Source: an uncultured Caulobacteraceae bacterium
GTDB taxonomy: Bacteria; Pseudomonadota; Alphaproteobacteria; Caulobacterales; Caulobacteraceae
DNA length: 36,471 bases
Direction of reading: 5' to 3'
Assembly: GCA_903923135.1 (NCBI GenBank)
Contig: CAIXWN010000093.1
Span: 1 to 36,471, forward strand
Of the stretch, positions 1-36,471 are shown piece by piece. Every line of letters starts with the position of its first letter. Position 1 is the first letter of the stretch. The position numbers were made by a program, and so were the translations under genes. The notes below the pieces were generated by a model, which was given only the letters and a program-made list of their open reading frames with translations, was not told the origin of the DNA and ran no database searches.

Positions 1-2
1 AT

Positions 3-1178
3 CAGGGCCTGACCATCGGCATCTGTTCGGGCGGACACAGCTGGGCGCAGAATCACATTCGCGACGGCGGCATGCTGATCGATCTCTCGCGGCTCGACAG
101 CATTGTGATCGATCCTGCGCAGCGCACGGCAACAATCGGCCCCGGCTGTCTGGCCGGCGATCTTAATGCCGCGCTGGTGAAGCACAAACTCTTCTTCCCG
201 GTGGCGCACGCCTATACAGTCGGCATGGGCGGGTTCCTGCTGCAGGGCGGCTTTGGCTGGAACAGCCGAGCCTCGGGGCTGGCATGCCAGAGCGTGATCG
301 GGATCGATGTCGTACTGGCCGATGGCACTCTGGTCCATGCCAGTGAAACCGAAAACCCCGAACTGCTCTGGGCGGCGCGCGGTTCCGGCCCCGGCTTTTT
401 TGGCGTGGTCGTGCGCTTTCACCTCAGACTTCAGCCGCGGCCCAAATTTGTCGGCATGAAGATCCAGGTCTTCCGCATCCGCCACCTCGAAGCCGTCATG
501 GCATGGGCGGATCAGGTCGGCCCTTCAGTCGCCCCCTTTGCTGAATTCCAGCTCGTCTTCGATCGCAAGGCCATGGGGATTTTCGCGCACGGCATCCAGG
601 TGTTGACACCGGTGCTCGCTGCTAGCTGGCGCGAGGCGCGCGCGGCCGTCGCGTTCATTGACAAGAGCCCGATCCGCAAGCTTGCGAGCTTTACCCTTCC
701 GCTGCTGCCGGTCTCGCTGGGCATGATGATGAAAGGCGGTGAACGCACCCTTTTCCTGCCGAACACCCGCTGGACGGCAGACAGCATGTGGATGAACGCG
801 CCGATCGATCCACTGCTGCCGGCCTTGCGGCGTATCGCCGACACCCAGCCGACCGCTCCCAGCCATGCGCTGTGGCTCAACTGGAACGGCCCGGCGACGC
901 GGCCCGACATGGCATTTTCGCTCGAGGCGCGGACCTATCTCGCGCTGTATGGCGGGCTGCGCGGAAGTACCTTGGCCAACCCCGCTGATGAAAGCTGGGC
1001 GACGGACCACATGCGCGCGCTGCAGGAGCACAGTGTCGGCATCCAGTTGGCCGATGAAAACCTTGGGCGCCGACCGGCACCGTTCATGGCGCCCGCCAAT
1101 CTCGCCCGGCTCGACGCACTGCGCTTGCGATACGACCCGGACGGCCTGTTCAATCCTTACATGGGGCGCGTGGCATGA
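3..1178 (+). CDS. FAD-linked oxidase, BBE-like (5' truncated by window edge)
   Basis: The reading frame is already open at the left edge, so the N-terminus is missing. The first visible residues include SGGHSW (near base 26-46), the signature of the PCMH-type FAD-binding domain; in berberine-bridge-enzyme relatives the His of this motif often carries the 8-alpha-histidyl FAD link. A glycine-rich stretch (GMGGFLLQGGFGW) and WAARGSGPGFFGVV follow, both usual for the family. The C-terminus ends YDPDGLFNP, the BBE-domain tail that places a substrate-side loop over the flavin. Such enzymes oxidise alcohols, sugars or phenolic substrates with O2 or another acceptor. Its stop overlaps the start of the PhlG-like hydrolase (ATGA), so the two are probably co-translated and act on related compounds. 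Substrate unknown; family call is firm. Confidence 0.88.
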   Translation, partial: QGLTIGICSGGHSWAQNHIRDGGMLIDLSRLDSIVIDPAQRTATIGPGCLAGDLNAALVKHKLFFPVAHAYTVGMGGFLLQGGFGWNSRASGLACQSVIGIDVVLADGTLVHASETENPELLWAARGSGPGFFGVVVRFHLRLQPRPKFVGMKIQVFRIRHLEAVMAWADQVGPSVAPFAEFQLVFDRKAMGIFAHGIQVLTPVLAASWREARAAVAFIDKSPIRKLASFTLPLLPVSLGMMMKGGERTLFLPNTRWTADSMWMNAPIDPLLPALRRIADTQPTAPSHALWLNWNGPATRPDMAFSLEARTYLALYGGLRGSTLANPADESWATDHMRALQEHSVGIQLADENLGRRPAPFMAPANLARLDALRLRYDPDGLFNPYMGRVA

Positions 1179-2023
1179 AGAGCAGCAAAGCCATTGCCGG
1201 GCGCTATCTGGGATATCACGCCGCCGATGCGGCCCAGCCGTTTGCGCGCTTCTTTAATCCCCGGATGGCTCCGGTGGCACCTCATGTCGGTGCGGCGCTC
1301 GACCGGGGCGGCGTGCCGGCACCGCTCCTGCCGGGGTTTGAGGATGCATCGGAAAATCTGTTCGGCGGTACAGCGGTGCTGGAGGATGGCTTTGTCCTCA
1401 CGCAGGACGGCGGAATGCGCGTCAGCGTGCGTACAGAAATGCCCGGCGTTACCCCCGCCATGGTCGACTGGTGGTTTGGGTGGCACGGCGATACCCCGGC
1501 CAAATACAAGCTCTGGCATCCGCAGGCGCATGTCCATGTCGGGTGGCGCGAGACGCCGCCGGCAGGCACTAGCGGCCGCGCGCTCTACATCGGCCAGACC
1601 TCGATCGTTGACGAATACATCGGCAGCACTCTGATCCGCGGCGCGATCCGCTTTGTGCCGCCCGCGTCGCTGGGTTTTACTGACCGCAGTCTGGATGACG
1701 ATTCCCGGGCCACCATCGTCTGCGCCCGCATCGGGCTTGGGGATGCGCCGATCGACATCGGCTATCTGGTCCATCATGTCCGCGCAGTAGCGGGGGGCAG
1801 CGAAATGCGCTCTCGCTTCTGGATGGGTGGTCGGCACGTCGGCGGGCGCAATCTCATTGGCAGCCTAGCGGCACCGATTGCAAAGTTGGTGCAGCGCCTC
1901 GGCGAGGGCGACGCAAGAGCGTTGCTGGTCCACTGTGCCGAAGAAATGCCGCACCTAGCAGGGTTTCTGCCCGCGCTGCATGCCGAGTTTGCTGGCAGCA
2001 GCAACGCCTTTGCGACCCAATAG
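1175..2023 (+). CDS. PhlG-like (DAPG/phloretin) C-C bond hydrolase family protein
   Basis: A 282-residue protein resembling 2,4-diacetylphloroglucinol hydrolase PhlG and phloretin hydrolase, zinc enzymes that cleave the acyl-aryl C-C bond of acylphloroglucinols. Seen in the sequence: WWFGWH (99-104) followed by YKLWHPQAHVHVGW (111-124), an acidic segment with E147, and near the C-terminus LVHCAEEMPHLAGFLP with H253 and E257. The H-x3-E spacing matches H270/E274 of Pseudomonas PhlG, while H115 or H119 and E147 fit the other two zinc ligands. No signal peptide, so cytoplasmic. It begins inside the stop of the upstream FAD oxidase, implying a two-gene module for an aromatic polyketide or a similar ketone. 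The family is recognised by motif memory; the substrate is not deducible. Confidence 0.78.
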   Translation: MKSSKAIAGRYLGYHAADAAQPFARFFNPRMAPVAPHVGAALDRGGVPAPLLPGFEDASENLFGGTAVLEDGFVLTQDGGMRVSVRTEMPGVTPAMVDWWFGWHGDTPAKYKLWHPQAHVHVGWRETPPAGTSGRALYIGQTSIVDEYIGSTLIRGAIRFVPPASLGFTDRSLDDDSRATIVCARIGLGDAPIDIGYLVHHVRAVAGGSEMRSRFWMGGRHVGGRNLIGSLAAPIAKLVQRLGEGDARALLVHCAEEMPHLAGFLPALHAEFAGSSNAFATQ

Positions 2024-2045
2024 GCCCAGACATGCGCATCTTTCC

Positions 2046-2306
2046 ATGGCGACCATCGGGTTGATAGCGGTTGTCTCGGCAGCGGGCTTCGTCGGGTCTA
2101 GACCGCAACCGGTGCGCGTTCCGCCGCAACCCGCCTCGACCTCACCCTTGCGCGCGACGATTGCTATCGCGCCGCCTGACCGGGCGCTCACGTTCGCCCG
2201 ATCTGGCCAACGGACCATAGCCGTCACCCGCTACCGAGAAGGCGTAGTGACCGGTATCGACCTGACACCGCTGCTCCGTCCTAGCGAAGATGCCATCGCG
2301 GCGTAA
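2046..2306 (+). pseudogene. Small exported protein, C-terminus cut by IS66 insertion
   Basis: An 86-residue reading frame begins with a hydrophobic leader (MATIGLIAVVSAAGFVG) and continues with a Pro-rich linker and a short domain containing RTIAVTRYREGVVTGIDL. An in-frame ATG also exists at 1980 but lies inside the upstream gene, so 2046 is preferred; no clear ribosome binding site is seen. The present stop TAA (2304-2306) is made by the left end of the IS66 element. Removing the element and one copy of the 8-bp target duplication restores a reading frame that continues YNRLG and then stops at 4748-4750. The insertion therefore removes only five residues and may leave the protein functional. 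I do not recognise the family. Confidence 0.5.
2295..2302. repeat. IS66 target-site duplication, left copy
   Basis: ATCGCGGC immediately before the element; the same eight bases follow the element at 4724-4731. Confidence 0.93.
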
Positions 2307-2312
2307 GCGTCG
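2303..2312 (+). repeat. IS66 left terminal inverted repeat
   Basis: GTAAGCGTCG, perfectly matched by the inverted copy at 4714-4723; similarity beyond these 10 bases is poor. Confidence 0.93.
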
Positions 2313-2377
2313 CTTCACCCCCACCTTTCTCGCTGCGCCGTGATCGCCGAGTCTGACCGGTCGGTTGGCTTGGTGAG

Positions 2378-2752
2378 GTGATGATGCCTGGTGACGATTT
2401 GCTGATGATGCCCGGCGCCCGCCGTGTCGAGGTGTTCACGGGGAAGGGCCGGCGTCGACGCTGGAGCGCTGAGGACAAGGCGCGGATTGTGGCGGAGAGC
2501 TACGCGACGTCGGTGGGCGAGGCCTCGGATCGCTATGGGGTCTGCAAGACGCAGCTGTTCACGTGGCGGCGGGACGCTCGTCGGCCGGCTGAGGGCGGCG
2601 TGACGTTCACGCCGGTGGTGCTGGAGGGTCAGGGCGCCGGCGAGGACGGGGTCATCGAGGTTGAGCTTGGAGCGGCGCGGGTTCGCATCGGTCGGTGCGC
2701 CGAGGTTGGCATGGCGCTGGCGGTGATCGGGGCGCTGCGGGGCCGGCGGTGA
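2378..2752 (+). CDS. tnpA: IS66 accessory protein TnpA (HTH)
   Basis: A 124-residue protein carrying a helix-turn-helix of the transposase_8/IS66 OrfA type: RRRRWSAEDKARIVAES, then ASDRYGVCKTQLFTWRRD. In IS66 elements this protein is needed with TnpB for full transposition and is thought to bind the element ends. The start is one of GTG 2378, ATG 2381 or ATG 2384, all directly behind a GGTGAGG stretch. The second half (EVELGAARVRIG) is the usual OrfA tail. Its stop overlaps the GTG start of tnpB (GTGA at 2749-2752), a translational coupling typical of the family. Intact. Confidence 0.9.
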   Translation: MMMPGDDLLMMPGARRVEVFTGKGRRRRWSAEDKARIVAESYATSVGEASDRYGVCKTQLFTWRRDARRPAEGGVTFTPVVLEGQGAGEDGVIEVELGAARVRIGRCAEVGMALAVIGALRGRR

Positions 2753-3099
2753 TCACGCCTGGGGCGCGGGTTCTGGTGGCGACCAGACCGGTGGACTTCA
2801 GGAAGGGCGCCGAAGGTCTGGCGGCGCTGGTGAAGGATCAGATGCGGCTGGAGCCGTTCTCGGGCGTGGTGTTCGTGTTCCGCGCCAAGCGAGCCGACCG
2901 GATCAAGCTGCTGTGGTGGGACGGCACGGGCGTGTGCCTGCTGGCCAAGCGGTTGGAGGACGGTCAGTTCCGCTGGCCCAAGGCGGAAGATGCGACGATG
3001 CGTTTGAGCGCGGCCCAGCTGTCCGCCCTGCTGGAAGGTCTGGACTGGCGGCGGGTTCACCAGAGCCGGCGAACGCGGGTTCCCGTGGCGGTGAACTGA
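2749..3099 (+). CDS. tnpB: IS66 accessory protein TnpB
   Basis: A 116-residue protein of the IS66 Orf2/TnpB family. The family core is plain: VLVATRPVDFRKGAEGLAAL, FVFRAKRADRIKLLWWDGTG, and RFRWPK-like QFRWPKAED near the C-terminus. The open frame extends upstream to an ATG at 2695, but the family begins close to ITPGARVL, so the GTG at 2749, overlapping the tnpA stop, is chosen. TnpB is required for IS66 transposition by an unclear mechanism. It is followed by a 72-bp gap to tnpC. Nothing suggests decay. Confidence 0.92.
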   Translation: MITPGARVLVATRPVDFRKGAEGLAALVKDQMRLEPFSGVVFVFRAKRADRIKLLWWDGTGVCLLAKRLEDGQFRWPKAEDATMRLSAAQLSALLEGLDWRRVHQSRRTRVPVAVN

Positions 3100-3171
3100 C
3101 CTGCGGCACGGTGACTCAGGGCGTTCGCGGGGGCGCCTCAAGCCGTTGTAAATGTGCTGTAATCCCGGCCG

Positions 3172-4692
3172 ATGACAGCTCCGGTCAGCGCCGTTCCCGA
3201 CGATGTCGAAGCCCTCAAGGCGACGCTGATCGCCGAACGCGCGGCCCACGCGGCCGAGCTGGAACGGCTTCGCCAGATCATCAAGGCGCTCCAGCGCCAC
3301 CGGTTCGGACGACGCGCCGAGACGCTGCCCGCCGACCAGCTGGAGCTGGCGCTCGAAGACGTCGAACAACTCAAGGCCGAAGGCGAAGCGCAGGTCGAGG
3401 CGACGAAGCCAGAGAAGAGGACCGAACGCGCCAAGGCGCGCCGGGCCAACCGGGGCGCGCTGCCGGCGCATCTGCCGCGGATCGAGACCATCGTCGATCT
3501 CGACGACACCACCTGCCCCTGCTGCCAGGGCCAACTTCACAGGATCGGCGAGGACGTCAGCGAGCGGCTGGATGTGATCCCGGCCCAGTTCCGCGTCCTG
3601 GTCACCCGCCGGCCGAAGTACGCCTGCCGGACCTGCGAGGAGGGCGTGGTCCAGGCCCCCGCGCCGGCCAGGCTGATCGAGGGCGGCCTGCCCACCGAGG
3701 CCCTGGTCGCCCATGTGCTCGTCGCCAAGTTCGCAGACCATTGTCCGCTCTATCGACAGGCCCAGATCTACGCCCGGCAGGGTGTTCTGTTGGATCGCTC
3801 GACGCTCGCCGACTGGGTCGGGCGGGCGGCGTTCCTGCTGCGGCCGGTGCGCGACCGGCTGCTGGAAAACCTCAAGGCCTCGTCCAGGCTGTTCGCCGAC
3901 GAGACCACCCTGCCGGTGCTCGATCCCGGACGGGGGCGTACCAAGACCGGACAGCTTTGGGCCTATGCGCGGGACGACAGGCCCTGGGGCGGACCCGATC
4001 CCCCCGCGGCGGTCTATGTCTACGCCACCGACCGAACGGGCAAACGGCCGATCGAACACCTCGCCGGGTTCAAGGGCGTGCTGCAGGTGGACGGCTATAG
4101 CGGTTATCGCCCGCTGGCCGAGAAGGGCGACGTCAAGCTCGCCTTCTGCTGGGCCCATGTCCGCCGCGCGTTCTACGAACTGGCCGTCGCGGGGCCCGCT
4201 CCTCTCGCCAGCGAGATGCTGGAGCGGATCAAGGCGCTCTACGCGATCGAGGCCCAACTGAGAGGGCTCCCGGCCGAACACCGCCGCGTTGCACGACTGG
4301 AACAAACCCGTCCTCTTCTGGCGGCCATGGAAACCTGGCTCAGAACGACCCTTCAGACCATCAGCCAGAAGCTCAAGCTGGCCGAGGCCATCCGCTACGC
4401 TCTGGCCCGCTGGGAGGGTCTCACCCGCTTCGTCGACGATGGGACCATCGAGATCGATTCCAACACCGTCGAACGCTCGATCCGGCCGATCACCCTGACC
4501 CGCAAGAACGCCCTCTTCGCCGGATCGGACGGCGGCGCCGAACACTGGGCCGTCGTCGGCTCGCTCATCGAGACCTGCAAGCTGAACAGCATCGACCCCG
4601 AGGCCTACCTCGCAGCGACGATCACGCGCGTTGTCCAGGGCCATCCGCAAAGCCGGATCGATGAACTTCTGCCCTGGGCCTACGCCGCCTGA
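3172..4692 (+). CDS. tnpC: IS66-family transposase TnpC (DDE)
   Basis: The 506-residue transposase catalyses DNA cleavage and strand transfer at the element ends. Order of parts: an N-terminal leucine-zipper-like coiled coil (about 8-50, AELERLRQIIKALQ) with the family motif HRFGRRAE; a zinc finger (about 105-150) with CPCC and CRTC cysteine pairs; then the DDE domain. The likely acidic triad is D243 (RLFADETTLPVLD), D307 (LQVDGYSGY) and E434 (NTVERSIRP). CWAHVRRAF and the C-terminal LIETCKLNSIDPEAYL are also diagnostic. Full length for the family and without frameshift, so probably active. Located near the right end of the element, 22 bp from the right inverted repeat. Confidence 0.96.
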   Translation: MTAPVSAVPDDVEALKATLIAERAAHAAELERLRQIIKALQRHRFGRRAETLPADQLELALEDVEQLKAEGEAQVEATKPEKRTERAKARRANRGALPAHLPRIETIVDLDDTTCPCCQGQLHRIGEDVSERLDVIPAQFRVLVTRRPKYACRTCEEGVVQAPAPARLIEGGLPTEALVAHVLVAKFADHCPLYRQAQIYARQGVLLDRSTLADWVGRAAFLLRPVRDRLLENLKASSRLFADETTLPVLDPGRGRTKTGQLWAYARDDRPWGGPDPPAAVYVYATDRTGKRPIEHLAGFKGVLQVDGYSGYRPLAEKGDVKLAFCWAHVRRAFYELAVAGPAPLASEMLERIKALYAIEAQLRGLPAEHRRVARLEQTRPLLAAMETWLRTTLQTISQKLKLAEAIRYALARWEGLTRFVDDGTIEIDSNTVERSIRPITLTRKNALFAGSDGGAEHWAVVGSLIETCKLNSIDPEAYLAATITRVVQGHPQSRIDELLPWAYAA

Positions 4693-4713
4693 GCAGGGCC
4701 CGTGGCCGGCAGA

Positions 4714-4723
4714 CGACGCTTAC
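4714..4723 (-). repeat. IS66 right terminal inverted repeat
   Basis: CGACGCTTAC, the exact reverse complement of the left end. Confidence 0.93.
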
Positions 4724-4731
4724 ATCGCGGC
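4724..4731. repeat. IS66 target-site duplication, right copy
   Basis: ATCGCGGC immediately after the right end of the element, identical to 2295-2302. Confidence 0.93.
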
Positions 4732-4903
4732 GTATAATCGCCTCGGATAACCGGCAGCTTTCGGCGTGATCCGACAGGCCGAGCGCTGGATCGAAACGGC
4801 GTATTGTGGTCGGCAGCCACCGTCGGCGCTGAACATCCGAATGGCCGATATCCCGGTTTCACCGCCTTGAAGCCGTCGTTCCGGATCGTCCCCACAAGCC
4901 GCC
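4732..4903. other. Gene-free stretch between IS66 and antitoxin gene
   Basis: 172 bp. The first 19 bases (4732-4750) are the displaced last codons of the gene cut by IS66. I see no convincing reading frame, RNA gene or terminator in the rest. Confidence 0.5.
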
Positions 4904-5221
4904 CTACGCCACCGCATTCAAGCCTTTGCGCTGAATGATCGAAAGCAACCTGAGCGCCGGCCCACCAGGCCTCTTCTTGCCTCGCTCCCAATCGGAAACC
5001 AGGTTCTTTGACACGTTGAGGTAGCGCGCGAACACGGGCTGTGAGACGTGCTGTGCCTCGCGGATTGCCTTGATCTCGTCAGGTAGAAGCGGCGTCGCTG
5101 GCGCCAGACATGCCTCGTCGAACTCGCGCAGGGTGCGCTTGTCGATAGCACCGCCTTCGCGAAGGCCTTCCATCATCTCGTGGACGGCGGCGAGCGCCTC
5201 GCTCTTATAGGTCCTGGGCAT
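4904..5221 (-). CDS. HigA-type antitoxin, Xre-family HTH
   Basis: A 105-residue protein with a single helix-turn-helix in its C-terminal half: LPDEIKAIREAQHVSQPVFARYL, then NVSKNLVSDWERGKKRPGG. Antitoxins of this class (COG2944-like) bind and neutralise a RelE/HigB toxin and repress their own promoter. The ATG at 5221 is preferred over an upstream TTG at 5227 because GAGGTG lies at suitable distance. The start falls inside the 3' end of the toxin gene (17-bp overlap), so toxin comes first and antitoxin second, as in higBA systems. Its position beside a broken integrase suggests it arrived with an integrative element. Function as antitoxin is inferred from family and arrangement. Confidence 0.85.
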   Translation of the reverse strand: MPRTYKSEALAAVHEMMEGLREGGAIDKRTLREFDEACLAPATPLLPDEIKAIREAQHVSQPVFARYLNVSKNLVSDWERGKKRPGGPALRLLSIIQRKGLNAVA

Positions 5222-5606
5222 CGGCAATCACCTCGAACAGTCTTTCCTCGCGCACTTCGTTATCGATCTGCGCCTGCGTCAGCGCGAGCACGATCTTGGC
5301 GGCCCGCTTGTAGGCCCTCAATTCATCCGCGCTGAGGTTGGCCTTGTCACTCTTGGCGAAGCCAAAGGCGAATATGGCCCGGTCCTCATGGCGGAAGAAA
5401 ACCAGCGTGCGATAGCCGCCAGACTTGCCTCCACCTTCGCGCGCGACGCGCTGCTTGATCAGGCCGCCGCCGAGATCGGCGTCGATCAAGCCGCGATTGG
5501 CTTGGTCGATGGCGGCAGCAAGCGTCGCGTCGCTGATCCCTTCCCGGATCGCAAACTTCGCGAACCAGCGGTTCTTGTAGATGCGGGTTCGGGGCTTACC
5601 GGTCAT
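5205..5606 (-). CDS. RelE/HigB-type toxin (DUF1044-like)
   Basis: A 133-residue basic protein of the RelE cytotoxic repressor group (COG4737-like). Characteristic stretches are RIYKNRWFAKFA, LGGGLIKQRVAREGGGKSGGYR and RAIFAFGFAKSDKANL. Members cleave mRNA in the ribosome and inhibit growth when their antitoxin is lost. The ATG at 5606 is chosen since AGGA lies nine bases upstream; an in-frame ATG at 5627 is possible but adds residues (MISGCLS) with no family likeness. The 3' end overlaps the antitoxin start. The 5' end overlaps the last codons of the integrase pseudogene on the same strand. Complete and apparently functional. Confidence 0.87.
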   Translation of the reverse strand: MTGKPRTRIYKNRWFAKFAIREGISDATLAAAIDQANRGLIDADLGGGLIKQRVAREGGGKSGGYRTLVFFRHEDRAIFAFGFAKSDKANLSADELRAYKRAAKIVLALTQAQIDNEVREERLFEVIADAQDL

Positions 5607-6088
5607 GGATAGGCATCCTGATATCACACATAGTGTTAGAGTTCAATAAAGGGGCTTCGCCCATTACATCGGCGATCAGGTCGCCGATCCGATTGGCTGC
5701 GTCGAGCACGTGACCGTCATCGAGGTGGGCGTAGCGCGAAGTGGTCTGCAACTTGGCATGGCCGAGCAGCTTGCCGATCATCGGCAAGGTTTCTGATCGC
5801 GCCGCCGCGTGGCTGGCGAAGCTGTGCCGCAAATCGTGGAGCCGGACACCGGGCAGATTGGCTTCGGCCCTGCCGGAAGATGTCAGGCAGGTCCTTGAAG
5901 ATGCGAGAGCGGTTGCCCTTGCGGGTCGACTGTTTCCAGTGCCGAGAATAGTCCGCCCAGAAACGCGGGGCGTAGTCGGCGAACAGTATGCCACCGGGGC
6001 GTTTTCCCTTTGCAGTCCCCTTCGGCGCAACGGGAAGCCCGTCGAGCGCAACCTCCGCGAGCTGCGCGCGCGCCTTCTCCGCGCGCAT
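5596..6088 (-). pseudogene. Tyrosine-recombinase integrase, internally deleted and frameshifted
   Basis: Two pieces of one integrase lie in different frames. The N-terminal piece (6088 down to about 5890) reads PVAPKGTAKGKRPGGI and FADYAPRFWADYSRHWKQST, the linker and core-binding (SAM-like) region. The C-terminal piece (about 5871 to 5596) reads VRLHDLRHSFASHAA, MIGKLLGHAKLQTTSRYAHL, which contains the second Arg of the catalytic set, the LLGH His and the nucleophile Tyr. The middle of the catalytic domain, including the first active-site Arg, is missing at the junction near 5872-5890, roughly 150 residues by family length. The N-terminal arm-binding domain is also absent, cut where the IS630 fragment begins. 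It cannot encode an active recombinase. Confidence 0.85.
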
Positions 6089-6298
6089 TTATCCGGGACG
6101 GCCAGCGGACCTTTCTGCGGCCTTTCCCAGGAGAGTTTTGAGCCTCACGAGGAACGGTTCGATGGGGTTGAGGTCAGGGCTATGGGGTGGCCGGAAGATC
6201 AGGCGGGAGCCTTCCCGTCCAAAGGGGCCGCGAACCGCTCTGGCCTCGTGACTGCCGAGGTTGTCGGTGTCGCCAAGCGAGGGGGCCGGGATCAGCAA
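6089..6298 (-). pseudogene. IS630-family transposase fragment
   Basis: A short minus-strand frame contains DNLGSHEARAV (about 6265) and RPPHSPDLNPIEPFLVRLKTLL, the second and third acidic blocks of the IS630 DDE transposase; the family consensus is DNLGSHK...PPYSPDLNPIE...KLK. Only about 55 residues of a roughly 340-residue protein survive. The start side (beyond 6265) loses similarity, and the last residues after KAAERS are not family-like, showing loss at both ends. Its stop codon (6089-6091) abuts the first codon of the integrase remnant, so the junction probably records the rearrangement that truncated both. Confidence 0.8.
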
Positions 6299-6401
6299 CG
6301 GCTTCGCGTTTCGGCGACTTCCTCGCCACCCGTGGATACGATGTGGACTGAACCTGAACGGCTCTGGAGGAAACGCGGGCGCCGGACGGTTTCAGCGGCA
6401 C

Positions 6402-6803
6402 CTATAGCATCTGGACGTATTCGACGGTGAGGCCGCGCGTGTATACAGGGCTGAGAAAGTTGCAGAGGAAATTCCCCGCCCCCTTTACGTGTTGAGGTTC
6501 GAGGAACTTCATGTCGGCGTCGGCCAGCTTTCTGGCCTCCTCGTCGAGGTCGGCTACTTCTAGGGCGATGTGATGGAGCCCGCCGAAGCCGTTGTTGAAC
6601 TTTGCCAGGGGGCCGCCGTCTGGAATGACGAATTCGACCGGGGAGCCCGCAAGCCTTTTCGTGAAGATGCACAGCGCCGACCACTGGGGCACAAAACCTC
6701 TGAAATCCTCCTCCAGGCCTAGCAGAGCCATCATCGCCGTGGCCTCGGCCTCGGTGGGCTGCACAATGCCGACATGATGCAGTGGTGGACTTACGTGGCT
6801 CAT
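6402..6803 (-). CDS. VOC (glyoxalase-fold) protein, epimerase-like
   Basis: A 133-residue protein of the vicinal-oxygen-chelate superfamily. Paired beta-alpha-beta modules are visible: LHHVGIVQPTEAEATAMM at the N-terminus and GLHHIALEVADLDEEARKL in the second half, ending LTVEYVQML. The two His positions and the terminal Glu are placed like the metal ligands of methylmalonyl-CoA epimerase and glyoxalase I. ATG 6803 is preceded by AAGGA and overlaps the stop of the SGNH-like gene (ATGA), so it is the third gene of the FkbH-SGNH-VOC operon. An isomerase or epimerase acting on an acyl-thioester or hydroxy-acyl unit fits the neighbours, but the substrate is not shown by sequence. Confidence 0.82.
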   Translation of the reverse strand: MSHVSPPLHHVGIVQPTEAEATAMMALLGLEEDFRGFVPQWSALCIFTKRLAGSPVEFVIPDGGPLAKFNNGFGGLHHIALEVADLDEEARKLADADMKFLEPQHVKGAGNFLCNFLSPVYTRGLTVEYVQML

Positions 6804-7819
6804 CCGGTGGTCCTTTTTCGAAGGGTGTCGGTCACTTGGTCGGCCAGCCAGTCCGTCAGGCCCTGCGCGCCGGTGCGGGTCAGGTGCCCGTAGTCGGCGA
6901 ACCATTCTGCATGGGTTGACAGGAATCCAGCGTTCCAGACCGGGCCAATCTGCTCATAGAAGTGCTGTTCCTGAAGACCGGAGGGCCCGGAATAGTAAGG
7001 CAGGAACAGAAACGCCACGCGCGCGCCGTGAGCGTGGGCGACGCTGGCGATCTCACGGATGTAGTGTCGCTCGTCGCCGAATTCGGCGTCCGCGTAGGCA
7101 GCCGGAAGGAGGGGGGCATGCGAGCCCTGCTCAAGCTTGCGGACGCCGCGCGCTAGTTCTCTCGTCGATGCGGGGCGCTCCCCCTCCTTGATCGAGCCAT
7201 CCGGCAGGACGATGCTTCCTGTGGTGTTGAGAGATTGTCCGCCGTAGCGCGTCATCTGAAAGGTCTTGGTCAGGCCCATGAAGCCCGGAAACAGGTTGGC
7301 AGTGAACAACTCCAGTTGTCTGTAGGGTAGGTAGAGCAGATCGGAAAAATAGTTGAGATCAGTAGGGTAGCCCGGCGCGAGAATATCCCGTGCAGGGGCG
7401 AGGAACTTGAACGCCGAATGGCCGAGCCGGCTGGGCTTCTCGGTCACTCCGACGATGATCAAGCGGGGCGATTTCTCGCGCAGCAGCTGATCGACCACCA
7501 GCCAGTTGATATTGCGCCCGGATTCTGGGAGCGAGAAATTGACGACGTTGGCTGGGACGCCCCGGGCCGCTAGATCGCGGGCAAGCCTGGGCGCGTCAAC
7601 CCCCTGCCCTGTGCGGGATGGCCCGACAATGGCGACGTCGATGGGTGTCGGATCGAAGTGTGTGCGCTCGTAGATCCAGCGGGCCCTGGCGTGGATGGTG
7701 CCATCGAGGAGTTGCCAGCGCTGGTATTCGTTGTCTGGCGCCAGGCTGGCCATCATCGCCATGCCGACAGCGATGGCTCCGATGATGAGCATGGCGCGCA
7801 AAGGGCGGAGCCGGGTCAT
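6800..7819 (-). CDS. Membrane-anchored SGNH-like protein (AlgJ/AlgX/DltD-type acyl transfer candidate)
   Basis: 339 residues. An N-terminal hydrophobic helix (about 8-26, MLIIGAIAVGMAMMASL) should anchor the protein with its bulk in the periplasm. The body has the landmarks of a divergent SGNH/GDSL fold: VAIVGPSRTGQG with S68 as possible nucleophile, FSLPESGRN, and near the C-terminus FADYGHLTRTGA, whose D309-x-x-H312 is the usual acid-histidine pair. Proteins of this shape partner MBOAT acyltransferases (AlgI with AlgJ/AlgX, DltB with DltD) and place the acyl group on an extracytoplasmic polymer. It lies 30 bp behind the FkbH-like gene and overlaps the VOC gene. The likely membrane partner in this window is the MBOAT at 20745. 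No close family name can be given. Confidence 0.72.
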   Translation of the reverse strand: MTRLRPLRAMLIIGAIAVGMAMMASLAPDNEYQRWQLLDGTIHARARWIYERTHFDPTPIDVAIVGPSRTGQGVDAPRLARDLAARGVPANVVNFSLPESGRNINWLVVDQLLREKSPRLIIVGVTEKPSRLGHSAFKFLAPARDILAPGYPTDLNYFSDLLYLPYRQLELFTANLFPGFMGLTKTFQMTRYGGQSLNTTGSIVLPDGSIKEGERPASTRELARGVRKLEQGSHAPLLPAAYADAEFGDERHYIREIASVAHAHGARVAFLFLPYYSGPSGLQEQHFYEQIGPVWNAGFLSTHAEWFADYGHLTRTGAQGLTDWLADQVTDTLRKRTTG

Positions 7820-7849
7820 GGCGGTCTCAAGGCTTCGTGAGGGAGGTCG

Positions 7850-9778
7850 TCATGGGGCCGCCTGCGGTATAGCCAGAGCGCTGTCTTTGACGACCATCGG
7901 CAGTTGCGGCGGACGATAGGCCGCAAGATCCAGCCGCCACAGGGTTTCCCCATCCGCCGGTTCTCTGGCCGGCTCGAAACCGAGCGACTGGTAGTGACCG
8001 GACACCATTCGGTTCTTCGCCGACGGGATATAGCGCCCCGTCAGGCTGCGGGCGCCGTGAGCTGCGGCGGCTGCGGCCAGATGGGCCAGAACGGCTTCCT
8101 GAACGCGACGGCCCAGGACGCGGCAGCTCATCAGCCACGTATCGATTTCCCAGTCCTCCGTGCCTTTGTCGGCGATGACCACGCTGATGATGCCGTTGTC
8201 GCCGAAGCGGTCCGCCAGTCGGACCTGCACGACATGTCGCGTCGGATCGTGCGCTGCCGACTCGACCTCGGCTTCCGAATACCGCCGGGTGGTCAGATTG
8301 AACTGGTTTGACTTGTTGATGAGTTGCGACACACGGGCCCGCGAGATGGAGTCGACGAGGCTGATGATGCACACCATGTTGAGCGACGTGAGGTACGCCT
8401 CCAGATCGCCGCTCTCCGACAGCGCCTGCGTGCGAAGCGCGTTAGCCTGATACATGTCCGCGCGCGCGCGGTCTTCGGCCGAGAAGGTGACGGTCTCGAA
8501 GTAACCCGCCGCCATAAGTGCGCGTGGGAACAGGGCCGGATCGTCGGGAAGCTCGGGCACGCCGACCTGGGGCAGGGCCCTGCGAACCTGTAGACGCTCC
8601 GCCGGATTGTCATCGAGGAGCACGAGAGCGTCGACGCCGATGTTCAGGGTTTCGGCGATGACGCGCAGATTGGCGGCCTTGTCCGTCCAGTTCGCCTGGA
8701 ACACGGCGATGTGCTGTTCACGCAGCAGCATGTCCGGGTGTTCGCGGAAAGGCAGGCGAGCCGCGTCCTCCTCGTTCTTCGAACACACCGCCAGGACGAC
8801 ACCGCGGCCCCGCAGATCAAGGGCCATCTGCTGAATGGCAATGAAAGCCTCTGCGGAGGCGGAACCCTGGCCAATCCTGATCCCGGCCAAACCATCATCG
8901 CCGATAACGCCACCCCACAGGGTGTTGTCGAGGTCGAGAACCAGACATTTTCGGGTCCTGCCGCGTATCGCAGCGATGGTCCTGGCCACGATCTCCGCAT
9001 AAAGTGGTGTCATCCGTGGCGAGAAGGGGAGCTTCGACGCGTGCCAGTGCCCCGGATCGTGCCAGGCCTCCAGGCCCACCGTTGTCGCCAGCCGGGCGAT
9101 GTCCAGCAGAACAATGCCGCCGGCCGCTGCCCAATCGACGATTCGGCTGTTCAGCGCTTCCACCATAGCGAACGGTGACCCGGGGTGCAGCCGGTCGAAG
9201 CTGCCGAAGAGCCATTCCACCGGTGGAGGAAGCGTCTGCACGATGATCGCTGAGGCGATCGAAGGGCGCAGGCCGTCGACGATCATCTTCAACCTAGCGA
9301 AGGCGGATGAGACATTGCCTTCGGCCTGCTCATGGGAGACGGCCGCCTGATCCAGGCCGAGCATGCGAGCGTCGCCGGCCACAAGAACAAAGTCCAGCCC
9401 GGCCGTACGGATCACGCTGTTTTCGTCCACCGCTTCCTGGACAGCGCTGTTGTACCGTCCCTCGATCACCTCCAGGCACAGTCCGTGGCGCAAGCCGGAT
9501 CCGAGGATCGGCATGGCGCAAAGCGATAGCGTTCCGTCGCCCACCAGGCCGACCTTCGCGGTAGCGAAGCCGTCGATCCGGAGGTCAGAAGATCGAATCT
9601 GCCTGCTGACGGCGGCCAGCCGGTTGAGCTGGGTCTCATCAAGCGCCGTCGTCGCCAGGCTGAGCAGCCGCCCGGCGAACTCCGCGCCGACACCGTTCCG
9701 AACTTCCGCCTTCAGCCCGGCGATCTGGCTCCTGAAATCCTCAGGCGGTGGGGGCAGCCACTCCAAATTGCTAAACAT
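7850..9778 (-). CDS. FkbH-like HAD-IIIC phosphatase / glyceryl-ACP synthase
   Basis: 642 residues in three parts. The N-terminal region (1-265) is the degenerate SGNH-like domain of FkbH proteins; AWHDPGHWHASKLPFS (238-253) is its typical end and the GDSL serine appears lost (VGDGTLSL, 79-86). The HAD-IIIC domain (about 277-410) starts LVLDLDNTLWGG with catalytic D282 and D284, then CSKNEED and LLDDNPAERL. The C-terminal GNAT-like domain (about 425-620) contains LINKSNQFNLTTRRYSEAE and DRFGDNGIISVV. Characterised relatives take 1,3-bisphosphoglycerate, remove phosphate and load glyceryl on an acyl carrier protein (methoxymalonyl-ACP, tetronate pathways). It is the first gene of a minus-strand operon with SGNH and VOC proteins; a free ACP is encoded at 19482. 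Glyceryl as substrate is inferred. Confidence 0.9.
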   Translation of the reverse strand: MFSNLEWLPPPPEDFRSQIAGLKAEVRNGVGAEFAGRLLSLATTALDETQLNRLAAVSRQIRSSDLRIDGFATAKVGLVGDGTLSLCAMPILGSGLRHGLCLEVIEGRYNSAVQEAVDENSVIRTAGLDFVLVAGDARMLGLDQAAVSHEQAEGNVSSAFARLKMIVDGLRPSIASAIIVQTLPPPVEWLFGSFDRLHPGSPFAMVEALNSRIVDWAAAGGIVLLDIARLATTVGLEAWHDPGHWHASKLPFSPRMTPLYAEIVARTIAAIRGRTRKCLVLDLDNTLWGGVIGDDGLAGIRIGQGSASAEAFIAIQQMALDLRGRGVVLAVCSKNEEDAARLPFREHPDMLLREQHIAVFQANWTDKAANLRVIAETLNIGVDALVLLDDNPAERLQVRRALPQVGVPELPDDPALFPRALMAAGYFETVTFSAEDRARADMYQANALRTQALSESGDLEAYLTSLNMVCIISLVDSISRARVSQLINKSNQFNLTTRRYSEAEVESAAHDPTRHVVQVRLADRFGDNGIISVVIADKGTEDWEIDTWLMSCRVLGRRVQEAVLAHLAAAAAAHGARSLTGRYIPSAKNRMVSGHYQSLGFEPAREPADGETLWRLDLAAYRPPQLPMVVKDSALAIPQAAP

Positions 9779-10273
9779 CGTACTGTTCGCCTGACTGCCG
9801 ATCCGATCCTCGCGCCATGTAACGCGTCACCCGACGAGCCGATAACTCAAACGTCGATCTCAATGACGGATTTGGCGAGCGCCGTGAAAAGGCGCAGCGC
9901 TTAGGTATAAATCACCCCCAGGCGGCGCCGACTGGGAAAATCATCGATTTCTGTGCCGCACACCCACCCGCCTGACCGGCTCGACGGAGAATTCAGAAAT
10001 ATAACACTCACTCTTCGGCGCGTTCTAGCATCTCATCCTTGCCGGGTCGGGGGAAAGGTGCTTTTCCGGGCTGGATCTGTCGTGGTGTTCCGGTTGTCGC
10101 CGCTCGTCAGATCGTCGAGGTCCATGTGTTGGTTGAAGCGCCTTGAACGACATACTCATTCCGACGCGTGTACATAGCTTACGGCGCCGCGGGTTTCCAG
10201 CCCCCTACCGGGCCTCGAGCCTCAGTCTGGCGAACGGCGCCGGCAGCGGCCTCGCCTATGCGGGTCTTCGTCC
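9779..10273. promoter_or_regulatory. Gene-free divergent intergenic region
   Basis: 495 bp between the FkbH operon (minus) and the glycosyltransferase pair (plus), so both promoters should lie here. It has AT-richer patches than its surroundings, such as GGTATAAATC near 9904-9913 and GAAATATAACAC near 9996-10007, which could be -10 elements, but I find no -35 at proper spacing. The only sizeable frame (9953-10177) has no family features. No RNA gene is seen. Confidence 0.4.
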
Positions 10274-11182
10274 GTGATCGATGATTGCATCTCGGCGGCC
10301 GGGCGGCGGCCACTGGTGAGCGTGGTGATCCCCCACTACAGCGATCTCGAAGGCCTTGGTCTATGTCTGGACGCGCTGGCCCGGCAGACGTTTGATCGCG
10401 ATGGCTTTGAAGTCATTGTCTCCGACAATGGCTCACCTGAAGGCGAAGCGGCGGTCGCTGCGGTCATCGATGGTCGCGCCCGGCTGGTGGTTGTGGACGA
10501 ACGAGGGGCCGGCCCCGCGCGCAACGGCGGCGTCGCGGTTGCAACAGGCGAAATCCTGGCCTTCACCGACTCGGACTGCCGGCCGGAACCGGGCTGGCTT
10601 GCGGCCGGCGTTGAGGCTCTTTTGCAAAGCGATTTTGTCGGGGGACGCATGGTGGTGATCGTCGACGACGTCGCTCGTCCGACAGCGGCCGAAGCCTTTG
10701 AGTGTGTCTTCGCGTTCGCCAACGACACCTATGTACGGCGAAAGGGCTTTTCAGTAAGCGCAAACCTGTTCTGCGCAAAGGCGACCTTCGAAACGGTAGG
10801 TGGGTTCCGCGTCGGCCTGTCGGAAGACGTGGACTGGTGCCAACGCGCCTCTGCGGCCGGCTTCGAGATCGGCTACGCGCCCGGCGCGGTGGTCAGCCAT
10901 CCCGCGCGTAAAACTTGGCACGACCTCAAGAACAAGTGGCGCCGGATGAACGCCGAAACCTATGCACTGTGGGCAAGGCGCCCGGCGGGCCGATGGCTCT
11001 GGCTGATAAGAAGTCTCGGGTTGCCGCTGTCTGCCCTCGCGCATGCACCTCGCGTGCTGACGAGCCGGTCGCTGGCCGGACCCTCCCAAAGGTTCGCGGC
11101 GATGGGAATGCTTTTCCGCCTTCGCCTATGGCGTATGGGGGATGCGCTCAGCCTGTTCCTCGACGGTTGGCCCGACGCATGA
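10274..11182 (+). CDS. Family 2 glycosyltransferase
   Basis: A 302-residue GT-A-fold transferase that adds a sugar from a nucleotide donor to the growing repeat unit at the cytoplasmic membrane face. The N-terminus reads LVSVVIPHYSDLEGLGLCLDAL and VIVSDNGS, the nucleotide-binding start of GT2 enzymes. The metal-binding acidic motif is in LAFTDSDCRPEPGWL, and the acceptor-side LSEDVDWCQRASAAGFEIGYAP corresponds to the ED catalytic-base block. The C-terminal 60 residues contain a weak hydrophobic stretch. It starts with GTG at 10274; a downstream ATG at 10281 is out of frame. The stop overlaps the next glycosyltransferase start (ATGA). Donor and acceptor cannot be told. Confidence 0.9.
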   Translation: MIDDCISAAGRRPLVSVVIPHYSDLEGLGLCLDALARQTFDRDGFEVIVSDNGSPEGEAAVAAVIDGRARLVVVDERGAGPARNGGVAVATGEILAFTDSDCRPEPGWLAAGVEALLQSDFVGGRMVVIVDDVARPTAAEAFECVFAFANDTYVRRKGFSVSANLFCAKATFETVGGFRVGLSEDVDWCQRASAAGFEIGYAPGAVVSHPARKTWHDLKNKWRRMNAETYALWARRPAGRWLWLIRSLGLPLSALAHAPRVLTSRSLAGPSQRFAAMGMLFRLRLWRMGDALSLFLDGWPDA

Positions 11183-12105
11183 GCCTGCATGTCACGGTGG
11201 CTATCGTCGGCTTTCGCAGCGCGTCGGACATCGCGCGTTGTCTGGAGGCACTCGCAGCGTCGACGTATGCCGATTTCGCCGTGATGATCTGCGAGAATGG
11301 CGGGGCGGCTGCGTATGACGATCTTGTGGCGACCATCCCGAAGGCCTTGCGTGCTGGCCAGGCCGTCCGGACGGTTCAATCCGAGGGCAACCTGGGCTTC
11401 GCCGCGGGGGTGAACCGGTGTCTCGCCGAGACCGCGACCTCCGATGCGTGGTGGGTGCTCAATCCGGATACAGAGCCTTGTGCGTTTGCCCTGGAGGCGC
11501 TCGTGACGCGTCTGGTGGCGGGCGACTGCGACGCCGTCGGATCGACCCTCGAGCTGCCCGGCGGTCGCGTGCAATCCCACGGGGGTCGGTGGCGGCCCTG
11601 GCTGGCCCGGGCGGAGTCCATCGGACTGGGAACGGCGGTCGCCGACGCCGTGGACGCGGCCGCGGTTGAACGCACACAATCCTACCTGAACGGCGCATCA
11701 ATGCTCATCAGCCGGCGTTTCCTGTCGTCGGTCGGGCCCATGCGCGAAGACTATTTCCTCTATTGCGAGGAGGTCGCATGGTGCCTGCGGGCGGCAAGAA
11801 TGGGGTTGCGTCTTGGCTTCGCCCCGGGCTCCAGGATTCTGCACAGACAGGGTGCGACCACTGGGGCCGGGCAGGCTGAGGCGGCCCGCCCGCGCCTCCC
11901 GGTCTATCTTGGGGAACGCAACAAGATGCTCCTGACCCGGGACTTCTTCCCGGCGCGCCTGCCCGTCGCCGCAATGGCAGCGCTCGCCCTTCTCAGCATC
12001 CGCTATTTGCGGCGCGGGGCCTGGCGGCAATGGGGGTACGGCATTGCCGGTTGGTGGGCGGGTCTGCGCGATGAACGCGGGCCGCCAATTTGGCTGGAGC
12101 CGTAG
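11179..12105 (+). CDS. Family 2 glycosyltransferase, rhamnosyltransferase-like
   Basis: 308 residues, beginning VTVAIVGFRSASDIARCLEAL. The NLGFAAGVNRCL block followed by WWVLNPDTEP is typical of the WbbL/RfbN-like rhamnosyltransferase branch of GT2, where the NPDT acidic residues bind the metal-nucleotide. YFLYCEEVAWCLRAARMGLRLGF contains the catalytic E-E-x-x-W-x-x-R pattern. The frame is open from 10915, but the ATG at 11179 overlapping the upstream stop begins exactly at the GT2 fold. The end has an amphipathic stretch (LPVAAMAALALLSIRYL) that may attach to the membrane. Cotranscribed with the preceding transferase. Rhamnose as donor is a family tendency, not proven. Confidence 0.9.
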   Translation: MSLHVTVAIVGFRSASDIARCLEALAASTYADFAVMICENGGAAAYDDLVATIPKALRAGQAVRTVQSEGNLGFAAGVNRCLAETATSDAWWVLNPDTEPCAFALEALVTRLVAGDCDAVGSTLELPGGRVQSHGGRWRPWLARAESIGLGTAVADAVDAAAVERTQSYLNGASMLISRRFLSSVGPMREDYFLYCEEVAWCLRAARMGLRLGFAPGSRILHRQGATTGAGQAEAARPRLPVYLGERNKMLLTRDFFPARLPVAAMAALALLSIRYLRRGAWRQWGYGIAGWWAGLRDERGPPIWLEP

Positions 12106-12168
12106 CCGATCGACCCAAAATCGTTTCGCCTTGGGGAAGCTCTTTCGGGTGGGTGAACTCCTTATGGG

Positions 12169-13110
12169 TCAGACCGGCCGGCCGAGCGACGACAACCGTC
12201 GGGCCACGCGCTCGCTCAGGGCTGGCCGCCTCTGGGGCCGTGGCAGGGCGGCGCCGATCATCGGACCGTAGAGAGCATGGGCGTCGGCAATGGCCAGGGC
12301 CAGGGTCTCAAGGTCGGCGACGGAGGGTTCGGCTGCGCCTGGCCGGGTGGCGGCCCGGAGCCAATCGTAAATGGTCCGCACCCAGGCAGGGAGGCTCGAA
12401 TCGTCCGCCGTCGCGTGGTTGCGCATCTCCGGGCGCCACTGGGTCCGCGCCAGTTCCAGCCCGACGGCCACCTTGGCGGCGTCGAAGCAGCCGAGACCAT
12501 CCGCCAACCGCCGCGCGGCGGCGATCGGATCAGCCAGAAAGCCGTCGTAAGAGACGAACAGGCGCCGTAGGCCTCTCGTCTGGCGTTCGGCCATGAGGTT
12601 GCAGGTAAGCCACAGCGCGAGGCCGTGCTCGCGGATCGCCTCGTTGCGCCTTGTCAGGGACAGGGCGACCTCTGCAGGGTGGCGATAGGCGAACACAGCT
12701 AGGGGCAGGGCTTCGAAATCCGCCAGGACCCGGAGCCACAGCGGCATCAGAACGCAAATTCGCGGATCCTTGATGACGAACAGCCTCTGGTCTGAAAAAT
12801 CGCGCTGAAGGATCGATAGAAGCTCTTCGCGGCATACAGCCGCGGCGTTTGTTTCGAACACTTCTGGTGCGAGGATCCGCGGATCATTCCACGCCGAGCC
12901 GACGGCCTCCAGAAAACGGTTGTGGACGGCGACGATATCCGCCGATTCCCAGAAGCCCTCGGGATTATCCTTCAACGGAGGGATAAGGTTGCCTGGAAGA
13001 GCCGCGCCCATGCCGCTGATCGTCCGAGTGACTGCCGAGGTTCCGGACCGGTGCATGCCCAAAACCAGGATGCAAACCCTATGGGTCGGAGAATCGCAGG
13101 GCTTGCTCAT
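12169..13110 (-). CDS. Sulfotransferase family protein
   Basis: A 313-residue cytoplasmic sulfotransferase. The 5'-phosphosulfate loop is LVLGMHRSGTSAVTR (16-30), followed by NPEGFWESADIVAVHN, a segment common in bacterial polysaccharide sulfotransferases. LFVIKDPRICVLMPLW and VFAYRHPAEVALSLTRRNE cover the 3'-phosphate-binding strand-loop, with the expected Arg and Ser. The protein would move sulfate from PAPS onto a hydroxyl of the glycan; no PAPS synthesis genes are in the window. It starts with ATG 13110. It faces the glycosyltransferase pair convergently across a 63-bp gap. The substrate is inferred from its place within the polysaccharide locus; transfer to a lipid or small molecule is possible. 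Confidence 0.87.
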   Translation of the reverse strand: MSKPCDSPTHRVCILVLGMHRSGTSAVTRTISGMGAALPGNLIPPLKDNPEGFWESADIVAVHNRFLEAVGSAWNDPRILAPEVFETNAAAVCREELLSILQRDFSDQRLFVIKDPRICVLMPLWLRVLADFEALPLAVFAYRHPAEVALSLTRRNEAIREHGLALWLTCNLMAERQTRGLRRLFVSYDGFLADPIAAARRLADGLGCFDAAKVAVGLELARTQWRPEMRNHATADDSSLPAWVRTIYDWLRAATRPGAAEPSVADLETLALAIADAHALYGPMIGAALPRPQRRPALSERVARRLSSLGRPV

Positions 13111-13462
13111 CCGCCCGTCGCCCCCAGTTCGGAACGGCTTGACCTCGCGCCGTCGAGGAAACCCGCTTCGAGATCGCGATGCTGCGCAGCGTCGCCGCCG
13201 ACGGGCGTCACCTTCCCGCGCCGAACTTCCGCCATATCAGCCACTCCGCCGGGAGATTTCATATGCGCATGGGGATAGGACGTCGTCCCTGAGTGGGCAA
13301 CACCCGACGAAGTCCGCGCGGCCGTCATCGTCTCATTCGGTTAGTCGGGATCCTCAGTGGAGCCGGTCGAACTCTGCAAACGCCGTCGAAGCCATATGAT
13401 GCAAGCTGACCTGCTATGGCCCGGTTCGCCCGGCCCCTGGCGGTCGCGTCTTCCCGCAGGGC
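13111..13462. other. Gene-poor stretch upstream of sulfotransferase
   Basis: 352 bp. A minus-strand frame (13107-13328, or 13107-13262 from an inner ATG) ends in an ATGA overlap with the sulfotransferase start and could be a short leader peptide, but its residues show no recognisable family and I do not call it a gene. No RNA gene or clear terminator is seen. Confidence 0.35.
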
Positions 13463-13846
13463 TCAGGCGACCCGTTGGGTGATTGTCGCAGGATTGCCTA
13501 CCGCCAAAGAGTTCGCCGGCATGTCGCGGGTCACCAAAGCGCCTGGCGCGACCAAGCAGCCTTCGCCAAGGGTGAGGCCGGGCATGATGATCGACCGGGG
13601 CCCAAGCACGCAACGCGCGCCGATCCGGGTATGGAGATAGAGCCCGCGCGAGAAATCGTGGGTCAGAACCACAGCCTGCTCACATATGCGAACGTCCGGA
13701 CCGATGTGGACCCCGCGGGGGTAGGTTCGATCGATGAGCGCGCTCGGTTCAATCCATGCCGTGCGGTCGATATCCATTCCCCAGACGACGGTCTGAAAGA
13801 GCCTTTTCAGCGCCGCCTTCACTCTGGCCGCCATCGGCGTCTGCAT
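13463..13846 (-). CDS. WcaF-like hexapeptide-repeat acyltransferase
   Basis: A 127-residue left-handed beta-helix acyltransferase. Hexapeptide turns run through the protein: TAWIEPSALIDRT, GVHIGPDVRICEQAVVLTHD, ARCVLGPRSIIMPGLTLGEGCLVAPGALVTRDMPANSLAVGNPA. The HDF motif holds the likely catalytic His, and the ending VGNPA with a following basic residue is the usual CoA-binding end. It resembles colanic-acid WcaF acetyltransferases, though about 50 residues shorter at the N-terminus. A TTG at 13858 and ATGs at 13846 and 13834 are all possible starts; 13846 is used. It probably O-acetylates a sugar of the repeat unit. It is divergent from the second acyltransferase, 73 bp away. Confidence 0.82.
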   Translation of the reverse strand: MQTPMAARVKAALKRLFQTVVWGMDIDRTAWIEPSALIDRTYPRGVHIGPDVRICEQAVVLTHDFSRGLYLHTRIGARCVLGPRSIIMPGLTLGEGCLVAPGALVTRDMPANSLAVGNPATITQRVA

Positions 13847-13919
13847 GCTAGCTTTCAACCCCTATTCTCCCGAACCCGCGCGGCGGCGTCTAGCATGGAA
13901 CGGGTGCGGAGCGCGCCGG

Positions 13920-14360
13920 ATGCCTCTCAGATCGCTTAATCAATTTCGACGTCTGCGCCAGCGTCTCATGCGATTGCGTACTCACTGGCTTCGATTCCGT
14001 GGGGTCGTTGCGCCTCTTGACATTGAACCCTCGTTCTCCAGTCGGATCGTTGCGTCCCGAAAAGGGGGTGTCACCGTCGGTTCTCAGACACTCATCGCGT
14101 TCAAGACCCTGATCTATGACCGCGACCATCTGACCGGCGAATTTCGACCGGTTCGCATCGGCGCCCGCTGCTTCATCGGTGGTGGCAGCATGATCCTGCC
14201 GGGCGTCTCCATCGGCGACGATTGCATCGTCGGCGCCGGGGCCGTGGTCAGTGACGATGTGCCATCCCGGTCGATCGTCGGTGGCAATCCCGCGCGCATC
14301 CTGAAAAGCAATATCGAGGTGGGCCCGTTCGGCCGGTTGCGTTCCGCCGACCAACCCTGA
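13920..14360 (+). CDS. Hexapeptide-repeat acyltransferase
   Basis: A 146-residue left-handed beta-helix protein. The basic N-terminal helix (RRLRQRLMRLRTHWLRFRG) is followed by repeats: GGVTVGSQTLIAFKTLIYDRDH, RIGARCFIGGGSMILPGVSIGDDCIVGAGAVVSDDVPSRSIVGGNPARIL. DRDH carries the candidate catalytic His, and GGNPARIL is the standard end of the CoA site. It belongs to the Maa/LacA/WcaF superfamily and should acetylate a glycan hydroxyl in the cytoplasm. The open frame begins at 13845, but the ATG at 13920 fits the family length and leaves a small divergent promoter region toward the other acyltransferase. Two such enzymes next to each other suggest acetylation at two positions. Confidence 0.8.
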   Translation: MPLRSLNQFRRLRQRLMRLRTHWLRFRGVVAPLDIEPSFSSRIVASRKGGVTVGSQTLIAFKTLIYDRDHLTGEFRPVRIGARCFIGGGSMILPGVSIGDDCIVGAGAVVSDDVPSRSIVGGNPARILKSNIEVGPFGRLRSADQP

Positions 14361-14457
14361 TCTGTATCGCGCCGATATCGCAGTCCTCAATGCCCGCTCC
14401 CATCGGGGCGACGCTCAGCTCAGCCGCTGCAAGCTGTAAGCTCTCAATAGGCTTTCC

Positions 14458-14580
14458 GCCATCAACCGCTTCGTCGCCGAGACCAACGACGATCCAAGGC
14501 CCTTTACCTGGACCGCCGATCCAGACAAAATCATCGCCGCCGTCAGGCGTGGGCACCAAACGTTAGATTCGATCCACTAG
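14458..14580 (+). pseudogene. IS630-family transposase, 3' remnant
   Basis: Read on the plus strand, 14458-14580 gives AINRFVAETNDDPRPFTW, then TADPDKIIAAVRRGHQTLDS, then IH and stop. This is the C-terminus of IS630-type transposases (consensus NRF-AE-N-PKPFKWTADPD-I-AAV-RGHQ-LDSIH). Upstream, the frame is closed by a TAA near 14430 and similarity fades, so only about 40 residues remain. Its stop TAG overlaps the wzy stop on the other strand within CTAG at 14577-14580. This subtype differs from the fragment at 6089-6298, so two elements have been lost from the region. Confidence 0.8.
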
Positions 14581-16217
14581 CCGCGCGTCGACCGGCGGGA
14601 CGGTGTTGCTGGGGGCGCCGCGGTCGATATCGCGTGTGTCCCCAGCTCGGCCGAGCGTCGGTCTGAATCAATTCTCGAACAGAGTGCGGCAATCATTCCG
14701 AGGAACATGAAAATAATCGGATGATTGTCTTGTTGGCTGAAAACGGACTTGATGACGAAAAAATTCGACATGGCGATCGCCAAGGGGATAAGATAGCTGT
14801 ATTCGCTGTTCATTCTTTGAGAGATTGAAGAAAATCTAGCGGCATAGAATATCGAGGCGGCTAGTAGTCCGAAATATACGATGAATCCAATGATGCCATA
14901 CTCTATGAGCACTGTCAGATAATAGCTATCCAAGGTCAGAAATCCGCTTGGATTCGTGAAGCCAACCGTATCGGCGCTCATGCCCATACCGTAACCCCAA
15001 GGGTGGGAGATTGCTTTGGGGATGGCGAGCGCCACCTGCGCCTTTCGGGCGTCCGTGCTGTACTGGGCCGCACCGCTGCCGATCACGGCGTTGTGCAGGC
15101 GCGGCCAGAACAGGATCAACGCGCCCAGAATCCCGGCGCCGCCGGGCAGGGCCAAAAGCATGGCCGGCGCCACGAGGCTTTGCCGGTTGGATCGCCAGCG
15201 CAAAACCGCCCATATCGTATAGTATAGAATGTACGACATGAGCGCGCCAACAACCGCCAGTCGCGATCCAGTGATGTATATGAATAGCATCATTGGTGGA
15301 ATTGACAAAAACGCAACAGTCTTTGTAAAAGGTTTATATTTCCCAAATAGGAAGTGCAGGATAAAGGGGAACGTGAGAGCCAGATATTCTCCAAATCCAA
15401 GACTGGTGCTGAAGGTGCTCTGGGTGCGATAGGTGCCGTCCCCGGATCTGACGTGTGTGGCAAGCGCGTACTGGACGGCTGGATCGGGTATCTGAAGTAT
15501 GTGCGGGATATGGCCGATCCACAGGATGCCCGCTTTTCGCCACTCGAAGACGCCGATAACGCCAACAACCATCGCCATCGACCAGAGAAGCTTCGCCATC
15601 TTTTCGATACGGCCCGGCGTCATAAAGACATAGGCGGCGATGAAGAACATGGCGGTCCAGCTAACCTGGGCGACGATAAGTTTGTCGAACGACTGGAAGG
15701 GGTGCCGCGAAAAGCCGATCGAAAGCGTCTGGAGGACGACAAACGCCAGCAGCAGTTTCCAGACTATGGGATTGGCGCTAACGGCCGTCGCCACCTGACT
15801 GCGGAAATCCGCCGAAATCGAGGTGCAAAGTAGCAAGCTCAGGACGAGTGGGAAGCCTGTAATTCGCGCCATGGTGATCCACGGCAGGCCGGGCGGCGCG
15901 ACGGCGATATAGTTTGGCCATAGCACCAGGCCGGCCACGAAAACGAACGTCAGTGTTGAAAGGGACCTGATGGGGGCGGTGCGACTTTCGGGCAAGGCCC
16001 AGATGACGACCAGGAACAGCACGGGAATCGGGCTGATCAGCGGAAGCAGCAGCATCGGCGCGAACAGCGCGAAAGCGAAGCCATAAAGGAAGCAGAAGAT
16101 GGACACGATGATCAGGATCGTCCGTCGCGTGCGGCGGCGGTCGACGCCGTCCGGATCGCGGGCGAACGGCTTGAGAATCTCCTGCTGGGTGGCGAAGGGT
16201 TCGCCTGAGGCTGTCAT
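14577..16217 (-). CDS. O-antigen ligase/polymerase-like membrane protein (Wzy)
   Basis: 546 residues with about 11-13 hydrophobic segments, such as ILIIVSIFCFLYGFAFALF, VLFLVVIWAL, LLAFVVLQTLSIG and IGFIVYFGLLAASIFYA. A large periplasmic loop (about 235-280) holds HVRSGDGTYRTQSTFSTSLGFG, and a second one has AQYSTDARKAQVALAIPKAISHPWGYGMGMS; G-YG-G followed by DSYYL is the usual Wzy_C/O-antigen ligase region. It would join undecaprenyl-linked repeats in the periplasm. No cytoplasmic domains are attached. The start ATG 16217 has GGAG eleven bases upstream, and the flippase gene ends 94 bp before it on the same strand. The DNA is noticeably AT-richer near 14680-14960 and 15200-15360 than its neighbours. 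A ligase role cannot be excluded. Confidence 0.85.
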   Translation of the reverse strand: MTASGEPFATQQEILKPFARDPDGVDRRRTRRTILIIVSIFCFLYGFAFALFAPMLLLPLISPIPVLFLVVIWALPESRTAPIRSLSTLTFVFVAGLVLWPNYIAVAPPGLPWITMARITGFPLVLSLLLCTSISADFRSQVATAVSANPIVWKLLLAFVVLQTLSIGFSRHPFQSFDKLIVAQVSWTAMFFIAAYVFMTPGRIEKMAKLLWSMAMVVGVIGVFEWRKAGILWIGHIPHILQIPDPAVQYALATHVRSGDGTYRTQSTFSTSLGFGEYLALTFPFILHFLFGKYKPFTKTVAFLSIPPMMLFIYITGSRLAVVGALMSYILYYTIWAVLRWRSNRQSLVAPAMLLALPGGAGILGALILFWPRLHNAVIGSGAAQYSTDARKAQVALAIPKAISHPWGYGMGMSADTVGFTNPSGFLTLDSYYLTVLIEYGIIGFIVYFGLLAASIFYAARFSSISQRMNSEYSYLIPLAIAMSNFFVIKSVFSQQDNHPIIFMFLGMIAALCSRIDSDRRSAELGTHAISTAAPPATPSRRSTRG

Positions 16218-16311
16218 CGACTAAGGCTCCGGATCGATCTGCGGGAAACGCAGCGATCACTGAGGTCATCTACAGGCAATGGTGGTCTATCGTCACCCGA
16301 AGAGTCCCTGA

Positions 16312-17790
16312 TCATCGGGATCCGCCCGTTCGAATGCGTGCCGATAAACCGCCAAACAAGCGCCTCGCTATGGCGAACGTCTCCTCGATGGCGATTTTCT
16401 CGCGGCGGGTGACCCAGATGAGCAGTAGGCCGGTGAAGGGGATCAACACCAGACTCAGGCTGAACGCTCGATTTTGAATCATCCATACCCAACCTTCAAT
16501 CGTCGCGGAGGCCAGGAGGAACACAAATAGACGATGGAAGCCGCTGAACACCGGCCTAGCGAACCCGCGATTCAGCAGCGTGAGGCCGGCCCCGTGAGCG
16601 AGAAGCTCACCAAAGACAAAACCCAGGATCACGCCGGGCAAACCCGCCAGAACTTGGCCCGCGACGATGGCGGAGGGGTAGGCGGCGAGGCGCACCACGT
16701 TGACGGCCAGGGCTGCGCCGCTCCGCCCGACGCTCAACGCCATCACCGTCGGGAAGGTGAGCAGGAAGCGGCTGCATTGCAGGATTCCGATCAGCGCGAC
16801 CACTAGCGCCGACTCTCTGAAGCGGGCCCCGTAGAGGAGTCTCACGGCAAAAGGGGCTACCAGCGCGAAACCGGCGGACATCACCAGTGCGAGCATAAGA
16901 ACCTGGCCACCTACGATGGCGCCGACACGACTTCGTTCGGCCGGGTCGTCCCGACTGCGGGCCAACAACGGCAGGTACATGGCGTGCATGTACCGCATGA
17001 GCATGGCGGCCGGGTAATAGATCAGCAGGAGCACGGCTGAGTACCGCCCCAGGGTGGCGAAGCCGAGCTGCCGTCCGACGAGGGCTCGATCGCCCTGGGT
17101 CGCGAAGAACAGCAGGAAGCCGTTGACCATAAGCGGCCCGGCGAAACGCGAAAGCCTGGCCGCGTGCTCTCTGGCGAAGGCGAGCCTGTAGGGCCTGTGC
17201 GCCATGACATGGGAGAGAACGGCCACGATCACCGCGCGGCTGATCAGCCCGTAGAGAATCGCCGTGAAATTGCGGGTCAGGTAGGCGGCGATCACGGTAG
17301 CGACCAGACCGGTGCCTTCCGCCACCATGGAACAGAGGGCTTCAGGCCTGAAATTCAGATCACGCTGGGAACGTCGGTTATCCAGATGTGTGAAGCCCAG
17401 AATGAGCGGCGAAAGGGCCAGAACACAAAGTCCGACGGCCAAGGGGGGCGTCTTGTAAAAGAGCGCAATCGGCCAGGAGGAGAGCGCCAGAGCCAGGGCG
17501 ACAGCCGCGCCGCGACCTACAAACACCAGTTGAACGAGCGACTGAACGGCCGGCTCGTCACCGTGACGGTCTTGGATCAGAAAGCGATCGCTGCCTGTGT
17601 CGCTGATGAAATCAAAGAAGGCTGAGGTCAGCACCAGGGTCGCCGCGATCCCGAGCTGTTCCGGCCCCAGCAGTCGGGCGAGGACCACGTAGCGCAGCAG
17701 AGCGGACATCTGGGCGACGGCGGAGGCCACCAGATAGAGGTTGGCTCCGCGGCGGCGAGGGCTCGGCGCTGGGTTCGTAGATTGGGACAA
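16312..17790 (-). CDS. Polysaccharide flippase (Wzx-like, MVF/MOP superfamily)
   Basis: 492 residues with about 12-14 transmembrane helices, including LYLVASAVAQMSALLRYVVLARLLGPEQLGI at the start (given in two overlapping motifs: LARLLGPEQLG is the oligosaccharide-flippase signature) and SDTGSDRFLIQ in the first loop. LNFRPEALCSMVAEGTGLVATVIAAYL has the common loop before helix five. It should turn lipid-linked repeat units across the inner membrane for the Wzy protein encoded downstream. The start is TTG at 17790, supported by AAAGG a few bases upstream; no other start precedes the first helix. The start of the divergent beta-helix gene is 176 bp away. Confidence 0.9.
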   Translation of the reverse strand: MSQSTNPAPSPRRRGANLYLVASAVAQMSALLRYVVLARLLGPEQLGIAATLVLTSAFFDFISDTGSDRFLIQDRHGDEPAVQSLVQLVFVGRGAAVALALALSSWPIALFYKTPPLAVGLCVLALSPLILGFTHLDNRRSQRDLNFRPEALCSMVAEGTGLVATVIAAYLTRNFTAILYGLISRAVIVAVLSHVMAHRPYRLAFAREHAARLSRFAGPLMVNGFLLFFATQGDRALVGRQLGFATLGRYSAVLLLIYYPAAMLMRYMHAMYLPLLARSRDDPAERSRVGAIVGGQVLMLALVMSAGFALVAPFAVRLLYGARFRESALVVALIGILQCSRFLLTFPTVMALSVGRSGAALAVNVVRLAAYPSAIVAGQVLAGLPGVILGFVFGELLAHGAGLTLLNRGFARPVFSGFHRLFVFLLASATIEGWVWMIQNRAFSLSLVLIPFTGLLLIWVTRREKIAIEETFAIARRLFGGLSARIRTGGSR

Positions 17791-17966
17791 CTGGACCTTT
17801 CGCCGCGGAGGAATCCGGCGGTCGGCTTTTTACAGGACGATCCCGAAAGCGATATGGTCGGAATGGCCGCCCGGGATATTTCAATCGTCGCCGACCGTCC
17901 CGGGCATCACGGCACACGATTGTCGCAATGTGATGATTCAACCGCGGTTCGACGAAGTTGCAAGGG
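17791..17966. promoter_or_regulatory. Divergent promoter region with inverted repeat
   Basis: 176 bp between the flippase (minus) and the beta-helix gene (plus). A 7-bp inverted repeat, CCCGGGA at 17870-17876 and TCCCGGG at 17898-17904, could form an operator or hairpin. No firm promoter elements are seen. Confidence 0.35.
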
Positions 17967-19346
17967 ATGACCGTGGGCACATTCAGGTCGAAGACTCACG
18001 CGGTTCCTTCTCCACTTTGGCGCAGGGCGCCGCTCGGGGTGTTCATGGCTCTCGTCGCGACGGCCATCGGGTTTGTCGTCGTGGACGGAGGCGGATTGCG
18101 TGGGGCGTGGCGAGCGTCGCGGCTGCACACGCCATCGGCGGTGAGGCGCATTGCGAATTCGGCGCGTTCAGAGCTCTTTCGGACTGTGTCGGCGCCGGGC
18201 CCTCGTTCGATCAGAGACACTCCAGGCTTGCTTGCGGCCTTGGCGTCGGCCCGGCCCGGAGACACGGTCGTCCTGGCCCCGGGAGTCTACTCGGGCGTGG
18301 AGCTTCACGGCCTGAGTTTCGAAGTTCCGGTGACCATTGCGTCTCAGGACCTCGCCCGGCCTGCGGTGTTGCAGGATCTGACCGTCACACGAAGTTCGGG
18401 GCTCGTCTTCAGCCATCTGGATTTTTCAACTGTCGGCGCCGCGCTATCGAGTCATGGCCTGCGGCCACAGGACAGGGCAAAGGTCACCTACAACTTCCAG
18501 GTCAAGCAGAGTCACCATCTGACGTTCTCCCATCTGCACGTTTACGGTGATCCCAAAGGCACGCTTCAGACGGACATATCCGGCCTTATCGTCACCGACA
18601 GCCACCATATCACCCTGGCGGACAGCGAGTTTGAGCATCTTCACAACGCCTTCGACCATTCAAGGGTCGATTATCTGACTGTGTCCAGGAACCGGTTTCA
18701 TGATCTCTGGGATGACAGCATTCGAGGGGGTGGGTCATCCTTCGTCGTCATTTCGGGAAACCGGTTCAGCAGCAATCATATGGACGCCAGCGATGACGAC
18801 CATCCCGACTGTATTCAGTTTTGGACGAGCAACACGACGGCCATCGCGCACGACATCACCGTCATCGACAACATCTACACCCGTGGTCACGGTCATCCGG
18901 TGCAGGGAATATTCTTCCGGGATGAATTGACGACCCTACCATTCGACAAGGTGACAATAAAGCACAATCTTATTGTAGGGGCCCTGTACAATGGAATTCT
19001 AGTTTTTGGAGCCACGAATGTCGACATCGAAGATAATGTCGTTGCGAGATATGGCGATCAGAAATCCTGGCTAGGCATTCGCGTCGTTCACGGAGCGGTA
19101 GTAAAGAATAACCGATCGTCCCAATTCGTGAATCTGCTGTCGACTGATGTCAAAGACTCTGGCAATCGGCTTCAGGATTTCGTTTCGGATGACGGGGCTG
19201 CGCTGGTCAAGGCTTGGGGGGCGGATCGCGGGCAGCGCGCGGCTGACGTCGGCGTCCAGCGCGACGAGGCGCCGCGGGACGCTGGCCGGCTTCAATCTTT
19301 CTTGGGTTCCGCAAGTGCTGCGGGGGTTGCGCCGCAGGCCGGGTAA
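17967..19346 (+). CDS. Membrane-anchored right-handed parallel beta-helix protein
   Basis: 459 residues. A hydrophobic segment at about 25-40 (VFMALVATAIGFVVV) after a basic start looks like a signal anchor, so the rest is periplasmic. From about 85 onward, repeats of a parallel beta-helix are plain: GDTVVLAPGVYSGVELHGL, SHHITLADSEFEHLHNAF, DYLTVSRNRFHDLWDDSI, NVDIEDNVVARYGD. The fold is shared by pectate/alginate lyases, C5 epimerases such as AlgG and phage depolymerases. HMDASDDDHPDCIQFW (acidic cluster) is a good active-site or calcium candidate. The last 55 residues lose the repeat pattern and are Ala/Arg-rich. An ATG at 17967 is used; a TTG at 17958 is also possible. Probably modifies or trims the polymer; activity unknown. 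Confidence 0.82.
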   Translation: MTVGTFRSKTHAVPSPLWRRAPLGVFMALVATAIGFVVVDGGGLRGAWRASRLHTPSAVRRIANSARSELFRTVSAPGPRSIRDTPGLLAALASARPGDTVVLAPGVYSGVELHGLSFEVPVTIASQDLARPAVLQDLTVTRSSGLVFSHLDFSTVGAALSSHGLRPQDRAKVTYNFQVKQSHHLTFSHLHVYGDPKGTLQTDISGLIVTDSHHITLADSEFEHLHNAFDHSRVDYLTVSRNRFHDLWDDSIRGGGSSFVVISGNRFSSNHMDASDDDHPDCIQFWTSNTTAIAHDITVIDNIYTRGHGHPVQGIFFRDELTTLPFDKVTIKHNLIVGALYNGILVFGATNVDIEDNVVARYGDQKSWLGIRVVHGAVVKNNRSSQFVNLLSTDVKDSGNRLQDFVSDDGAALVKAWGADRGQRAADVGVQRDEAPRDAGRLQSFLGSASAAGVAPQAG

Positions 19347-19481
19347 ACTCCCCGGTTCGACGCACGCGGGATCCCCGGATTGGGGTCTGGAAAACCGCCG
19401 GGCTATCGGCGATAAGCCCCCTGCCCATGCGGCCGCGAGACGCGTCCGACATCACAGTCAAATTCAACACAGGCGACGTCC

Positions 19482-19724
19482 ATGTCCTCGTCGGAGACTC
19501 TCGAAGCCATTCGCCAGATCATGGAAGACGTGTTCGACGTCGATGACCTTCGCGTCGACGCCTCGACGACCGCCGATCAGGTCGAGGAGTGGGACAGCCT
19601 GAGCCACGTGAGACTGATCGTCGCCATAGAGCGAAAGTTTGGTATCCGGTTCAAGAATGCCGAGATCGAGGCCCTGATGAACGTCGGGGATCTGGTCCGG
19701 ACAGTCGATTCAAAGACCGGCTGA
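19482..19724 (+). CDS. Acyl carrier protein, stand-alone
   Basis: An 80-residue acidic protein with the four-helix ACP pattern. VEEWDSLSHVRLIVAIE carries the phosphopantetheine attachment Ser39 in the DSL motif. EWDSLSH is characteristic of the small discrete ACPs that work with FkbH proteins, single adenylation enzymes or polysaccharide acylation, and not of the fatty-acid AcpP (usually GADSLD). FKNAEIEALMNVGDLV is the helix III-IV region. It leads a plus-strand operon: the methyltransferase GTG start follows 11 bp after its stop and the MBOAT gene after that. It is the likely carrier for the product of the FkbH-like enzyme. No phosphopantetheinyl transferase is nearby, so a housekeeping one must serve. 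Confidence 0.92.
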   Translation: MSSSETLEAIRQIMEDVFDVDDLRVDASTTADQVEEWDSLSHVRLIVAIERKFGIRFKNAEIEALMNVGDLVRTVDSKTG

Positions 19725-19735
19725 GGTTGTCGACG

Positions 19736-20686
19736 GTGAGTGTCGACAAGGCGTTGGAACTGAGGAGTTTCCTGCAGGGGATGCCTGAGACCCTTGCTAT
19801 CGCTGAGGCAGTCCTCGACGTCTGGCCCGGGCATGCTTCCTATCTGCTGAAGGGCATGCAGGCGCGATCCGACGCCATACTGCGCGCCACCGAGGTCGCC
19901 GCAGCCGCCTCAAGGCGGCTTATGGCCGGGGAGGAGCCCCGCTTTGCGGCCGACTATCGGTGGACGTGCGATCGACTGCGCGATGAGGAGTTATTCTTCC
20001 ATCGGGAAGGGCGGTATCGACTCGGGAGCTTCTCCGAGGCCTGGCGAGAAGTCTATTCCGACCACCAGTACATGGCGAGGTACGTGAACGGATTGCTGCT
20101 GTCCCAGTTCCTATGGTACAATCACGCGGCCACCTTCGAGATGTTCCTTAACAGGGTGATCGCTGTCGCATCAGAGGACTTCGATTATCTTGAAGTTGGC
20201 CCTGGGCACGGCCTCATGGTCTATTTCGCAGCCCAGGCTTTTCGGGCCAGGACTCTTGAGGCGTGGGATGTCAGTGAAGTGTCGCTGCGCGATACGGCTT
20301 CGGCGCTCGACCAGTTGGCGATCAAGAGGCCGGTGGCGCTCAGGCAAATTGACATTCTCAACGCGGGCGAGCCCGAACGCCGCTTCGATCTGATCGTTAT
20401 TTCCGAAGTTCTGGAGCATCTTGAGGACCCGGGCGCCGCGCTGAGCTTTCTGCGGCTGGCGCTCAGGCCGTGCGGCAGGATTTTCGTCAACGTTCCGCTC
20501 AACAGCCCGTCGCCGGATCATATTTTTCTGCTCGAGTCGCCTGAGCAGGCGCGCGGCCTGGCCGAGGCGGCAGGATTTAGGATCGAGACCATGGAGTTGT
20601 TCGCCACGCAGGGCGCCCGGATCGACCGGGCGCTTGCCAACAGGGTCAGCGTGTCTGTCGGCATGATTCTGACGGTCGGGACCTGA
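19736..20686 (+). CDS. Class I SAM-dependent methyltransferase
   Basis: 316 residues. The C-terminal half is a Rossmann methyltransferase: motif I is DYLEVGPGHGLMVYFAA, the acidic loop EAWDVSEVSL follows, and FDLIVISEVLEHLEDPGAALSFL is the motif II/post-motif block. The N-terminal 140 residues are helical, without a family I know; AWREVYSDHQYMARYVNGLLLSQFLW leads into the catalytic domain. The open frame reaches 19589 within the ACP gene, but GTG 19736 with GAGG nine bases upstream is the better start; TTG 19727 is an alternative. Its position between a dedicated ACP and an MBOAT gene suggests methylation of the ACP-bound acyl unit, as FkbG/Asm17 do in methoxymalonyl-ACP synthesis. Methylation of the sugar chain is the main alternative. 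Confidence 0.85.
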   Translation: MSVDKALELRSFLQGMPETLAIAEAVLDVWPGHASYLLKGMQARSDAILRATEVAAAASRRLMAGEEPRFAADYRWTCDRLRDEELFFHREGRYRLGSFSEAWREVYSDHQYMARYVNGLLLSQFLWYNHAATFEMFLNRVIAVASEDFDYLEVGPGHGLMVYFAAQAFRARTLEAWDVSEVSLRDTASALDQLAIKRPVALRQIDILNAGEPERRFDLIVISEVLEHLEDPGAALSFLRLALRPCGRIFVNVPLNSPSPDHIFLLESPEQARGLAEAAGFRIETMELFATQGARIDRALANRVSVSVGMILTVGT

Positions 20687-20717
20687 GGCGATGCCTGTGC
20701 AAGACTTCGCGGGTGGG

Positions 20718-20733
20718 GCGAGGCGCGCCTCGC
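20718..20733. promoter_or_regulatory. Perfect 16-bp palindrome before MBOAT gene
   Basis: GCGAGGCG followed directly by CGCCTCGC, 11 bases before the MBOAT start codon. It could be a repressor site or fold into an RNA stem near the ribosome binding region; no normal Shine-Dalgarno sequence is visible there. Confidence 0.4.
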
Positions 20734-20744
20734 AAATCGACTAG

Positions 20745-22307
20745 ATGCTCTTCAGTTCTGTCGTCTTCATCTTCGCTTTCCTGCCTGTCGCCCTGCTTGT
20801 GACCTATTGCGGCGGACACTTGAGCCGGACGGCCGCGAAGATCACCCTTCTATTGATATCGCTTGGATTTTACGCTTATTGGCGAATCCAGCAATTGCCA
20901 ATTTTACTTTTTTCGATTGTCGTGAACTATTTCATAGGCCGTTCCATAAGAATAAATAAAGAGTATGGAAACGATGCCCGCGCTTCAATTTATTTGGCTT
21001 TCGGAATAATAATTGATCTATCGATCTTGGGTTGGTTCAAATACGCTAATTTCGTCGCAAATAATATAAACTATGTATTTGGATATCATATTCATCTTAA
21101 TACTATCGCCCTGCCTTTGGCTATTTCCTTCTTTACGTTCCAGAAACTGGCCTTTCTTGTCGATTCCGCACGCGGTGAAACTCGCCGCATAAGTCTTGTC
21201 GACTTTTCGCTTTTCGCGGCGTTCTTCCCGCAACTGATCGCCGGGCCCATTGTTCATTTCAAGGAAATCATCCCCCAGCTCCAGAGTCGGCGATTTGGCC
21301 ATTTGATAACGCGAAATCTGCTGGTGGGTCTGGTTCTTTTTTCGATCGGGCTATTCAAGAAAACCGTCATCGCGGACACGTTGTCCGATTACGCCGGACC
21401 GCTTTTTCGCGCATGCGAAACAGGACATCCCATGGCACTAGTTCCTGCCTGGCTGGCCGCGGTCAGCTTCACGTTCCAACTCTATTTCGATTTTTCTGGT
21501 TATTCTGACATGGCGATCGGCCTGGGCCGGATGTTCGGTGTCAAGCTTCCGCTGAATTTCCATTCACCCCTACGGGCGGGGAATATTATCGAATACTGGC
21601 GTCGCTGGCACATGACGCTGCAGCGATTCATCGTCGCCTATATTTTCCAACCCTTGTCGTTGCCTCTGAATCGTCTCGCCGCCGCGCGCCGATTGCAGGG
21701 ATGGACAGCGTTCGCCGTCAGCAGCGGCGTGCCCATTCTTGTGACGTTTATCGCCGTCGGAATCTGGCACGGGGCGGGTTGGACGTTTGTGTTGTTCGGC
21801 CTGATGCATGCCATTTACATTTGCCTGAATGAGGTGTGGCGCGAATGGACGAAACAACGTCGGCGTCAACGCAAACGAGGGGGCCTCGCGGCGCGCGAAC
21901 CTGGAACCGTTCAAGCCGTCGCGGGGCATGTCGCGACGCTGTTGGCGGTGATTTTCGCCAACGTACTTTTCAAGTCGTCCAGCGTGGCGGCGGCGAAGGG
22001 GATGTGGTCAGGAATGATCGGTCTGCACGGGGCGACACAGACGGGTTTCTCGGGTGTCGGTTGGGGGGTGGCGGCGACGCTCGTCACCAGCGTCGTCATG
22101 GTCTTCCTCATGCCGAACAGTCAGCAGATCATGGGTCGCTTCGATCCGGCGTTCAACTGGCGGGAGTGGCGCGATGTGGCGCCGGCGCCGCTCACCTGGA
22201 CATGGAAACCTGATCTAGCGGGATGGATGTTTGCCGGAGCCACCTTGTTTTTTGGCGTGATCTTTATCCAGAGAGGTCAGGCCGTTTTCCTCTATTTCAA
22301 CTTCTAG
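20745..22307 (+). CDS. MBOAT-family membrane O-acyltransferase (AlgI/DltB-like)
   Basis: 520 residues with 10-12 membrane segments. The start MLFSSVVFIFAFLPVALL is nearly standard for the AlgI group. Family landmarks: ALPLAISFFTFQ, QLIAGPIVHF, LYFDFSGYSDMAIGLGRMFG, EYWRRWHMTLQRFI (H289) and WHGAGWTFVLFGLMHA with the catalytic H342 and H355. AlgI-type proteins take an acyl group from a cytoplasmic donor and hand it across the membrane to a periplasmic partner for O-acylation of a polysaccharide. Here the operon supplies a private ACP, and the SGNH-like protein at 6800-7819 is the apparent partner. WHMTLQRFIVAYIFQPL departs from the common SRWLRDYLYIPLG. DNA near 20870-21110 is strikingly AT-rich against the rest. 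Confidence 0.93.
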   Translation: MLFSSVVFIFAFLPVALLVTYCGGHLSRTAAKITLLLISLGFYAYWRIQQLPILLFSIVVNYFIGRSIRINKEYGNDARASIYLAFGIIIDLSILGWFKYANFVANNINYVFGYHIHLNTIALPLAISFFTFQKLAFLVDSARGETRRISLVDFSLFAAFFPQLIAGPIVHFKEIIPQLQSRRFGHLITRNLLVGLVLFSIGLFKKTVIADTLSDYAGPLFRACETGHPMALVPAWLAAVSFTFQLYFDFSGYSDMAIGLGRMFGVKLPLNFHSPLRAGNIIEYWRRWHMTLQRFIVAYIFQPLSLPLNRLAAARRLQGWTAFAVSSGVPILVTFIAVGIWHGAGWTFVLFGLMHAIYICLNEVWREWTKQRRRQRKRGGLAAREPGTVQAVAGHVATLLAVIFANVLFKSSSVAAAKGMWSGMIGLHGATQTGFSGVGWGVAATLVTSVVMVFLMPNSQQIMGRFDPAFNWREWRDVAPAPLTWTWKPDLAGWMFAGATLFFGVIFIQRGQAVFLYFNF

Positions 22308-22650
22308 CCCGATGAGGCAACGGGACACACGGGTGTGAACCCTGCCCACCGCCCGTCATCTGCAGAGTGTCGCCGTGGGCACTCGGCGTTGACGGATCGG
22401 AGGCCCGTAGAACGTGAGAGCAATGCGATACCTGTCCGGCGCCGGCCACTTGGCTAGGTCGCTGCCTGTGTCCGCATCCGCACATGAGATGAGGAAACCG
22501 CGCTGGTTCGCGCCCCTGTGTCTGATCCCTCGGCCTGCGACGAAAAAGAGGTTTGGCGCCTATCTCAGCCGACCTTTAGGATTCCCTTACCACGGGCGAC
22601 TAGTGATAGGATTCTCTCGCTAGCGATCAACAACGATTGGGGAATGTTCG
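22308..22650. promoter_or_regulatory. Gene-free region before the outer-membrane gene, with direct repeat
   Basis: 343 bp without a believable reading frame; the frame at 22414-22623 lacks any family features. Two copies of TAGGATTC (22577-22584 and 22607-22614) stand exactly 30 bp apart, about three helical turns, upstream of the beta-barrel gene, which would suit a dimeric regulator. No strong terminator behind the MBOAT gene is evident. Confidence 0.35.
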
Positions 22651-23889
22651 GTGGATTGCATCAGGCTTACGGCGATTTCGGCCTTGGCGGCCACCCTGGC
22701 GCTTGCTTCCGGGTCGGCCGTGCACGCCGCCCAGGCCGATGATCCGCCGGCGATCCCGACCACAAGGTCCACCGAGCTCAATCTCGACGCGCAGATCATG
22801 TACGACAGCAATGTGTCCAGATCCGACAGGGCTACCGCCGCCAAACGGGGATTGGCCCTCGCCGATGAGATCGGTTCGCCCAGCGCGTCCTTGATCCTGG
22901 CGCGTCCGATTGGACGGACCACCTATTTCTTGAAGGCCAGCGGCGGCTATAGCTTCTACGCGACGAACACGGTCAGAAATCGCGACCATTTCGACATCGA
23001 ACCGGCGGTCGCGACCCATCTGGGTCCATGTCAGGAGACGGTCTGGGGCGCCTACGATCAGGCGGAATCCGATCTCACCGACCTGGCGGTGGGAATCAAC
23101 ACCAACACGCATGAGCATGCGGCCGTCAATCTTACGGCGTCCTGCGGGCGCCCAATTGGTTTCGCGCCCAGCGTCACGGTAGGCGAGGCGTGGTTGAACA
23201 GCAGCGCCACGCAATTGAGAGTCGTGGACTCGCGCACCTTCAAAGTGACCCCGGCGCTTGTCTACCAACGTCCAACCTTCGGCGCTGTCTCGGTGTTCGG
23301 CGAGTTCGCGGAGACGACCTTTCCGAATCGCTTGCTGATCTCACCTCAGCTGACGATTTTCACATACGGCTACAATCTCTATGTCGGTGGTTTTCGCTAT
23401 GAGCGCCATCTGGGAGGCCGGCTGGACCTGTCAGCGTCGGTTTCCTACACCGCTTTGAGGCCGAACGCCTCCAACTCTCCAGCCTTCAATGGCCTGACCT
23501 ATTCGGCTGATGCGACCTACGCCGTGTCCAGTCGGATCAGCCTGCATGGGGCTCTCGCCCGCGCGACGGTGCCGTCCAACCGCATTCAGGCCAATTTCTC
23601 CGTCGACGAAACCTATGAAGGCGATGTGTCCTATAAGTTCGGCACCCGCCTGACCCTCAGCCTCACAGGCAAGAGCGAGAGCAAGGACTACCGGCTCGCG
23701 CCAGGCGCAGGCCCGGCGCTCGACCTCACCCAGCAGACCATCTACTCTGCGCTAGGCTCGCTCACCTACAATCTGAACAAGCATGTCGCCGTCACCCTGG
23801 ACGCCGGCGATGAAGAGCGGCAGACCAACTTCACCGGACTGACCTATTCAAGCACCCGGGTCGATCTGCAGACGAGGGTGACGTTCTAG
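22651..23889 (+). CDS. Outer-membrane beta-barrel protein
   Basis: 412 residues. A signal peptide (ISALAATLALASGSAVHAA, about 8-26) precedes a body made of alternating amphipathic beta strands, for example LNLDAQIMYDSNVSRSD, TYFLKASGGYSFYATNT, TYGYNLYVGGFRYERHL, LDLSASVSYTALRPNAS and DLQTRVTF. The C-terminal Phe is the usual recognition signal of barrel assembly. DSNVSRSD is common in exopolysaccharide-associated barrels. The start is GTG 22651 with GGGGA about nine bases before it. As the last gene of the polysaccharide locus it may be the outer-membrane exit channel, like the barrels of synthase systems, or a surface attachment protein. Export function is inferred from position only. Confidence 0.78.
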   Translation: MDCIRLTAISALAATLALASGSAVHAAQADDPPAIPTTRSTELNLDAQIMYDSNVSRSDRATAAKRGLALADEIGSPSASLILARPIGRTTYFLKASGGYSFYATNTVRNRDHFDIEPAVATHLGPCQETVWGAYDQAESDLTDLAVGINTNTHEHAAVNLTASCGRPIGFAPSVTVGEAWLNSSATQLRVVDSRTFKVTPALVYQRPTFGAVSVFGEFAETTFPNRLLISPQLTIFTYGYNLYVGGFRYERHLGGRLDLSASVSYTALRPNASNSPAFNGLTYSADATYAVSSRISLHGALARATVPSNRIQANFSVDETYEGDVSYKFGTRLTLSLTGKSESKDYRLAPGAGPALDLTQQTIYSALGSLTYNLNKHVAVTLDAGDEERQTNFTGLTYSSTRVDLQTRVTF

Positions 23890-23906
23890 GCCGCTTGAGG
23901 GGGCAT

Positions 23907-24221
23907 TCACCCCTGGGCGTTGCGGATGATCTCGTGGTGCCGGATGACCTCGCGGGTCAGGAATCCCAGGAATTTCTCGGCAAACTCGGGCGCCAGATCG
24001 GCGTTCACGGCCAGGGATCTCAGGCGGGCAATCTGCTGAGCCTCGCGCGTCGGATCGGCCGGCGGCAGATTCAGTCTGGCCTTCAGTTGTCCCACTTTCT
24101 GGGTGCATTTGAACCGTTCGGCCAACAGGTGCAGCACCGCCGCGTCGATATTGTCGATGGAGTGACGCAGTTCGGCCAGTTCGGGCGGGACGGCGGGCGG
24201 GGAGGTGTGTTGATCGGCCAT
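23907..24221 (-). CDS. Chorismate mutase (AroQ class)
   Basis: A 104-residue all-helical chorismate mutase, converting chorismate to prephenate for Phe/Tyr synthesis. All main active-site residues of the E. coli P-protein domain are present with a constant offset of eight: R19, R36, K47, D56, R59 and E60 (E. coli R11, R28, K39, D48, R51, E52). The position of E. coli Q88 is H96 or E97. The visible sequence is ELRHSIDNIDAAVLHLLAERF, GQLKARL and PADPTREAQQI in pieces. ATG 24221 is chosen; the frame extends to a TTG at 24332 that overlaps the neighbouring gene. It faces the outer-membrane gene with a 17-bp gap. Monofunctional and cytoplasmic. Confidence 0.93.
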   Translation of the reverse strand: MADQHTSPPAVPPELAELRHSIDNIDAAVLHLLAERFKCTQKVGQLKARLNLPPADPTREAQQIARLRSLAVNADLAPEFAEKFLGFLTREVIRHHEIIRNAQG

Positions 24222-24295
24222 GACCGGCTTCGTCGCGGGCTTCGTGACGGAGGTCAAGCCCGGCAATGGGGCTCCCTGCTGGCGGCGCGTCCGGT

Positions 24296-25951
24296 TCACC
24301 GGGCGCCGGCGCGCGATGGAGGCTTCATGCAAAGGTATCGCACCGGGTGAATGTCCACCGCGTTATCGACCCAACCGGTCAGACGCGGCGACACCAGGTT
24401 CAGGTTCACGCCCACGTAGAGCGGTGCGATGTAGGCGTCATCGAGCATGATCTGTTCGGCCTGCGCCAGCAGCGCCGCCCGCCGGGCCCCGTCGGCCTCG
24501 TGATCGGCCCGGTCAAGAAGGGCGTCGTAGGCGGGATTGCGATAGCCACCGTAATTCTGGGCCCCGGTGTCGGATTTCATCAGCGTCAGATAGGTGAGGG
24601 GGTCGCTGAAGTCGGCGATCCAGGCCAGGAGGCCGATCTGGAAGTCGCGAGCCTCGAAGCTCCGATAGGCGACCTGTCCCTCTTCCTGACGCAGCGTCGC
24701 CTCGATGCCCACCGCCCGCAGGTCCGCCTGGATGGCCTGGACGATGAGCAGGCTGCCTTGAGTGTTGGGGGATTTCAGCTCGATCTTCAGGGGATGGTTC
24801 GGGCCGTAGCCGGCCTGGACGAGCAACTGGCGCGCCAGAGTCTCGCGTCGGATCAAACTCCATTCTGACCAGTAGGCGTGCGGGTGGGGCGAGTCCGGCG
24901 GCAGATAGCCGGCGATCGGCGACGGGACAAACGCGGTTGTCGGTATCTGACCCGCCCGGAGCAGCTTGTCGCTGAGGAATTTCCGGTCAATGGCCATGCT
25001 GACCGCCTGTCGGACTCGACGGTCGCGAAGCGCCGGGGTTTCCGCGACATTGAAGGCGAGGTAGGTCTTCGAGAGGTAGGGATGGGTCCGCACATAGGGC
25101 GCCATGTGTCCGGGCTGCCGTAGAAACGCGACCCGGCTGGAGACGATTGTGTTGTTGATGTCGAGTTCGCCGCGCCCCACGCGCCGCTCGGCCGAGACCG
25201 AGTCCTGGGTCGGATAGAAGTCGATGCGATCGATGCAGACCTGGGAGGCGGCGTAATAGTAGGGGTTTTTTTCCAGTCGGAGCATGTCGCCCAGCCGCCA
25301 ACTGACCAGCCGGTACGGGCCGTTGCCCACGTAATGTCCAGGCTGGGTCCAGGCCTCGCCCCAACGCCGCACGGTGTGCGCGGGCACGGGGGAGAAGCTC
25401 TGATGCTGCAGCAATTGGGGCAGATAGGGCGCCGGATGGGCCAGGTCGAGGCGCAGCGTGTGGCTGTCCACCGCCGTCGCGCCCAGCGTCTCTGGGGCCG
25501 CCCTGCCGGCGTTCACGGCCTGCGCCCCTTTGATCACATAGAGCAGATAGGCGTAGGAGGCCGCGGTCTTCGGATCGAGTGTGCGGCGGAAGGAAAACAC
25601 GAAGTCGTCCGCCGTCACCGGACTGCCATCTGACCACAGAGCGGGTCTCAGATGGAAGGTCCAGGTCAGTCCGTCGGAGCTGGTTTCCCACGCTGTCGCC
25701 ATCCCGGGAATAGGCGACCCGTCCGGCGCGTTGCCCGCCAGGCCCTCCATCAACTCCCGGATGATCGCCGCTTCGCTTGTCAGGCTGGCCTTCACGGGAT
25801 CGAGCGTGCCGGGATCGACCGTGTTGCCGTATTCGAGACACACCTTGCCGGCCCCACAGGGCGGACGCGAAGCGTTCTGCTGGCATCCGGAGGCAGCCAT
25901 AGCTGCTGCCATCAGGCCGAGCACCAGCAGACGAGACAAGACCGACGACAT
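24296..25951 (-). CDS. Peptide ABC transporter substrate-binding lipoprotein (SBP_bac_5, OppA-like)
   Basis: 551 residues. The lipoprotein signal ends AAMAASGC with Cys23 as acylation site. The SBP_bac_5 fold is shown by LEYGNTVDPGTLDPVKA, PDGSPIPGMATAWETS, LTWTFHLRPALWSDG, VTADDFVFSFRRTLDP, YVGNGPYRLVSWR and RVRQAVSMAIDRKFL. Such proteins bind oligopeptides (also murein peptides or nickel complexes) and deliver them to an inner-membrane ABC permease. No permease or ATPase gene is nearby, so this copy is an orphan that must use a transporter encoded elsewhere. It is divergent from the cinA-like gene, 57 bp away. It precedes the chorismate mutase gene on the same strand by 74 bp, but the functions seem unrelated. 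Confidence 0.92.
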   Translation of the reverse strand: MSSVLSRLLVLGLMAAAMAASGCQQNASRPPCGAGKVCLEYGNTVDPGTLDPVKASLTSEAAIIRELMEGLAGNAPDGSPIPGMATAWETSSDGLTWTFHLRPALWSDGSPVTADDFVFSFRRTLDPKTAASYAYLLYVIKGAQAVNAGRAAPETLGATAVDSHTLRLDLAHPAPYLPQLLQHQSFSPVPAHTVRRWGEAWTQPGHYVGNGPYRLVSWRLGDMLRLEKNPYYYAASQVCIDRIDFYPTQDSVSAERRVGRGELDINNTIVSSRVAFLRQPGHMAPYVRTHPYLSKTYLAFNVAETPALRDRRVRQAVSMAIDRKFLSDKLLRAGQIPTTAFVPSPIAGYLPPDSPHPHAYWSEWSLIRRETLARQLLVQAGYGPNHPLKIELKSPNTQGSLLIVQAIQADLRAVGIEATLRQEEGQVAYRSFEARDFQIGLLAWIADFSDPLTYLTLMKSDTGAQNYGGYRNPAYDALLDRADHEADGARRAALLAQAEQIMLDDAYIAPLYVGVNLNLVSPRLTGWVDNAVDIHPVRYLCMKPPSRAGAR

Positions 25952-25994
25952 AGGGCTAGTTGCCTAACCGTCCAGCGCCATCGGCGCCACGACT

Positions 25995-26001
25995 AAGGAG
26001 G
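25995..26001 (+). promoter_or_regulatory. Strong ribosome binding site of cinA-like gene
   Basis: AAGGAGG seven bases before the ATG at 26009, among the best Shine-Dalgarno matches in the window; it fixes that start. Confidence 0.8.
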
Positions 26002-26008
26002 AACATTC

Positions 26009-26500
26009 ATGGAAATCGCCCTGATCGACGCCGCCATGGCCGTGGCCGAGGCCTTGAAAGCCCGCCGCCAGACCCTCGCGGTCGCGGAGTCGTCCGCCGG
26101 TGGCCTGATCAGCGCTGCGTTGCTGGCGGTTCCGGGCGCCAGCGCCTACTTCCTGGGCGGAGCGATCGTGTACACTGGCAAGGCGCGCATGAGTCTCATG
26201 GGTTTGCCAAGGGAGGCTGTGGCGGGAATGCGCTCGGCGAGCGAGCCCTACGCCTTGCTGCTGGCCCGCACCGCCCGCGAGAACCTGGGGGCGACATGGG
26301 GGCTGTCGGAGACCGGGGCCTCGGGACCGACGGGCAATCCCTACGGCGACGCCGCCGGCCATAGCTGTCTGGCTGTGTCAGGGCCGGTCGAAATGGCCTT
26401 CACCCTTGAAACCGGGGAGTCGGACCGGGTCGCGAATATGGACGCCTTTGCGCTGGCCGCCCTGAGGCTGCTCTCACAGGTCCTTGAGGATCTGGCCTGA
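26009..26500 (+). CDS. pncC: CinA-family nicotinamide-nucleotide amidase (PncC-like)
   Basis: A 163-residue protein equal to the C-terminal domain of CinA, which deamidates nicotinamide mononucleotide in NAD recycling. LAVAESSAGGLISAALLAVPGAS carries the nucleophile in two short motifs (AESSAGG, S28), and GGAIVYTGKARMSLMG provides Y55 and K58; S28, Y55, K58 keep the spacing of S31/Y58/K61 in E. coli PncC. WGLSETGASGPTGNPYGD is the standard second motif (usually AxTGxAGPxG). The N-terminal molybdopterin-like domain of full CinA is absent, as in PncC. The start is set by the AAGGAGG site. Convergent with the small secreted protein gene 11 bp away. Confidence 0.93.
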   Translation: MEIALIDAAMAVAEALKARRQTLAVAESSAGGLISAALLAVPGASAYFLGGAIVYTGKARMSLMGLPREAVAGMRSASEPYALLLARTARENLGATWGLSETGASGPTGNPYGDAAGHSCLAVSGPVEMAFTLETGESDRVANMDAFALAALRLLSQVLEDLA

Positions 26501-26511
26501 TCGCGGCAGGC

Positions 26512-26901
26512 CTATCGCCTTCGACGCCAGCCGTCCTCATGGCCGGTGTCGATCATCAGCGATACGGCGGCGTTCTCGCCTACCGGCACGCACACCGCGC
26601 CGCCGATCTCCCGATAGCCACGCGTGCCCACCCCGGCCCACACGGCGCCGTGGGGCGACTTGTCCGGCTTGCCGTCTTCCGCCCTGGCCGGTCCGCCGCA
26701 CGGGCCTGACGGTCGGAGAACGTCCGGACCATAGTCCAAGTGATCGCTCAGTCGCAGAGGATCGCTCGACGGGGGCGCCGGTGCGACTCCGGCGGCCGCT
26801 CTGGCCGTAGGGATGGCTTCCTGCGCCACGCCCGCCGCGGGTGGCAGCCAGCCGAGAAGCAGGGCCAGGATCGGGAGGGCGAAGGCGGGAGCGCGCGGCA
26901 T
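26512..26901 (-). CDS. Small secreted protein of unknown function
   Basis: A 129-residue protein with a clear signal peptide (FALPILALLLGWLPPAAGVAQ, cleavage around residue 26). A Pro/Ala-rich linker leads to a compact domain with two cysteines (PCGG and AVCVPV), GVGTRGYREIGG and a very basic end (GWRRRR). The cysteines may form a disulfide in the periplasm. The start is firm: AGGAGG lies seven bases before ATG 26901. It is divergent from putA with a 77-bp gap that must hold both promoters. I do not recognise a family; similar small signal-peptide proteins are frequent in Caulobacterales, but that is only an impression. Confidence 0.72.
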   Translation of the reverse strand: MPRAPAFALPILALLLGWLPPAAGVAQEAIPTARAAAGVAPAPPSSDPLRLSDHLDYGPDVLRPSGPCGGPARAEDGKPDKSPHGAVWAGVGTRGYREIGGAVCVPVGENAAVSLMIDTGHEDGWRRRR

Positions 26902-26978
26902 GGGAGTCCTCCTGCGGAGCGTGGATGCTATAGGAGACCTCTGTCACGGCCAAATTGCGACACCGAAGGGTCAGTGCA

Positions 26979-29900
26979 ATGCCCGAACTCATGGATATCG
27001 CCTCGGCGCGCAGGGCCATCGCGCCACTCTATCGGATCAATGAACACGCCGCGCTCGGTCCACTTGCCGGGGCGGCAGCCCTCACGGCGGCGGAACGGGC
27101 GCGAGTGCTCGCCATGGCCTCGGCGCTGCTCGTCGATTTGCGTGCTCCGGGGCGCGCGGGCTGGATCGACCAATTCCTGCGCGAATACAGCCTCTCCAGT
27201 GACGAGGGCGCCGCCCTTTTGGGCCTCGCCGAGGCCTATCTCCGCATACCCGACTCGGGCACTGCCGACGCGCTGATCAAGGACAAACTGATCAAGGGAG
27301 ACTGGCGGGCGCATATCGGCGGCGCCCCTTCGACGCTGGTCAACAGCGCGACCCTCGGCCTGATCCTCGCCCAGTCCCTGGCCGAGGCGCCGTCCGGCAG
27401 CCTGCGCGGGCTCATTGGACGCCTTGGCGAGCCGGCCGTCCGTGTCGCGGTCGCCGGGGCGATGCAGACCATGGGTCAGGCGTTTGTGCTCGGTCGGGAT
27501 ATAAACGAGGCCCTGCGCAGGGCCGACCGCGGCGCGAACCGGGCGTTTCGGTATTCGTTCGACATGCTGGGCGAGGGCGCTCGAACCACGGCGGATGCGG
27601 AGGCCTATTTCCACGCCTACGTGCAAGCCATTGAGGCCGTCGGGCGGTCCGGCCGCGAGGCCGGCGACGTTTTTGCCCGGGACAGCGTCTCGGTGAAACT
27701 CTCGGCGCTCCATCCGCGCTACGAACCCTTCCAGGCGGCGCGGGCAGTGCCGGAACTGACGGCCCGGCTTGTCGAACTGGCCAGGGTCGCCCGCGCCGGC
27801 GGGGCAGGACTCACTGTGGACGCCGAAGAGAGCGAGCGACTTGAAATGTCGCTCGACATCATCGAGGGGGCGGCCCGCCACCCTTCATTGGCCGGTTGGG
27901 ACGGCCTGGGCATGGCGGTCCAGGCCTATCAGCGGAGGGCGCCGGCCGTGATTGATTGGGCGGCGTCCCTGGCGGGGGCCACCCGCCGAAGGCTGATGGT
28001 TCGGCTGGTCAAGGGGGCCTACTGGGATACAGAGATCAAGCGGGCCCAGGAGCGCGGCCTCTCGGACTATCCGGTCTTCACGCGCAAGACGGGCACCGAC
28101 GTCAGCTATCTGGCCTGCGTCCGCTCGCTGCTGGCCCGGCCCGGTTTGTTCCCCGCGTTCGCCACCCACAACGCCCTGACGGTTGCGACGGTGCTGGAGT
28201 GGGCGGGTGCGCGCCGCGACTTCGAGTTTCAACGACTTCACGGCATGGGCGACGGCCTCTATGCCTCCCTCATGGCTGAACGCGACCTGGCGGTCCGCGT
28301 CTACGCCCCGGTTGGCGGCTACCGGGACCTCCTTGCCTATCTCGTCCGGCGACTGCTGGAGAACGGCGCGAACACCAGCTTCGTCCACCAGGTCGCCGAC
28401 GCTCACCTCTCAGATGAGGAGCTCCTGGCTGACCCTGTTGAGCGGGCCATCCAGGCCGGCCTGACCGCCCACCCGGCCATCCTGAACCCCTCGGCGCTCT
28501 ACGCGCCGGATCGTTTGAACTCCGCCGGAGTCGATCTGTCGGAAGCGACGGTGGTGAAACCGTTGCTCGGCGCCATCGCCGCCGCCTCGACGCGGGCCCG
28601 TGCGGCGCCCCTGGTCGACGGCCAGGCGCGGATCGGCGCACCGCGGCTGGTCGGCAACCCGACGGATCACCAGCGACCTCCAGGCGAGGTTGTGGAGGCC
28701 TCGCTCGCGGATGTGGCAGACGCTGTGCAGGCCGCCGCGCTCTGCCAGGGTGGCTGGGACGATCTCGGAGCGGAAACTCGAGCGGCGATCCTCGTGCGGT
28801 TGGGCGATTTGCTGGAACGGGACCGCGCGCGGCTCGTTTCACTGCTTATGCGGGAGGCCGGCAAGACCCTGGCCGATGCGGTCAGCGAAGTGCGCGAGGC
28901 GGTGGATTTCTGTCGATACTACGCCGTTCAGGCGCGCCGATATTTCGCACCAATCCGTCTGCCCGGGCCGACCGGCGAGTTGAACGAACTCACCCTTCGC
29001 GGCCGTGGCGTGTTCGCCTGCGTCAGTCCCTGGAACTTTCCGCTGGCGATCTTTCTGGGTCAGGCGACCGCCGCCCTGGCGGCCGGCAATACCGTGGTGG
29101 CTAAACCCGCCCCGCAGACCCCTCTGGTCGCCGCCGCGGCCGTGAACCTGGCTCTCGAAGCGGGCGTTCCGCCCGGCGTGTTCAACCTTGTCCCAGGGGG
29201 GGCGGCCGTCGGCCAGGCCCTGGTGGCCCATCGTCGGGTGGCGGGCGTGGCCTTCACCGGCTCCACCGCCACGGCCCGGCGCATCGCCCGCACCCTACTG
29301 GACGACGAGACCCGCCCGCTCGTTCCGCTCATCGCCGAGACCGGCGGGCTGAATGCGATGCTTGTGGATTCCACCGCCCTGCCCGAGCAGGTTGTCGCTG
29401 ACGTCGTCGTCTCGGCGTTCCTCAGCGCCGGCCAGCGCTGTTCGGCTCTGCGGCTGCTTTGCCTTCACGAGGATATTGCGGAGGGCGTCCTGCGCATGCT
29501 CAAGGGCGCGATGGACGAACTGGTGATCGGCGACCCGGCCGATCCGGCGACCGATGTCGGGCCGGTGATCGACGCCACCGCCCGGGCAGGGCTGGAGGAC
29601 CACCGGCAGCGCTGGCGCGGCAGGATACTGCACGCGGTCGACCTTCCGGCCGGACTGGAGCGCGGCGAATTCTTCCCCCCGACGCTGATCAGCCTCGAAT
29701 CGGTCGAGGATCTCGACCATGAGGTGTTTGGCCCGATCCTCCATGTTGTCACCTGGCCGTCCGGGGCCATGGAGGACACGCTGCGCCGGGTTATGGCGTC
29801 GGGCTATGGCCTGACCCTGGGCGTACATAGCCGCATCGCTGGCGTGGCGGACGCGGTGCGGCGGCAGGCCCGCGTCGGCAACCTCTACGTCAACCGCTCG

Positions 29901-30080
29901 ATGACCGGCGCGGTGGTGGGCGTCCAGCCGTTCGGCGGGGAAGGCCTTTCCGGGACCGGGCCCAAGGCCGGCGGCCCTCACTATCTGCCGCGGTTCGCCG
30001 TGGAGCGCACCTGGACTGTCGACACGACCTCAGCCGGCGGCAACGCCAGCCTGCTGGGGCTGGAGGACCAGGCCCAATGA
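26979..30080 (+). CDS. putA: Bifunctional proline dehydrogenase / glutamate-semialdehyde dehydrogenase PutA
   Basis: 1033 residues. It oxidises proline to glutamate in two steps with channelling: FAD-dependent PRODH, then NAD-dependent P5C dehydrogenase. PRODH barrel motifs are AEESERLEMSLDI-like DAEESERLEMSLDIIEG, RLVKGAYWDTEIKRAQ, FATHNALTVATV, LHGMGDGLY and VRVYAPVGGYRDLLAYLVRR. The ALDH half shows SPWNFPLAIFLGQ, FTGSTATARRIA, E787 (IAETGGLNAM) and catalytic C821 (SAGQRCSALR). There is no N-terminal ribbon-helix-helix DNA-binding domain, so this is the short, non-regulatory PutA type. ATG 26979 with GAAGGG nine bases upstream is preferred to 26955. It overlaps the next gene by ATGA. No Lrp-type putR is in the window. 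Confidence 0.96.
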   Translation: MPELMDIASARRAIAPLYRINEHAALGPLAGAAALTAAERARVLAMASALLVDLRAPGRAGWIDQFLREYSLSSDEGAALLGLAEAYLRIPDSGTADALIKDKLIKGDWRAHIGGAPSTLVNSATLGLILAQSLAEAPSGSLRGLIGRLGEPAVRVAVAGAMQTMGQAFVLGRDINEALRRADRGANRAFRYSFDMLGEGARTTADAEAYFHAYVQAIEAVGRSGREAGDVFARDSVSVKLSALHPRYEPFQAARAVPELTARLVELARVARAGGAGLTVDAEESERLEMSLDIIEGAARHPSLAGWDGLGMAVQAYQRRAPAVIDWAASLAGATRRRLMVRLVKGAYWDTEIKRAQERGLSDYPVFTRKTGTDVSYLACVRSLLARPGLFPAFATHNALTVATVLEWAGARRDFEFQRLHGMGDGLYASLMAERDLAVRVYAPVGGYRDLLAYLVRRLLENGANTSFVHQVADAHLSDEELLADPVERAIQAGLTAHPAILNPSALYAPDRLNSAGVDLSEATVVKPLLGAIAAASTRARAAPLVDGQARIGAPRLVGNPTDHQRPPGEVVEASLADVADAVQAAALCQGGWDDLGAETRAAILVRLGDLLERDRARLVSLLMREAGKTLADAVSEVREAVDFCRYYAVQARRYFAPIRLPGPTGELNELTLRGRGVFACVSPWNFPLAIFLGQATAALAAGNTVVAKPAPQTPLVAAAAVNLALEAGVPPGVFNLVPGGAAVGQALVAHRRVAGVAFTGSTATARRIARTLLDDETRPLVPLIAETGGLNAMLVDSTALPEQVVADVVVSAFLSAGQRCSALRLLCLHEDIAEGVLRMLKGAMDELVIGDPADPATDVGPVIDATARAGLEDHRQRWRGRILHAVDLPAGLERGEFFPPTLISLESVEDLDHEVFGPILHVVTWPSGAMEDTLRRVMASGYGLTLGVHSRIAGVADAVRRQARVGNLYVNRSMTGAVVGVQPFGGEGLSGTGPKAGGPHYLPRFAVERTWTVDTTSAGGNASLLGLEDQAQ

Positions 30081-31246
30081 CGCTGACGACGGATGTGATT
30101 GTCATCGGACTGGGGGCCGCGGGCGCGGCCGTCGCATGCCGTCTGGCAAAGCGAGGCGCGCGGGTGATCGCGCTGGATCGGCATCAGCCGCCGCATGACC
30201 ACGGCTCGAGCCATGGCGAAAGCCGCATCACCCGCCAGGCGATCGGCGAAGGCGACATCTATGTGCCTCTGGCGCTGCGCGCCCACCGGTTGTGGCGGGA
30301 ACTTGAGGTGGAGACCGGCGCCACCTTGATGGAATCCGTAGGGGCCCTCGTGATCGGCGGCATAGACGATGGCGCGGCTCACACCGGCAAACGCGACTTC
30401 GTTCGCAACACCATCGCGGCGGCGCGGCGGTTTGATATCCCCCATGAGCTCCTCACGCCGGCAGAAACCATGCGGCGGCATCAGGCGCTGACCCTGCGCG
30501 GCGACGAGACGGTCTATTTCGAGCCCGGCGGCGGGCTGCTGCATGCCGAGCGCTGCGTGGCGGCGCAGATCGATATCGCCACGCGTCATGGCGCGGCGAT
30601 CCGCGCAGGGGAGACGGCGCTGGCTGTCGAGAGCGAGGGCGCCGGCGTTCGCGTTGTCACGGACCGGGCCGTCTATTCGGCGGGTCAGGTCGTCGTGGCG
30701 GCCGGTCCTTGGACCGCCACTCTGCTTGGGGGCGACTGGGCCGGACGCCTCTCCACCTTCCGTCAGGTCATGCACTGGTTTCCGGCGGACGATCCGACGC
30801 TATTCTCGCCCGAGCGTTTTCCGGTGTTCATCTGGATGCACGGCGCCGCGCCGGAAGACTGGTTCTACGGGTTTCCGCATTTGCCGGGCTCGGCCGGCGT
30901 CAAGATCGCCGATGAGAAGTTCGATGCGCTGCTTGCAGGCCCCAACGACCAGACCCAGCTGATCGAGGCGGGCGCCGCCGAGTCCATCTGGCGGCGTCAC
31001 ATCCGGGGGAGGATTGCTGGGATTTCCGGCAGGCCGGGTCGGTCCGCCGCCTGTCTTTACGCCATGGCGCCGGACAGCCGTTTCCTGATCGGCCGCCAGC
31101 CTGGCCGGGAACGCGTGATCGTGGTCTCGGCCTGTTCCGGCCATGGCTTCAAACATTCATCGGCGATCGGAGATCTGGTCGCCGAACTCGCTGCGGACGG
31201 CCGGACACCCTCCGACCTGGCGCCGTTCGCTCTCGACCTCGTCTAG
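30077..31246 (+). CDS. solA: FAD-dependent amine oxidase, N-methyltryptophan/sarcosine oxidase type
   Basis: 389 residues of the monomeric sarcosine oxidase family. The N-terminal dinucleotide-binding loop is VIVIGLGAAGAAVACRLAKRG with an acidic LDRHQPPHDHGSSHGESRI continuing (two separate motifs), where GSSHG-SRI is diagnostic. C326 in SAACLYAMAPDSRFLIG matches Cys315 of the Bacillus enzyme, the site of covalent 8-alpha-S-cysteinyl FAD. SGHGFKHSSAIGDLVAEL is the typical end. It oxidises a secondary amine such as N-methyl-L-tryptophan, sarcosine or pipecolate, giving H2O2. Translational coupling to putA suggests an amino-acid or betaine catabolic role, with a proline analogue as a possibility. 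The symbol is by family, not proven substrate. Its stop overlaps the convergent cytochrome stop in CTAG. Confidence 0.88.
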   Translation: MTLTTDVIVIGLGAAGAAVACRLAKRGARVIALDRHQPPHDHGSSHGESRITRQAIGEGDIYVPLALRAHRLWRELEVETGATLMESVGALVIGGIDDGAAHTGKRDFVRNTIAAARRFDIPHELLTPAETMRRHQALTLRGDETVYFEPGGGLLHAERCVAAQIDIATRHGAAIRAGETALAVESEGAGVRVVTDRAVYSAGQVVVAAGPWTATLLGGDWAGRLSTFRQVMHWFPADDPTLFSPERFPVFIWMHGAAPEDWFYGFPHLPGSAGVKIADEKFDALLAGPNDQTQLIEAGAAESIWRRHIRGRIAGISGRPGRSAACLYAMAPDSRFLIGRQPGRERVIVVSACSGHGFKHSSAIGDLVAELAADGRTPSDLAPFALDLV

Positions 31247-31611
31247 CGCCGCGAGGCGAAGTAGCTGATCAGGTCGGCCCGCTGCTTCGGGTCCGGAACG
31301 GTGATGGGCATCGCTGTCCCGGGCGCCGCCTGTCGCGGATCGGCCAGGAATCGGTCCAGCTCGGGACCAGTCCAGGTCAGGCCGGACTCCTTCAACGCCG
31401 CCGAATAGGCGAACCCGGCCATTGATCCAGCCTTACGACCGAAGAGACCGTTGAGACTTGGCCCCTGGCCGCCCCCATCGGGGGCGTGGCACATGACGCA
31501 GCGGTCGAGGTAGATGTCCTCGCCGGCGGCGGGATCCCCCGGGCTCTGGGCGGACGACGCGGCGGCAGCCAGCCCCAGCCCCAGGGCGGCGAGCGCGGCG
31601 ACGAGCCTCAT
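31243..31611 (-). CDS. Class I c-type cytochrome
   Basis: A 122-residue exported monoheme cytochrome. The signal peptide runs through LVAALAALGLGLAAAASSAQ. The heme site is CVMCH (C38, C41, H42), followed by PSLNGLFGRKAGSMAGFAYS and the sixth ligand M101 in GTAMP. This is the mitochondrial-like cytochrome c2/c552 form. Its start overlaps the stop of the dehydrogenase gene (ATGA at 31608-31611), so it is most likely the electron acceptor of that enzyme in the periplasm, passing electrons to the terminal oxidase. Convergent with solA, sharing the CTAG stop. Confidence 0.94.
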   Translation of the reverse strand: MRLVAALAALGLGLAAAASSAQSPGDPAAGEDIYLDRCVMCHAPDGGGQGPSLNGLFGRKAGSMAGFAYSAALKESGLTWTGPELDRFLADPRQAAPGTAMPITVPDPKQRADLISYFASRR

Positions 31612-32972
31612 CGCGGGGCGGGGGACCCGGCGCTGAACGTCACCCGCCAGATCTGGCCGCTGCCGTCATCGGTCACCAGCAGCGCCCCGTCCCGGGCGAC
31701 CGCCGCGGCCACCGGCCGGCCCCAGACACCGCGATCATCGACCACGAAGCCTGTGAGAAAGTCCTCGTAGGTTCCGTCCGGAACGCCGTTCTTCAGCTTG
31801 AGGCGAACGACCTTGTAGCCGGTCCGCTTGCTGCGGTTCCAGGACCCGTGAAGGACCACGAAGGCGTCGCCGCGATAGCTTGCGGGAAAGGCCGACGGGC
31901 CTTTGGCGGACGGATAGAAGGTCAGGCCGAGCGCGGCCGAGTGCGCCTGGATGAGTACGTCCGGGACGATCGCCTTGCCGGCGAGGTCGGGCCGCTGCCC
32001 CTTGAGCCGCGGGTCCTCGTGATTGCCGATGTAGTACCAAGGCCAGCCATAGAACCCGCCCGCCTTGACCCGGGTCGCGTAGTCGAACGGCATGTCGTCG
32101 CCCAGGCTGTCGCGTTCGTTGACCACGCACCAGGGATCGCCGGTCGCCGGATGGACCCGCAGCGACACGCAGTTGCGGATGCCGCTGGCGTAGATGTGTT
32201 CATCGCCCCCATCCGGGGTGAAGCTCAACACGTCCGCGCGGTCGGCTTCCCTGCCCCAGGCGGAGCCCTGCAGGTGGTCGGCTTCCCAGGCCTGGGCCTC
32301 TGCTGTTGTCTTGGCGGGCATGCCCTCGGCCAGGTTTGATCCGGAGCCCACCGAGACCAGCAAGCGGCGGCCGTCGGCCGAGAATTCGATGTCTCGAGTG
32401 GTGTGCCCGCCGGTCGTCGAGGCCAGTTTGGGCACGATGGTCTCGGGCTCTCCGCGGGCCTTGAGGTCGCCGCTGGAATAGGCGAATCGCACCACCGAAT
32501 TGTTGTTGGCGACATAGACAAAGCGCGGGTGCGCGCCCGCCGGATAGAAGGCGATGCCGAACGGCTGGTTGAGGCCGGTGGCGAACACTTCCCGCGCCGA
32601 TGGGGCGGCCGCGCCGTCGCCGGCGCGCAGCACGGTGATCCGGCCTGAGTCCGTCTCCGCGACGAAGATATCGCCGTTGGGGGCCACGCGGATCTGACGC
32701 GGATGTTCCAGCTTGGCAAACGCGCCGACCGTAAACCCGGGCGGCGCCTTCAGGGCGGCGTCGGCGGGGCGGGCCACGACGGCGGCCGGAAAGGCCGTGG
32801 GGTGGGTTGCGTACGGGGCCGGCAGATCGGTGACGGTGAGGTGCCGCACCACGCCCGGTTGATCCGCGCGCCAGTCGCCCATGGCGGCGGGACCGGTGTT
32901 GACGGCTGCGTCAGCCGCGCCGGCCAGGGCGAGAATGGCGGCGCAATGGATGAGGGTCGGTCTGGCGGGCAC
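31608..32972 (-). CDS. Periplasmic sugar dehydrogenase, sorbosone-dehydrogenase-like (PQQ beta-propeller)
   Basis: 454 residues. A signal peptide (IHCAAILALAGAADAA) precedes a six-bladed propeller of the soluble glucose/sorbosone dehydrogenase group: LEHPRQIRVAPNGDIFVAET, GLNQPFGIAFYP, TRDIEFSADGRRLLVSVGSGSN, IYASGIRNCVSLRVHPATGD, WCVVNERDSLGDDMP, GGFYGWPWYYIG and LHGSWNRSKRTGYKVVRL, in separate blocks. GGHTTRDI holds the likely catalytic His and SGIRN the Arg of the PQQ site. GTG 32972 with AAGGA six bases upstream is the start. The overlapping cytochrome c gene supports an electron-transfer role. The real substrate may be any aldose or aldehyde; PQQ synthesis genes are not in view. Confidence 0.88.
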   Translation of the reverse strand: MPARPTLIHCAAILALAGAADAAVNTGPAAMGDWRADQPGVVRHLTVTDLPAPYATHPTAFPAAVVARPADAALKAPPGFTVGAFAKLEHPRQIRVAPNGDIFVAETDSGRITVLRAGDGAAAPSAREVFATGLNQPFGIAFYPAGAHPRFVYVANNNSVVRFAYSSGDLKARGEPETIVPKLASTTGGHTTRDIEFSADGRRLLVSVGSGSNLAEGMPAKTTAEAQAWEADHLQGSAWGREADRADVLSFTPDGGDEHIYASGIRNCVSLRVHPATGDPWCVVNERDSLGDDMPFDYATRVKAGGFYGWPWYYIGNHEDPRLKGQRPDLAGKAIVPDVLIQAHSAALGLTFYPSAKGPSAFPASYRGDAFVVLHGSWNRSKRTGYKVVRLKLKNGVPDGTYEDFLTGFVVDDRGVWGRPVAAAVARDGALLVTDDGSGQIWRVTFSAGSPAPR

Positions 32973-33045
32973 GGCGCGTTCCTTGCGTCAGGCGGGGGCT
33001 TGCTTCTAGACCAGCGTCCAGACACGCGCCACCCGGGGAGCCAGC

Positions 33046-33621
33046 ATGGCCATCGCCCTCGTCAAGCCTGACTTGGCCACCCTGCCGGCGTTCCTGGACG
33101 CCCTCCGGCGAGGGTGGTCGCCGGACAATGTGCGAGGCGAGGCAGCCGCCCGGGAGGTGCTGGACCAGGCCGCGGCGGACCCCGCCGCCCTGGTCGAATC
33201 GATGGATGACCCGGAGGCGCGAGCCGGACCGATCCGCTTGCCGGACGGCTCCCAGGTTGAGCGCTTGCCGGGATTCCATCGCTGGCTGTGGGACGGCGAC
33301 TTCTGCGGCGTCATCGGTTTTCGCTGGAAACCGGGCGGGGCGCATTTGCCGGCGCATGTCCTGGGCCACATCGGGTACGCCGTGACGCCTTGGAAGCGAG
33401 GCCGGGGGTACGCCACCGAGGCCCTGGGCCGGCTGCTGCCATCGGCCCAGGCGCTCGGCCTGCCGTGGGTCGAGCTGACGACTGATCCCGACAACCTTCC
33501 GTCGCAGAACGTCATTCTCAACAACGGGGGTTATCTGGTCGAACGGTTCCGCAAGAGTGCGGCCTACGGCGGCGGCGACAGCCTTCGATTCCGGATCGAC
33601 CTTGACCCGCCGAAGGCTTGA
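33046..33621 (+). CDS. GNAT-family N-acetyltransferase
   Basis: A 191-residue acetyltransferase. The acetyl-CoA site is HIGYAVTPWKRGRGYATEAL, that is the R-G-x-G-x-A pyrophosphate loop after strand four. VELTTDPDNLPSQNVILNNGGYL gives the usual end of motif B, with Asn residues packing on CoA. The N-terminal third (DALRRGWSPDNVRG) matches the arrangement of a subgroup of uncharacterised GNATs with a short preceding helix pair. ATG 33046 is preceded by GGGGAG. It is divergent from the dehydrogenase gene by 73 bp and followed by an SDR gene 90 bp downstream. Substrate not predictable. Confidence 0.9.
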   Translation: MAIALVKPDLATLPAFLDALRRGWSPDNVRGEAAAREVLDQAAADPAALVESMDDPEARAGPIRLPDGSQVERLPGFHRWLWDGDFCGVIGFRWKPGGAHLPAHVLGHIGYAVTPWKRGRGYATEALGRLLPSAQALGLPWVELTTDPDNLPSQNVILNNGGYLVERFRKSAAYGGGDSLRFRIDLDPPKA

Positions 33622-33711
33622 TAAACGCCGGCTGCCGCCTCTTCACGCCGGCCCGCATTCGGCTATCCCTTGGTTGGCCTCGGGAACGCCGGGGGGCGGG
33701 AGACAATCGTC

Positions 33712-34506
33712 ATGCACATTGACCTCTCCGGACGTATCGCGGTGGTCAGCGGATCCACAGCCGGTATCGGCCTGGCGATCGCAACGGGTTTGGCGCGCGC
33801 CGGGGCCGCTGTCGTGATCAATGGCCGGACCGAGGCGCGCGTCCAGGCCGCGGCAGAGGCGGTGAGGGCGGCCGCACCCGGGGCCGACGTCCGGCCGGTG
33901 GCCGCCGACCTCGCGACCGTCGCGGGGGCGCAGGCCCTTACCGAATCGGCGCCTGAGGCGGACATCCTGATCAACAATGTCGGAACCGGCGAGTTCAAGG
34001 CCTTCCCGGACATCACCGACGAGGATTGGCGGGCGCTGATCGATCTCAACCTGATGAGCGGGGTGCGGCTGTCGCGTCACTATCTGCCGCAGATGGTCGA
34101 ACGGGGCTGGGGGCGGATCGTCTTCATCAGCAGCGAGTCAGGGGTCAATGTTCCCAAGGAAATGATCCACTACGGCGTCACCAAGGTCGCGCAGCTGGCG
34201 GTCTCGCGGGGGTTGGCGGAATCCGTGGCGGGAACGGGCGTGACCGTCAATTCGGTCTTGCCCGGCCCCACGCGATCGGAAGGCGTCTCGGCCTTCCTGA
34301 CGGCGGCGGCGCAGGCGGGCGGCAAGAGCCTGGAGGAGGCCGAGGGCGACTTTCTCACGGCTTTCCGGCCCACCTCTTTGCTGGGCCGCTTCGCGACCAC
34401 CGAGGAGGTGGCCAATATGGTTGTCTACGTCAGTTCGCCGCAGGCGGCCGCCACGTCCGGGGCGGCCTTGCGGGTCGACGGGGGCGTCGTCCGCTTCATC
34501 GCCTGA
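33712..34506 (+). CDS. Short-chain dehydrogenase/reductase
   Basis: 264 residues of the classical SDR family, NAD(P)-dependent oxidoreductases. The cofactor loop is VVSGSTAGIGLAIATGLARAG (G14, G18, G20), NNVG stands in place of NNAG, and the catalytic set is S141, Y154 and K158 in ISSESGVNVPKEMIHYGVTK. An Arg directly after the loop (INGRTEAR) favours NADP. ASPQAAATSGAALRVDGG-type ending (SGAALRVDGGVV) is normal. The frame is open from 33670, but ATG 33712 with GGAG nine bases ahead fits the family start. Function might be 3-oxoacyl or alcohol/ketone reduction; a member of the FabG-like group without more precision. Confidence 0.92.
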   Translation: MHIDLSGRIAVVSGSTAGIGLAIATGLARAGAAVVINGRTEARVQAAAEAVRAAAPGADVRPVAADLATVAGAQALTESAPEADILINNVGTGEFKAFPDITDEDWRALIDLNLMSGVRLSRHYLPQMVERGWGRIVFISSESGVNVPKEMIHYGVTKVAQLAVSRGLAESVAGTGVTVNSVLPGPTRSEGVSAFLTAAAQAGGKSLEEAEGDFLTAFRPTSLLGRFATTEEVANMVVYVSSPQAAATSGAALRVDGGVVRFIA

Positions 34507-34551
34507 CCAGGGGCCGTTCAACCGATCGCACAGGTGGGATAAGGCTTGGGT

Positions 34552-35910
34552 GTGGCGCAGTGTTCATCCTGGCGATTCCTGACGGCGGGCCTGCTGACCG
34601 CCGCGACCCTGGCGGGCTGCGCGAACTATGCGCCGGCGCCGCTGTCGGAGCCGGCCAACAGCGTTCTGGCCGCCACTGACCTCAGAGCGCGCTCCGTCGG
34701 CCCGGCGCGGCCATCGAACATCGATCTGGCGGCGCCCCTGACGCCCCGGACCCTCGGCCTCATCGCCGTCGTCGCCAGTCCCGAGCTCAAGGCCGCCCGC
34801 GCTCAGGCCAGGGTTGCCGACGCCCAGCTGTTCAACGCCGGTCTGCTGCCCGACCCCAATTTCAACCTGACGTTCGACAAGTTGCTTTCCGGGCCGGACA
34901 CCGCCAACGGGCTCAGCGCCCAGATCGTCTATGATCTCATGGCCTTCCGAGATCGCGGTCTGGTCCGGGCGGCGGCCCGGGCGACCAGGGCCCAGGCCCG
35001 CGACGACGTCGCCTGGCGCGAATGGCAGACCGCCGGTCAGGCCCGCCTGCTGGCCACGCGCATCGCCGCACTCGAGGCCTCGGCCGCGTTGCAGGCCCGC
35101 GTTCATGACGAAACGTCGGCGGCCCTGGGTCGGGCTCTTGCCGCGGCGGCGCGGGGCGACGCACGGGCTGACGATATCACCGCGCGTCGTCTGGTTGAGG
35201 TGGACGCCGCCGATCGGGCGGCGCAGGGCGAGCGCGATCTCGTCGCCGCCCGTCATGACCTGAATCGTTTGCTGGGTCTGGCGCCGGAGTCACGGCTGAA
35301 AATCGTCCCCGACCGGGTCCTCGACCTCTCCCTCGACGCCAACGCGCTTTTCCTGCGCGCCCGGGTCGGCCGCCTCGACCTGAAGGCCCTCGAGGCCGGC
35401 TACCTCAGCCAGGAGGCTGTGGTCCGAAAGGCGGTTTGGGACGCCTTTCCGACCCTTCAACTGACGGTCGCCCGGGCCCGCGACACGGCCGCGAACCAGA
35501 CCATCGGCCCAGCTGTGAGCTTTACGCCGCCATTGTGGAACCGCAACGCCGGCGGCGTGGCGCTCGCCCGCGCGACGCGCGAACAACTGCGCGCCGAATA
35601 CGCCGCCCGCCTCTTCGCCACGAGGGCCGAGATCGCCGGTCTCGTCAGCGGTCTGTCGGCCGACCGCCGCCGCCGAGACGATCTGGCCGCTCAGGTGGGG
35701 CCGTGGTCCCGGATGGCCGCCAAGGCCGCAGCCGCGGCGGAGGCCGGCGATATCTCCCACGCCGCCGCGGAGGCGGTTCGCCAGGGGGCGGCGGACAGGC
35801 AACTCGCTCTGATGGCCCTTGACCAGTCGGTCGCCGAACAATCGGTGGGGCTGGAAATCGCCGTGGGCGGTTCCCTTGACGATCTCGCCGGCACAGGAAG
35901 GGCCCCATGA
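34552..35910 (+). CDS. TolC-family outer-membrane efflux lipoprotein (CzcC/CusC-like)
   Basis: 452 residues. The lipoprotein signal has the lipobox LAGC within FLTAGLLTAATLAGCAN. Two outer-membrane-efflux repeats follow, with long Ala/Arg-rich coiled coils (for instance VASPELKAARAQARVADAQL, LLPDPNFNLTFD and AARHDLNRLLGL) and the second copy near residue 270 onward (YLSQEAVVRKAVWDAFPTLQL). The trimer would form the outer-membrane duct of an RND pump for metals or drugs. GTG 34552 with AAGG seven bases upstream is chosen; TTG 34546 is possible. The stop overlaps the adaptor gene (ATGA at 35907). The first repeat reads LLPDPNFNLT like CzcC proteins. Confidence 0.9.
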   Translation: MAQCSSWRFLTAGLLTAATLAGCANYAPAPLSEPANSVLAATDLRARSVGPARPSNIDLAAPLTPRTLGLIAVVASPELKAARAQARVADAQLFNAGLLPDPNFNLTFDKLLSGPDTANGLSAQIVYDLMAFRDRGLVRAAARATRAQARDDVAWREWQTAGQARLLATRIAALEASAALQARVHDETSAALGRALAAAARGDARADDITARRLVEVDAADRAAQGERDLVAARHDLNRLLGLAPESRLKIVPDRVLDLSLDANALFLRARVGRLDLKALEAGYLSQEAVVRKAVWDAFPTLQLTVARARDTAANQTIGPAVSFTPPLWNRNAGGVALARATREQLRAEYAARLFATRAEIAGLVSGLSADRRRRDDLAAQVGPWSRMAAKAAAAAEAGDISHAAAEAVRQGAADRQLALMALDQSVAEQSVGLEIAVGGSLDDLAGTGRAP

Positions 35911-36471
35911 GACGCGCCTCGATGGTCACAATCCTGCTGCTCGCGGCCTGTGGCCGGCCGGCCGAGCAGGCCGATGTCAAGCCGGTCGCTTCGGTGTCCA
36001 CCGCCCTGGTTCGCGCGGGCGACGCCGATGAGAGCCTTGCGGCTGTCGGCGTGGTGGAGTTCTCGCCCGAGGCCGAACGGACGCTCACCGCTCCGCTGGA
36101 CGGGACCCTTGCCGACATCCTTGCGCCGGCTGGCGCGCGCGTGGCGGCCGGTCAGGCGGTCGCGCGACTGCATCCCTCCCCGGTCGCCGCGATCGATCTG
36201 GCCAAGGCGCGGGCGGATGCGATCCAGGCGGACGCGGCCAGGGCGAGGGCGATCAGGCTGCGCGCCGACGGCCTTGCCAGCGACGCCGATGTCGAGGCCG
36301 CCGCCGCCGCCGCCCAGGTCGCCGATACCGTCCTGGCCACGTGGCGCGGCCGCTCCGGTGGCGATGTGGTCCTGCGCGCGCCGTCCGCGGGCGTGGTGGA
36401 AGGCTTCGTGGTCGAGAGGGGCGGATCGGCGGTCCAGGGCGCGGCCGTGGTTCGGATCGGGGCCCTTGGCG
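35907..36471 (+). CDS. RND efflux periplasmic adaptor (HlyD/CusB-like), 3' end outside window
   Basis: 188 codons are visible and the frame is open at the right edge. A lipoprotein signal (VTILLLAACG) is followed by VGVVEFSPEAERTLTAPLDG, the first half-barrel strand, then ADILAPAGARVAAGQAVARL, the first half of a biotinyl-lipoyl-like hairpin. A short Ala-rich helical hairpin (DLAKARADAIQADAARARAI, then ASDADVEAAAAAAQVAD) and VVLRAPSAGVVEGFVVERGGSAVQG, the second lipoyl half, come next in separate stretches. It links the outer-membrane duct to an inner-membrane RND pump, which should be encoded right after the window. Overlaps the TolC-like gene. Confidence 0.9.
   Translation, partial: MRRASMVTILLLAACGRPAEQADVKPVASVSTALVRAGDADESLAAVGVVEFSPEAERTLTAPLDGTLADILAPAGARVAAGQAVARLHPSPVAAIDLAKARADAIQADAARARAIRLRADGLASDADVEAAAAAAQVADTVLATWRGRSGGDVVLRAPSAGVVEGFVVERGGSAVQGAAVVRIGALG

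What the first reader, a model, noticed from the sequence alone, without database searches (positions are those of the whole stretch)
3..2023. BBE-like flavin oxidase coupled to a PhlG-like hydrolase
An ATGA overlap joins an FAD oxidase with SGGHSW and a hydrolase keeping the H-x3-E zinc motif of PhlG. PhlG relatives are few; pairing with a flavoprotein oxidase suggests an oxidation followed by C-C cleavage for an acylphloroglucinol or another bulky aryl ketone.
Basis: partly seen in the sequence, partly recalled or inferred. Interest (0 to 1): 0.5.

Follow-up and report, generated by a model that had tools for sequence, protein, structure and literature searches.

The report
Paired flavin oxidase and zinc hydrolase
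Two overlapping bacterial genes, a flavin oxidase and a zinc enzyme that probably clips side chains off phenol rings, travel together across distant bacteria and look like a small self-regulated kit for breaking down resorcinol-like compounds whose exact substrate is unknown.

Summary
Window 3-1178 encodes a flavin oxidase (PF01565), cut by the contig edge; by ATGA it overlaps a PF18089 (PhlG-type) hydrolase at 1175-2023 with all four zinc ligands. The pairing is not chance: 78 of the 80 loci kept from a named-genome scan have both genes adjacent, as do 95 of 136 loci overall; on a thinned tree the paired rows fall in one clade, apart from PhlG and phloretin hydrolase. Named carriers span five phyla, two only as metagenome bins. 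The proteins co-diverge (r=0.85). In many Alphaproteobacteria a TetR precedes the pair whose nearest solved relative is RolR, the resorcinol sensor; some have a fumarylacetoacetate-hydrolase-type gene after it, here broken by IS66. Two PhlG substrate residues are replaced, so DAPG is an unlikely substrate. Best reading: a self-contained oxidase plus zinc C-C hydrolase acting on an acyl/alkyl resorcinol-type phenol; the chemistry is inferred. Known families, a distinct paired subfamily. M. tuberculosis Rv1774-Rv1775 is probably the same pair (order recalled). No held open-licence paper found treats the pair.

The parts
3..1178 (+). Flavin oxidase, VAO/PCMH type, nearest to EncM; 5' end cut by the contig edge
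   Evidence: PF01565 E 2.3e-24; EncM best solved relative (for the complete relative L008)
36..38 (+). His codon of SGGHSW, expected 8-alpha-histidyl FAD link
   Evidence: H in 32 of 33 thinned relatives with a letter there
1175..1178 (+). ATGA overlap of oxidase stop and hydrolase start
   Evidence: sequence; 84 of 95 pairs overlap by 4 or 1 nt
1175..2023 (+). PhlG-type zinc C-C hydrolase, 282 aa
   Evidence: PF18089 E 6.4e-51; model pLDDT 94.1 matches 5xey/5xe5/3hwp at TMq 0.74-0.78
1529..1531 (+). zinc ligand H119 (PhlG H129)
   Evidence: 41 of 41 in clade
1613..1615 (+). zinc ligand E147 (PhlG E160)
   Evidence: 41 of 41 in clade
1931..1933 (+). zinc ligand H253 (PhlG H270)
   Evidence: 40 of 40 with a letter
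1943..1945 (+). zinc ligand E257 (PhlG E274)
   Evidence: 40 of 40 with a letter
2046..2302 (+). 5' remnant of the fourth operon gene, fumarylacetoacetate-hydrolase family
   Evidence: 58% identical to the L003 relative over its residues 4-99; only match in this genome at E <= 0.001
2295..2302 (+). left copy of the 8-bp direct repeat (target duplication)
2303..4723 (+). IS66-family insertion sequence, ends GTAAGCGTCG / CGACGCTTAC
   Evidence: NF033517 transposase E 2.3e-141; ends and direct repeat
3172..4692 (+). IS66 transposase
   Evidence: PF03050 E 1.3e-103
4724..4731 (+). right copy of the 8-bp direct repeat
4732..4748 (+). last codons of the interrupted gene before its similarity to relatives ends

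Best explanation
The pair is a locally regulated two-enzyme module. The flavin oxidase uses O2 to take two electrons from a resorcinol- or phloroglucinol-type phenol, most likely at the side-chain carbon next to the ring, giving or unmasking an aryl ketone with a neighbouring hydroxyl. The zinc hydrolase then adds a metal-bound water to that ketone and releases the free phenol and a carboxylic acid, as PhlG does with DAPG. In Alphaproteobacteria a RolR-like TetR protein senses the phenol and controls the genes. Shown here: conserved pairing, co-divergence, zinc site, folds, RolR-like regulator in relatives. Inferred: substrate class, order of steps, O2 use, regulation. The role is more likely inactivation or side-chain removal than use of the ring for growth.
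For: Pairing: 78 of the 80 kept loci; 95 of 136 loci in all; after thinning, the paired hydrolases fall in one clade (99/95; 37 of its 41 rows paired), with 6 label changes against 25.7 when shuffled; co-divergence r=0.846 over 35 pairs, 0 of 2000 permutations as high; order swapped in 5 of 95. Hydrolase: four zinc ligands and PhlG Tyr121 kept in every clade row with a letter, though this is true of the family at large; PhlG fold. Oxidase: model of relative L008 matches EncM at Z 42.5, SorD with sorbicillin at 38.9; Val in 33 of 33 at the place that I match to the oxygen gatekeeper by the His-Cys-gatekeeper spacing given for Tcz9 and Clz9 (58 and 3 residues). Regulator: nearest solved relative 3aqs/3aqt, E 1.7e-18, next best 8e-5, which is RolR; the resorcinol-contacting Asp149 is kept in 34 of 34.
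Against: No substrate or activity was tested. 4 of 41 clade rows have no partner next to them and their genomes hold no close one (best 103 bits against 662), so the hydrolase can work alone or those pairs decayed. Of RolR's four polar residues only Asp149 is kept throughout; Arg145 in 16 of 34, Asp94 in 1 of 35, Arg148 in 0 of 34; the RolR paper reports Asp149 as identical in all its homologues, so it is weak evidence of ligand. 48 of 95 pairs have an IclR regulator instead and 12 of 95, the window among them, have neither within 600 bases. PF04444 (intradiol dioxygenases) is in 2 of 17 hydrolase carriers and 3 of 17 non-carriers, not in this genome: no sign of ring cleavage by that route. 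The oxidase's fold neighbours also include 6-hydroxynicotine oxidase (Z 37.5) and sugar oxidases (Z about 36-37), so fold says little about substrate.
Confidence: 0.5

Rival explanations
1. Hydrolysis comes first: the zinc enzyme cleaves an acylphenol already present and the flavin oxidase then oxidises the freed phenol or another product.
For: PhlG-type enzymes need no prior oxidation (recalled); gene order is swapped in 5 of 95 pairs, so order gives no direction.
Against: Near solved oxidases (EncM, SorD, Tcz9) act on large substituted aromatics rather than small free phenols (recalled; for Tcz9).
Confidence: 0.2
2. The pair acts on a non-phenolic substrate, for example a steroid ring or another cyclic diketone, the hydrolase using the same metal chemistry.
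For: PMC8562490 suggests cholesterol ring species as plausible substrates for Rv1775 (passages); PhlG Asn132 is replaced in the clade.
Against: PhlG Tyr121 is kept in 41 of 41; RolR-like regulator in 35 of 95 pairs; carriers include Planctomycetota and Bacteroidota bins, with no link to steroid use known to me.
Confidence: 0.15
3. The two enzymes are tailoring enzymes of a biosynthetic pathway.
For: EncM, SorD, McrA and Tcz9, near in fold or sequence, are biosynthetic (recalled).
Against: No neighbour beyond regulators recurs in more than 9 of 95 pairs for the families I counted (FAA hydrolase 8, sulfatase 9, GST-like 9); no polyketide synthase family was reported for 31 neighbour proteins of paired loci that I picked for scanning (one).
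Confidence: 0.08
4. The hydrolase is a true DAPG or phloretin hydrolase that happens to sit beside an oxidase.
For: Same Pfam family and zinc site; best structure match is phloretin hydrolase.
Against: 88 bits against the PhlG equivalog cut-off of 600; references in a separate supported clade; Asn132 and Tyr229 replaced.
Confidence: 0.07

Closest known systems
PhlG, 2,4-diacetylphloroglucinol hydrolase of Pseudomonas fluorescens (PDB 3hwp)
   Same: Fold, four zinc ligands, Tyr121; phlG lies between phlF and phlH (abstract in listing); PhlF as a TetR repressor is recalled
   Different: 26% identity in the fold alignment; Asn132 and Tyr229 not kept; separate clade; no flavin oxidase partner in the phl cluster (recalled)
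Phloretin hydrolase of Mycobacterium abscessus (PDB 5xe5, 5xey)
   Same: Best structure and sequence match, zinc ligands
   Different: 28-31% identity; has Tyr at the Tyr229 place; separate clade; its nearest row on the tree, L156, has no oxidase beside it
Rv1774 and Rv1775 of Mycobacterium tuberculosis
   Same: Rv1775 proposed as a PhlG-like C-C hydrolase (PMC8562490, passages); Rv1774 listed as probable oxidoreductase (PMC8157059, passage); order IclR-oxidase-hydrolase is recalled and matches L039, L046 and M. riyadhense L218
   Different: Sequences not fetched or compared here; the passages seen treat the two genes apart
EncM, flavin enzyme of enterocin biosynthesis
   Same: Nearest solved relative of the oxidase over its whole length; single covalent His link expected, as in EncM
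   Different: 26-27% identity, measured on the relative L008; Thr139 of EncM is Val in 33 of 33
RolR, resorcinol repressor of Corynebacterium glutamicum (PDB 3aqs, 3aqt)
   Same: Nearest solved relative of the module's TetR (L008), about 30% identity; Asp149 kept
   Different: Asp94 and Arg148 not kept; Leu111 and Leu114 mostly Thr, Phe172 mostly Ala or Ser: a different, perhaps roomier pocket

Membership tests
PF18089 DAPG hydrolase family | Pfam gathering score | tested here: met
   173.5 bits against 22.7
PF18089 DAPG hydrolase family | Four zinc ligands H129, E160, H270, E274 of PhlG (numbers recalled, positions fitted) | tested here: met
   H119, E147, H253, E257
PF18089 DAPG hydrolase family | PhlG fold | tested here: met
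   TMq 0.74-0.78 to 5xey, 5xe5, 3hwp
PhlG (DAPG hydrolase proper) | NCBIfam equivalog NF047887 cut-off | tested here: not met
   88.3 bits against 600
PhlG (DAPG hydrolase proper) | Substrate residues Tyr121, Asn132, Tyr229 (recalled) | tested here: not met
   Tyr121 kept; Asn132 place is Val (or a gap), Tyr229 is Phe
Phloretin hydrolase | Grouping with the characterised enzyme 5xe5 | tested here: not met
   separate supported clades
PhlG or phloretin hydrolase | Hydrolysis of DAPG or phloretin | not testable with these tools
   needs assay
BBE-like flavin oxidases | FAD_binding_4 domain and VAO fold | tested here: met
   model of the relative L008, Z 42.5 to EncM
BBE-like flavin oxidases | Bicovalent FAD (His and 6-S-Cys); the paper counts members that lost one link, such as EncM | tested here: not met
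   His kept; Cys place (58 residues after His, as in Tcz9 and Clz9) is Ala in the window, Cys in 21 of 33 and Ala in 12 of 33 relatives
BBE-like flavin oxidases | Y/FxN motif near the C-terminus | tested here: not met
   what I take as EncM's F-M-N aligns with L-A-D by MAFFT or D-E-N by phmmer; the aromatic residue is absent either way, the Asn may be kept
RolR-type resorcinol repressor | Asp94-Arg145-Arg148-Asp149 ligand motif | tested here: not met
   only Asp149 kept in all 34 with a letter; this genome's own TetR is cut before it
IS66 family | IS66 transposase, inverted ends and 8-bp target duplication (the latter recalled as typical) | tested here: met

The most novel reading that the evidence does not exclude
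A widespread two-enzyme route, so far undescribed as a unit in the papers I could search, that removes carbon side chains from resorcinol-type compounds without CoA: the oxidase turns an alkyl or hydroxyalkyl side chain into an aryl ketone with O2 and the zinc hydrolase clips it off, leaving free resorcinol and a carboxylic acid. The tuberculosis gene pair Rv1774-Rv1775 would be a member, which would give two poorly understood genes one testable function.
Probability: 0.2. Interest if true: 0.7.

Novelty: new variant of a known kind. Interest (0 to 1): 0.45.

Why it matters
Hydrolytic cleavage of a ring-to-acyl carbon bond is rare, with few characterised enzymes (three PF18089-type sequences, of two enzymes, matched in the PDB copy). 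A distinct hydrolase subfamily that is nearly always next to one kind of flavin oxidase (37 of 41 thinned rows), in several phyla, says that the true substrate probably needs or yields an oxidation step, which narrows the search for it. The RolR-like regulator suggests which compounds to try first. If right, it would also tie together gene pairs annotated separately, as 'FAD-binding oxidoreductase' and 'hypothetical protein' in the one annotated mycobacterial plasmid that I looked at.

Tried and rejected
Downstream ring cleavage: PF04444 (intradiol dioxygenases) in 17 hydrolase carriers (16 with the pair; G427 lacks the oxidase beside it) and 17 non-carriers: 2 and 3 hits, none in this genome; it rang in 2 of 14 control genomes. 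The non-carriers are all relatives of the window's genome, so the groups are not matched. Other ring-cleavage routes not tested.

More catabolic genes to the left: the TetR piece at the end of contig C143 marks it as the probable left neighbour. Ten C143 proteins scanned: TetR, S-adenosylmethionine synthetase, glycosyltransferase, UDP-glucose-type dehydrogenase, nucleotidyltransferase/epimerase, NAD(P)HX repair enzyme, histidine phosphatase, thiolase-like, PII, glutamine synthetase. No aromatic catabolism recognised; other C143 frames were not scanned.

Sulfatase and GST-like neighbours: each in 9 of 95 loci within 4 kb; seen as local, not as part of the module.

True DAPG/phloretin hydrolase: set aside on clade, score and pocket residues. 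Flavin-N5-oxide oxygenase like EncM: thought unlikely because of Val at the T139 position (role of T139 recalled), not tested. Tcz9 and Clz9 are not among the 50 entries shown, though Tcz9 comes right after EncM by sequence.

Phages: no match to the hydrolase. Plasmids: 24 records matched; only M. riyadhense (48%) was opened, with IclR-oxidase-hydrolase; the other 23 were not examined.

Papers: searches. No held paper has two of Rv1773c, Rv1774, Rv1775, Rv1776c; no title or abstract start listed suggested the oxidase-PhlG pairing. Only open-licence papers are held, so this is not proof of absence. Passages were seen of PMC8562490, PMC7062750, PMC11925245, PMC8157059, PMC1884158, PMC12632287 (also its section 5) and PMC3086911; the rest only as listings.

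Rows dropped or not fetched: 4 of 140 loci (L173, L202, L203, L204; weak partial hits) before the tree; tree on 76 of 138 rows after thinning at 82% identity. Of the 33 genomes, G1002 and G934 were not fetched, nor were second hits such as those in G944, G968 and G262. The 80 loci are the best 80 of 200 relatives found. The TetR table is 28 cluster members plus 7 that I added by position. Some locus titles are metagenome bins and may be misassigned. L170 has a TetR beside the pair that the count missed, so 35 of 95 is a lower bound.
Full report
What is there. The window is G000:C93:1-36471. ORF 3-1178 (+) runs off its left end; it is a flavin oxidase (PF01565, E 2.3e-24). Its stop overlaps the start of ORF 1175-2023 (+) by ATGA, and that ORF is a PF18089 hydrolase (E 6.4e-51). 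Both look to be under purifying selection: pN/pS against L008 is 0.11 and 0.15. The gene after them (from 2046) is the start of a fumarylacetoacetate-hydrolase family gene; L003 has it complete (PF01557 E 3.3e-19). Here it is interrupted at 2302/2303 by an IS66-family element (2303-4723) with matching ends and an 8-bp direct repeat, and its similarity to the relative ends a few codons after the element. No other match to it at E <= 0.001 was found in this genome (98% complete).

The operon to the left. In most alphaproteobacterial relatives a TetR gene comes first. A search of this genome with the L008 TetR finds 97 matching residues at 78% identity at the very end of contig C143. So TetR, oxidase, hydrolase and the broken fourth gene probably stood in a row, with a gap between C143 and C93; the join is inferred. 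Ten proteins scanned on C143 are that TetR, S-adenosylmethionine synthetase, sugar-nucleotide and glycosyltransferase genes, a thiolase-like gene, PII, glutamine synthetase and two others.

The pair is conserved. A scan of named genomes gave 200 relatives, the best 80 kept. In 78 of the 80 the oxidase lies beside the hydrolase; the exceptions are L037 and L067. To avoid close relatives only, I searched PF18089 in the class (9 of 385 genomes), the class of a Mycobacterium (16 of 394), the phylum of a Polyangium (33 of 282) and the phylum of a Saprospiraceae bin (2 of 296); each count includes the carrier used as centre. I fetched the surroundings of nearly all of these (gaps are listed under Tried and rejected). 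Of 140 loci, 4 with weak partial hits were dropped; of the 136 left, 90 have the oxidase first, 5 the hydrolase first, 41 no oxidase. On a tree of 76 thinned rows the paired ones lie in one clade (99/95) of 41 rows, 37 paired; PhlG and phloretin hydrolase lie in another (99/92). The label 'no oxidase' needs 6 changes against 25.7 in shuffles. Swapped order occurs in L095 (a genome of the window's own genus), L111 (same class), L044 and L172 (the Saprospiraceae bin and a genome of its phylum) and L157. Of 95 pairs, 84 overlap by 4 or 1 nt, with a start-picking rule that favours overlaps. Distances within the oxidases and within the hydrolases correlate at 0.846 over 35 pairs, with 0 of 2000 permutations as high. 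The carriers named include Pseudomonadota, Actinomycetota and Myxococcota isolates and Planctomycetota and Bacteroidota bins. The four clade members without a neighbour oxidase have no close one in their genomes (best 103 bits against 662). The gene is patchy: 3 of 40 genomes of the window's relatives, own included, have a match.

The hydrolase. The four zinc ligands of PhlG and Tyr121 are kept in every clade row with a letter, and also in nearly every unpaired row; Asn132 is Ala (26) or Val (15) in the clade; Tyr229 is Phe in 40 of 40 with a letter, but also in 32 of 33 unpaired rows, so it is PhlG and phloretin hydrolase that differ there. The roles of these PhlG residues are recalled from He et al. 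2010, which was not held. A model from 37 sequences has mean pLDDT 94.1 and matches 5xey, 5xe5 and 3hwp at TMq 0.74-0.78; the next hits shown are much weaker, at TMq under 0.4. So the metal chemistry should be that of PhlG and the pocket different.

The oxidase. The model is of the complete relative L008. It is nearest to EncM (entry 6fyd, Z 42.5, rmsd 2.4 A over 427), then McrA (39.9) and SorD (39.1), with 6-hydroxynicotine oxidase and sugar oxidases at about 36-37.5. By sequence the next solved relative after EncM is 9p1o/9p1r, which is Tcz9, an enzyme that can process cannabigerolic acid (PMC12632287, passages and section 5). The histidine that links FAD is kept in 32 of 33. The paper puts the second, cysteine link 58 residues after the histidine in Tcz9 and Clz9 and the gatekeeper 3 further on; at these places this family has Ala (12 of 33, the window among them) or Cys (21 of 33), and Val (33 of 33). 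So single and double flavin links seem to occur within one paired family, and Val at the gatekeeper favours reaction with O2. Near the C-terminus the family has an almost invariant Q-L-A-D-E stretch where EncM reads N-F-M-N-P; two alignments place it differently, but the aromatic residue of the Y/FxN motif is absent in both.

The regulator. A RolR-like TetR lies within 600 bases of 35 of 95 pairs (a lower bound), an IclR regulator of 48 of 95, neither in 12 of 95, the window included because its contig starts inside the oxidase; 0 of 41 unpaired loci have the RolR-like TetR within 1.5 kb, though some have other TetR genes. The nearest solved relative of the L008 TetR is 3aqs/3aqt (E 1.7e-18, the next 8e-5), the resorcinol repressor RolR (PMC3086911, passages). 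Of RolR's polar ligand residues Asp149 is kept in 34 of 34, Arg145 in 16 of 34, Arg148 in 0 of 34, Asp94 in 1 of 35; Phe107 and Leu142 in 30 of 34 each. The paper reports Asp149 as identical in all RolR homologues, so this supports a resorcinol-like ligand only in a general way; the changed residues suggest a larger one.

Meaning. Hydrolase, regulator and, more weakly, oxidase each point to a polyhydroxyphenol with a carbon side chain. The simplest joint mechanism is oxidation next to the ring followed by zinc-dependent removal of the acyl group. This was not tested. Carriers do not show the intradiol ring-cleavage domain more often than others (2 of 17 against 3 of 17, groups not matched), and the surroundings vary, so I favour inactivation or side-chain removal over growth on the ring.

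Known or new. Both protein families are known. Rv1775 of M. tuberculosis was proposed as a PhlG-like C-C hydrolase in PMC8562490 (passages); the passages seen do not mention the neighbouring oxidase. Rv1774 appears in other papers as a probable oxidoreductase and among proteins similar to a plant cytokinin dehydrogenase (passages). That these two are the same pair rests on recalled gene order, matched by mycobacterial loci here (IclR, oxidase, hydrolase, TetR and P450 in L046; annotated IclR, FAD-binding oxidoreductase, hypothetical protein in M. riyadhense). I found no paper on the pair as a unit in the held library. I file it as a new variant of a known kind.

Noticed in passing
window 4904-5627 (-): Two small overlapping genes just right of the IS66 element: a RelE-type toxin (PF06296, E 2.2e-44) and a helix-turn-helix protein (PF01381), a likely toxin-antitoxin pair.
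   Followed up: partly
window 7850-22307: A long stretch that reads like a polysaccharide region: FkbH-like protein, glycosyltransferase, weak sulfotransferase, O-antigen ligase, polysaccharide exporter and MBOAT acyltransferase among the proteins scanned.
   Followed up: partly
window 26955-31246: A PutA-like proline/aldehyde dehydrogenase overlapped by 4 bases by a DAO-family FAD oxidoreductase gene.
   Followed up: partly
L167, L168, L170, L171 (genomes G747 and G691): Two diverged copies of the oxidase-hydrolase pair in each of two genomes, which are also the only 2 of 17 carriers tested with an intradiol dioxygenase domain.
   Followed up: partly
L009 920-3726, L007 238-1853 and similar loci: Sulfatase, GST-like and formylglycine-generating-enzyme genes near the pair in some Sphingomonadales, a possible hint at sulfated phenols.
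   Followed up: partly
oxidase alignment: Within one paired family the flavin-linking cysteine place is Cys in 21 of 33 and Ala in 12 of 33, so single and double flavin links seem to interchange in otherwise similar enzymes.
   Followed up: partly
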